Assembly: GCF_019112545.1 (NCBI RefSeq)
Contig: NW_025064891.1
Span: 708,344 to 772,343 of the forward strand
Source of the DNA: Guyanagaster necrorhizus
Taxonomy: Eukaryota > Basidiomycota > Agaricomycetes > Agaricales > Physalacriaceae
Direction: 5' to 3'
DNA: 64,000 nucleotides
Part shown: positions 1 through 64,000 of the stretch, piece after piece
How the letters are laid out: each line of letters begins with the position of its first letter
How positions within the stretch are numbered: position 1 is the stretch's first letter
The notes under the pieces: model-generated
Seen by the model: only the letters and a program-made list of their open reading frames with translations
Database searches by the model: none
Told to the model about the DNA's origin: nothing
Position numbers and translations under genes: made by a program

Positions 1-1
1 C

Positions 2-3000
2 TCTAGCCACTGCTTTGTTGACACTAAGTATATAGCTGCCAATGAAATTCCCATTAAAACCATCTCTAGTATGCAACTTTGATTATTTGATGGCTTCATC
101 GGAAGCCATATATCTCAAATCGCAACTATCCCCATCTGTTTCTCATCTGGAGACACCTTCCCCATCGACTTTTATGTCACTCCTCTGGATTCATCTTGCA
201 ATCTTGTTCTAGAATACAACTGGCTCTTCCGCTACAATCCACTGATTGACTGGGCTGAGAACAGTATCATTTTCCATTCAAGCTACCAGGACCCCACTCC
301 AACCAATTCCGTGGCCTCCACCACATCCCAGGGACTTCCATGCCCACAGGACAACAGTCCACCCCTTTCCAAGCCTTCCAGCTCAATTTCGGGACTTCCA
401 TGCCCATCAGACTCTATCAGTCCAACTTCTGGAGCTTCATCCCATTCCAAGTCCACATCGGGTAGCTGGTGGACTTCATTCCCATATGAACCCATCTATT
501 CCTATCCTCCCTCAGAATCTTTTACTATGAAAGCACACCTAAAGATCTCCATCATATCTGCTGCTGCATTCATCTGAGCCAGTGCAGAAGAAGGCACCTA
601 GCAGTTCACACTGCAGTCTTCCTTGCCTAATATTGGAGCCAAGGCCACATTCATGGAACTGGCAGATCTTTTATCAGTGCCAGTAGAGTACCATGATTTT
701 GCAGATGTCTTCAGCAATACTCTCTTCAAAAAACTACCTGAACACAGACCGTATGACCTCAAAATCAACCTTGAGGAAGGGACATCTCCACCACTTGGAC
801 CCATTTATTCTCTCTCAGAATCTGAACTGAAAGCCCTACAAGAGTTTATTGATGATAATCTGCACAATGGGTTCATTACTCCATCCCACTCTCCACATGG
901 GGCTCCAGTTCTATTTGTCAAGAAAAAGACTGGTAAACTCCAACTTTGCGTCAACTACCGTGGCCTAAACAAAATCTCTAAGAAAGATTGCTACCCTCTT
1001 CCCCTCATTTCTGATCTCCTCGACTCTGCCCACTCCGCACGCATCTACACCAAGCTCAACCTTCGGCATGCCTACCATCTCGTTTGCATAGCTAAGGGGG
1101 ACAAATGGAAAACAGCCTTCCAGACCCATTATGGTTCCTTCGAATGGCATGTCATGCCCTTTGGCCTCACAAATGCTCCAGCAGCATTCCAATGATTTGT
1201 GAACAATATATTCTCAGACATGCTTGACATATCGGTAGTAGTCTACCTCAACGACATCCTCATATATTCTGACAATCTGGAAGATCACCAGAAACATGTT
1301 CGTGAGGTCCTACACAGGCTTAGAGCTAATGGACTCTACTGCAAAGGTTCCAAATGCAAATTCAACCAGGACTCCGTGGAGTACCTAGGCTACATCCTAT
1401 CACCTGAAGGACTTCACATGTCTGAAGAAAAGGTCAAGGTGATTGTTGACTGGCCGGTGCCACAAAAAGTCAAGGACATCCAATCCTTCCTTGGCTTTGC
1501 CAACTTCTACCGTCGCTTCATATATGGATATAGCAACATCATCATCCCCCTTACATGACTCACCCACAAGGGAACTCTATGGAAATTTGATGACAAATGC
1601 TTGGCTGCCTTCAATGAATTGAAACAAGCCTTTACACACACTCTCATCCTTACTCACTGGGTTTCCAATTGAAAGATAGTGGTGGAAACCAATGCCTCCA
1701 ATTATGCCATTGCAGCTATCCTCTCCATCTACCTCGAAGATGGCAAAATTCACCCGATTGCATTCTGCTCCCGGAGCCTCCACAATGCTGAACTCAACTA
1801 CGACACCCATGACAAGGAGCTCCTGGCTATTTTTGAAGCTTTTAAACATTGGTGGCACTACCTTGAAGGCTCCATGGACTCCATCGATGTCGTAACAGAC
1901 CACAAAAACCTTGAATACTTCACCACCACTAAAATTCTAACCCACCGACAAGTCCACTGGTCTGAATACCTATCCCAGTTCAACCTAGTAATTCGTTTCC
2001 ACCCTGGAAAACTTGGTGGAAAACCGGATGCGCTCACTAGATGATGGGACGTCTACCCTAAAGAGGGGGATAGCCAATATGCCCAAGTCAACCCCCACAA
2101 TTTCCAACCTGTATTCACCCAAGAACAACTTTCGGCGTCACTCCATGCAACCTACCTTGAAGGCCCTACCCTCTGAGCCAGTGCCATCATGGACATTGAC
2201 AAGCTCCACATCGATATCAAACAAGCACAATGTTCTGACCCTACGTCCTCTGACAGCCTCTGCCAGGCTAAGGCCACTTTGGAATCCTCCCCCTCTCAGT
2301 GGACCATTGATGAATCAGACATCCTCTGCTTTGAAGGCCACATCTATGTCCCGGAGTCTGGAGATCTCCATTTCCATATGCTACAGAACAATCATGACCA
2401 CATCTTGGCAGGCCACTTTGGTCAAAACCAGACATTGGAACTAGTCTGGTGGAACTATATCTGGCCAAAGATGCATGAATATATCTGACACTATGTTAAG
2501 TTCTACACAGTTTATGGGTGCAATAAGGCACCTAGACACTGCCTCTATGAGTTACTCAAACCTCTGCCAGTTCCCAAACAGCCATGGGATTCCATTTTCA
2601 TGGACTTCATTGAACAACTATCAGACTCCAATGGATTTACTGCTATCTTAGTAGTCATAGACCGAGCTAGCAAGCAAGCCATATTCATTCCCACTCATGA
2701 CACCATCAACTCCATAGAGCTAGCCCAACTTTTCCTTATCCATGTATTCTCCAAACATGGGGTACCCAGTCACATCACATCTGACCATGGCTCCAAATTC
2801 ATCTCCCAATTTACTCATGCCTTAGCCATGGCCCTTGACATGGAACTCCACCTCACCTCTGGTTATCATCCAGAGGCCGACGGACAAACAGAATGAGCAA
2901 ACCAAACTCTGGAACAATACATCCACATCTACTGCTCCTACCAGCAGGACAACTGGGACACCCTCTTACCCATTGCTGAATTTGCCTACAACAATGCTCC

Positions 3001-3694
3001 TAACGCATCCACCAGAATCTCCCCATTTTTTGCTAATAAGAGTTATCACCCCAACATCACCATTCACCCTGAAAGGGACATCACCTCCACCCGGGCCTGA
3101 GATTTCACAGTCAACCTTGATGAACTCCATCAATTACTGAAGGATGAAATTTCTGAAGCTCAGTCTCACTACAAGACCCAAGCAGACAAACATCAGATTC
3201 CAGCACCTCCGTTCACAGTAGGGGACAAGGCCTACCTCAGCTCCAAACATATCAAAACCACCTGCCTGACCAGAAAATTTTTGGAGAAATACCTTGGTCC
3301 TTTTGAAATCATAGTCCAACCTGGTACTCACTCTTTTACCCTGAGGCTTCCACCGGATCTCTGGTCCATTCACCCTGTCTTCCATGTGTCACAATTGGAA
3401 CCCATAGAAGAAAACACCATTCCTAACCGAATCCAACCACCACTGCCTCCAGTCAAAGTCGATGGAGAAGAACATTTCGAAATAGCCCAAGTCCTTGACT
3501 CTAAACTGGACCGCTGGTTCTGCTGCCCACTGCTGTACAAAATCCAGTGGCTAGGATATGAAGGTACCAATGAAGAGTTTGCTTGGTTACCGGCCTCCGA
3601 GTTCTCCGCCAACAAATTTATTGAAGAATTCCATCATCGATACCCAGGCAAACCAGAACCCTTGTCTAAAGTCATTCAAACATCCCATTCCTAA
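2..3694 (+). pseudogene. pol pseudogene of element A (PR end, RT, RNase H, integrase, chromodomain)
   Basis: One reading frame is kept from base 2 to the stop at 3694, broken only by substitutions. Order: end of the aspartic protease (SHCFVDTKY at the start), a proline/serine linker (about 290-600), RT (about 690-1560), RNase H (1679-2044), integrase zinc finger and catalytic core (2340-2900), C-terminal domain and chromodomain (3281-3694). Stops lie near 578, 598, 1193, 1556, 1670, 2042, 2174, 2486, 2894 and 3098. Most are CGA to TGA; one is CAG to TAG and one TGG to TGA. RT catalytic residues are lost: YLDD is YLND near 1250 and TKLDL is TKLNL near 1050. It cannot encode a working polymerase. 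Confidence 0.9.
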
Positions 3695-3839
3695 TACAAT
3701 GCTACTCTGGACACCACTAGCCCCCACCTTACCATTTCAATCACTTTTACACTTTTAAAATCGAAATCTTGTATTTACATTTCTTTTCTCCACTACCAAC
3801 ATCCGATGCCCTTTCTATATACATTTCATACAAAAGATT

Positions 3840-5173
3840 TTACAAAGAAGCGGAACCTGATGGGACTGCACCAGAATCCAAACTCTCCCTCTGCTCCTTC
3901 AACTCCTCTATATCCTCATCCAGCCTCTTTAACATCGCCTCCTGAAGATCCTCCACCTCCTGATCCCTCTCATCCTTGAAAATCAGTCGGGCCTTCTTCC
4001 AGGCCTCCACCTCGGACTCCAAAAACAGCTCCAAAGGAGACGACATATCATCGGAACCATAGTCATCTTGAAGACCTGCCACAGTACCATGAACATCTGC
4101 CACCTCGTCCGCCAACTCATTCACGTGATGCATCAACTTGTGTATCAATTTTGAAAGTTGGTGGAGACCGGCAGAGACCTCCACACTGCTGATCACCTCA
4201 CTCATGGTGATGCCCTTGTTGAATGAACAGGCGGTTTTCTTGACCTTGCAGTGAGAGCAAGTCCACCCTTGACCGGCGCCTTCAGTCATCAGTCATGCAT
4301 AACACTGTGCACCATCTTGATGACAATGCACACAACTCCCTGAAAACAAAAGCTAAGTTAAGCCATGAAAGAAAACTAAGATACTTACTTTCACCATCCA
4401 ACAATTCTTCACCCTCCGCCGGCCCTGCCACTTCCAACTTCGCCTGCTTTTTGGGGCTAACGATCGCCTCTGTCTCACTGTCATCCACTATGCCCCTCAA
4501 CCTGAACTTGCATTTATGTCCCTTCTCTGCTGGAACCGCTGCCCTTCTCTTCTCCTCCTGCACCCTCTTCCTCCTCTCCAGGGTCTCCTCAGATTCCTCG
4601 GACTCATTGTCCCCCTCAGTCTCCTTCGCCTGCTCATCATCGGACTCTGGAGGCATATAGTGAGTCACCTTCTTGAAGCAAAGACTGAGGCCAGGACCAT
4701 ACTGTTCCACCAAAACTTGACACAGCTAAAAATCAGTGGCCTCCACAGGGGTCATCAGCAACCCATCCTCCATAACCATCCCCTCTGGCTCTACCTCCTC
4801 AGCCTCAGCCCTCACTGCCACCTCTGTGGCCTCCCTCTCTGTGGCCTCCCTCTCCTCAGCTGCCCTCCAAGCTGCCTCTCTCAATGCCTCCTCTGCCTCC
4901 TTAGTCCGCCTCTCCACGGCTTGCCGAACCTCCTCCCTCTTCCTCTCCAATTTCTCCTTCTGCTCCTTTTTCCATGCCTCTCAGGCCATATGGTCCACCT
5001 GAACCTTTTCCTCCCACTCTTGCTCCCTTTGCCATTCCAAATGACTCTCTACAGCCTCTGTGTATTCTTCTTCCATGGCCTCCCATTCTAGATGAAACAA
5101 TTCCTTAGCCTCTTCAGAGCCATCGGGGGTGGATCCCCTCACCAGAGGCTTGGGAGTGCATGAGCGATGACAT
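3840..5173 (-). pseudogene. antisense accessory gene of element A, decayed (coiled coil plus cysteine triads)
   Basis: This gene runs against pol and meets it tail to tail, 145 bases apart. It matches the gene at 39049-40387 in M. Exon 1 (about 5173-4389) gives a Glu/Arg/Ala-rich coiled coil, then an acidic Ser/Glu stretch. The intron 4388-4340 (49 bases, GTAAG donor, TTTTCAG acceptor) is intact. Exon 2 (4339-3840) encodes CX2CX6C, a TGA at 4295-4293, then CX2CX5C (CSHCKVKKTAC) and a second coiled coil. Damage: a 17-base deletion just after the ATG relative to M, which shifts the frame, and a TAG near 4725 where M has CGG. Function is unknown; the cysteine pattern suggests zinc binding. Confidence 0.8.
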
Positions 5174-5296
5174 AGGTGATAATGGTGGTTTCAGATCAAG
5201 ATACAAAACTCCCACAGCCACCAACAACCCTCTATGTGGCCCCACCAGCCATTGAGATCAGCACTCTTGAGGGCAAGAATGCTAAGAAGAGGATAC

Positions 5297-5794
5297 TGTT
5301 ACGTGCATGCCACTGGCCTCCATGTCATCTCAACCAATCACGAATTCTATCATGCTACCCACCGGACTCTAGCTGCTTCTCATTACCTACTAATTTCATT
5401 TCACCATTATCATTTCACATCTGTATTTCATATTGTAATACCTAGACCCTGAACTCGGTAGCAAATATTCACACTGGAACCCAATGGAATCCAACTCGAA
5501 ATTAGCTACCATTAGTATATAAAGCCATGTATATCACTGTAACTACTCAGTTTGAATATCAACTTAGATAAGCCACCCACACTTCACACTCACTTCAACT
5601 CCTCACTACCTTGTTTGTTGGATTCCACTCCGAAGAACATTCCAGTTCACTTCTCTAATGAATCTCCATCCTGTCCATCCAGATCCTTGGGCCCTGACTC
5701 AAGAGTGATGTTGCCAATAGCTTCATCAATGCCCATGCACTCTGCCAGACTCTGCGAGTGCACTCAAGCCCACTCGATTGGCATGTTCCTAACA
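5297..5794 (+). repeat. 3' LTR of element A (family 1)
   Basis: 498 bases, TGTTA...TAACA. TATATAAAG at 5516-5524 matches the promoter TATA box of the other family-1 LTRs, followed about 35 bases later by CAGTTTGAATATC, the decayed form of the self-priming start seen in M. Confidence 0.92.
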
Positions 5795-6012
5795 ATGGCT
5801 TTATATACTAATAGTAACTAATTCTGAGTTGGATTTCATTGGATTCTGGTGTCAGTATTCACTACTGAGTTCAGGGTCTAGATATTACAATGTAAAATAC
5901 AGATGTGAAATGAAATTAGTAGGTAATAGGAAGTGGCCAGAGTCTAGTGAGTAATATGATTGGATTCATGGTTGGTTTAGGTGACACAGAGGCTGGTGGC
6001 ATGCACATAACA
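5795..6012 (-). repeat. Family 1 LTR fragment, reverse orientation
   Basis: It matches the last ~230 bases of the family-1 LTR as read on the + strand in M (from ATGGCTTTATATACTAATGG to the terminal ATAACA). It abuts the 3' LTR of A directly, so A landed in this LTR next to its TATA box. The rest should lie left of A, outside the window. The LTR itself sits in the gag of element B. Confidence 0.85.
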
Positions 6013-6700
6013 CTGGGCTTCACTATCCAGAATGGGATCATCATTTGCAAAATACCATAGAGAAGCCTGGTCACTGATGATAACTCACTTCATTCATTCC
6101 TTGGGCCACTACTAGAGTGGTATCAGTCACCATTCTCAGAGTGGCCAAATCTGATGGGTGCATTGCCTCATGATACAGCAGTCCTCCAATGCCATTCAGA
6201 CCTCTTACAGAAACCCCACCCCTTCAAGAGAGCATCAGATGACATCAACTGATTCATTGTAGACTGTGAACAATATTTCAAAGCCTATATTGGATACCTC
6301 AAGTCAGATATAAACAAAGTCATCTTTGTCACCTCCTACCTCAAAGAAAAAGCAAAGACCTAGTGAATCCTCATTTCATCCAACTTTTAATTCACCACTC
6401 AGGAACACTATCACTATCCCTCATGGCCCAAGGTGAAAGAAGTAAAAGATGTGGCCAGCCAGTGAGCAATTCCACTGAACTGGCCAAAGGACTTTATAGT
6501 GTGTAAACAACAGCCATCGAGCAGACTAATAGTATTTCTGTAGCCACACCTACTGTATCTATATATTCAAATATACCCAGATCCCCAACATACACCAAAG
6601 AATCACATAAAGGAAAAACTCAAATGCTAAAGGGCTGAACAAGAGCAGAGAGCTCAAATACCTGGCTCAAGCTATTTGACACCAAATGGATATAGAGGGC
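6013..6700 (+). pseudogene. gag pseudogene of element B, deleted
   Basis: The capsid N-terminal half is recognisable at 6080-6360 (SLHSF, WPNLMGAL, DCEQYFKAYIGYL, INKVIF, KEKAKT), collinear with the gag of E and J. Near 6410 the text jumps from the QEHYHYPSWP region to the gag C-terminus (KVKEVKDVASQ), with only about three shared bases at the join. The CCHC zinc knuckle that E, F and G have is therefore missing. The gag stop is TGA at about 6461, as in the other copies. Internal stops add to the damage. Confidence 0.8.
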
Positions 6701-6899
6701 CATCACAGATGCCACAAATAAAGCAATGGCAAAAGCCATACTTCAGAACTGAGTCCACAAAAAAAGAATTGAAGAAGTTAAAGGATGAAGTCATCAGAAG
6801 ACTGCAAATAGTGAAACAGTGCTGTGCTTTAAAATAGCTTGACAAGATGAGAGGATCACCCAAATTTATACAATGAACTAAAACACCAGGATGAGACCT

Positions 6900-9800
6900 G
6901 CTTGCCAAAGTGCAAATCAAAACTCTGATGACTTAGTCTACATTTGCTATCACTGCCTTAATCGACAGCAGGTGCACAGGGAGTTTGATAAACCAAGCTT
7001 TCATCAAGTACAGGTTATCCACATAAGCAATGGCAGCCTCAATTCCAGTCTACAATGCCAATGAAACAAAGAATCAGGCTGGCTTGATCACTGAGTTCAT
7101 TGAACTATGACTAACCATCAGTGATTATGCCAAGTGAATCAACTTGGCCATCACTGACCTGGGTGCAAAGGAAGTCTTTCTCAGGCATGACTAGTTGATC
7201 TGACATAATCTCTTGATCAACTGGAAGACTGAAAGAATCACCTTTGCCCATTATAAATGCTGAAAACTCTTATTTGAATTACTGGATGAGGATCCTGAAG
7301 ATTGTTGAGATAAAGAGATAGAGGATGAAGAAATGATTCTGACCATTGATCTCCAGCATGAGATTTATATCCATGCCACCCATCATGCCAACAACCTGGT
7401 GGCTAAAGCCAATGAATGGAAGAAGAAGAAAACCTTCAAGGAAATAGTGCCAGAGTGGTGAGCATATGACTTCTGAGACCTCTTCAAAAAGGAAAGTTTT
7501 GATGAGTTACCAGAGCCTAAACTATGGGACCATGCAATCAAGCTCATCCTAAATGCCAATGCTAATCTTGATTGCAAAACATATCCTCTCAGAATTAATG
7601 AGCAGCATGAACTCAATAAGTTCCTTGATAAGAACCTGTCCAGCAGGTGAATCCAATCATCAAAATCACTAATGGCCTCTCCCTTTTTCTTTATCAAAAA
7701 GAAGGACAGCAAGCTCTACCCAGTGCAGGACTACTGAAAACTTAATAAAATGACTATTAAAAATCATTATCCTCTCTTATTAATCTCAGAATTAATAAAC
7801 AAACTCTAAAGTGCCAAATATTACCTAAACTTGACATCAGATAGGGCTATAATAACATCTGCATCAAGAAAAGAGATAAATGGAAGGCTGTCTTTAGAAC
7901 CAACTGAGAACTATTTGAGCCTATCATCATGTTCTTCAGGCTCACCAACTCTCTGGTCACCTTCCAATGGATGATGAACGATATCTTCTGGGATCTCATT
8001 TCCACTGAAAAAATCACCATCTATCTTAATGACATCCTGATCATGTCTAAAACACCCTCTGGGATCCTTCTCAACAAGCTGCCTTCAAAAACCTGAAATG
8101 ATGACTCACAGAAGACATCATACTTGCAATTCCCACTCAAGGCAAGAAATTCTGAGTAGAGGTGGACTCCAGTGAGAGGGCTATTGGCATGGTACTCTCA
8201 TAGCAACAGGAAGAGAAATGGCACCCTATTGCCTTCCTCTCTAAAGTGCTCATCATCACTGAATGAAATTATGAGATCTATGACAAAGAGTTACTTGCCA
8301 TCATGATCACCCTGAAAGAATGGTGGCATTATTTGATCAGAGCTATAGAGGTCTTCAAGATCTGGATGGATCATTAAAACCTCTGGTACTTTCAACAATC
8401 TCAAAAGCTAAATTGACAGCAAGCATAATGAGTTACAGAGCTCAGCCAATATTAGTACACACTCCACTATAAAGTGGGTGTGGCAAATAAAAAGGCTGAC
8501 CTCCTCAGCAGAAAGGTGGATTATAAGGGGAAGCCAATAATGAAGAAGTAACCTTGTTATGACTCAAACACTTCCAGGCCATGATAATGCTGATGGAGGA
8601 GGAGATTCACAAGTGTATTAAGAGTGTCATGCAGGACAACCACAAATGGGATCAACAAGTGGCCCCATCCCTAAATCATGAATGGGGGATGACAAAAGAT
8701 AAGAGACTAATCTACTACAATGAACAGATTTATATTCCCAGAGATCAAGAACTACAGAGAGAAATTATTGCCATATACCATGATCATGCCACAGTGAGCC
8801 ATCTGGAGATTGCCAAGACCAAAGAACTGGTGCTATGAGAGTATTAGTGACCTAAAATGGGCATTAACATCACCATATACATAAAAGCATGCAAAGTTTG
8901 CTAATATGGAAAATTCTTCATATAAGCCTGGATTGCACCACTACACCCAAATGAGGTTCCAACATCTCTTTGGACCCACATCTTGGTTGATATAATCACT
9001 AGGCTTCCTGATTGCAATAGCTATGATGCAATCCTCATTATTATAGATTGCTTCTCAAAAGCAATCATCCTGATTATCTGCTCAATGGAACTAACCTCTG
9101 AAGAATCAGCCAAAATCCTACATGATGAGGTTTATGCTAAATATGGTATGCCTCAAGTGGTTATCTTGGACAGGGGCCTTCAGTTTGTCTCCAAATTCCT
9201 GGATAATCTATATCAGCTCCTGAACATCAAACAAAATGTATCCACTGCATACCATCTGCAGACCAATAGACAGATGGAACATGCAAACCAAGAAGTGGAG
9301 AAGTATTTGCACCTATTTATTAACTACTGACAAGATGACTGGATCAAATGGCTGGCTCTTGCCACCTTCCAATACAATAACTGAATCCATACCACAACAG
9401 AAAAAACCCCATTCTTCATCAATCATGGTCAACACCCTAATGTCACTCAAACTGAGCAACATCATACCACCACTCTCTACATCCTCTGATTTTGCCACCA
9501 TCATAGCAAAAATTCATTCAGAAACCAAGACCACTCTCGAATGAGCTATAGCTTCTATGAAATAACAGTATAACAAACACTACCATCTAGTGCACTTTTA
9601 TACACCCAATGATAAAGTCTGGCTCAACACTAGCAACCTTCATCTCCCATGCCCAAAGTATAAATTGACTGACAAATGCATCAGCCTCTTTCTTATAATC
9701 ACTAAGATTGGAATTAGTGCATACAAATTGCAACTACCACCAATATAGAAAGTTCACAATGTCTTCAATGAAGTATTCTTGATGTCATACATTGCCCCCA

Positions 9801-10048
9801 CCTTCTCAAACTAGAACCAACCTCCACCTTTGCCCTCTGACCTCATTGATAATGAGGAACACTATGAAGTCAACCAGATCCTCCATCATAGACTTCAAAA
9901 AATCAGAGCAAAAGGAGATGGAATGATGATGACTGTTGACTACTTTATCTCTTAGAAAGGTTATGGGCTGGAATCTAATCAGTGGATCAACAAAAGACTA
10001 ATGAATACTGATGAGGCCATACATGAATATGAATTATCCCTAAATTAA
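6900..10048 (+). pseudogene. pol pseudogene of element B
   Basis: Protease is seen near 6957 with ALIDSRCTGS, where the catalytic DSG has become DSR. RT follows (about 7460-8055), with the active site as YLND. A deletion of roughly 330 bases relative to D removes the end of RT, so RNase H (about 8090-8500) follows at once. Integrase occupies 8581-9540, with the first Asp in VDIITRLPD, the second in LDRGLQF and the Glu in the NRQMEHAN block. The chromodomain ends at the stop 10046-10048. Stops are frequent throughout. Confidence 0.85.
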
Positions 10049-10081
10049 ACTATTGAAATGATAATCTTAAAGAGAGGGTAA

Positions 10082-10548
10082 TGCTATAATTTTCTACCTT
10101 TTTCTACTTCTTTCCTTGGTTAACCCCTATTTATACTTAGTCAGGGTGCTAACACAAGTGCTTAAGACTATGAGACCAGGCTTAGTCATCACAACAAGCC
10201 AAGTCAGTCTTTGTCTTTCAATGTGACAGCACTGCTTGATGATGCACAATCATTCTTTTATGTATAGTAGTGATGCTCAAGGACAATAAGCACAAAGAGC
10301 TCAACAATATACAATTAGTAGTCATATATTTAGACAAGACCTGTATAGTATTTAAGAGGCTCACTTTCACTGGGGAATCTCCAGCTTTAAGCTAAAGTTT
10401 ATTCACACCATTCTACTCTCAAGCCAATTCTTCTTGGCCTTGTGACACACTGATCAGAGATGCATCAGTGAACTCAGATAACTGTCTGAAGTGCAAGGCA
10501 GCTTCTGTTTATCATGTGTTTCTGTTCATATGACACTTGAGTCTAACA
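10082..10548 (+). repeat. 3' LTR of element B (family 2)
   Basis: 467 bases, from TGCTATAATTTTC (decayed TGTTATGATTTT) to GTCTAACA. It is preceded by the polypurine tract CTTAAAGAGAGGG (10067-10079). It ends inside gag of another family-2 copy. Confidence 0.88.
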
Positions 10549-10917
10549 ACAACATTATCAGATGCCCTGATAGCCAGTACTCAAACAAATGATTATTGAC
10601 AAATTTATTAATCCAGTGGTACAGAAGATACATAAACAGAAGATGTAGGAGTACAAGATAGCTGACAAGCCAGCCACCAAGTACTTTGATGAACTAGAAT
10701 AGCTTGATAAATTAGCTGGAGTCAGAGATGATATAACAGACACAGGTCAAATAGTCAAGTACATGAAGATGAGAGCACCACTCTTCTACTTGAAGATCAT
10801 CTCAGACCTCAGACAGAATATCTCTAAGAGATATAATGCATGGAAGGAACACATCACTACAATATATAAGGAATGGCAGCAGCAAAAGACTGAACAGATC
10901 ACCCTTCACTGGACAAC
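10549..10917 (+). pseudogene. gag fragment of a family 2 copy (C)
   Basis: The sequence matches mid-gag of F (24788-25150): the stretch reading like FINPVVQKIHKQKM, EYKIADKPATKYFDEL and ISKRYNAWKEHITTIYKE. It begins exactly where the LTR of B ends and stops near 10917, where the text changes to the leader end and gag start of D. Either a separate copy was fused to D by deletion or D has a partial gag duplication; the window does not decide. Several stops are present. Confidence 0.75.
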
Positions 10918-10959
10918 CCCTATCTGACAAAGTCAAAGGAAGCAGGAAGGCCCCCAAAG

Positions 10960-12180
10960 GTATAGGGAATAACTCTGAAGCAGTGGAACTAGGGTTCATC
11001 ATTGAAGATGGACACATTGTGTGCAAGAAGATATGGCTATCAGAGAGTCCTATCACTGATGACAGCTCCCTTCATTTATTCTCAGAATTCCCAATGACTT
11101 AGAATATCCTGCTCTTCAGCAGGATCCTGAATCCTATGACAGCACTCACTGCTGATGCAGCTATTCTTAACTGTAGACTGGATCTCCTATGAAAGCCTCA
11201 CCCTTTTAAAGGGGTCTCTGATGACATTGATCACTTTCTTGTCAATTGCAATCAATATTTTCAAGTTTACTCTCTCTTCTTCCAGATTCACCATCATATA
11301 TCTTGAGGACAAAGCTAAAATATAGTGGATACTTCTTGCCCCCATATTCTGGTTGACTATGAGGCAATATCATCAGTATCTCTCATAGCTGATATTTAAA
11401 CAAATAGTGATCAACAAATTCACTGACTTTATAGTCCAAAAAGTATACAAATAAAAAATGAAGGAGTACAAGATGAGAGACAAACCAGCCACAGAATACT
11501 TCAATAAGCTAGAACAACTTGAAAAGCTTGTCAAAGTATGTGATAACATCACAGACACCAGATGAATGATTGAGTATATGAAGATAGAGGCTCTGGCCTT
11601 CTATCTGAAGATAATCTCAGATATTAGATATGGGATTCCAAAAGGATATGATAAATGAAAGGCCCATATCATCACAATGTACAAAGAGAGGCAATGAGCA
11701 ATTCTGCTGACTCAGCCAAGATAATGAGTGGTGTATCACAAGCAGATACTAGATGGACTGATTATATCTCTGTAGTACTACCTATATCTAAATTATGTGT
11801 GCATTTGAATATATCTGATACTACCATTCAATAACCAAAATCACCTAAGGAAAGAACTCAGTCATCTATGGGTCAAACAGGGGCAGCAAGCCCTACTAGT
11901 TAGCTCAAGCTATTCAATACCAAATGGATTTGGTGAGCCATTAAGGATGCAAAGAACAAAGCTATAGCAAAAGCCATACTCAGAAACTAGATCCACAAGA
12001 TCTGAGCTGAAGAAGTGATCAATAAGATGATAAAAGAAATGAGAAAGGCCAAATGCTGCTGAGCCTTAGAGTGACTTGATAAACTTTGAGGACTATGGAA
12101 GTTCATTTGACAATCCAAGACCTCTGGTTAAGATCTCCTAGCCAAAGCCTAAATCAAGATGCTTACATCTTGAAGCATCT
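10960..12180 (+). pseudogene. gag pseudogene of element D
   Basis: The gag N-terminus starts near 10990 (GFIIEDGHIVCKK, SESPITDDSSLHLFSEF). Mid-gag continues to the MYKER region near 11690, where it jumps to CAATGAGCAATTC, the gag-pol border of the other copies. The roughly 390 bases lost include the CCHC zinc knuckle. In F the two ends of this stretch share GCAGT, so a deletion between short direct repeats fits. From 11700 the text is the Ser/Thr-rich linker before the protease. Confidence 0.78.
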
Positions 12181-12182
12181 AT

Positions 12183-14325
12183 ATGGTCACCACACTAATT
12201 AATAGTGAATGCACTAGTAGCTCAATCAATTATGCTTTTATCATCAAGCACAATCTTCTCACTCAGACCACTGTGGCCCTGATCCTGATGTACAATGCAG
12301 ACAGCACCAAAAACCAAGCTGATTCAATTACTAAATTTGTCAAGCTTAGACTCATCATCAGTGATCATTCAGAAAAAATTGGCTTGGCTGTTACTGACTT
12401 AGAAACTAAGGAAATCTTCCTTGGTCATGACTGGTTAATCCATCATAACTCACTCATTAACTGGAAAACTGGTTAGATCATATTTGCAAGGTGTTGCTGC
12501 TGCAAAATCCCATTCAAACTGCTTGACAAGGACTCTAAAGCTCAGTAGGATGAGAAAATAGAGAATAGTGAGATGATCCTTGCCATGAACCTGCAGAAAG
12601 CCATTCATATTCATGTCATACACTATGCCAATGACTTGGCCACAAAAGCTAATGCAGAAAAGGAGAGCAAGACATTCAAAGAGATGATGCTGAGTGGGCA
12701 CAAGACTACCAAGACTTATTTAACAAGAAAAGCTTCAACAAGCTACTGGACCTAAAACTATAGGATCATGCAATCAAGCTGATCTCAAATGCCAATACTA
12801 ATTTGGATTGCAAGATATATCTATTTAGCAACAATGAGCAACAAGAGCTCAATCAGTTTCTAGAAGAGAATCTCTCCAGCAGATGAATTTGGCCATCAAA
12901 GTCTCTAATAGTCTACCCTTTTTCTTCATTAAAAAGAAGGATGGCAAACTCCAACCAGTGTAAGATTATTAGAAGCTTAATGAGATGACAATCAAGAATT
13001 ATTATCCACTTCCTCTGATCTCTGAGCTAATAGACAAGCTCTGTGGTGCCTGGTACTACACTAAACTGGATGTCTGATGGGGCTACAACAATATATGGAT
13101 AAAGAAAGGAGACAAATGGAAGGCTGCCTTTCACACTAATTGGAGACTGTTTGAGCTGATGGTCATATTTTTTAGCCTCACCAACTCATCAGCCACTTTC
13201 CAGTGGATGATAAATGACATATTTAAAGACCTTATTACTATCAAAAAGGACACAATTTACTTGGATGATATCCTGATCATATTCAAGACTCAAAAAGAAC
13301 ACTAAAAGCTAGTCTAATAAGTACTGGCTTTGATGAGAAAGCATCAACTATTCCTCAAAGTGAAAAAATATGAATTCAAAGTACTTGAGACTGAGTATCT
13401 CAGAGTTATCATCAGTGAAGAAAGTATCTGGATAGACCCTATCAAAGTAGTAGAGATAACAGAATGGCCAGAGCCCATCAAGAAAAAGAAATTACAATTC
13501 TTTTCAGACTTCACTAACTTTTATCAGTGATTCATCTGAGACTACAGCAAGGTAGTTTGGCTGATGATCCAGCTGACTGATAATATGCCTTGAACCTAAA
13601 GCCCATCCTAACAATCAGCATTTGACAACCTCAAATGCTAGCTAGCAGAAGATGTAATCTTCACTATCTCAACACAAAATGAAAAGTTTCACATCAAAGC
13701 CAACTCCAGTAAAGGTGCTATTAAAGTCATACTCTTTTAGAAACAGGAGGGCAAATGATATCTGGTCACATTTTTATCCAAAGCACTTACTGTCACAAAA
13801 CACAATTATAAGATATATGATAAGGAATTACTTGCTATAATGCTTGCCCTAGTTGAATAGTAGTATTATCTAATTAGAGTGACTCAGATCTTTAAGATCT
13901 AGACCAATCATCAGAATCTCTAATATTTCCGATTACTACAAAAGCTAAACTGCCAACAAGCTCAATGAGTTATAGAACTATCAGAGTATGACTACACACT
14001 ACACTACAAGGCTAGTATAGCCAACAAGAAGGTGGATCTGCTTAGCAAAAGGGCAGACTATGACCAAAGAGGAGATGATAACAAAGAGGTGATCCTGTTA
14101 AAACCAGAGCACTTTTGAGCTATGATTATGCCAACAGAAAAAGAAATCCATGAGTGCATCAAGAGTGTGACTCAGGATATCCATAAATGAAACCAATGAG
14201 TGGCTCCATCACTCAACCATAAATGAAGAATGATGAAGGAGGGCAGAATGATCTGCTATAATGAATAGATCTACATTCCTAGAGATCAAGCCCTTTATAG
14301 TGAGATAATTGCCATGTGCTATGAC
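12183..14325 (+). pseudogene. pol pseudogene of element D, first part (PR, RT, RNase H)
   Basis: Protease relic at 12183-12476 (INSECTSSSINYAFI, then FLGHDWLIHHNSLINWKTG). RT runs from about 12700 to 13560 and keeps the active-site YLDD at 13258-13269. RNase H follows (about 13620-14040; E of KELLAI and the TNHQNL block are visible), then the integrase N-terminal region. The frame is interrupted by stops and is cut at 14325 by element F. The remainder lies at 37687-38433 and 44894-45416. Confidence 0.85.
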
Positions 14326-14738
14326 TGTTATGATTTTTTCTTCTTTTATCTTTTATTCAAGAGATTAATCTCTATTTTTGATTAGTCAGAGCACTTAGAC
14401 CAGCACTTAGGATTGTGGGATAAGCTTAGTCATCACAATACCCTTTTATAGATAGCTTAACAACACTGGACAAAATGCTCTATAGTGCTAGAATGCACAA
14501 TTAGAAAGTTATATCTATAGAATAGATGATGACTGGTATATAAGTAGTGTAGCTCTCACTGTAGTATCTCCAGCTTTGAGCTAAAGTTTATTTCTTCATC
14601 ATTTTATCTTGAGCCAATCTAAAGGCTTTATGATACAAAGCCATATAACATATCAAGTGAACTCTGATATTATTGTCCAAAGTGTGAGACAGTATCAGTT
14701 TATCATGTATTTAGATCACATGTCATTTGGGCTTAACA
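14326..14738 (+). repeat. 5' LTR of element F
   Basis: 413 bases, TGTTATGATTTTT...GCTTAACA. TATATAAG at 14537-14544 and the predicted RNA start AGCTTTGAGCTAA at 14572-14584. About 54 bases shorter than the 3' LTR, so it has suffered deletions. Confidence 0.9.
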
Positions 14739-14752
14739 ATTAGCTCAAAGTC
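14739..14752 (+). other. Self-priming primer-binding site of element F
   Basis: The bases right after the 5' LTR are ATTAGCTCAAAGTC, not the TGG expected of a tRNA-primed element. The reverse complement shares CTTTGAGCTAA with the predicted RNA start in the 5' LTR (14574-14584) and ACTTTGAGCTAA with the 3' LTR (37519-37530). Confidence 0.75.
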
Positions 14753-15332
14753 TTTAGCTTCTCTTTCTCAAGCCCAATTATGCTGAGAAACTGAATGTCT
14801 CTCACATTTAATCTCTCCAACCCAAACTTTACCCACAAGTTCTTCAAACTCCTCACTTCTATCATCAGAACATTGATAGGATTATTAGCTATGCTGTGGA
14901 CACCAATCAATCACTGTCTAGGCTATTCATCACTATCAGGAATTTCAACATATCAGAACTATCCTATGAAATGTCACTCTTGACCTCCCCCTCCATGATA
15001 TCTCTCCTTCTATCAGACAGTCCTTCCAGCTCACAGAAGGAACCATATCTGAAACCATTCTTGGAGGTGCACCTGAAGAGTATCTTAAAAAAGAAGAAGA
15101 GCACCAATACCCACACTAAACTCTGATAACAATCATTAGAGACAATTGCAACTTTTGGGCTATAGAGTTTCAAAGACTATGACCCAACACACTCATCCTG
15201 CACATCAAGTGCATGGATGTCTCCAGCTATGTCCATTCAATGAGAGGCATCCCCTCAACTGCACTCTCTGAGCTCAGCATTGAATACTGTGCCAGAGACT
15301 CCCTTGATACCCTTGGGGTGGCTCAAGAGAAT
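14753..15332 (+). pseudogene. Leader ORF of element F, first part
   Basis: An N-terminal reading (about 14810-14960) contains NPNFTHKFFKLLTSIIRTLIGLLAMLW, collinear with the leader of E and G, where the same position is also hydrophobic. A second frame follows (14896-15126), rich in Ser and Lys. Element E cuts the leader at 15332; it resumes at 23430. No function is assigned. It may be an N-terminal extension of gag or a short upstream ORF. Confidence 0.5.
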
Positions 15333-15791
15333 TGTTAGATCCAAGTGTCATGTGAGCAGATACACATGATAAACAGATGTCTCTTTGCACTTTGAGGAAT
15401 CAGCTGAGTTCACTGATGCATAGTCTGATTGATGTGTCACAAGGCCAAGAGAATTGGCTTGAGGGAGAATGATATAGAATAAACTTTAGCTCGAAGCTGG
15501 AGATTACCAGCAAAAGCAAGCCTCTTAAATACTGTACAAGTCCTGTTCTAAATATATGACTACTAATTGTATGTTGTCAAGTCCTTTGTGCTCTTTGTCT
15601 TTGGGCATTAATACTGTATATAAAAGAGCAGTTGTGCATCATTGGGCAACATGGTTGCATCGAAAGATAATAACAGATTCAGCTAGTTGTGATGACTAAG
15701 CCTTGTCCCATGATCTTAAGCACCTGCTCTAGTGCTCTGATTAAGTATAGAATAGAGGTTAATCAAGAAAAAGAATAGAAAAATCATGATA
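15333..15791 (-). repeat. 3' LTR of element E
   Basis: 459 bases. On the element strand a TATA-like TATTTAAG (15531-15524) lies 33 bases before the predicted RNA start AGCTTCGAGCTAA (15498-15486), which keeps its CpG here. Confidence 0.92.
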
Positions 15792-15824
15792 TTACCTCCT
15801 CATTAAGATCATTGTCCTGATGGC

Positions 15825-18800
15825 TTAATTTAGAGATAATTTATAGTCATGTCTGGCTGTTTCTGCATTCATCTGTTTTTCATTTATCCATTAGTTGGAT
15901 TCTGGTCCATATCCCTTCCAGCTGATCAGATAGTTGACTGTTGTTGTTGTCCCTCCCCTCTTTGCTCTGACTTTACATAGTTTATGGTTTAGTATCTGGT
16001 TGATTTCATAGTGTTCTTTGTCATCAATCAGGTCTGAGGGTGGAGGTGGGAGTCATTGTTGGTTGGAAAATGCTGAGGCAATGTATAGGGTCAGTAATGT
16101 CTCATTAAAGACATTGTGGACCTTTCAGAGCAGTAGTAATTTGAGTTTGTAAGCACTGACCTCTATTTTGGATATAATTGGAAACAGACCAGTATGCTTA
16201 TCAGCCAGCTTGCATTTCAGATGCAGGAGATGAAGGTTGAAAGTGTCAAGTCACACTTGGTCCCAGGGAGTGTATATGTGAGCCGGCTGACAATGCTTAT
16301 TGTATTGGCTTTTTATTGTCAAAGCAGCTTTTTCAAGTGCTATTTTTGTCTCAGCATAGATTTTAGACATAATAGTGGTGAAATCCATGGATGTGGGGGT
16401 CATGGTGTGATATCATTCTGTTTGCATGATGTTTGAGTGTCTGCCATGATTGATAAAAAATGGTGTTTTCCCTATAGCCAAGTGAATGCAGTTGTTATGT
16501 TGGAAGGCCATAAGAGCTAGCCACTCTACCCAGTCATCTTGTCAATAGTTAATGAAGAGGCAGAGGTATTTTTCCACTTTTTGATTTGCTTGTTCTGTCT
16601 GTCCATTGGTCTGGGGATGATACATGGTGGATGTGTTTTGTTTCATGTTCAGAAGATTGTAGAGGTCATTGAGGAATTTTGAGATGAATTGGAGTCCTCT
16701 GCCTGAGATCACCACTTGAGGTATGCCATACTTGGAGGATCTTTGCCCATCTCTCAGAGGTCAATTCTGTCAAGCAAGCAATTGGAATGATTGCTTTCAA
16801 GAATCAATCAACTATGACAATGATTGCATTATAGCCATTACAATCTGGGAGTCTATTGATCATGTTGATAGAGATGTGGGTCCATGGTGATGATGGCACC
16901 TTATTCAGATGAAGTGGCATAGCCCAAGGCTGTGTTCAGGACTTGCCCCTTTGGCAGACTTCACATGCTTTGATATAAGCAGTGATGTCATTGTTCATTT
17001 TGGGCCACTAATATTCCCAGAGTACTAGCTCTTTGATCTTAGTGATGCCAGAGTGGCCAGCAGTGGTATGGTCATGGCAAGTGGCTATGATTTTGCTGCA
17101 TAGTCCTTGGTCTCAAGGGATATAGATTTGTCCATCATAGTGAATCAATCCCTTTTCCCTTGTCATTCCTCATTCATGGTTGAGGGATGAGGCCACCCAC
17201 TGATCCCATTTGTGATTATCTCATGTCATGCTTTTAATGCACTCATGGATCTCTTCTTCTGTTGGCATCATTATAGCCCTAAAATGTTTGGGCTGCAATA
17301 AAGTTACTCTCTTGTTGTCAGTTCCTCTCTGATCATGATCTGCCCATTGGCTGAGAAGGTCAGCCTTCTTGTTAGCTGTCTCCACTTTATGATGGAGCAT
17401 ATATTGATATTGACTAAGCTCTGTGACCCATCTGGCTTGGTGACAATTTAACTTCTGGAGTTGTCAGAAGTATCAAAGATTCTGATGATCTGTCCAGATC
17501 TCAAAAACTCTTATAGCTCTGATCAGATAATGCTACCATTCTTTGAGAGTGAGCATAATGGCCAGCAATTTCTTGTCATAGATTTCATAGTTTTGCTTGG
17601 TGATGGTGAGCACTTTTGAGAGGAATGCAACTGGGCACCATTTTCTATCTTGCTCTTGGAAGAGTACTGCACCAATAGCTCCCTTGCTTGAGTTGGCTTC
17701 CACTCAGAATCTTTCTTTCTGGATGGAAACTGTGAGAACTACATCCTCAGCTAGCCATCATTTAAGATCATCAAAGGTGGCTTGCTGGAATGGTCCTCAT
17801 GCCCAGAGGGTGTTGCCAGTCAACTGCATTATTGGCTGAACTATTTTGCTATAGTCTCAAATGAAGCATTGGTAGAAGTTTGTAAATCCAAAGAATGATT
17901 GCAACTTCTTCTTCTTGATTGGCTCTGGTCACTCCATTACCCTGGCTACCTTGATGGGGTCTATCCAGATACTTCCTTTGCTAATAATAACTCTGAGGTA
18001 CTCAGTCTCAAGTACCTTGAATTCACACTTCTCCATCTTGAGAAACAGTTTATGCTTTCTCATAAGAGCTAGTACTTGTCATACCAGCTTTTGATGTTCC
18101 TCTTTTGTCTATGATATGATTAAAATATCATCCAAATAAATGATGACCTTTCTGGTAGCAATGAGGTCCTTGAAAATATCATTCATCATCCATTGGAAGG
18201 TTGCTGGGAAATTGATCAGGCCGAAAAACATAACTGTTGGCTCAAACAGTCCATGGTTCATCCTGAATGCAGCCTTCCACTCATCTCCTTCTTTAATTTG
18301 GATGTTGTTATAGCTCCATTGGATATCAAGCTTAGTGTAGTATTTGGTGCCTTGGAGTTTGTCTATGAGTTCTGAGATTAGGGGAAGGGAGTAGTGATTC
18401 TTAATTGTCATCTTGTTAAGCTTTCAATAGTCTTGGACTGGTTGAAGCTTACCATCCTTCTTTTTGATAAAGAAGAAGAGGGAGGCCATTGGAGATTTTG
18501 ATGGCTGAATCCAGCCACTGGACAAGTTTTTCTCCAAGAACTTATTGAGTTTCTGTTGTTCATTGTTGCTGAGAGAGTAAGTTTTACAATCCAAGTTGGC
18601 ATTTGCATTTGGGATTAGTTCAATGGCATGGTCCCATAGCTTCAGCCCTGGTAACTTGTCAAAGCTTTCTTTCTTGAAAAGATCTTTAAAGTCACATGCC
18701 CATTCAGGCACCATTTCCTCAAAGGTTCTTTCCTCCTTGTGCTTATTTGCCTTAGCAGCCAGATTGTTAGTGTAATGAACAGCTTGGATATATGCTTCAT

Positions 18801-19684
18801 GCTGTAGATCAATGGTGAGGATGGTCTCTCCATCCTCCATTTCTTTATCCCACCAGTCTTCTGGGTCTTCATCTGGTAACTTGAATGAGATTTTTCAGCA
18901 GTGGCATCTCACAAATATGATTCTCCCAGTCTTCCAGTTAATTAATGGGTTATAATGCATTAGCCAGTTATGACTGAGGAATACTTCTTTGGTTCCAAGA
19001 TCTGTTATGGCTAGGTTGATTCATTTGGAATAATCTCTGATTGTGAGTCTAAGCTTAATGAACTTGGTGATGGAACCAGCCTGGTTCTTGATTCTATCTG
19101 CATTATAAACTGGTATTGGTGGCTCAGGTGAGAATTTTATGCCTGGTGATGAAGGCTCAGTTAATTGAACTCCCAGTGCAGCCACTATCGATCAGGGCAG
19201 TCACAGCATATATCATTTGGGAAGTGAGAGTTTCAATCTGGGCCTTGATGAGCAGGTCTCATCTGGATGTCTTGGACTATCAGATGAATTTTCATGGTCT
19301 GCAGAGTTCATCAAGCCACTCCAAGGCTCAGCTTCACTCAGCTCCTCTTATCTCTTCAACTATCTCTTCCTTGACCTCTCCTATCTGAGTTTGGTGGACC
19401 CAATTATTGAGCATAGCTCTCACCATTACTTTGTCTTTAGCATCTTTGATGGCCCTCCAGGTCCATTCAGTGTCAAATGGTTTGAGCCAAGTTGTGGGGC
19501 TCTCTGCTCTTGTTTGGCCCATGGGCATTTGAGTTTTTTCTTGTGATTCTTTGGTGTGTGAGATAGCAATCTGGGGTATATTCAAATGTGTGATAGGAGT
19601 AGCTACAGAAATACTATCAGTCTGACTAGCAGCTGGAGATTGCACATTGTTTAGTCTCTTGGCCAGTCCAGTGGAATCACTCAC
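15825..19684 (-). pseudogene. pol pseudogene of element E
   Basis: Pol is read right to left from GTG at 19684 to the stop at 15825. Linker: SDSTGLAKRL onward. Protease: ALIDSG near 19190, with SHNWLMHYNPLINWKTGR near 18920-18960. RT: 18840-18109, with KKKDGKLQPVQDY, TKLDIQWSYN and an intact YLDD at 18127-18138. RNase H lies at about 17400-17840, integrase at about 16150-17350, and the chromodomain ends in WKGYGPESN and KLSLN at 15825. At least one frameshift lies between the linker (19684-19334) and RT, besides numerous stops. Confidence 0.88.
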
Positions 19685-20765
19685 TGACTGGCCACATCTT
19701 TTACTTCCTCCACCTTGGTTTCAGTGCCAAGTCCTTCTTCTTTCTTTTGTAGTTCAGCAATCTGTGCTCTGATATCTTCTCTGGTCCTCTTCTTTTTTGG
19801 GCAGTCTTTCACCATGTGACCCTTTTAGCTGCAGTTGAAACATTTCCCTTCCTTCTTCATCTGATCTATGTCTATTGGCTTTCCTGTACCAGTATAGGTT
19901 GTTCCTGTCCTGGTTTTCTGTGCTCTGTAGGTGGGGGCTGTAGAGAATCCCAATGATTTCCTGGCAGTTGTCTCCAATGTTTTGTTCAGAGTTGGTGGTG
20001 TCAACTTCTTCATGTAATCTTGTAGCATCATTGATTCTACTTTCTGCCTTTGTTGCTCCTTATACATTTCGATGATTTGTTCTTTCCACTCATTGTACCT
20101 ATTTGGCATGAGGGCTTGGATGCTGATTGCCAAAATCATCATAATGTATAAGGAGGGGACTCCTCACTTGAGGGCCTTGACCATCCTTCTGTCATTGGCT
20201 ATGTTGTCTCAAATACCAGTGAGCTTGGCCAACCATTCCAGCTTGTTGAAGTAGTCCATTGCTGCTTTGTTGGCCATCTTGTACTCCTTGATCTTTTGTT
20301 TATGTACTTCTTGTATAGTAGGATCAATGAATTTATTATGGAGCATTTGTTTAAAGATGGGCCATGAGGGATAGCAGTAATGCTCCTGAGTTGATGATCA
20401 GAAGTTTGGGGAGATGAGAATCTACCATGTCTTAGCTTTTTCCTCAAAGTAAGAGGCAGTGAATACAACTTTATTCATATCTGTCCCTAGGTATCCAATG
20501 TAGACTTCGAAGTACTGCTCACAGTCTATGAGGAACTGATCAATATTGTCAGATGCCCCCTTGAAGGGGCAGGGTTTCCATAAAAGGCCAGAGCAGCATT
20601 CGAGTATAGTGACATTATAGAGTAGTGCATCCATTGGATTAGGCCAATTAGAGAATAGAGGCCATTGCCATTCTTGCAGCAGCCTAGGAAAAGAGTAAAG
20701 TGAATTGTCATCCACAACTGGGCTTTCTCATGATGGCTCTTCTTTTCAGATGATAACTCTTTCAT
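19685..20765 (-). pseudogene. gag pseudogene of element E (capsid and zinc knuckle)
   Basis: The capsid half is the cleanest in the window: DDNSLYSFPRLLQEW, WPNPMDALLYNV, DNIDQFLIDCEQYFEVYIGYLGTDMNKVVF and FEEKAKTW at 20715-20422. A helical region follows (MEVHKQKIKEYKMANKAAMDYF, about 20300), then IEMYKEQQRQKVESM near 20070. The nucleocapsid motif KCFNC begins near 19845 and is cut by stops in its second half. The gag stop TGA falls at the CAGTGAG site (19685-19683), overlapping the pol frame. Confidence 0.82.
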
Positions 20766-22956
20766 ATGGTGAACCTAAGTCATACCACTTCTGGATCATC
20801 CCTGACTGGTTCCTTTCCAGTGCCACTCTCACTTGCTTGATCAGGAGGGGGCTGAGCTCCTAGGATTTGGCTTTCTTTGCTGGTCCAGAGATTTCGATAG
20901 AAAGTCAGCACTTCTTTAGGTTGTGGTTGGGCTTGAGAGAGCCATGTTGCTGTTGATCAGGATGATGTGGCAGAGTATGAAAATATGCTTCAGATAGATG
21001 GGGCTGTGTATATGGCTTGCTTCAGAGTGACAAGTGGTGACTATGGCATTGGTTATACTGGCTCCAGCATCTGATATGCTGATGGCCTGCAGATTTGGTC
21101 TTTGAGGTGTTTCTTATTATACTGGATGGTGGCATAGTCAGTGATGGCATCATGCACCTTAAGATTTTTGTTTTTTTGTTAGCTGATGAATGCAGATATA
21201 ATTGTCCTAATTGTGACACCACCCAGGTGGTATCATGCCATAAAAAGTTTACTCTCTGCAGGTAAAATTTCTGATACTTCTACATCCTTGCATCTTTTAC
21301 TGCCCTTTCCAGTTCTTCTTTATCCATATCTTCCTGGAGGAAATAAGTGAGGTCCCCTCTGAGATAAGGTGGATCACTGCTTTCAGTTTCCTCACCCTCT
21401 CTATCCTCATTATCCTTCTCTTCCTTGAGGAGGAAAGCAGCAGGCAGGGTGTAGAAACTCTCCTTGTCTCCTAGTGGTCAGGCTGCCATCCTGCTGTCTT
21501 AGCTGTATACTGGAGCCAGTGATGGGGCCCAAGATGTCAGAAGGGTGGAGATAGGTGGATGCTGGTTGGCTCTTGATATGTTCATCATATTGGTTTCCTC
21601 CTGTCACTCTCACTGCCTCCACTTGCTCATGATAGAGCTGGATGTTTCACTTGTATCCATCATCAAGTAACTGCCCAACCACTTGGCTCCCAAGGAATCC
21701 TCAGAGTGCACAAGTGGAGATGTCAGCAATCCCAGGGACTCATAGCCTATAGTGTCCAAAAATAGACTCATCATCTCTGAACATGGTGTCAATACTGGGA
21801 GTTCATCAGGGAGGGAGATATTATGGGATTAGGAGGCATGAGGGAGATTTGGGGGCTCTTTCTTCTGCTGCAAGAGTTTCATTTCTCTAATGGTTTTCAC
21901 TCCACCAGCTGAACTCAGTGCTTGGCTTCCTAAAGACTGGAGTAGAGAGGGATGGGTTGGCATGTACTGAGGCAAGGACAGCAGCACCCTTGGGTCAGAG
22001 CCCATATCAGTTTGAAATGTTGGCTCTTTCCAGTCAGGCCCTTTCAACCTCTCACTGCTCCTCCTGATGCTGCCTGTCATACTTGGCAGCCTTCCACCTT
22101 TATCTCCTGCTTTCAATGATGCACTCCTCAAGCTCACTGTGAACTGGCTGTAGTGCAGTTCACTGCCTCTTCTTATTGGAGAGTCTCATCATAGTTGAAA
22201 GAGACATTGGTGTCTCAAGTGGGAAAGTACCAGTGTATAAGTTTATCCTGAGCCTCTCTATTTCAGCACTCATTGGTAAGCTGGTCTGAGGGTGCCCTTC
22301 CCATCCTGCTGCTTGTCCCAACTGAATGGAAGGGGGAGGGGCTGTGAGACTAGTCTTAAGATGATGTCTGATGGGATCTTGCAGCCAGCTGAGCAGTCTC
22401 AAGAGAATCTCTGGCATGGTTAGCAATCCCTCTGGTTCAAAAGATGGTGGTGGTGTCAGATGAGGGAGACTGCTGAAAGAAGTCTCTCAGAATATCCTCA
22501 TCCTCATGATCTGGCAGCAGTCCTGAGATCCATGGGTTTCTGAATCCTGAGATGCAAGAGTCATAGTCTCAGCTATGTCATCTGGAGAGATATTGGCGTC
22601 TTTCTTCTTCTTGAACATCCTTTTGATGCAGGCTGCTAGGCCCAGCTTCAGGTAAGGGGTCTGTCAGAGGCTGATAGGATATTCATTGAGAGTTAGGGAT
22701 ATCATGTAGTGGGAGGTCAGGGGTTATGTTTCATAAGATATGTCAAATATGTTGAAACTCATTATAATATCTGATAGCCTAAGTGGTAATTGAATGACAT
22801 TCTTAGTACAGCTGGATGATCACCAATAATCCCAACAATATTCCAACAATAGAAGCAAGAAGTTTGAAGAACTCATGATCAAAGTTTGGGTCTGAGGGGT
22901 TGATAGAGGGCATTTGGTTTTCTCTGCACTAATGAGCATGAGGAAAGAGAAGAAAC
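20766..22956 (-). pseudogene. Leader / gag N-terminal extension of element E
   Basis: About 2.2 kb lies between the primer site and the capsid. It holds broken ORFs rich in Pro, Ser, Gln and acidic residues (22426-22160, 22137-21829, 21622-21410), collinear with those of G (32691-31230). An ATG at 22913 opens a reading MPSINPSDPNFDHEFF followed by a hydrophobic run (LLGLLVIIQLY), matching F and G. I do not recognise a domain. It is probably a large N-terminal part of gag, now decayed. Confidence 0.5.
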
Positions 22957-22970
22957 AGCTTCAAGCTAAT
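22957..22970 (-). other. Self-priming primer-binding site of element E
   Basis: On the element strand the LTR is followed by ATTAGCTTGAAGCT. It pairs with the RNA start AGCTTCGAGCTAA of the 3' LTR at 12 of 13 positions; the mismatch is a decayed CpG (CG to TG). Confidence 0.75.
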
Positions 22971-23429
22971 TGTTAGACCCAAGCATCACATGAGCAGATA
23001 CATATGATAAACAGATGTCTCTTTGCACTTTGAGAGATCAGCTAAGTTCACTGATGCATAGTCTGATCAATGTATCACAAAGCCAAGAGAATTAGCTTGA
23101 GGGAGAATAGTATAGAATAAACTTTAGCTCAAAGCTGGGAATTACTAGTGAAAGCAAGCCTCTTAAATACTGTACAAGTCCTGTTCTAAATATACAACTA
23201 CTAATTGTATGTTGTCAAATCCTTTGTGCTCTTTGTCTTTGGACATCGATACTGTACATAAAAGAGCAGTTGTGCATTATTGAGCAATGTGGTTGTATTG
23301 AAAGACAATGACAGATTTGGCTAGTTGTGATGACTAAGCCTTATCCCATGATCTTAAGTGTCTACTCTAGCACCCTGACTAAGTATAGAATAGGGGTTAA
23401 TCAAGAAAAAGAATAGAAAAATTGTGATA
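22971..23429 (-). repeat. 5' LTR of element E
   Basis: 459 bases, same length as its partner, TGTTAGACCC...TTGTGATA on the + strand. Right flank AGAAT completes the target duplication. Confidence 0.92.
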
Positions 23430-24540
23430 AGAATAAAAGTCCCCTATTCAACAGCAATCATGGATCTCTATATACAATGTCAACAGAAAGTGGAGAGAGT
23501 ATCTCTACTGAGCTATATATTGGAAACCAAAGTACTGATAGTGAGAGGAACAAAATAGGAGTCATCAGAATTGATGACCCATTCTATGCTTATGACTACA
23601 AGGCAGAAGAATGATACTGGCAAGCAGCTGCCAGAAAAGCAGACTGCCTAAAGTGGTGCTAGAGATGCTGTGAGGCTCACCAAGCTAGAAGTGTATCAGG
23701 CCAACCAAGTCCAGTACAACTGACCAATCCAGTCAACCCAATCCTCTCTACAGAAGATGAAGTTTGACATACTAACTCTCTTGCTGAGTATGTCCAAGAG
23801 CAAGCATACATCAAGTATGAGGCAGCCAGGGAGGATGCCCTCTTTGGATGGTACCTTTGAGCACAAGACAAGATAGACTGGTGAAGAGGCTTAGAAAGTC
23901 CTAGAACCTCCACTATTAAACATACTCTCATCAATTCCTCTTCTTCCTTTCAAGAACCCAGCACCTCCACAGCATCTGAGCCTGACCCATGGGCAGTACC
24001 CTCTGAGGGTATCATCCATACAGATGATGTCCACCAATGAGCATCACTCAACCTCAATGATGACCACCTGTTATCCTATGAGACAGATACTATTGCTGAT
24101 ACTGATGATATTTCATATTGGAATAGAGATCTACTGATCCCACTAGGGACCTCAAGTGGGTTCTGGATGGACACATTGCATCCCTCTTCCTCTAATTATG
24201 TTTCTACAAAAACTTCCACTGATATTGCAGAGTAGTGGCAGTGGAAGCAGCTTGAAAAAAGACTCTTAAAGAGCAATGATAAAGGAGAGAACTTTCTCCT
24301 TGCCTCAGATCTGACAATACTGGATCTAGCATCCAGCAACAACTGTCAGGATGATCTGAAGCCCTACAACCCACTCGACAACAGTTCTCTCACTGAAGAG
24401 ACAAGGAGAGTGATAAGAAGGAGGAGGACTCTCTTTCTGAATGAGAGAGTATATTCATGAAATATCTGACAGAAGAAGAATTGACAAGAAAGATGCAAGA
24501 GGAGTGCCAAAGAGAATTCTTACAGCTGTACTAAGAGGGA
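23430..24540 (+). pseudogene. Leader / gag N-terminal extension of element F, second part
   Basis: The leader resumes after E. The best frame reads LTNPVNPILSTEDEV, SLAEYVQEQAYIKYEAAREDALFGWYL and, further on, DDHLLSYETDTIADTDDISYWNRDLLIPLG and LEKRLLKSNDKGENFLLASDLTILDLASSN. It is acidic, Ser/Thr-rich and interrupted by TGA and TAG codons. The acidic block resembles the DDDNKKEEAGSSD stretch of G (near 31700) in composition. No domain is recognised. Confidence 0.45.
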
Positions 24541-25503
24541 GCAGCTAGCTTATGAAAGGATGACATCTGGTTGGTGTTGCCCATGAGATTCAGGTATACT
24601 GCTGCCAACTGTGTCAAGTGTATGAATATGAACATTGATTGCTTCCTCATAGACTGTGACCAATACTTTCAAGTATTTGCCTTATACTTCTTATTTGACA
24701 TATATAAAGTCATATTCACTGTGATCCATATAGAGAATAAGGCAAAAATATAGTGGGTACTTCTTGCCCTCACATTCTGATCAACAATGCAACAACATCA
24801 TCAGATACTCTCATAGCCAGTACTCAAACAAATGATTATCAAAAAATTTACTGATTCAGTAGTACAGGAGATACATAAACAGAAGATAAAGGAGTATAAG
24901 ATGGCTGACAAGCCAGCTACTGAGTACTTTGATGAACTAGCATGGCTTGGTAAATTGGCTGGAGTCAGAGATGATATAACAGACACAGATTGAATAATTG
25001 AGTGCATGAAGATGAGAGTGTCATCCTCCTATCTGAAGATCATCTCAGATCTCAGACAGAATATTTCAAAGGAATATGATGCATGGAAAAAACACATCAT
25101 TATGATGTACAGGGAAAGGCAGTAGCAGAAGGCCGAACAGATCATCCTATCCACTGGTGGAGGACAGAAACATCAAAGACAGGGCACAAAGTCCACCTCC
25201 AGCATGATCACATCTGCTAAGTCTGATGGCTCAACCCCAACTTCCTCATACAGCAAGAAGAAAACCAGTATGGGCATGATATTTACTAGAATAAGTAAGC
25301 CAATAAATGTGGATCAGCTCAAAAAGAAGGGTAAGTGCTTCAGTTGTAGACAGAAGAGTCATATGGCATGGGATTGTCTGCAGAAGAAGAATAAGCATAT
25401 CTGAGAAGATTTACAGATGCTGATTGTAGAGTTACAGAAGAAAGAGGAAGGCCTCAGACCAGAGATAAAGGTTGAGAAGGTAAAAGAGAGGGTTGAGCAG
25501 TGA
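24541..25503 (+). pseudogene. gag pseudogene of element F
   Basis: Capsid relic from about 24630 (NIDCFLIDCDQYFQVFALY, IYKVIFTVIHIENKAKI), a helical mid-section at 24840-25130, and an intact-looking zinc knuckle CFSCRQKSHMAWDC (25335-25376; CX2CX4HX4C) in the ORF 25204-25404. A Glu/Lys-rich tail ends at TGA 25501-25503. The pol frame opens at GTG 25500, one base back, so gag and pol overlap in different frames, as in E and G. Confidence 0.82.
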
Positions 25504-25866
25504 GCAATTCTGCTGACTTGGCCATAATATTAAGTGGTATATCACATACAGATACTGGATGGACTGATACCATTTCTGTAGTACTACCTATATCTAAATT
25601 ATGTGTGCATTCAAATATACCTAATATCACCACTCAAATGTTGGAATCACCTAAAGAACAAACTCAATCATCTACAGGCTGAACAGAAGCAAAAAGCCTC
25701 ACTAGCTGGCTCAAGCCATTCAACACCAAATGGACTTGGCAAGCCATCAAAAACACAAAAGATGAAGCTGCAGCAAAAGCAATGCTCAAGAACTAGGTCT
25801 ATAAGACTCAAGCCAAAGAAGTCATCAACAACATGATCAAGAGAATAAAGAAGGCCAAATACTAAT
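25500..25866 (+). pseudogene. Start of pol (linker) of element F, cut by element G
   Basis: Reads SNSADLAIILSG, then PISKLCVHSNIPN and SLTSWLKPFNTKWTW, matching the pre-protease linker in E (19684-19334) and G (30240-30007). Element G interrupts it after AAATACTAAT; it continues at 33588. Confidence 0.75.
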
Positions 25867-26322
25867 TGTTAGGCCCAAGCATCACATGTGGTCAATCATG
25901 TGATAAACAGTTATCATCTTGCACTTTGGGTGATTGTCTGAGTCTACTGATGTGATTGAAGCAGTGTGTCATAAGGCTTTTGGATAGCTCAAGGATAGAA
26001 TGGTATGTATAAACTTTAGCTCGAAGCTGGGGTTTAGCTTGCTAGAGCTGTCCCCTTAAATACTGTACATATTCTGCTAATAATACTCTATGCTTATTGT
26101 GGGTTTCTTAGTGCATTGTGCTTGTTGTCCTTGGGCATTGCTACTATACATAAAAGGGATATTGTCTGTGTTATCCTTGGTTCCCAGGTCTAGTGGCAGA
26201 CTTGGTTTATTGTGCTGACCAATCTAACTCATGGCCCTAGGCACCAAGTTAGGTGCCTTGACTAAGCATAAATAGGGGTCACAAAGAGGATGAAAATAAA
26301 GAAAAAAGGGAAAATCATAATA
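25867..26322 (-). repeat. 3' LTR of element G
   Basis: 456 bases. RNA-start complement TTAGCTCGAAGCT at 26016-26028 on the + strand retains its CpG. The terminal CA is TA. Confidence 0.92.
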
Positions 26323-26355
26323 TTATCCCCTCCTTAAGACCATCATCCTGATGGC

Positions 26356-29300
26356 TTAATTTAGAGACAGTTTATAGTCATGTATGGCATTCTCTGCATC
26401 TATGTGTTTTTCATTCACCCACTGATTTGACTCTAATCTATATCCTTTCCAACTGATCAGATAGTCTATGGTTGTCATTATTCCACCTTCCTTTGCTTTA
26501 ACTTTGTAGAGCTTGTGGCCTAGAACTTGATCGATTTCATAGTGTTCTTCACCATCGATCAGGTCAGGAGGTGGAGGCAGTGGATGTTTCTGATTGAGAA
26601 AGACTGATGTGATATATGGTGAGAGTAGTGACTTGTTGAAGACATTATGAATTTTCCAAGCAGTAAGAAGACAGAGTTTATAGGTGCTAGCCTCCATCTT
26701 TGAGACGATGGGGAAGGGGCCTGTGCATTTGTCAGCCAGTTTGTGTTTTGAGCACGGTAGATGTAAATTCATAGTGTTTAGCCAGACTTTGTCATTGGTC
26801 ATATATGCCCATACTGTATGATGGTGTTTATCATATTGAGCCTTTATTGATGTGACAGCTTTCTTGAGTGCGGCTTTTGTTTCAGCATGTATCTTCTGCA
26901 TTATGGTGGCGAACTCTGTTGATGCAGGGGTTGTAGTTTGGCGGTGTTCAGTGTGAGTGATATTCAGGTGTCTTCTGAAGTTAACAAAGAAAGGAGTTTT
27001 CTCTGTCACTGAATGTACCTAGTTGTTATGTTGGAATACTGCAAGCACTAGCCACTCAGTCCAGTCATCTTGGTGGTAATTTATAAACAGTCAGAGATAT
27101 TTTTCTATCTCCTGGTTTGCTTATTCTGTTTGTCCATCAGTTTGCAGGTGATATGTGGTGGAGGCATTTCACTTGATATTCAAGAGTTGGTATAGGTCGT
27201 CTAGGAATTTGGAGACAAATTGAGAACCCTTGTCCAAAATGATTACTTGTAGTATGCCATATTTGGTATGGACTTTATCTCATAGGATTTTTGCTCACCC
27301 TTCCAAGAATAATTTAGTAGAGCAGAGTATAAGAATAATTGTTTTCAAGAACTGGTCAACTATCATGAGGATTGCATCATAGCCATTGCAATCAGGTAGC
27401 CCCATAATCATATTGACTGAAATATAGATCCATGGGGACAACAGTATTTTGTTTGGGTGTAAGGATGCAGTATGGAATTGTGTTGAAGCCTTCTCTCATT
27501 GACAGACCTCACATGCCTTAATGTATGCGACAACATTGTTCCCCATTTTAGACCACCAGTATTCCCGCAGGATGAGTTTCTTGGTTTTTGCAATGCCAGA
27601 ATGTCCAGCAGTTGTGTGGTCATGACAGGTAGCAATGATCCTCCCATGCAGGCTTCGCTTCCTGGGAATATAGATCCTCCTGTCATAATAGATCAATCCA
27701 TCCTTCCTTGTCATCCCTCTTTCATGGTTAAGGGATGGGGCTATCCTTTGGTCCCATTTGTGAGGATCTCAGGTTGCACTCTTGATTTGTTTGTGTATCT
27801 CCTTCTTTGTTGGTATTATCATGGCCCAGAAATGTTTGGATCATAACAATGTGACTCCCTCATTATTAGCCTTGCTCTGGTTGTAATCTGCTTGGCAGCT
27901 GAGAAGGTCAGCCTTCTTGTTGGCTGTTCCTGATTTATGATGTAGGGTGTATTGATACTGGCTGAGCTCTGTTACCCACTGAGCTTGCCAGTGGTTCAAT
28001 TTCTGGGGTTGGAAGTATCTGATATTTTGGTGGTCTGTCCATATCTCAAAGATTTTGGTAGCCTCTATGAAGTAATGGTGCCATTCCTCCAAGGCAAGCA
28101 TTATGGTGAGTAGCTTCTTGTCATATATTTTATAATTTCTTTCTGTGACAATGAGTGCTTTTGAAAAGAACATGACTGGACATCATCTTCCATCCTGCTT
28201 CTGTGAGAGTACTGCACCCATCGCCCCTTCACTTGAGTCTGCCTTGACTCGGAATCATCCTTCTTGGGATGGAATCATGAGTATGACATCTTTGGCCAAT
28301 CATCATTTTAGATCTTTGAATGTGGATCGCTGAAGGCTTCCCCAGATCCAAAGGGCATTACTGGTGAGTTAGATCATTGGTTGAACAATTTTGCTGTAGT
28401 CTCGGATAAACTATCGGTAGAAGTTAGTGAATCTGAGAAAGAATTGTAACTCCTTTTTGGTTGATTCTGGCCATTCAGTCACCTCTGCCACCTTGACAGG
28501 ATCCATTCTAATGCTTCCTTCACTGATAATCACCCTGAGATACTCTGTCTTGAGTATCTCAAATTTGCATTTTTCAGCTTTGAGGAATAGCTTATGTTTC
28601 CTTATAAGGGCCAGCACCTGTTGCACCAATCCCCTGTATTCCTCCTTTGTCTGTGACATAATTAAGATGTCATCTAAATAGATTATGACCTTTCCAGTGG
28701 TGATGAGATTCTTGAATATGTCATTCATCATCCATTAGAATGTTGCAGGAGAGTTGGTGAGTCCAAAAAATATAATGGTGGGCTCGAATAGTCTCCGATT
28801 TGTCCTGAAGGTGGCCTTTCATTCATCCCCTTCCTTGATTCGAATATTATTATACTCCCAGCAGACATCAAGCTTGGTATAATACTTAGCCCCTCAGAGT
28901 TTGTCTATTAACTCTGAAATCAAAGAAAGGGGGTACCAGTTTTTGATCATCATCTCATTCAGCTTCTGATAGTCCTGAACTGGCTGGAGTTTGCTGTTTT
29001 TCTTTTTTACAAAGAAAAATGGTGATACCATCAGAGATTTCAATGGTCGGATGCATCCACTGGATAAATTCTTGTCAAGAAATTTATCGAGCTTCTGTTG
29101 TTCCTGAATGCTAAGGGGGTAAGTTTTGCAATCCAGATTGGCATTGGCATTTGGGACTAGCTTAATTGCATGATCCCAAGGTTTTGGGGCAGAGAGTTCA
29201 TCAAAACTCTCCTTCTCGAAGAGGTCTCAGTAATCTCATGCCCATTCCAGTACTATCTCTTCAAACATCTTCTCCATCCTCCCCTTATTGGCCTTCACTG

Positions 29301-30240
29301 CCAGGTTATTGGCATGATGGATGGCTCGAATGTGAATCTCCTTTTGCAGATCTATAGTGAGGATTATTTTCCTGTCCTCCATTTCTTCATCCCATCTGTC
29401 TTCTGGGTCTTTGTCAGGCAATTCAAATGAGGTTTTTTGGCATTGGCACTGAGCAAAGGTGATTCACTTGATCTTTCAGTTTATGAGCAGATTATGCTGT
29501 ATGAGCCAGTCATAGCCAAGGAACACCTTCTTGGTTCCCAGATCAGTCACCATCAGGTTGATTCATTCAGAATGATCCCCGATGATGAGTCGGAGTTCAA
29601 TAAACTCAGTTATTGAGCCAGCTTGATTCTTTGTCCTGTCAGTGTTATAGACTGAGATGGGGACTGTGGTGGTCCTAATTGGGAGTTTGTTTTTGGCGAT
29701 GAAGGCTTGATTTATTGAACTTCCTGTGCATCCACTATCGATTAGGGCAGTTACTGAGTATGTGGATCAGAAAGTCAGGGTCTTGATCTGAACCTTGGTT
29801 GTCAAATCCCTTTCAGAAGTCTTAGTATATTGAATGAATCTTTAAGGTCCATGCAGTTCATGCAGCTATTCAAGGGCCCTACTGTGTTTGGCCCTTCTGA
29901 TCTCTTCTACTATTTCATTGGTTGCTTCCTTAGTTTGAGTTTAGTGTATCCAGGTTTTTAATATGGCTATGGTGGCTGTTTGATCCTTTGCTTCTTTGAT
30001 GGCTCTCTAGGTCCATTCAGTGTCAAATGGCTTGAGCCAGTTCATGGGGCTCTCTGCCCTTGTTCGGCTCATGGGCAATTGAGTCTTAGTTTGTGATTCA
30101 GAGGTGTGTGTAATAGTTGATTGGGATATAGCTGAATGTGTAGATAAAGTGGAGGTAACTACAGGGGTAATATAAGTCCAGCTAGTGGCTATAGGAGGCA
30201 CACCTCTTGATTGCTTGGCCAGTCCAGTGGAATCGCTCAC
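26356..30240 (-). pseudogene. pol pseudogene of element G (PR, RT, RNase H, integrase, chromodomain)
   Basis: From GTG 30240 to the stop at 26356 is 1295 codons in one frame, broken only by in-frame stops. Linker (SDSTGLAKQ). Protease ALIDSGCTGSSINQAF at 29720-29760 with an intact DSG. RT 29421-28411: YLDD at 28669-28680. RNase H 28173-27841, keeping KKLLTIMLA and WTDHQNIRYF. Integrase zinc finger at 27714-27496 (HDHTTAGHSG, then CEVCQ), core about 27450-27010. The last open stretch (27009-26356, 217 aa) holds the integrase C-terminal domain and a chromodomain (YEIDQVLGHKLYKV, DYLISWKGY). It is nearer to function than any other family-2 pol here, but dead. Confidence 0.92.
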
Positions 30241-31130
30241 TGGCTAGCTTTGTCTTTTAACTCTTTGACCTTGGTTTCCTTTCCCAGATCCTCTTCTTCC
30301 TTCTGGAGTTCAGTGATTTGTGCCTGTATGTCTTCACAGGTTTGCTTCTTTTTTGGGCAGTCCTTGGCTATGTGTCCCTTTTGCCTGCAGTTGAAACACT
30401 TTCCTTTCTTCTTCATCTGATCGATGTCTATCAGCTTCCCTGTTCTGGTGTATGTAGTGCTAGTTCCTGTCTTCTGGCTCTTATAGGTTAGGGCTGTTGA
30501 GGATCCCAATGATTTTCTGGCAGTTTACCCCAATTTGCTTGGGGTTGGTGGAGTTGGCCTTTTCGAAGTTTCTTGTAAGGTCATCAATTCTGCTTTCTGC
30601 CTTTGTTGTTCCTTATACATCTCAATGATTCATTCTTTCCACTCATCATAACTATAGGGCATCAGGATTTTGACACCCATTGTAGAGATCATTGTGAGGT
30701 ATGAAGGGAGAACTCCTCGTTTGAGGGCCTCAACTATTCTGCTGTCATTGGCCACATTATCTCATATTCCTGCCAACTTGGTGAGCCTTTCCAACTCATC
30801 AAAGTAGTCTGTGGCCACTTTATCTCCCATCTTGTATTCCTTGATCTTTTGTTTATGCACTTCCTGCACTATAGGGTCAATAAATTTGTCATTTAACATT
30901 TGTTTGAATACTGGCCAGGAGGGATACCGATAGTGCTCCCTTATAGTTGATCAGAAGTTTGAGGAGATAAGAATCCACCACATCTTCACCTTCTCTTCTA
31001 AGTAAGAGGTGGTGAAGGCCACTTTGCTCATGTCGGTTCCTAGATACCTGATGTAGACCTTGAAGTACTGTTCAGTCTACTAGGAATCTGTCAATATCAT
31101 CAGATGCTTCTTTAAAGGGGCAGGGCTTTC
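30237..31130 (-). pseudogene. gag pseudogene of element G
   Basis: The nucleocapsid is intact in the ORF 30509-30237: IDIDQMKKKGKCFNCRQKG and HIAKDCPKKK form one CX2CX4HX4C knuckle, followed by a charged helix (IQAQITELQKEEEDLGKETK). Upstream (30540-31130) is the capsid with stops: the regions equivalent to FKVYIRYLGTDMSKVAF and to the YDEW..EMYKEQQRQK helix are legible. Gag ends in TGA (30239-30237) and pol starts in the overlapping -1 frame. Confidence 0.85.
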
Positions 31131-33115
31131 AGAGGAGGTCCAGGCAGCACTGAAGGATGTCCCTCCAGAAGTTGGCTGCTCTTGCCAGTCCACAGATTTT
31201 GAAATCCTCCTTCCGGCTGAGAGTGTTGCCTAGTTAGCTGGGTTGCCATGGCTTGGGCATGTTGATCGGCAACTGAAAGTCCACTTTGGATTGATGGGGC
31301 CTGGTATATGGCTCATTGCAGGGTTACTGGAGGGGTTGATGGCATTGGTGGTATGGGTGATGTGGTTTGATATGCCAATGGTCAGCAGATGGGGTACTCT
31401 GGGTGCTGTCAATTGTACTGTTGAGCAGCATAGTCTGTTGCTGCCCACCTTAGAATTTCTGTTTGTTTGTTAGTATTGGAATGCAAATATAATTGTCTCA
31501 TTTGTGATACTGCCCATGCAGTATCATGCCATAAGAAATTTACTCTGCACAGGTAGTACTCCTGGTACTCCCATGCTCTTTCCTCCTGTGCCAATCTTTC
31601 GACTTCTTCATAGTCTGTTTCTTCTGATGAATCATATGGTGGTTCCCTGGGAGGATCACTGCTCCCTGCCTCTTCTTTCTTGTTGTCATCATCCTCCTTG
31701 AGGAGGGAATCAATGGGCCAGTCATAGATACTCTCCATGATCTCTTGCTGTATTGTTGCTTTGCTCTCTTGGCTGGGTACTCAGGCCCTCAGTGGGAGAT
31801 ACTGAAACATTTCTGTAGACAGAGGCAGGTCTGCTTCCAATGCTGGGATTATATCAGTTCCCCCCCATAGCTCTTGCTGCCTCCACTCACTTGTGATAGA
31901 GGCAGATGTTGTTTTGGTAGTCATTGTCAATAAGCTGCCCAACAACTTGGCTTCCAAGAAAGCCTTAGAGGGCACAAGTGGAGATGTGGGCAGTGCCAGG
32001 GGTTCATAGTCCATAGTGCCCAAGGATAGACTCATCACTTCTGAAAGTGGAGTCTGTGCTGGGGGTTTGCAAGGGAGGGGGGATACTGGAGAGTCAGAGG
32101 ACTCCTGTATCATCTGGTCTGTGTGCCATTAGCCCAATACTCTGGGATTCCACTGCTTAGGGTACTGGGTTCTCTGAAGATGGGAGCTGTAGCTGAGGGG
32201 TTGGCTTGTATGGGTGCAAGGACACTGGCGACCTCAGGGTGGAGTCCATACCAGTTGCTAATATTGGCCCTTTTCAGTTGGGCCCTCTCTATCTCTCACT
32301 GCTCATTCCTGTAGTGCTCATCATACTGCACAGCCTCTTGCCTCTGCTGCTCATGCTGGCTTTCTGGCTCTGTACATACTGGCTGTGGCTCATCCCACCA
32401 CCTTTGCTCCTCCTGTTGAATGGCATCATCATAGTTGAAGAGAATGGTAAAGTCCCAGGCTGGGAAGTACCAGTAGATGGTTTCTTTCCATACTTGTCAT
32501 CACTGCTCTTCATTGTTTGGAGGGGCAGGGGCTAGTAGGCTGGCTTCAAGGAGGTTGGTTGCTAGATCACTGAGCCAGCTGAGGGGCATCGAGAGAGTCC
32601 CTGGCATAGTCAGCAATCTCATGGGTTCAGAAGGCAGTAGAGGGGGAGAGGGACTGGTGGAAGAAATCCTCTGAGATATCTTTGTCTTCATGGTTAGAGG
32701 GAGATCCTAGAATGAGGATCCCCTATCATCCTGAGATGCTAGCATTCTGGTTTCTGGGTTGAGGGTGGAGCTGTCCTCTCTCTTTTTCTTCACCATTCCC
32801 CAGATGCATGCTGCTAGACCTGGCTTCTGAGGGCTGATAGGTTGTTCATCAGGATTCAGAGATGTCATAGAGCAGGAGGTTGGGGGTTATATTTCGTAGA
32901 ATCTCTTGGATTTGTAGAAATTCATTGTAATGTCAGAGAGCCTAGATAGTGATTGAATGGCATCCCTGGCACAGCTGGATGATCACCAATAATCCTATCA
33001 ATATTCTGATGATAGAAGAAAGGAGTTCAAAGAACTTGTGGTCAAAATTCAGGTCAGTAGAGGTTGTAGGGGGCATTTAGTTTCTCAGCACAATTGAGCT
33101 TGAGAAAGGAAAGTC
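31131..33115 (-). pseudogene. Leader / gag N-terminal extension of element G
   Basis: Collinear with the leader of E. Open stretches include 31738-31409 (DWPIDSLLKEDDDNKKEEAG, EEVERLAQEERAWEYQEYYL, FLWHDTAWAVSQMRQLYLHS), 32113-31781, 32513-32289 and 32691-32500. The first ATG after the primer site (near 33077) opens MPPTTSTDLNFDHKFFELL and a hydrophobic run ILIGLLVIIQLCQG. An acidic patch and Pro/Ser-rich segments dominate. No known domain is recognised. Confidence 0.5.
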
Positions 33116-33131
33116 AAAGCTTCAAGCTAAT
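33116..33131 (-). other. Self-priming primer-binding site of element G
   Basis: On the element strand ATTAGCTTGAAGCTTT follows the LTR. It pairs with AGCTTCGAGCTAA of its 3' LTR except at one decayed CpG. Confidence 0.75.
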
Positions 33132-33587
33132 TGTTAGGCCTAAGTGTCATGTGCAGTCAATCACATGATAAACAGTCGTCACCTTGCACTTTGGGTGATT
33201 GTCTGAGTCCACTGATGTGATTGAAGCAGTGTGTCACAAAGCTTTCGGATAGCTCAAGAATAGAATGGTATATATAAACTTTAGCTCAAAGCTGAGATTT
33301 AACTTACTAGAGCTGTCCTCTTAAATACTGTACATGTTCTGCTAATAATACTCTATGCTTATTGTGGGTTTCTTGGTGCATTGTGCTTGTTGTCCTTGGA
33401 CATTGCTACTGTACATAAAAGAGATATTGTCTGTGTCATCCTTGGTTTCCAGGTCTAATGGCAGACTTGGTTTATTATGCTGACTAATTCAACTCATGGC
33501 CCTAGGCACCAAGTTAGGTACCTTGACTAAGCATAAATAGGGGTCACAAAGGGGATGAAAATGAAGAAAAAGGGGAAAATCATAACA
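33132..33587 (-). repeat. 5' LTR of element G
   Basis: 456 bases, TGTTAGGCCT...ATCATAACA on the + strand, same length as its partner. Confidence 0.93.
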
Positions 33588-36500
33588 TTATTAGGCCCTA
33601 GAATAGCTTGATGAGCTTTAGAGACCATGGAAGTTTATCCAATGATCTAAAACCCCAGGCCAAGGCTTAGATCAAGACACTCACATCTCAAAGTACTCAT
33701 GCAGTAACTGCTTTAATCAACAGCAGCTGCATCAGTAGCTCAATTAATTGTGCTTTTGTTATCAAGCACAAATTACCCACTCAGGCCACTGTAGCTCCAA
33801 TTCCAGTTTATAATGTGGATGGGACAAAGAACCAGGCTGGTTCAATTACTGAATTTATTGAGCTCAGACTCATAATTGGAGATCATTCCAAATGAATTAA
33901 TTTAGCTATAATCAACCTCAGGACTAAGGAGGTCTTTCTTGATCATGACTGGCTTATCTGCCACAATCTGCTCATTAACTGGAAGACCAGTTGAATCACA
34001 TTCACCTAATGCTGATGTTAAAAAATTCTATTTGAACTATCTGATGATCCTAAGGACTAATGGAATGAGGAGATAGAGGATGGCAAGATCATTCTCACTG
34101 TTGACCTGCAAAAAGCTATATATATTTGGGTGATGCATCATGTGAATAACTTGGTGGCTAAGGCTAATGCAGAAAAGGATGAGAAGACATTCAAAGAGAT
34201 GGTGCCAGAGTGAGCATGAGACTATCAGGACTTATTCAACAAGGAAAGTTTTAACAAACTACCTGACTCAAAACTATGAGACCATGCCATAGAGCTGGTC
34301 TCCAATGCAAACACCAATTTAGACTGCAAGACATACTCTCTTGGTATCAATGAATAACAAGAGCTTGACAAGTTCTTGGATAAGAACTTGTCCAGTAGAT
34401 GCATATAGCCATCAAAGTCCTCAATGGCCTCACCCTTCTTCTTTGTCAAAAAGAAGGATGGCAAACTCTGACCAGTATAAGATTATCAGAAGCTCAATGA
34501 AATGACAATCAAGAATTATTATCTGCTTTCACTGATCTCCAAATTAATGAACAAGCTCCATGGTGCCTAATACTATACTAAACTGGACATCCACTAAGGC
34601 TATAACAATGTACAGATCAAAGAAGGCAATGAATGAAAGGCCACCTTCTGCACAAACCATAGGCTGTTCAAGCCCATAGTGATGTTCTTCAGCCTTACCA
34701 ATTCATCAGCAACCTTCCAATGGATGATGAATAATATATTCAAGGATCTCATTGCTACTGAAAAGGTCACTATTTATTTGGATGACATCCTCATCATGTC
34801 CAAAACAAAGGAGGAACATTGATGACTAGTACAACAAATACTAGTCCTTATGAGAAAACACAAACTATTTCTCAAAGCAGAGAAATACAAGTTTGAGATA
34901 CTTGAAACCAAGTATCTCAGGGTCATCATTAGCAAAGAGAATATTTGAATGGACCCTATCAAAGTAGCAGAGATTATAGAATGGCCAGAGCCAACCAAAA
35001 AGAAAGAGCTATAATCCTTTCTTGACTTCACTAACTTCTACTAATACTTTATTCAGGACTATAATAAAATAGTCCATCCTATGATGCAATTAACTGGCAA
35101 CATGCCCTGGACATAGGGTTCATCCCAACAATCAGCATTTGACAATCTCAAATGATAGTTATCAAAAGATATAGTTCTCACTATCTCAACTCAGGATGGG
35201 AGGTTCTGCATTAAGGCTGACTCAAGCAAAGATGCCATTGGTGCTGTACTCTCCCAAGAACAAGATGGCTAATAGCATCCAGTTGCATTCCTCTCTAAGG
35301 CACTAATCATTACAGAATGCAACTATGAAATATATGACAAGGAGTTACTTGCTATAATACTTGCTCTAAAAGAGTAGCAGCATTACTTGATTGGTGCTGT
35401 TGAAGTTTTTGAGATCCAGACAGATCATCAAAACTTATAATACTTCCAACAGTCACAAAAGCTAAACCACCAACAAGCCAAATGGGTGACTAAATTTAGC
35501 TAATACCAATATACACTGCACTATAAGGTGGGTGCAGCAAATAAGAAAACCAACCTTTTCAGCTAGTAGACTGATCATGACCAAGAAGAGAACAATAAAG
35601 AAGTAATATTATTAAAGTCTGAACATTTCTGGGTGATGATAATACTGATTGAAGAGGAGATCCACAAGCAGATTAAGAGCACTATAAGGGATACAAAGAA
35701 GTGAGACCAATGCATGGTCCCATCTCTTAATCATGAGCATAGGATGACAAAGAAAGATGGGATGATCCACTATGATAGGCAAATCTACATCTCAAGAGAC
35801 AAGGCTCTTCATAGCAAAATTATCACCACATACTATGATTATGCAACTGCCAGTCACCCAGACATTGTGAAGGCCAAGGAGCTTATCTTACAAGAATATT
35901 AGTGGCCAAAAATGGGTATTGACATTACTCAATATGTTAAGGCATGTGAAGTTTGCTAATAAAGCAAATCTTTGATACAACTATGTGTGATGCTCTTTTA
36001 TCTGAACAAGATACTATCATCACCATAGACTCATATTTTGGTAGATATGATCATCAGACTATCAGACTATAGCAGCTATGATGCTATCATTATTATAGTT
36101 GATTGATTCTCTAAAGCAATCATCCTGATCATCTGTTTTACAGAACTAACCTCTGAGAGATAGACAAAGATTTTATATGACAAGATATATGCCAAATATA
36201 GTATATCCCAAGTCATGATCTCAGACAGAGGATCTCAATTCATATCTAAATTTCTAGACAACTTATATTATCTCTTGAACATCAAATGAAATGCATTCAC
36301 TGCCTACCATCTACAAACTGATAGCCAAACAGAACAGACTAACAAAGAGATAGAAAAATACCTCCATCTCTTTATCAATTACCAACAGGATGACTGGATA
36401 GAATGGCTGGCTCTTGCTGCCTTCCAATACAACAACTAAGTTCACTCAGTCACCGGTAAGACCTCGTTTTTTTATCAATCACAGACAATATCCCAATGTC

Positions 36501-37103
36501 ACTTAGACCAAATGACACTATACTATGACACCCACATCTACTGGCTTTGCCATAACCATGGCAAAAATCCATGATAAAACCAAGATGGCACTTGAAAAGG
36601 CTATAACAATGATGAAAAAGTAATATAACAAATACCATCATACTGCTTATGAATATTCAGTCAACAACAAGGTTTGACTGGATATCACAAATCTTTATCT
36701 CCCATGACCAAAACAGAAACTCACTGATAAATGCATAGGCCCATTCTCAGTCTTTATCAAAATTGGCAAATCCATCTACAAATTGCAACTTCTAACAACT
36801 TGGAAGATACACAATGTCTTTAATGAAACATTATTGACACTATACATTGTGTTGGCATTTTTCAACCAGAAGTGACCACTGCTTCTGCTACCAGACTTGA
36901 TTGACAATAAAGAATATTATAAAGTTGATCAGGTATTAAACTACAAATTACAAAAAATCAAGGCAAAAAGCAGCAGAATAATCACTACAGTTGACTATTT
37001 AGTCAGCTGAAAGAGTTATAGACCTGAATCAAACCAATGGGTTAATAAATGACATATGAATATCAATGATGTAATATATGACTATAAACAGGCATTGAAC
37101 TGA
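33588..37103 (+). pseudogene. pol pseudogene of element F, main part
   Basis: It continues from 25866 after element G. Protease near 33715 (ALINSSCISSSINCAF, DSG lost), RT about 34200-35090 with YLDD at about 34777, RNase H about 35150-35580, integrase zinc finger about 35800-35960 and core about 36050-36350 (SDRGSQF retained; the Glu block reads TDSQTEQTN). The chromodomain (about 36910-37080: YYKVDQVLNYKLQKI, DYLVS*KSYRPESNQWVN) ends at TGA near 37103. Many stops. Confidence 0.87.
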
Positions 37104-37219
37104 TATTTTATTAGTCAATATCTTCATAAATCTTATAAGAAGAGCAGATTATCTGCTCTTAGACACTAAAACTTATTCCTAAATTAGCCATCAGGATGAT
37201 AGTCTTAAAGAGAGAGTAA
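37104..37219 (+). other. 3' untranslated segment and polypurine tract of element F
   Basis: A perfect 10-base inverted repeat with a one-base loop lies at 37140-37160 (arms AAGAGCAGAT and ATCTGCTCTT). The polypurine tract CTTAAAGAGAGAGTAA (37204-37219) abuts the LTR. Confidence 0.65.
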
Positions 37220-37686
37220 TATTATGATTTTTCCTTTTATTTTTTATTTGAGGGATTAACCCCTATCTTTGATTAGTCAGAGCTTAGACTAGCACTTAGG
37301 ACCATGAGATAGGCTTAGTCATCACAACAATGCTTAGTCAGTCATTGTCCTTCAATATAATGGTAATCACTTGATAACAAACAATACTCTTTTGTAGATA
37401 GCTTAATAATACTAAACAAAATGCTTTATAGTGCCAGGATGCACAATTAAGTAGTTATATCTATAGAATGGATGATGACTGGTATATAAGTAGTGTAGCT
37501 CTCACTGTAGTATCTCCAACTTTGAGCTAAAGTTTATTCTTCATACTATTTTATCTCAAGCTAATCTAAAGACCTTAAGATATAAAGCCATATAACATAT
37601 CAAGTGAACTCTGATATCATCTGTCCAAAGTGTGAGACAGCATCAGTTTATCATGTGTACAGGTTATATGTCATTTAAGCTTAACA
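37220..37686 (+). repeat. 3' LTR of element F
   Basis: 467 bases, TATTATGATTTTT...GCTTAACA. TATATAAG at 37483-37490, predicted RNA start ACTTTGAGCTAA at 37519-37530. Followed by the ATGAC duplication. Confidence 0.92.
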
Positions 37687-38433
37687 ATGACCATGCAACT
37701 GCCAGTCATCCAGATATTACCAAGACCAAGGAATTAATTCTATGCAAATATTGATGGCTGAAGATGGGTATTGACATCATCTAATATGTCAAAGCATGTA
37801 AGGTTTGTCAACAAGACAAATCCTCAACATAATTATAGGCTACTCTATTTTATCCAAACAAGATCCTATTGTCACTATGGATTCATATTTTGGTCAATAT
37901 GATCACTGGATTATCAGACTGCAATGGCTATAATGCCATCCTCATCATAGTCAATTGGTTTTTGAAGGTGATCATACTGATCACTTGTTTGATGGAATTA
38001 ATATCAGAGAGGTGAGTGAAAATCCTGTGAGATGAGGTTTACACTAAATATGAAATGTCCCAAATGATTATCTCAGACAAAGGACCACAATTCATATTCA
38101 AGTTCTTAGACAATTTATATCACCTACTCAATATCAAATAAAATATATCTATCATCTATTATCTGCAGATGAATGGACAGACAGAACAAGCAAATTGAGA
38201 GATGGAGAAATATCTCTACCTTTTCATCAACTATCACCAAGATGACTGGGTTGAATAGTTGGCACTGGCTGCTTTTTAATATAACAACTGAATCTATTTA
38301 GCCATGAGCAAGATGCTATTCTTTATAAACCACAGCCATCATCCTCATATCACCCAAACTGAACACACCCACACCATAATGCCTGTCTTAATGGATTTCA
38401 TTACAACCATGATAAAAATTCATGCTGAGACTT
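37687..38433 (+). pseudogene. pol pseudogene of element D, second part (integrase)
   Basis: Starts with ATGACCATGCAACTGCC, the exact continuation of 14325. Integrase zinc finger (CKVCQQDK near 37798), core with ISDKGPQF near 38060 (second Asp kept) and the MNGQTEQAN block near 38172, which keeps the third catalytic Glu. It is cut at 38433 in the integrase C-terminal region by element M. Stops are interspersed. Confidence 0.85.
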
Positions 38434-38925
38434 TGTTAGGAACGTGCCAATCGAGTGGGCTTGAGTGCATGCGTGGAGTCCAGTGGAGTGCATGGGCGTT
38501 GACGAAGCTATTGGCAACGTCACCCTTGAGTCGGAGCCCAAGGATCTGGATGGACAGAATGGAGTTCTGTTAGAGAAGTGAACAGGAGTATCCTTCGGAG
38601 CGGAATCTGACGGATGAGATAGGGAGGAGTGAGTACGAAGTGTAGATGGCTTATCCAAGTTGATATTCGAACTGAGTAGTTACAGTGATATACATGGCTT
38701 TATATACTAATGGTAGCTAATTCCGAGTCGGGTTCCATTGGGTTCCGGTGTGAATATTCGCTACCGAGTTCGAGGTCTAGGTATTACAATGTGAAATACA
38801 GATGTGAAATGATAATGGTGAAATGAAATTAGTAGGTAATGGGAAGCGGCCGGAGTCCAGTGGGTAGCATGATAGAATTCGTGGTTGGTTGAGATGACAC
38901 GGAGGCCAGCAGCATGCACGTAATA
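38434..38925 (-). repeat. 3' LTR of element M
   Basis: 492 bases, TGTTAGGAAC...CGTAATA on the + strand (terminal CA mutated to TA). The TATA box (TATATAAAG on the element strand) lies near 38698-38706, with the RNA-start complement ATATTCGAACT at 38663-38673. Confidence 0.95.
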
Positions 38926-38942
38926 GTATCCCCCCCTTAGCG
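38926..38942 (-). other. Polypurine tract of element M
   Basis: On the element strand CGCTAAGGGGGGGATAC directly precedes the 3' LTR, the expected plus-strand primer position. Confidence 0.85.
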
Positions 38943-39048
38943 TTCTTGCCCTCAAGAGCACTGATCCCAATGGCCGGTGGGGCCACATGGAGGATTGTTG
39001 GTGGCCGTGGGAGTTTTGTATCTTGATCTGAAACCACCATCATCGCCT

Positions 39049-40387
39049 ATGTCATCGCTCACCACGTATCGTCGCTCATGCACTCCCGAGCCTCTGGTGA
39101 GGGGATCCACCCCCGATGGCCCTGAAGAGGCCAAGGAATTGTTTCATCTAGAATGGGAGGCTGCAGAGGAAGAATACGCGGAGGCCATGGAGAGTCATTT
39201 GGAATGGCAAAGGGAGCAAGAGTGGGAGGAAAGGGTCCGGGCGGACCGTGTGGCCCAGGAGGCATGGAAAAAGGAGCAGAAGGAGGAATTAGAGAGGAAG
39301 AGGGAGGAGGTTCAGCAAGCCACGGAGAGGCGGGCTAAGGAGGCAGAGGAGGCATTGAGAGAGGCGGCTCAGAGGGCGGCTGAGGAGAGGGAGGCCGTGG
39401 AGAGGGAGGCCGCGGAGGTGGCGGCGAGGGCTGAGGCTGAGGAGGTAGAGCCAGAGGGGATGGTTATGGAGGATGGGTTGCTGATGACCCCCGTGGAGGC
39501 CACTGATTTTCGGCTGCATCAAGTTTTGGCGGAACGGTATGGTCCTGGCCCTGGTCTTCGCTTCAAGAAGGTGACTCGCCATATGCCTCTGGAGTCTGAT
39601 GATGAGCAGGCGAAGGGGACTGAGGGGGACGATGAGTCCGAGGAATCCGAGGGGACCCTGGAGAGGAGGAAGAGGGTGTGGGAGGGGAAGAGGAGGGCAG
39701 TGGTTCCGGCGGAGAAGGGATGTAAATGCACGTTCAGGTCGAGGGGCATAGTGGATGACAGTGAGACAGAGGTGATCGTTAGCCCCAAAAAGTGGGCGAA
39801 GTTGGAAGTGGCAGGGCCGGTGGAGAGCAAAGAATTGTTGGATGGTGAAAGTAAGTGTCTTGGTTTTCTTCCATGGCTTAACTTAGCTTTTGTTTTCAGG
39901 GAGTTGTGTGCGTTGTCATCAAGATGGCGCACAGTGTTATGCATGACTGGTAACCGAAGGCGCCGGTCGAGAGCGGACTTGCTCTCGCTGCAAGGTCAAG
40001 AAAACCGCCTGTTCATTCAACAAGGGCGTCACTGCGAGTGAGGTGATCAGCAGTGTGGAGGTCTCCGCTGGTCTCCACCAACTTTCAAAATTGATACACA
40101 AGTTGATGCGTCATATGGATGAGTTGGCGGATGTTCATGGTACTGTGGCAGGTCTTCAAGATGACTATGGTTCTGACGATATGTCGTCTCCTTCGGAGCT
40201 GTTTTCAGAGTCCGAGGTGGAGGCCTGGAAGAAGGCCCGACTGATTTTCAAGGATGAGAGGGATCAGGAGGTGGAGGATCTTCGGGAGGCGATGTTGAAG
40301 GGGCTGGACGAGGATATAGAGGAGTTGAAGGAGCAGGGGGAGAGTTCGGGTTCCGGTGCAGGCCCATCAGGTTCCGCTTCTTTGTAA
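39049..40387 (+). CDS. Antisense accessory gene of family 1: spliced coiled-coil protein with two cysteine triads
   Basis: Exon 1 is 39049-39850, the intron 39851-39899 (49 bases: GTAAGT donor, CTTAAC branch-like site at 39877-39882, TTTTCAG acceptor), exon 2 39900-40387. The first in-frame ATG is at 39049; the frame opens earlier only from GTG. 429 codons. Residues ~25-130 form a Glu/Arg/Ala-rich coiled coil (EELERKREEVQQATERRAKE), ~175-200 an acidic patch, then a basic region. The splice creates CX2CX6C (C270, C273, C280) and CX2CX5C (C295, C298, C305), then a second coiled coil. A TGA at 39944-39946 (codon 283) lies between the triads, probably from CGA. The gene faces pol, ending 144 bases from the pol stop, and starts 123 bases from the 3' LTR. 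The six cysteines recall fungal Zn2Cys6-like proteins, but the spacing is not the Gal4 type. Function unknown. Confidence 0.78.
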
Positions 40388-40531
40388 AATCTTTTGTATA
40401 AAATGTATATAGAAAGAGCATCGGATGTTGGTAGTGGAGAAAGAAATGTAAATACAAGATTTCGATTTTGAAAGTGTAAAAGTGATTGAAATGGTAAGGT
40501 GGGGGCTGGTGGTGTCCAGAGTAGCATTGTA

Positions 40532-43500
40532 TTAGGAATGGGATGTTTGAATGACTTTGGACAAGGGTCCTGGTTTGCCTGGGTATCGATGATGGAATTC
40601 TTCAATAAATTCATCAGCGGAGAACTCGGAGACCGGTAACCAAGCAAACTCTTCACTGGTACCTTCGTATCCTAGCCACTGGATTTTGTACAGCAGTGGG
40701 CAGCGGAACCGGCGGTCCAGTTTAGAGTCGAGGATTTGGGCTATTTCGAAATGTTCTTCTCCGTCAACTTCGACTGGAGGCAGTGGTGGTTGGATTCGGT
40801 TGGGAATGGTGTTTTCTTCTATGGGTTCCAATTGTGACACATGGAAGATGGGGTGAATGGACCAGAGGTCCGGCGGAAGCCTCAGGGTAAAGGAGTGGGT
40901 ACCAGGTTGGGCTATGATTTCGAAAGGACCAAGGTATTTCTCCGAGAATTTTCTGGTCGGGCAGGTGGTTTTGATATGTTTGGAGCTGAGGTAGACCTTG
41001 TCTCCCACTGTGAACAGAGGTGCCAGAATCCAGTGCTTGTCTGCTTGGGTCTTGTAGCGAGACTGAGCTTCAGAAATTTCATCCTTCAGTAATTGATGGA
41101 GTTCATCAAGATTGACCGCGAAATCTCAGGCCCGGGCGGAGGCGATATCCCTTTCAGGGTGAACGGTGATGTTGGAGTGGTAACCCTTGTTAGCGAAGAA
41201 TGGGGAAATTCCGGTGGACGCGTTAGGGGCATTATTGTAGGCAAATTCAGCAATGGGTAAGAGGGTGTCCCAGTTGTTCTGCTGGTAGGAGCAGTAGATG
41301 CGGATGTATTGTTCCAGAGTTTGGTTTGCTCATTCAGTTTGGCCGTCGGCCTCCGGATGATAACCAGAGGTAAGGTGGAGTTTCATGTCAAGGGCCACGG
41401 CTAAGGCGCAAGTAAATTGGGAGACGAATTCGGAGCCGCGGTCGGATGTGATGTGACTGGGTACCTCATGTTTGGAGAATACGTGGAAAAGGAAAAGTTG
41501 GGCGAGCTCCACGGAGTTGATGGTGTCATGAGTGGGAATGAAGATGGCTTGCTTGCTAGCTCGGTCTATGACTACTAAGATGGCGGTGAATCCGTTGGAG
41601 TCCGGTAGTTGTTCAATGAAGTCCATGGAAATGGAATCCCATGGCCATTCGGGAACTGGCAGAGGTTTCAGTAACCCATAGGGGCGGTGTCTGGATGCCT
41701 TGTTGCGCCCACAAACTGTGCAGGACTTAACATAGTGTCGGACATATTCACGCATCTTTGGCCAGATGTAGTTCCGCTGGACTAGTTCTAATGTCTGGTT
41801 TTGACCAAAGTGACCTGCCAAGATGTGGTCATGATTGTTCTGTAGTATACGGAGACGGAGATCGTCAGAGTCCGGGACGTGGATGCGGCCTTCGAAGTGA
41901 AGGATGTTGGATTCGTCAATGGACCATTGAGAGGGAGAGGATTCGGAGGTGGCCTTGGCCTGGTGGAGGCCGTCGGAGGACGTAGCATCAGAGGATTGTG
42001 CTTGTCTGATATCGGTGTGGAGTTTGTCGATATCCATGATGGCACTAGCCCATAGGGTGGGGCCTTCGAGATAGGTTGCTCGGAGTGATGCGGAGAGTTG
42101 TTCTTGGGTGAACACGGGTCGGAAATTGTGCGGGTTGATTTGGGCATATTGGCTATCCCCCTCTTTAGGGTAGACGTTCCATCGTCTAGTGAGCGCATCC
42201 GGTTTCCCACCAAGTTTTCCAGGGCAGAACTGGATTACTAGGTTGAACTGGGATAGGTATTCGGACCAGCGGACCTGTCGGCGGGTTAGAATCTTAGTGG
42301 TGGCAAAGTATTCAAGATTCTTGTGGTCTGTTACGACATCGATGGAGTCCGCGGAGCCTTCAAGGTAGTGCCACCAATGTTTAAAGGCTTCAAAAATGGC
42401 TAGAAGCTCTTTGTCATGGGTGTCATAGTTGAGTTCAGCATTGTGGAGGCTCCGGGAGCGGAAAGCGATGGGGTGAATTTTGCCATCTTCAAGATAGATA
42501 GAGAGGATAGCTGCAATTGCATAGTCGGAGGCGTCGGTTTCCACCACTATCTTTCGATTGGGGATCCAGTGGGTAAGGATGGGGGCATGTGTAAAGGCCT
42601 GTTTCAACTCATTGAAGGTGGCCAAGCATTTGTCATCAAATTTCCATGGGGTTCCCTTGCAGGTGAGTCATGTAAGGGGGATGACGATATCGCTATATCC
42701 GTGTATGAAGCGATGGTAGAAGTTGGCAAAGCCAAGGAAGGATTGGATGTCCTTGACTTTTCGCGGCACCGGCCAGTCAACAATCGCCTTGACTTTTTCT
42801 TCAGACATGCGAAGTCCTTCAGGTGATAGGATGTAGCCTAGGTACTCCACGGAGTCCTGGTTGAATTTGCATTTGGAACCTTTGCAGTAGAGTCCATTAG
42901 CTCTAAGCCTGCGTAGGACCTCACGAACATGTTTCTGGTGATCTTCCAGATTGTCGGAATATATAAGGATGTCATCAAGGTAGACTACTACTGATATGTC
43001 GAGCATGTCTGAGAATATATCGTTCACAAATCGTTGGAATGCCGCTGGAGCATTTGTGAGGCCAAAGGGCATGACGTGCCATTCGAAGGAACTGTAACGG
43101 GTCCAGAAGGCTGTTTTCCATTCATCCCCCTTAGCTATGCGAACGAGATGGTAGGCATGCCAAAGGTCGAGCTTGGTGTAGATGCGCGCAGAGCGGGCGG
43201 AGTCGAGGAGATCAGAAATGAGGGGGAGAGGGTAGCGATCTTTCTTGGAGATTTTGTTTAGGCCACGGTAGTCGACGCAAAGTCGGAGTTCACTGGTCTT
43301 TTTCTTGACGAATAGAACTGGAGCCCCGTGTGGAGAGCGGGATGGAGTAATGAACCCATTGCGCAGATTATCATCAATAAACTCTCGTAGAGCTTTGAGT
43401 TCAGATTCTGAGAGAGAATAAATGGGTCCAAGTGGTGGGGATGTCCCTTCCTCAAGGTTGATTTTGAGGTCGTACGGTCTGTGTTCAGGTAGTTTTTCGG

Positions 43501-44362
43501 AGAGAGTATCGCTGAAGACATCTGCAAAATCGTGGTACTCTACTGGCACTGATGAAAGATCTGCCAGTTCTGCGGATGCGGCTTTGGCTCTAATATTAGG
43601 CAAAGAAGGCTGCAGTGTGAACTGCTGAGCGCCTTCTTCTGCACTGGCTCGGATGAATGTGGCAGCGGATATGATGGAGATCTTTGGGTGTGCTTTCATA
43701 GTAAAAGATTCTGAGAGAGGATAGGAGTAGATGGGTTCATATGGGAATGAAGTCTGCCGGTTACCCGATGTGGACTTGGAATGGGGTGAAGCCCCAGAAG
43801 TTGGACTGATAGAGTCCGATGGGCATGGAAGTCCCGAAATTGAGCTGGAAGGCTCGGAAAGGGGTGGACTGTTGTCCTGTGGGCCGTCAGCGCTGCCTGG
43901 GCCATTGGGATCACCTGGTCCTCCTGGTCCACCTGGGAAAGGGTTTGGTGGATTGCCAGCTGGTTCCCGTCGGATGGGAGTATGAGTAGGGGTGTCTTCA
44001 TCTCTGCCCTCTGAGTCTGGGCTGTCTGGATTCCCATGGTTGTTGCCCAGGGATAAGGGGTCTATTGGGGGGTCAGTTCAGGCGCCATATATCAGGCTGG
44101 CCCGTCGGGCCCCGTTGGTTGGGATGCTGGTGGCGTCGAAAGGGTTAGGGGAATTGTCGTAATTAGGTTGGCGGGCAGTGAAGCTAGAGTGATTGTAGGT
44201 TTCCCTATGGGAAGGTTGTTCTCCACTGGAGGCTGATCCAAACAGGCCTGGTTGTTCCTTTGAGGCAGATGCCGGGATGTCTTCCATAGAAAACATGTTT
44301 GGATGGGTGGGCTGCCTTTGTTCAGGATCGGTCTCTGTGGGTTCGGTAAATGTGGTGGACAT
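40532..44362 (-). pseudogene. gag-pol of element M: single frame, four TGA, lacking capsid, nucleocapsid and protease
   Basis: From ATG at 44362 to the stop at 40532 is 1277 codons in one frame, interrupted by TGA at 44078, 42668, 41330 and 41126 only; each stands where arginine CGA is expected. The N-terminus (MSTTFTEPTETDPEQRQPTH) and a Pro/Gly stretch run straight into the post-protease linker ([20 protein letters not shown]), so the middle of gag and the protease are absent. RT 43500-42670: TKLDL and [10 protein letters not shown] intact, with some Arg-to-Trp changes. RNase H 42570-42190: TDASDYA, KELLAIFEA, VTDHKNLEYF, PDALTRR all present. Integrase: AGHFG and CTVC finger, then MDFIEQL, TSDRGSEF and HPEADGQTE. 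Chromodomain about 40760-40580 (FEIAQILDSK, YKIQWLGYEG). Confidence 0.93.
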
Positions 44363-44388
44363 GATAAAATTTTCGACTCAAGGGTTTG

Positions 44389-44399
44389 AGTTCGAATAT
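44389..44399 (-). other. Self-priming primer-binding site of element M
   Basis: On the element strand the 5' LTR is followed by GTATATTCGAACTC. Its ATATTCGAACT is the exact complement of AGTTCGAATAT, which lies 34 bases after the start of the TATA box in both LTRs (44641-44631; 38673-38663). No tRNA-type TGG start is present. Confidence 0.8.
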
Positions 44400-44401
44400 A
44401 C

Positions 44402-44893
44402 TGTTAGGAACATGCCAATCGAGTGGGCTTGAGTGCACGTGCGGAGTCTGGCAGAGTGCATAGGCGTTGACGAAGCTATTGGCAACGTCACCCTTGAGTC
44501 GAAGCCTAAGGATCTGGATGGACAGAATGGAGTTCTGTCAGAGAAGTGAACAGGAGTATCCTTCGGAGTGGAATCCGACGGATGAGATAGGGAGGAGTGA
44601 GTACGAAGTGTAGATGGCTTATTCAAGTTGATATTCGAACTGAGTAGTTACAGTGATATACATGGCTTTATATACTAATGGTAGCTAATTCCGAGTCGGG
44701 TTCCATTGGGTTCCGGTGTGAATATTCGCTACCGAGTTCAGGGTCTAGATATTACAATGTGAAATACAGATGTGAAATGATAATGGTGAAATGAAATTAG
44801 TAGGTAATGGGAAGTGGCCAGAGTCCGGTGGGTAGCGTGATAGAATTCGTGGTTGGTTGAGGTGACACGGAGGCCGGCGGCATGCGTGTAACA
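44402..44893 (-). repeat. 5' LTR of element M
   Basis: 492 bases, TGTTAGGAAC...CGTGTAACA on the + strand. TATA box near 44667-44675. Followed by GACCT, the better-preserved copy of the target duplication. Confidence 0.95.
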
Positions 44894-45416
44894 GACCTTG
44901 ATGACTCTTGAGAAGGCCACATCAACAATGAAAAAGCAATATGACAAGCATTGAAGACCAGTGCATGAGTATTCAGTCAATGATAAAGTTTGGCTGGATA
45001 CCACTAACTTACACCTTCCTTGTCCAAAATGGAAACTTATCAATAAATGAATGAGTTTATTTCTAGTCTGTGCCAAAGTTGATAATTCTGCTTACAAGTT
45101 GCACCTTCCAATCAATTAGAAGATACATGATATCTTTAATAAAATATTATTGACATTATATGTCACTCTTGCATTCTCAAATCAGAAACAACTATCTCTG
45201 CCACTATTAGATTTTATCAATGATGAAGAACACTATAAAATCAACTAGATACTAGACTATAAATTATGAAAAACCAAGGCCAAAGGTGGCAGAATGATGA
45301 TAATGGTAGACTATCTGATCAGTTGGAAAGATTATAAATCAGAATCAAACCAATAAGTCAACAAATAGCATATGGACACTGAGAATGCAATCCATAAATA
45401 CAATCAGAGACATTGA
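44894..45416 (+). pseudogene. pol pseudogene of element D, third part (integrase end and chromodomain)
   Basis: Continues the D integrase after M: KKQYDKH, VHEYSVNDKVWLDTTNLHLP, then a chromodomain near 45220-45400 (EEHYKIN, LDYKL, DYLISWKDYKSESNQ). The stop TGA is at 45414-45416. Confidence 0.85.
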
Positions 45417-45979
45417 TCATATAAGAAAAAGGGCAGATTATCTGTGCCTATAACCTCATGATTTCTCTCTAAATCAAACCATCAGAATAATAGTCTTAAA
45501 GAGAAGATAATATTATGATTTTTCTCTATTTTATCTTTTATTTGAGAGATTGACTTCTATCTTTACTTAGTCAGAGTGCTTAGCCAGTGCTTAAGACTAT
45601 GAGACAAGCTTAGTCATCACAACAAATGCCCAGTCAGTCATTGTCCTTTGACATGATGGTAACTGCTTGACAACAGACAATACTCTTTTATAGATAGCTT
45701 AATAACACTGGACAAAATGCTCTATAATGCCAAGATACACAATTAAGTAGTTATATCTTTAGATAGATGATGACTAGTATATAAGTAGTATAGCTCTCAC
45801 TATAGTATCCCTATCTTCAAGCTAAAGTTTATTTCTTCACTATCTTATCTTAAGCCAATCTAAAGGCCTTGCAATACAAAGCCATATAACACATCAAGTG
45901 AACTCTGACATCATTGTTTGAAGTGTGAAACAGTGTCAGTTTATCATGTGTTTAGGTCACATATTATTTGGGCTTAACA
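45417..45979 (+). repeat. 3' end and 3' LTR of element D
   Basis: 45417-45510 holds a hairpin-like GGCAGATTATCTGTGCC (45432-45448) and a polypurine tract. The LTR is 45511-45979 (469 bases), TATTATGATTTTTC...GCTTAACA, with TATATAAG near 45779. The right flank TTTAT is the expected target duplication; the left partner is lost. Confidence 0.88.
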
Positions 45980-48900
45980 TTTATCTTGGTCTGAATAGAC
46001 TCTCTATCTTCTAATACAGGTGCATCTATCAAAAACAACTTCTTCTTTCTTTCAATCTATCTATAGATTATGCTTCCAAAGCCAGTCATATCCTAGAAAC
46101 ACTTCTTGGTTGTGGAGATGGATTACAGCAAAGTCTATTTGCTTGACATGCCTGTTTTCAGTGATCATTCATAGTTCACAGGACTCTGATATAGACTCTC
46201 TATTATTGAGGATTCCATCTGCATTATACATTGAAATGAGTCTAGGAATTTTTTGGATATTGAATCTGTTTTATCAGATAAAGTCTTCATCTATAAAACT
46301 TTCTATGCATTCACTGTCTAATAAGATCTTAGTGCTCACCACTTGATGGGTGTCCAATGTCTCTAGTTAGATTTGAAGAACAGTTTTATCTCCACTCTTT
46401 TCTCTCTGTATATACTTTTTCTCTTGTCATACTCTTTTTAGCACTCACAGTGCTTCATCTTCTCCTATACTTTGGAATATATTAATCAGATTCTGATCAG
46501 CTTCAGCTTGCTGTTTTGGATGTATTCATTCTTTCAGTATAGCTAAGGCTACTAGATTTGGAGATTCTTTTATAGTCTGTAGTACTCAGACAGCTATGCC
46601 TGGCTTTCTCCATTCTGTTACTGTCTTTGATTCAGAGTGCTCTTTCCTTGGATACTCCACTGCCTGTTCAGACTGAGACTTCTTCATAGAGGCTCTATGC
46701 TGAGTGGTCAGTTCTATCTTTAGTTTTAGTGGCAATATATATAGTTTAGATTTTATTTTCTCTTATGCTTTTTTTTTAGTTCTTAGTGGAATAATAAAAT
46801 GCATCTTATAGAACATCATTCATCCAGTTTGACTCTCAAGAGTATTTGAGTTTTTTTGCATACTTTTTTTTCTTTTTGAGCAGCAAATATTTATTATTAG
46901 TTTTTATAGAGAATGTCTTAATACTGGTAGGTATAATATCTGGTTTGGAATACACTATTTTAGTATTGTCTGCTTTAGTCAAGAAAATGTTGAAAACCCA
47001 TCTGCATATGCATTGAGAGGTTACTTGTCAAAATCCTCCTGAGAATCCTCCTGAGATTTGATTTCTTCCTCTTTTCACTTCTCCTTCTCAATAGTCTGAT
47101 CCAGTTTCTCTTGGGCTTTTCATCCAGCTATTTCTTCTTAGTACATCCGACTTAGCTGCTTCTATTTTTCATCTGAAAATTTTATTTCCTGAATATTGCA
47201 TAAAGCAGAAGGCTAACTGCTCAATGCAGTGTTTATAGTGGATCTTTAAGGCTGAGGCTTATGGAGTTTCAGACAGGCATGAGATAAATGCTTTTTCTCT
47301 CTATAATTGAAGCACTTTTCTTTCTTTCAGAATGCATCAATATCTATCAGCTACTCCTAACCATCATATATAGTTTCAGTCCTCATTCTCTTGTCACTTA
47401 TAGTCATTTCTTTTGGAGCTGACCTATTAGTGACAGCCTTTCCTCCACTTGTAGTGGCTTTCACTTTTCTATAACTGAGAGTATTAACTCAATAATTGTA
47501 GTCTATTCACAAAATCCTTCTTTTCCACTTGTTATAAGTGGAAAAAAAATCATTGTCTCTATGGATAATAGTGCTGTGAAGATTGAGTCAGACTGCATTC
47601 TCAATCTGCTTCAATATAGCTTCATGATCACACATCTTCTTGGCCTGATATGCTAGCTCTTTAAATTCTTGAAAGAATTTCTTGGCATCAGTAAAGTTGG
47701 TCTATCATAAGGCCTACCACTTGGCTGCATGAACCTTTTGTTCTGCATTTAGCTTGAATTGTTGTTGTACAGCTTTTTTGAATTGTGAATAGGAGAGATA
47801 CTTCCACTATTCTGTAGTTGGATCATAAAAGTACTATTCTTGTAGACTCCACCATTCTTGTATGGTGCTTTCAAATCAGGTTGTACAGAATATTACTCAG
47901 TGAGAGCTGAATCCAGTGGTTTTTAGGTTTAAGCAAGAACTGTAGCCTCCAGTCATACTGAGAATGATCCAGTGGGTCTTCAGAGAGCAAGAAAAATAGT
48001 ACTGTTGGCTCTTCTCTTCCTTTTTCTTTGCTAGAGGATACCAATAGAGCTGAAGGTCTAGCATCCTCAGGTTCTACTCTGGTGAATAGATAGATGGGTG
48101 CAGCTGAAACTTGTTGAAGAGTCTGCCAGAAAATATTTCAGCTTTCCCAACTACTTAGACTACTTTCTACTAATAGTAGTCATTCAGATGCACAGTAAGA
48201 GAAAGGAAATAGGGGCTCTCAGTGCCCTTTAGCATTTTATACTACTTTAGCTACTCTAGTCTCTGCCTATGCTCTGTCCACTGGATTCTTGATGTGTTCT
48301 GACAGTGCAAGGTATCAGAGTCCTTCACTGGTGCCTAACTAGTGGGTGTCTGCCATCTGCTGCATGAATTCACCAGTTAAAGATATATTCATATCCTCTA
48401 CCTGGCTTATATGAGTCCACTGTTTCTGATTTAGCAGACTGGAGCTCACTCCCTCTGAGGCTATATGCATCAACTTTGAGAATCTGACTGATGTCCTGCT
48501 CTTGGATTGAGGGGCTTCAGGATATGCTGGCTATAAGATGGGACTTATCTGCCTGTTTAGAGTAGAGCTCAGATAGGGCTTCTGGCATATGCTCTCAGTG
48601 GTAGTTGGTAGTGGGGGCAGCTACATCTCTGATTAGAGGTCAGCTTGTATGGCTATCATTCTCTTGTACTGACTCTCTCTCATCAGAGATGGTCAGTCAG
48701 ATGATGAAAGGGGAAGATTCAAATCCTTCTCTTCCACCTTGTACACTTTCAGATTCTGAAGATCAGATGATATAATTTGTGCTGCTGGTGTTTGGGGGTT
48801 CTGGGGCTGATGGCTGGACAATGATGCTCTCTCAACTTGAGAGTGTATAGAGCACTAGTTAGAGAGCTCAACAAAGGAAATCCACTCTTCATTAGTTCTG

Positions 48901-49078
48901 CCACTTCTCCAGTTCTCTCCTTCTTCTTTATTCTCTCAGTAATCATATGATATGATATCTGATAGTTTCTGTTACTGTGATGAACAGGCAAGTGCCTGTG
49001 ATGAAGATAGCGATAATGTTTCTGAGCATGAGTTTCATATATTAGTCCTAGACAAAGTGCTGTTGGACTGGAGCATGT
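45980..49078 (-). pseudogene. gag and protease pseudogene of element L, with leader
   Basis: Protease C-terminal part at 45980-46350 on the reverse strand (DWLWK near 46090). Gag occupies about 46440-47900: a KCFNYREKKHLSHAC knuckle near 47310, where the second Cys is replaced by Tyr (N has CFNCREKEHLSHVC). The leader, about 47900-49078, has Ser/Pro-rich broken ORFs such as 48991-48749. Decay is heavy; no long frame survives. Confidence 0.65.
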
Positions 49079-49080
49079 AA

Positions 49081-49093
49081 AGTCTTGAGCTAA
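49081..49093 (-). other. Self-priming primer-binding site of element L (family 3)
   Basis: On the element strand (A)TTAGCTCAAGACT follows the LTR. It is perfectly complementary over 13 bases to AGTCTTGAGCTAA at 49313-49301 in the LTR, which lies 33 bases after the TATA box (49346-49338). Confidence 0.78.
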
Positions 49094-49094
49094 T

Positions 49095-49667
49095 TGTTAA
49101 GCTTCCACTAACACTCACAAACCTTTAACACTGCTTCTGTCAGGGTCTGATTTTAATATAAAAATATAATGAGGATGATAAAATAAGCTATAAGAATTTT
49201 ATAAAGGAGGATGAAGGGTTGTAGCTGATAGATATAGTCTGTCATTATGGCAAGAGTATTCACACCAAGTAGTTAGAGAGTGTAGTAGGTGTATTAAACC
49301 TTAGCTCAAGACTGGGGTACATCAGTGTGTACTACTGCCTTATATACTGTCTAAAGAATCCTATGCTCTACAAGTGACTATTGTCTGCTTTTTATGCCCT
49401 CTGCTCATTGTCTGGAATAACAATGACTGTGCCCTTGCTTTTATTTGTTATTGTCCCTCTGCTATGCCATTGCTAGTGAGTTTTCCATATGCCACAGTTT
49501 CTATTGTGTTCAAAATGTGGAGTGGTGATAGTTACCACATTGTTCTTTATCATCTTATTGTATAAGATATAGCCATAGTGTCATCATATTTTTATCATCT
49601 TTTGTAGGGTTGGCCTGGGGTTGAGATTGATAAGCATCTGCTTACTAATTATTGGCAGGTCATAACT
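49095..49667 (-). repeat. 5' LTR of element L (family 3)
   Basis: It starts TGTTAAGCTT at 49095. The right end is less certain: GTCATAACT at 49667, which resembles the CATAACA ends of the other families, is where RT sequence of N begins. A nearer end at about 49588 is possible. TATATAAGG on the element strand at 49346-49338. Confidence 0.6.
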
Positions 49668-50640
49668 TAGAGGCAAAGATTGTGATATTTTCTTAAAGAA
49701 TTTGTAGCACCTGCTATACTGTAGCTTGATATTTCTCAAAGGTTTTAAAGAAAATTATTATATTATTCAGATAAATGGTAACCTTCTCTTGCATGATGAT
49801 ATCTTGAAAAATGTCATTCATTATGGTTTAAAAGGTTGCCAGAGAATTGGTGAGTCTAAAAAACATCACCAGCAGTTCAAAAAGTCTTTGATTGGTTCAG
49901 AATGTGGCTTTCCATTCATCTCCTTCTTTGATCTAAATGTTATTATACCTTCACTGGACATCCAATTTGGTGAAGTACCTGGCTTCTGATAGTTTGTCTG
50001 TGAGTTCAGAAATTAATGAGAGTGGATATTAATTTTTGATGGTAAAATCATTAAGTTTTTAATAATTCTGAACTGGTTGTAACTTTCCATCTTTCTTCTT
50101 TATGAAAAAGAAGAGAGAGGCCATGAGAGACTTGGATCCTTGGATCCTTTCACTAGTTAGGTTTTCATCCATAAACTTGTCTAACTCCTTCTGCTCAGTC
50201 CTTCCTAGTGGGTACACTTTGCAGTCTAGATTGGTATTGGCTCTTGATATTAGCTCAATGGTATAATCCTATAGTTTTCTTAGTGGTAATTCATTAAAAT
50301 TTTCCTTGCTGAATATGTTAATGAATTCTCTGCACTGTCTGGAAACTATTTCTTTGAAGGACTTTTTAGGCTTCTCTGTATATACTTTAGCAGCTAACTT
50401 ATTTGAAGTAGTGCCAGCTGCCTAGATCTCCATGGCTGGTTGAGAGTCTATCATTAGGAGTCAATCTCTCTCTTTTATTTTTTGCCATATTGTTTCTTCT
50501 GGTTCATTTTGGTCTGAGTGGACTCTCTGTCTTCTGATACAGATGCATTCATCAAAAATTACTTCTCCTTGTTTTCAGTCTATCCATAGGTTGTGTTTTT
50601 GAAGCCAGTCATACATCTCTTTTAGCACCTATAGTGCTTT
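49668..50640 (-). pseudogene. RT and protease pseudogene of element N
   Basis: RT is read right to left from about 50420: LISRANTNLDCKVYPLGRT (near 50210), DKFMDENLTSERI, ASLFFFIKKKDGKLQPVQNY (near 50090), then FTKLDVQ, FELLVMFFRLTNSLATF and TIYLNNIIIFFK, where the catalytic YLDD has become YLNN (near 49770). The protease C-terminus at 50640-50480 keeps GFKNTTYG-like and CICIRRQRVHSDQNEP-like text. Confidence 0.72.
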
Positions 50641-52873
50641 ATCTTCTCCTATGCTTTGGAGTATATTGATCAGATTCTGATCAGCTTCTATTTGCTATTT
50701 TGAGTATACCCATCCTTTTAGCAAGGCCAAGGCTACTGGATTCAAAGATTCTTTTATAGCTCATAACATTCAGGCAGCTGTGTCTGGCTTTCTCTATCTT
50801 ATAGTTTTAGTTTCCTTTGGTATGGAATGCTCCTCTCTTGGATACTCTATCACCTGCTCAGATTGAAACTTCTTTGTGGAGGCTCCACACTATTAAGACC
50901 ATTCTGTCCTTGGTTCTAGAGGTAATACTTATAGTACCAACTCTATTTCTTTCTGTTATCTTTCTTCAGTTTTAGGTGGAATAATAAATCACACTTTATG
51001 GGGCACCACTTATCCTGTTTGGCTTTCTAAAGCATTTGAGTTTTCTTGTGTACAATTTTTTTTTTTGAGCAGCAAATATTTATTTCTGGTATGTGCTAAT
51101 TTAATATCATCTGCTCTTGCTAAAAGTATCTGAAACCTGTCCATGTACATATTGAGGGGTTACTTGCTAAAATTCTCCTGGGATTCAGTTCTTCATTCTT
51201 TTCTTTTTTCTTTTTCAATGACTTGGTCTAATTCTTCTTGTGCCTTTTGACTGGCTATCTCTTTCTGGTACATCTGACTCAATTGCTTCCATTTATTATC
51301 TGAAAACTTTATTTCATGAATATTATATGAAGTAGGAGGCTGACTGCTCAATGTGACATTTAAGATGGATCTTTGAGGCCAAGACTTGCAGAGCTTCAGG
51401 CAGACATGAGATAAGTGCTCTTTCTCTCTGCAGTTGAAGCACTTTTCTTTCTTTCAGAGTGCATCCATATCCATTGGCTGCCACTGTATTTTCCACTCAT
51501 TATAAGTGGAGAGAAAATCATTGTCCTAAGCTTCATCATTTTTGTGCTGTGCCTTTCAACTAGATTGTACAGAATATTACTCAGTGAGAGCTGAATCTGA
51601 TGAGGCTCATGGAGAAATAGATGCTGTACATTTTGAAATATACTTCACATTGTTGGAAAAAGTGTTTTAAGTCCAGACTTTCAGCTTTAAATTTCCTCAG
51701 GACTCTATAGTTTCAGACTTCCACAGAGATGTGGTGTCAGATGGTGGTGGCAGTGGTATTGGTAGTAGAGCTGGCTTTTTTAGTCTAGGCAAGGACTGCA
51801 GCCTTTGGTTATACTAAGGATGGTCTAGTGGTTCTTCAGAGGGTGGGAGAAATAGTACTGCCAGCTCTTCTCTCTCTTTTCTTTTGCCAGAGAGTGTCAA
51901 TAGAGTCAGGGATCTGGCATTTTCAGGCTCTGCCCTAGCAAATAGATGAATAGGTGCAGCTAAGACTTGCCAAGAAGTTTGCTAAAAAGGGTTTCAGCTT
52001 TTTCAACTGCTTAAACTGCTTTCTGCTGATAGTTGCCATTTGGGCACATGATAAAAGGAAGAAAATGAGAGCTTCCAGCAGCCCTTTGCATTCTGTACTA
52101 CTTCTGTTACTCTAGTTTCTCCCTATGCTCTGTCCACTAGATCTCTGATATGCTCCAGCAGTGTAAGATATCAGACTTCTTACCAGTGGGTGTCTGCTGT
52201 TTGTTACTCTTTGAGCTACTGATAATGTCCAGGCAGATTCTTCTGTCATGTGGATTCATCAGTTGAGGATGTATTTATATTTCCTGCCTGGCTCATACAG
52301 GTCCACTGTTCTTGATTCAGCAAATTGAGGCTCACTCCCTCTAAAGCTGTATGCATTGACTCTGAGAATAATTTGACTGATGTTCTGCTCTTAGATCAAG
52401 AGGTTTCAGAGTGTGCTGACTATGAGGCTAAACTCATCTATCTACCTGAAGTAAAATCCAGATAAAGCTTCTGATGTATGCCCTTGATAGTAGTCAGCAG
52501 TAGAGGCAGCCACATCTCTGGTTGAGAGTTCACTTGTATGACTGTCATCCTCTCATACTGACTCTCTCTTGTCAGAGATGGCCAGTTGGATGATGAGAGG
52601 AGATTCAACTCCTTCTTCTCTAGTTTATATACTTCAGGTTCTGGAGATTAAACAATATAATTTATGCTGCTAATGTTGGTGGGTTCTGAGATCAGTGGCT
52701 AGATGATGATGCTCTTCTGACTCAGAAGTATGTAGAGTGCTAGTTGGAGGGCTCAACAGAGGAGATCCACTTTTTGTTAGCTCTTTCACTCCTTCAGTTC
52801 ACTCTTTCTTCTTCTTTGTTCTCTCAATAACCATATGACATGATATTTAATAATTTTAGTTACTACAATAAAC
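50641..52873 (-). pseudogene. gag pseudogene and leader of element N
   Basis: Reverse-strand gag with an intact zinc knuckle CFNCREKEHLSHVC at about 51460-51415 (CX2CX4HX4C). Downstream-in-gag text at 50640-51400 is collinear with 46440-47300 of L. The leader (51540-52873) matches 47870-48990 of L. Broken by many stops and deletions. Confidence 0.65.
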
Positions 52874-53332
52874 TGTTAGACTCAAGTCACACATGATCAA
52901 AACACATGATAAACTAGTGCTGTATCATGTTCATACAGTCATGCTAGAGTTCACTATTGTGCTTTATTGACTAAGAGCTTCAAGACCTTTAGGATTAGCT
53001 TGAGAGTGAAGTGGTATAAGAATAAACTTTAGCTTGAAGCTAGAGTTATACTAGCAAGAGCTAGCCTACTTATATACTACTCATCTATCAAGATAAATAT
53101 ACTACTACCTATTATACTTGTTCAAGTCTTTGTGCCCATTGTCCTTAGACATTATTACTATCTATAAAAAGGCTGTTGTGCATTGTCAAAAGTTGTTGCA
53201 TTAAAAGACAATGATAAACATAGCTTGTTGTGATGACTAAGCCTATCTTACAGTCTTAAGCACTGATCTAAGCATCTTGACTAAGCATAAATAGGAGTTA
53301 ATTAAAGAGAGAAAATAGAAAAAATTGTAACA
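52874..53332 (-). repeat. 3' LTR of element H
   Basis: 459 bases, TGTTAGACTC...ATTGTAACA on the + strand. AAACTTTAGCTTGAAGCT near 53023-53040 is the decayed RNA-start complement. Confidence 0.9.
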
Positions 53333-55854
53333 TTATTCTCTTCTTAAGACCATCATTCTGATGGCTTAATTTAGAGATAATTTATAGTTGTATATAGTGT
53401 CTGCTATATTCATTTGTTTTTTATGTACCTATTAGTTAGATTCAGGGCTATAGCTCTTTCAGCTGATCAAATAGTCAACAGTAGTGGTTGTGCCACCCTT
53501 CCATGCATGAATTTTACAGAGTCAGTGATTAAAAACTTGATCAATTTTATAATGTTCTTCATTATTGATTAAGTCTGGAGGTGAGAGTAGTGGTTATTCT
53601 TGATTGGAAAATGCAGATGCAATAAAGAGTATCAGGAGAGTTTCATTAAATGTGTCATGAATTTTTCAGATAGGAAGGAGACAGAGTTTTATTATAATTT
53701 TTCTCTTTTCTTCTTCTTTTCTCATTATTGACCCCTATTCATACTTAGTCAGAGTGCCTATACTAGCACTTAAGACTGTGAGCTCAGATTAGTCAGCACA
53801 ACAAACCTGATTGATTATTGTCTTTTGATGAGACAACACTGCCCAATGACATCCAATGATATTATTGTAGACAGTAGTGATACTTAAGGACAACAAGCAT
53901 AATAGCCACAGAGGACACAATTAGTAGTAGTATTTATAGTAACTCTGCATGATTGTATATAAGTAGGACAGCTCTCACTGGTATACTCCAGCTTTAAGCT
54001 AAAGTTTATTCTTACACTATTCTATTCTTGAGCTAATCCTAAGATCTTATATCATATTGATCAATACTCACACAAGTGAACTCTGATGTTCCACTCAAAG
54101 TGTAAAGTGATGTCAGTTTATCATGTATTTATGGTCATATGAAGCTTGAGTCTAACAAGTTTATATGTGGAGATGCCAATTTTTGCAAGAATAGAGAAGG
54201 AGCTGATGCATTTATCTATGAGTTTCTGTTTTAGTTGAGGCAGATAAAAGTTGATCATGTCTAATCAAACCTTGTCATTGATATTATACTGGTAAGCAGG
54301 TGCTCAATGTTTGTCATATTGTTTCTTTATAGAAAAGGTTGTCTTTTCCAGGGCAGTACATATTTTATTATGAATTTGTGTCATAGTATGTGTGAAGTCA
54401 GATGATGCAGGAGTTATCATATAGGTATGTTTGGTACAGGAGATATTGGAGTGTCAATCATGGTTAACAAAAAATAGGATCTTGCCTATGGTGAAGTGAA
54501 CATAGTTGTTGTGTTAGAAAGCTGTGAGAATGAGCTATTCTATCCAGTCATTCTGTTGATAATTAATAAAGAGATAGAGATATTTCTTGATCTCTTGATT
54601 AATGTGTTTCATTTGTCTATCTGTCTGTGGATAGAATGCTGTAAAGGCATTGCACTGAATGTTAAGGAGTCAGTACAAATCATCAAAAAATTTAGAGATG
54701 AATTGTGGATCCTGATTCAAGATGATGATCTGGGGCATGTCATACTTAGCATATACTTTATCACATAAGATCTTGGCCCATTCTTTTGAGGTTAATTCTG
54801 TCAAGCATGCAACCAGAATGATCACTTTTGAAAACTAGTCTATAATGACAAGGATTATATCATAGCTATTAGAATCAGATAGCCTAGTAATTATATCCAC
54901 TAAAATGTGGGTTTAAGGCAATTGGGGAACCTCATTCAGATGGAGTGATGCTGCTCATGGTTGTGTTGATGATTCACCTTGCTAGCAGATTTCACACTCT
55001 TTCATATATTGTTTAATATCCTGGTCTATCTTTGATCACTAATATTCTCACAAAACTAACTTCTTTGTTTTAGTGATTTCTGAGTGGCTCATAGTTGCAT
55101 GGTCATAGCATGTGGTGATGATTTCACTATAAAGCTGTTGGTCCCTTGGAATATAGATCTGTCTATCATAATAAATTATTCTATCTTTTCTGATTATTCT
55201 CTATTCATGGTTTAGTGATAGAACCATGTGTTGGTCCCACTTGCTATTGTTCTGTGTCATGCTTTTGATCTTCTTATAAATCTCCTCTTCCATTGGCATT
55301 GTCATTGTTTGAAAATATTTGAGCTTTAGTAATATGACACCTTCATTATCATCGCTATCTTGATCATAGTCTACTCATCAACTGAGATGGTCAGCCTTCT
55401 TGTTGGCTGTTCCAGCCTTGTGATATAATGTGTATTTATACTGGGAGAGCTTCATTATCTAGCAGGCTTGTCATAAATTAAGTTTTTGAGAGGAGCAGAA
55501 ATATTGGAGATTCTGATGATTCATCTAAACTTCAAAGATCTGGATTACCCTGATCAGATAGTGTCACTATTCCTTCAGGGTGAGCATTATTGTGAGTAAT
55601 TCTTTGTCATAGATCTTATATTTCTGCTCAGTTACTATTAAGGCCTTAGAGAGGAAGATTACTGGTCACCACCTTCTATTCTGTTCTTGAGAGAGTACAG
55701 CATCAATCACTCTTTTGCTTGAATCAGCCTCTACTCAAAACTTCTCATCTTGGATCAAAATTACAAGGACAATATCTTCTATGAGTCATTGCTTTAGATC
55801 ATCAAAAGCAGCTTATTGTGAGTGTCTCCAATTCCATAGGGTGTTTTCTATAAG
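53333..55854 (-). pseudogene. integrase and chromodomain pseudogene of element H
   Basis: Chromodomain at about 53590-53370 (EEHYKIDQVFNH, TTTTVDYLIS). After the solo LTR the integrase C-terminal domain (54158-54480), core (YAKYDMPQIIIL, FISKF, MKHINQE) and zinc finger (HDHATMSHSE, CEIC near 54990) follow, then RNase H at 55300-55800 (KELLTIMLTLKE, HQNLQYF). The second catalytic Asp of the integrase is replaced in ILNQDPQF. Stops are frequent. Confidence 0.8.
53690..54157 (+). repeat. Solo LTR of family 2 inside element H
   Basis: 468 bases, TATTATAATTTTTC...GAGTCTAACA, flanked by perfect AGTTT duplications (53685-53689 and 54158-54162). No internal sequence remains, so the element was lost by recombination between its LTRs. 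Confidence 0.93.
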
Positions 55855-56355
55855 TGTTAGGAATATGCCAATCAAGTGGACTTGAGTGCACATATAGAGA
55901 CCAGCAAAGTGCATGAGCATCAATGAAGCTATTGGCAATGTCACCCTTGAGTCAGAGCTCAAGAATCTGAATAGATAGAATAGAGTTCCATCAGAAAAGT
56001 GAACAGAAGTATCCTTTAGAGCAGAATCCAATAGACAAGATAGGAAGGAGTTGAAGTGAGTGCAAAGTATAGATGGCTTATCCAAGTTGATATTCGAACT
56101 GAGTAGTTACAATAGTTATATATAGCTCTATATACTAATGGTAGCTAATTTTGAGTCAGATTCTATTGGGTTCTGATGTCAATATTTGCTACTGAATTTG
56201 AAGTCTAGATATTATAATATGAAATATAGATATGAAATAATAATAGTGAAAATAAAATTAATAGATAATGGGGAGCAGCAGAAGTTTGGTGGGTTTCTGT
56301 GATTGAATCCATGATTGATTGAAATAACATGAAGGCCAGTAGTATGTGCATAACA
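55855..56355 (-). repeat. 3' LTR of element I
   Basis: 501 bases, TGTTAGGAATATGCC...GTGCATAACA on the + strand; it keeps GTTGATATTCGAACTGAGTAG, which contains the self-priming start. Inserted in the RNase H of H. Confidence 0.92.
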
Positions 56356-56486
56356 GTATCCTCCTATTAGCATTCTTGCTCTCAAGAGCACAGATTCCAA
56401 TAGCTGGTGAGGCCATATGGAAGATTGTTGGTGGCTGTGGGAATTTTTTGCAACTTAGTCAGATACAACCACTATCACTCTAACTA

Positions 56487-57736
56487 TATTGCCTTCCACT
56501 GTGTATCATCACTTATATACTCCTAAGCCTTTGGTGAGGAAACCCACCTCTAATGGCTTTGAAGAGGCTAAGAAATTATTTCATCTGGAATGACAGACCA
56601 TAGAAGAAGAGTATGTGGAGGCTATAGGAGTCCATTTGGAGTGAAAAAGAGAGCAGGAGAGAGAGGAGAAGGTTTAGGTGGGCAGCAGAGAGGTGAGCAA
56701 AGGAGACAGAGGAGGCAGCTCAAAGGGAGGCTGAGGAGAGGGAGACTGTGGATGCCATAGTGAGAGCTTCAGCCTCAGAGGTAGGGCAGAAAGAGATGGT
56801 TACAGAGGATAGATTGCAAATGACCCCTGCAGAGGCTGTTGACTTTCATCTGCATTAAGTGTTAGCAGAATAATTTGGTTCTAGTCCTGATCTTCACTTC
56901 AAGAGAGTGACTGGTTGTATGCCTTCAGAGTCCAATGATGAGCAGGGCAAGGGGACTGAGGGGGATGATGAATCTGAAGGATCTGAGGAGATCTTGGAGA
57001 GAAGAAAAAGGGTGTGAGAGGAGAAGAGGAGGGCAGCAGATCTGATGAAGAAGAGCCATAAACACAAGTTCAGATCAAGGAATGTAGTGGATAGCAGTGG
57101 GACAGAGGTGATTGCTAGTCCCAAAAAGTAGATGAAGTTGGAAGTGGCAGAGCTGGTAGAGAGTGAAGAGCTTTTGGATGGTGAAAGTAAGTGTCTTGGT
57201 TTTCTTATGTGGTTTGACTTAGCTTTTTTTTTTCAGAAAGTTGTGTGCACTGTTGTCAGAATAATGCATGGTGTTACATGTGACCAGTAACTGAAGATGC
57301 CAGTTGAGAGCAGACTTGCACTTTCTGCAAGATCAAGAAAACTGCTTGTTTATTCAACAAGAGTATCACTGCAAGTGAGGGAATCAGTAGTGCAGAGGTC
57401 TTTGCTGACCTCCATCAAGTTTCAAGATTAATGTGCAAGTTGATATGTCATATAGATGAGTTGGTAGAAGAGCTGGTGGATGTCTGCAGTACAGTAGCAG
57501 GTCTCCAAGCTGACTATAGTTCTGATAATATGTCATCTCTCTCAGAGCTGTTTTTAGAATCTGAAGTGGAGGCTTGAAAGAAGACCTAGCTGATTTTCAA
57601 GAATGAGAAGAATCAGGAGGTGGAAGGTATTTGGGAGGTGATGTTGAAGAGGCTGGATAAGGATATAGAGGAGTTAAAGAAGTGGAGGGAGAGTTTGGGT
57701 TCTAGTGTGGGCCCATTGGATTCCACTTCTTTGTAA
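56487..57736 (+). pseudogene. Antisense accessory gene of element I, decayed
   Basis: Third copy of the family-1 antisense gene. The start ATG is ATA (56487-56489 by alignment to M). A large deletion removes much of the first coiled coil (near 56675). The acidic patch (SDEQGKGTEGDDESEGSEE-like text, 56930-57000) survives. The intron 57187-57236 (50 bases, GTAAGT ... TTTCAG) is intact. Exon 2 keeps CX2CX6C, the same TGA at 57281-57283, then CTFCKIKKTAC and the second coiled coil, ending at TAA 57734-57736. Confidence 0.75.
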
Positions 57737-57949
57737 AAATTTTGTATAAAATGTATATAGAAAAAGATGTTAGATATTAGTAGTGAGAAAAAAAAGTAAT
57801 TACAAGATTTTGACTTTTGAAAGTGTGAAAGAGATGATTAGAATAGTAGTAATTGGTGGTTAAAATTGAACTAGTAAGATAGGGTGCCAGTGGCATTCAG
57901 AGTCATATTGTATCAAGAACAGAATGATTAAGTGACTTTAGATAAAGGT

Positions 57950-60900
57950 TCTGGTTTGTCTGAGTATTGATAGTGGAATTCTTCAATAAATTCATTGGTG
58001 GAGAACTAGAAAGCTGGTAACCAAGCAAACTCTTCATTGGTATCTTCATAGTCTAGCCACTAGATCTTATATAGCAGTGGGCAGCAGAACTGGCAGTCCA
58101 GTTTAGAGTCAAGGATTTGAGCTATTTCAAAATATTCTTCTCTATCGACTTTGACTGGAGATGGTGATGGTTGGATTCAGTTAGGAATGGTGTTTTCTTC
58201 TATGGGTTCTAATTGTGACACATAGAAGATGGAGTGAATAGACTGAAAGAGTGGGAACCAGATTGAGCTATGATTTTGAAGAGACCAAGATATTTCTCTG
58301 AGAATTTTCTAGTTAGACAGGTGATTTTGATATGTTTGGCACTGAGGTAGACCTTGTCACCTACTGTGAATGAGGGCACCAGAATCTGATGCTTGTCCAC
58401 TTAAGCCTTATAACAAGACTAAGCTTTAGAAATTTCATCTTTCAGTAATTGATAGAGCTCATCAAGATTGACTGTGAAGTCTCAGGCTCAAGCAGAGGTG
58501 ATATCTCTTTCAGGATGAATAGTGATGTTGAGATGGTAACCCTTGTTAGCAAAAAATAGAGAGATTCTGATGGACATGTTAGAGGCATTGTTGTAGGCAA
58601 ACTCAGCAATAGATAGAAGGGTGTCTCAGTTGTCCTGTTGGTAGGAGGAGTAGATATGGATATACTGTTTCAGAGTTTGGTTTATCTATTCAGTTTGTCC
58701 ATCAGCCTCTGGATGGTATCTAGAAGTAAAGTGGAGTTTCATGTCAAGAGTTATAGTTAAGGCATAAGTAAATTGGAAAACAAATTCAAAGCTATAATCT
58801 GAGGTGATATGCTTGAGTACCTCATGTTTGGAAAACACATAAATAAGAAAAAGTTGGACAAGCTCCATGGAGTTAATGGTGTTGTGTGTGAGGATAAAGA
58901 TGGCTTGCTTGCTAGCTTGGTCTATGACTACTAAGATAACAGTAAATCCATTAGAGTCTGGTAGTTGTTTAATAAAGTCTATGGAAATAGAATCCCATAG
59001 CTGTTTGAAAATTGGCAGAGGTTTGAGTAACCCATAGGAGCAGTATCTAGGTGTCTTATTGTGCTCACAAACTGTGCAGGACTTAATATAGTATTGAATA
59101 TATTCATGCATCTTTAGCCAAATATAGTTCCACTAGACTAGTTTCAATGTCCAGTTTTGATCAAAGTGACCTGTCAAAATATGGTCATGATTGTTCTATA
59201 GTATATGGAGATAGAGATCATTAGAGTCCAGAATATAGATGCAGCCTTCAAACTGAAGGATGTTGGATTTGTCAATGGACCACTGAGAGGAGAAGGATTC
59301 AGAAGTGGCCTTAGCCTAGTAGAGGCCATTAGAGCATGTAGGGTTGGACAATTGTGCTTATTTGATATCAGTATGAAGTTTGTTGATATCCATGATGGCA
59401 CTAGCCCATAAGGTGGGGCCTTTGAGATAAGTTGCACAAAGTGATGTAGAAAGTTGTTTTTAGATGAACACAAGTCAGAAATTGTGGGGATTAACTTGGG
59501 CATATTAGCTATCTCCCTCTTTAGAGTAGACATCCCATTGTCTAGTGAGTGCATCTGGTTTTCCACCAAGTTTTCCAGAGCAGAGCTGAATTACTAGATT
59601 AAACTGAGATAGGTATTCAGACCAGTAGACCTGTCAGCAGGTTAGAATCTTAGTGGTGGCAAAGTATTCAAGATTCTTGTGATTTATTACAATGTCAATA
59701 GAGTTCATAGAGCCTTCAAGATAGTGCTATCAATGCTTAAAGGCTTCAAAAATGGCTAAAAGCTCTTTATCATGGATGTCATAGTTGAGCTTGGCATTGT
59801 GGAGGCTCTAGGAGCAGAAAGTGATGGAGTGAATTTTATCATCTTCAAGATAGATAGAGAGGATAGCTGCAATTGCATAATTGGAGGTGTCAGTTTCCAC
59901 CACTATCTTTCGATCAGGGATCCAGTAGATAAGGATGAGAGCATGTGTAAAGATCTGTTTCAACTTGTTGAAGACAGCTAAGCATTTGTCATCAAATTTC
60001 CATAGAGTTCCCTTGCAGATGAGTCATGTAAAAGGAAGAATGATATTGCTATATTCATATATGAAGCAATAGTAGAAGTTGGTAAAGCCAAGAAAGGATT
60101 GAATGTCCTTGACCTTTTCTTCAGACATGCAAAGTCCTTCAGGTAATAGAATATAGTCTAGGTATTCCACAGAATTCTGGTTGAATTCATATTTGGAACT
60201 TTTGCAGTAAAGTCTATTAGCTCTAAGCCTGCATAGGATCTCATAAACATGTTTTTGGTGGTCTTTCAGATTGTCAGAATATATAAGAATGTCATCAAGA
60301 TAGACTACTACTGATATATTGAGCATGTCCAAGAATATATCATTCACAAATTGTTGGAGTGCTACTGGAGCATTTGTGAGGCTAAAAGGCATGATATGCC
60401 ATTGGAAGAAACTATAATGGGTTTAGAAGGCTGTTTTCCATTCATTCTCTTTGGCAATGCAAACAAGATGGTAGGCATGTCGAAGGTCGAGCTTAGTGTA
60501 GATGCATGTAGAGCAGGTGGAGTCAAGGAGATCAGAAATGAGAGGAAGAGAATAGTGATCTTTCTTGGAGATTTTGTTTAGGCCATAGTAGTTGATGCAA
60601 AGTCAGAGTTCATTGGTCTTTTTCTTGACAAATAGAACTAGAGCTCCATGTGAAGAGCAGGACAGAGTAATTAACCCATTGCATAGATTATCATCAATAA
60701 ACTCTCATAGGGCCTTGAGTTCAGATTCTGAGAGAGAATAAATAGATCCAAGCAGTAGAGAGATTCCTTCCTCAAGATTGATTTTGAGGTCGTATAGCCT
60801 GTGTTTGGGTAGTTTTTCAGAGAGGGTGTCACTAAAGATGTCTGCAAAATCATAGTACTCTACTGGCACTGATAAAAGATCTGCTGGTTCTACAGATGCA

Positions 60901-61688
60901 GCTTTGGCTCCAATATTAGACAAAAAAGGCTGCAGTGTGAACTGCTGAGCACCTTCTTCCACACTGGCTCAGACAAATGTGACAGCAGATATGATGGAGA
61001 TCTTTGGATGTGCTTTTATAGTAAAAGACTCTGAGGGAGGATAGGAATAGATGAGTTCATATAGGAATAGAGTCTTCTGACTATCCAAGGTGGATCTGAA
61101 ATAGAGTAAAGCTCTAGAAGTTGGACTGATAGAGTTTAGTGGGCATGAAAGTCCTGGAATTGAGCTGGAAGGCTTGGAGAGAGGTGAACTATTATCCTGT
61201 GGGCATAGAAGTCCCTGGAATGTAGTGGAGGCTGCAGAATTGGTTGGAGTGAGATTCTGATAGCTTGAGCAAAAAGTGATACTGTTTTCAGTCCAGTCAA
61301 TCAGTGGATTGTAGCAGGAGATCCAGTTGTATCCTAGAACAAGATTGCAAGACAAATCTAAAGGAGTAACATAGAAGTCAATGGGGAAGGTGTTGCTGGA
61401 TAAGAAACAGATAGGAATAGTTGCGATTTGAGATATATAGCTTCTGATGGAGCCATCAAATAATTGAAGTTATATATTAGGGATAGTTTTAATGGGGATT
61501 TTATTGGCAGCTACATACTTAGTATCAATAAAGCAATAGCTAGAACCAGAATTAATAAGGGCAAAAAAACACAGAATGATACAAGTTAGAGAATCATCAG
61601 GTTCCATAATAGTTGATAATTCTGCTAAAAGAGGAATGTGGAAGGAGTGATTGGAAAGAGATGTTGCATTGAGGGTGATGACCTTCAA
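57950..61688 (-). pseudogene. pol pseudogene of element I (PR to chromodomain)
   Basis: Protease at 61688-61470 (ALINSGSSYCFIDTKY; the catalytic Asp reads Asn) and 61355-61250 ([15 protein letters not shown]). Linker to 60969. RT 60962-60024 keeps [10 protein letters not shown] near 60310 but lacks ten codons after MSEEKVK. RNase H about 59980-59600, integrase 59111-58686 (CTVC finger; HPEADGQTE near 58690), chromodomain about 58150-57980. The frame is kept from 61688 to about 58240, where a 25-base deletion relative to M shifts it. Confidence 0.88.
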
Positions 61689-61912
61689 TGTGCAAATAGA
61701 GTCAACACAACTCTGAACTCACATGGAGAGAACAGGGTTGCTTTCTAGTTTTTCAACTCTATAGGAGCTGGTTCCATGAGAGCAGTATTGCACAACCCTT
61801 GACAGAGGCTGCTGCCTTCTGCTTGTTGCAGTCCTCAGTCTTGTGTTTGGCTCCATAGAATATATAAAGGTTGTTCTGGTGCTAGTAGTCTTTTTCTTTC
61901 TGAGTAAGATGG
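61689..61912 (-). pseudogene. gag C-terminal remnant of element I
   Basis: On the reverse strand, FIFYGAKHKTEDCNKQK (near 61870-61810) looks like a decayed nucleocapsid knuckle (C..C.G.KH....C with Cys residues lost). Sequence ends where a family-2 LTR begins at 61913. Confidence 0.5.
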
Positions 61913-62222
61913 TGTTATAATTTTTCCTATTTTCTTTTCTTTTTACTTGACTTATTCAGAATTAACTTCTATTTCTGCTTAGTCAGAGTGCCTAACCAGT
62001 GCTTAGGATCATGGGAAGGCTTAGTCAGCAATATTGTTCAGGTTCTACTATGCTGCTGTGAAGCTTCACAGCAGCACAATGACAGAACACTTCTTTTGTC
62101 ATTGCACAGCAGTAACAGCAGTAACAGCTCAACAGCAGACAATACTCTTTTATAGGTAGCTTGGCAACCCTGAACAAAATGCTATACAGCACCAGGATAG
62201 ATAATTAAGTAGTTATATCTTT
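61913..62222 (+). repeat. Truncated family 2 LTR
   Basis: Starts TGTTATAATTTTTCC and follows the family-2 LTR to GTAGTTATATCTTTT, then breaks into gag of J. It contains an extra segment with a 26-base perfect palindrome (62051-62076), an 8-base hairpin (62077-62104) and a CAGCAGTAA tandem (62107-62125), not seen in the other LTRs. Confidence 0.8.
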
Positions 62223-62850
62223 TATTATAAAGCATTTGTTTGAGCACCAGCTATAAGAGATACTGGTAGTGCTCTCTCATAATAGATCAGAAGCTAGAGA
62301 AAATCAAGATCCATCAGGTCTTGGCCTTCTCTTTGAGATAAGAGGTGGCAAAGACTACTTGGTTCATGTTAGTTCTGAGATATCTGATGTATACTTCAAA
62401 ATACTGTTCACAGTCAACCAGAAAGTAGTCAATGTCATTGGAGGCTTCTTTAGAGGGGTGAGGCTTTTGGAGTAGATCAGGCTTGCATTGCAATATGATG
62501 GCATTCTCAGAGAGGGCACTCATTGGATTGGGCCAGTCTTTGAAAGAGGGATGCTGCCATTTATGGAATGGTCTGAGAAAGGAGTGGAGTGAATTATCAT
62601 CAGTGACTGGACTTTCCTGGGGTACCACTTCTTTTCATACTATTACCCTGTCTCAAATAGTGAATTCCAATCAGACCACTTCAAAGTTGTCCTGGATTGG
62701 TTCCTTTCTAGTGCCATTCCCCATGGCCTCATCTGAGAGCAGTTGAGCAGCTAGAAGCTGACTTTTAGCTTCTGTCCATGGATTGTGATGGCTGATGGCC
62801 TGAATGTCTAGTCAAACTCAGGAACAGATCAGCAAAATTGCTATTGTTTG
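62223..62850 (-). pseudogene. gag fragment of family 2 copy J
   Basis: Reverse-strand capsid half at 62628-62314: DDNSLHSFLRPFHKWQHPSF, WPNPMSALSENAI, DIDYFLVDCEQYFEVYIRYLRTNMNQVVF, LKEKAKT. It matches E and B and is nearly free of stops. The gag start and leader (62629-62850) follow, then the text changes to integrase of K. Could be the missing gag of H, but the link is not shown. Confidence 0.8.
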
Positions 62851-64000
62851 TTCCAATAGAGTGGAGTTTGCCTTTATGTGGATCTTTGTTATAGTAGTAG
62901 CAAAGTCTGTTGATGCAGGAGTCATAACCCAGTGACAATCAGTTTGTGTTACATTCAGATGTTGACCATGATTGATAAAGAATGGGGTGTTACCTGTAGC
63001 TGAGTGTACTTGATTGTTGTGCTAAAAGATAGCAAGGGCCAACCATTCAATCCAGTCATCCTGTTGGTAATTAATGAAGAGGTGGAGATACTTCTCCACC
63101 TTTTGATTGACTCACTCTGTCTAGCCATCAGTTTGTGGATGATATGCCATAGATACATTGCACTTGATGTTTAAGAGTCAGTATAGGTCATCTAGAAATT
63201 TAGACATAAACTGAGATCCTCTATCTGAGATGACAATCTGAGGCATGCTATACTTGGCATAGACCTTGTCTCACAAGATTTTAGCCCATCCTTTGAATGT
63301 CAATTCTGTTGAACAGGTGATCAGAATGATTGCTTTTGAGAATTGATCAACTATGATAATGATAGCATCATAGCTATTGCTATCCAGCAATCCAGTGATC
63401 ATATTCACTGAGATGTGAGTCTATGGTGATGATGGGACCTCATTTGGGTGGAGTAGTGCAGCTCACAATTGTGTCAATGATTTCTCTTGCTGGCAAACTT
63501 TGCATGCTTTGATATACCATGCAATATTGTTACTCATTTTTGGCCACCAATACTCCTATAGTATGAGTTCCTTTGTCTTGGTGACACCAGGGTGACCAGC
63601 TGTTGCATAGTCATAGCAGGTGGTAATGATCTTACCACAAAGAGCTTAATCTCTTAGTATGTAGATCCATTCATTATAGTGGATCAATCCTTTCTCCTTT
63701 GTTATTTCTTGCTTGTGATTGAGCAATGGGACCACCTGCTGATCCCATCTTCAGCTGTCATGAGTTGTACTTTTAATCTGTTTGTGGATTTTCTCCTCCA
63801 TTGACATTATCATGGCCCTAAAGTGTTCAGGTCTCAATAATGACTCCTTCATTATCATTCTCTCTCTGATCATGATCAGCCTGTCAGGATAGCAGGTCAG
63901 CCTTCTTGTTTGCTATACCAGCTTTATAGTGGAGGGTATATTAATATTGGCTGAGTTCCATTATCTATCAGGCTTGCCTCCAGTTTAGTTTTTGCAGCTG
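62851..64000 (-). pseudogene. integrase pseudogene of family 2 copy K, continuing past the window
   Basis: Read right to left from 64000: end of RNase H (about 64000-63880), integrase zinc finger (YDYATAGHPGV near 63610, CKVCQQE near 63500), core with NVNMITGLLDSNSYDAIIII (near 63400-63360), the second Asp in ISDRGSQF near 63220, and QTDGQTESVNQKVEKYLHLF near 63110. It breaks off near 62860 in the integrase C-terminal domain, joined to the leader of J with no LTR between, so a deletion fused two elements. Confidence 0.8.

Follow-up and report, generated by a model that had tools for sequence, protein, structure and literature searches.

The stretch of DNA analysed here, hereafter referred to as the window, comprises 64,000 nucleotides of contig NW_025064891.1 (positions 708,344 to 772,343) from the Guyanagaster necrorhizus genome, which amounts to 53.3 Mb in 109 contigs. 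Its minus strand carries element M, a Ty3/gypsy retrotransposon encoding reverse transcriptase, RNase H and integrase, followed by a chromodomain, and bordered by LTRs on both sides. Between the pol end and the 3' LTR, a gene is located on the plus strand, which starts 123 bp inside of the 3' LTR and ends 144 bp from the pol end in tail-to-tail orientation. The same arrangement of this antisense gene is found in elements A and I, confirming the three family-1 copies that had been placed between chromodomain ORF and 3' LTR in the initial annotation. The features are as follows:

38434..38925, minus strand: 3' LTR of M, from the LTR comparison
38926..39048, plus strand: leader from the 3' LTR to the ATG, 123 bp, with the polypurine tract (C run at 38930-38936 on this strand)
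39049..39850, plus strand: exon 1 of copy M, 802 nt, open frame from the ATG, with N-terminal motif, Glu/Arg-rich helix, acidic patch and basic motif
39196..39441, plus strand: charged helix rich in Glu, Arg and Ala, either coiled coil or single, from the translation
39594..39657, plus strand: acidic patch, from the translation
39781..39810, plus strand: basic NLS-like motif preceding the cysteine domain, by motif pattern; altered in M by one replacement
39851..39899, plus strand: intron of 49 nt, phase 1 (36-57 nt elsewhere), GTAAGT...AG
39900..40387, plus strand: exon 2 of copy M, stop codon at 40385-40387
39905..40012, plus strand: six-cysteine domain, C-X2-C-X6-C-X14-C-X2-C-X6-C
39944..39946, plus strand: in-frame TGA between the triads in copy M, same site also in A and I
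40034..40348, plus strand: helical tail with two predicted helices (40034-40168 and 40208-40348), AlphaFold, mean pLDDT 54 (low)
40532..41125, minus strand: pol end of M with SH3_Tf2-1 and chromodomain, Pfam
41330..42667, minus strand: RNase H and integrase of M, Pfam
42668..44077, minus strand: reverse transcriptase ORF of M, Pfam RVT_1
44402..44893, minus strand: 5' LTR of M, 94.3-94.5% identical to the 3' LTR, 0 transversions over 490 sites
3840..5173, minus strand: copy A of the antisense gene, broken
56487..57736, plus strand: copy I of the antisense gene, broken, the most diverged of the three
7465-10030, 12898-18711, 26374-29307, 34160-38186 and 44907-45353: other gypsy pol stretches, no match to the antisense gene at E 1e-3

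RVT_1, RT_RNaseH, Integrase_H2C2, rve and SH3_Tf2-1 (60.7 bits, cut-off 30) exceed their Pfam cut-offs in M. By domain order, LTRs and a flanking target-site duplication of five bases with one mismatch, M is a Ty3/gypsy chromovirus, its Chromo match remaining below the cut-off (19.7 bits versus 25.1). Just 324 bases (44078-44401) separate the reverse transcriptase ORF from the 5' LTR, the ORF list contains no further entry of 150 codons in this interval, and M seems to lack gag. The leader contains a block of ~31 bases beside the polypurine tract (38937-38967), which by eye is nearly invariant in all 10 aligned copies including the divergent locus L051. Within this block lies a short dyad, TCTTG-CCCT-CAAGA, which could be a candidate binding site or have a role in plus-strand priming. 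At an E-value of 1e-3, the only matches to the antisense gene in the window are those in M, A and I; the other gypsy pol stretches, some of which bear a chromodomain, yielded none.

Inspection of the antisense gene in M, A and I revealed the intron of 49-50 bases that had been described, beginning with GTAAGT and ending with CAG. Once it is removed, exon 1 with its Glu/Arg-rich and acidic parts continues into the exon of the cysteines, as proposed; however, the resulting frame is broken in all three copies of the window. While M carries the TGA between the triads, copy A has three in-frame stops as well as a 17-base frameshifting deletion just past the ATG, and copy I has lost the ATG and accumulated many stops. 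The second triad, previously given as CX2CX5C, is in fact CX2CX6C like the first, and the spacer between the two measures 14 residues. Stop-free runs on the antisense strand extend over 346 codons in M, 369 in L029 and 318 in L019, copies L029 and L019 lying elsewhere in the genome, and none of 500 dinucleotide shuffles of each sequence reached these lengths, which rules out a chance ORF.

To collect copies outside of the window, the genome was searched at the DNA level, with 40 of 268 candidates scored (83-100% identical, most near full length). The alignment comprised 41 copies, that is 38 fetched sequences plus M, A and I. The expectation of open copies elsewhere in the genome held: six of the 41 (L011, L019, L028, L029, L030 and L031; 426-433 codons) have an uninterrupted spliced frame between ATG and stop, and in L023 it is open as far as the masked sequence. 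Each of the six cysteines is retained in 38 to 41 of the 41 copies; one is missing from the otherwise open L011. The 17-base deletion (39052-39078 and counterparts), which lies between near-identical short repeats and shifts the frame, was observed in 12 of the 41 copies. It is scattered over the tree, requiring ~10 changes, five of which are forced by well-supported branches, as compared to 10.6 for shuffled labels. Thus, the deletion recurs or is exchanged among copies, and recurrent slippage, exchange or an on/off site may account for it.

Decay of the family proceeds largely by transitions. Comparison of L029 with the 40 other copies yielded 6103 transitions and 717 transversions, and the two LTRs of M differ by 5.5% over 490 sites, again without any transversion. 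The observed/expected CpG ratio ranges from 0.92 down to 0.00 among the 41 copies. This pattern is like that of a repeat-directed or methylation-linked process. The fetched stretches mostly end short of the second LTR, which ruled out dating of the copies by LTR pairs.

The GTAAGT donor and the AG acceptor are present in all 41 family copies. Intron lengths are 49 nt in 36 copies, 50 nt in one, 51 nt in two and 52 nt in two, i.e. in 39 of 41 copies the length is not divisible by three. Accordingly, read-through of an intron of 49, 50 or 52 nt would shift the frame. To these we added ten further loci (L047-L056), chosen among the genomic matches of the Armillaria protein P0002. Their products are 36-64% identical to the L029 protein in eight cases and 80-86% identical in the remaining two (L052 and L056). 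Nine of the ten contain the intron, with GTAAGT in eight cases and GTGAGT in L051, always ending with AG; in L049 (G000:C18:328300-332900), acceptor and first cysteine triad were lost in one deletion. Across seven distant loci the donor accumulated one change in 42 positions versus 90 in 269 positions within the intron. In seven of these nine loci (L047, L048, L053 and L054, each with 48 nt, as well as L051, L052 and L056) the intron length is a multiple of three, lengths being 36, 48, 51 or 57 nt, and where read by eye these introns are stop-free. Retention would therefore keep the frame open at the loci read, and an isoform carrying ~16 mostly hydrophobic extra residues is possible there.

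In order to address selection, between-subfamily transversions were used, since tests within the family are dominated by recurrent transitions and weak. Relative to the eight distant loci, the transversion rate at codon positions 1 and 2, expressed as a fraction of that at four-fold sites, was 0.40-0.51 for the coding frame with four different references, whereas the other five frames gave 0.93-3.8; as between-subfamily pairs share history, this comparison is no formal test. The chromodomain, serving as control, yielded 0.20 in frame, 0.60 in one reverse frame and values above 1 in the rest, indicating that a reverse frame may fall below 1 through overlap with a constrained frame. Pairwise dN/dS was 0.39 in frame as compared to 0.53-0.83 in the other frames, falling from ~0.60 to 0.29 with increasing dS. 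Within the family, singleton transitions gave a neutral-looking 1.01, shared non-CpG transitions 0.79, i.e. mild constraint, and shared CpG transitions 1.01. Replacement and silent transversion sites numbered 34 and 10 among singletons and 19 and 14 among shared sites, a difference that is not significant (Fisher p 0.08). The dN/dS among young copies, which the initial annotation had put forward as a test, turned out to be uninformative, as differences within the family mostly resemble neutral decay after insertion. The antisense frame is under purifying selection during multiplication of the elements: according to the transversion and dN/dS results, the gene is constrained in this phase, less so than the pol end, and hardly after insertion.

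Next to sequence constraint, linkage to the chromodomain was assessed genome-wide. Querying the genome with P0002, for which 150 of 285 candidates were scored, gave at least 162 matches with E-values up to 1, and at all ten further loci fetched the antisense gene is located tail-to-tail with a chromodomain. Conversely, among 150 scored chromodomain hits (of 1958 candidates) at least 102 have a correctly oriented antisense-gene match at a distance of 227-362 bp, and 45 of the best 50 are paired in this manner. A pair on the same strand did not occur among the 150 scored hits of either search (1958 and 254 candidates, respectively). The gene is thus present in most copies (45 of the 50 best chromodomain hits, at least 102 of the 150 scored). 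It runs antisense to gag-pol, lies between pol and 3' LTR and encodes a protein under selection, features that it shares with the aORF-3R type of gene.

What kind of protein is encoded? A zinc-binding protein that acts as a pair in the nucleus would fit the combination of charged helix and acidic patch with a basic motif, six cysteines and a helical tail. The basic motif, [KR][KR]xKxE[VI], which we take to be an NLS, is present in five of seven near-intact copies, and the protein, judged from its sequence, is probably nuclear. The six cysteines may bind zinc. Fungal Zn(II)2Cys6 clusters follow the rule CX2CX6CX5-16CX2CX6-8C, with which the spacing is compatible, and in a profile comparison with six host clusters all six cysteines aligned with six (probability 22.9, P 9e-4). 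However, Pfam Zn_clus (PF00172) scored 9.5 bits versus a cut-off of 21, with E-values of 2.7 or worse in 10 copies and 7.2 bits for the homologue P0003, and basic residues accompany the second triad rather than the first as judged against the six host clusters. None of the 80 Zn_clus matches listed genome-wide, 64 of which exceed the cut-off, falls on a listed copy of the antisense gene. We therefore did not assign the protein to the Zn(II)2Cys6 family, given a score below the cut-off and basic residues in the second triad. A PDB search with the cysteine domain returned two chance-level matches (best E 0.11). Two AlphaFold models contained helices, with the cysteine region below pLDDT 50, and offered no confident fold for the cysteines. 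The Pfam scans provided no bZIP family either.

A protein search for the spliced product, as suggested previously, was successful once profiles were employed. A single sequence (residues 125-428 of the spliced protein) retrieved nothing at E 1e-3 among 7994 scored proteins, a ten-copy exon-2 profile retrieved two of 2333 candidates, and a profile widened by these two homologues and the divergent loci retrieved 15 of 7996 scored proteins, at E 4e-13 or better. The nine that are named all belong to Armillaria, namely three to A. ostoyae, five to A. borealis and one to A. solidipes (e.g. ARMOST_06972, ARMOST_08596, ARMOST_08547, EV421DRAFT_1901466, EV421DRAFT_1730171 and ARMSODRAFT_1026471). The 15 homologues are 29-41% identical to the spliced L029 protein. 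Six of them (P0007, P0008, P0011, P0012, P0013 and P0015) align from near the start codon, and in P0002 the alignment covers 92 residues spanning the exon junction at 41% identity. The second triad is present in 15 of 15 homologues, the full six-cysteine pattern in five and the basic motif in nine, while a Pfam scan of eight of them found no family over cut-off. Gene models differ at the junction: the first triad is absent in whole or part from P0011, P0012, P0013 and P0015, and P0014 contains 16 extra residues exactly at this position, which suggests, as far as can be told from the predicted protein, that it retains an intron at the same place. P0003, P0004, P0005, P0011 and P0012 possess an additional C-terminal part of ~150 residues (FWYGLRG...KPYG.DLGI), which is absent from the window family. 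By its sequence relatives, the element lineage with the antisense gene probably exists in Armillaria as well.

Antisense accessory genes as such are known in LTR retrotransposons; the case described here is a most likely spliced, six-cysteine one in a basidiomycete. The brtn gene of Boty-like elements from Botrytis cinerea was reportedly described by Zhao et al. in 2011. In published descriptions, Boty carries brtn as an additional antisense gene (PMC7264820, PMC8365987, PMC4227169), so that the precedents extend beyond the plant elements named in the initial annotation, which do exist, to a fungus. Like the gene described here, brtn is an additional antisense gene of a fungal gypsy element, and gag-pol of Boty-like elements is listed with a CHROMO domain (PMC8365987, PMC4227169). 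However, it belongs to another fungal phylum. In plants, aORF-3R genes comprise gene23 of Grande, that of RIRE2 and TRP28 of Retand; as these sources summarize it, the Grande product is nuclear and TRP28 is predicted to bind DNA (PMC7264820, PMC11963269). Apart from their host, they differ from our case in that the cited descriptions mention neither a spliced coding intron nor a six-cysteine domain, and Retand is no chromovirus. The roles of antisense genes in LTR retrotransposons are given as undetermined in PMC7264820. HBZ of HTLV-1 and APH-2 of HTLV-2, in the account of PMC10186651, are likewise spliced antisense products from the 3' LTR and nuclear regulators, but they are retroviral and no homology is claimed. 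Searches of the open-licence literature listed no antisense gene that is spliced or rich in cysteines for gypsy elements of basidiomycetes.

How could such a gene operate? From its sequence, we would describe a Ty3/gypsy lineage with an integrase chromodomain that carries, between pol and 3' LTR, an opposite-strand accessory gene of ~430 codons, apparently divided into two exons by an intron of ~50 nt with conserved ends and subject to purifying selection. Either the 3' LTR or the 123-bp leader may contain the start site of antisense transcription, and the RNA would be spliced and translated. The intron would survive retrotransposition, because genomic RNA holds only its complement and splicing of genomic RNA cannot remove it. 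An intron confined to the antisense strand also represents an internal test: with ends fixed and interior drifting, it would serve no purpose without an antisense RNA that undergoes splicing and translation. The protein may then enter the nucleus, hold zinc through its six cysteines, pair through its helices and act on DNA or chromatin of the element, most likely by regulating LTR transcription as HBZ does for HTLV-1. An element-encoded, nuclear accessory protein that is produced from a spliced antisense mRNA and regulates LTR transcription is, in our assessment, slightly better than an even bet. This explanation has to cope with the fact that most copies are broken, including all three in the window, and with the multiple-of-three introns at seven of nine further loci and the 17-base deletion in 12 of 41 copies. 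Of the zinc-binding regulatory gene that had been envisaged, what stands is a protein gene carried by the element, under purifying selection and, from its sequence features, most likely spliced; zinc binding, DNA or chromatin binding, regulation and an influence on siting would be further, putative properties of its product.

A spliced coding gene could also provide a protein, not distinguished from a regulator by the present results, that works in the particle, in nuclear import or in the integration complex, e.g. as zinc-binding chaperone or as target-site tether beside the chromodomain. Restriction of the gene to the three family-1 elements within the window and constraint only while elements multiply agree with such a role, for which basic motif and cysteines would also be suited, as in a nucleic-acid chaperone; yet a protein needed together with Gag would hardly be expected from an antisense mRNA, and we regard this explanation as rather unlikely while worth keeping in mind. 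Lower still we rate the chance that the protein counters host silencing by anti-methylation or anti-RNAi activity. VANC proteins do so for some plant DNA transposons, and decay almost exclusively by transitions, with CpG ratios from 0.92 to 0.00, points to methylation or mutation of repeats by the host, but the same decay hits element copies generally. By our analysis, a regulator of the element's own transcription would thus be ranked first, a function in particle, import or targeting second and anti-silencing third.

The remaining explanations fare considerably worse. A host gene captured recently as a passenger would explain an intron like that of a host gene, in a genome where 64 Zn(II)2Cys6 matches exceed the Pfam threshold. 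However, all ten loci fetched with P0002 as the query reside in elements, although a lone host gene may exist beyond the matches listed, and identities of 36-64% between eight loci and L029 and of 29-41% to homologues from the other genus indicate that the gene is old rather than a recent capture, which makes this origin quite improbable. Slightly less probable still is a function that resides in the antisense RNA itself, the frame being incidental. Convergent transcripts would overlap, and a role of antisense RNA through interference or double-stranded RNA is discussed for plant elements in PMC7264820; nevertheless, frame-specific constraint, homologues at 29-41% identity and conserved cysteines need translation. 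That the real gene is an env-like ORF on the sense strand, with the antisense frame as its shadow, can practically be dismissed: although M has open runs of 197 and 158 codons on the minus strand that extend across parts of exon 1 and the junction, all three reverse frames have transversion ratios of 0.93-3.8 and pairwise dN/dS values of 0.53-0.83, and the splice signals exist on the antisense strand only.

Returning to the favoured explanation, a protein of the element that regulates LTR transcription, a broader proposal can be made tentatively, which we consider more likely to fail than to hold. That is, the retroviral antisense regulators may have a counterpart that arose independently in chromoviruses of agaricomycetes, in which a spliced gene provides a six-cysteine, helical nuclear protein that binds the LTR or leader of its own element, controls transcription or integration, and is kept across genera. 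With open copies in a single genome and homologues in Armillaria, the question what antisense proteins do becomes testable in fungi. An antisense gene of this kind would also account for a group of Armillaria proteins that lack annotation; should its product bind DNA, it would represent a fungal parallel to HBZ of HTLV-1.
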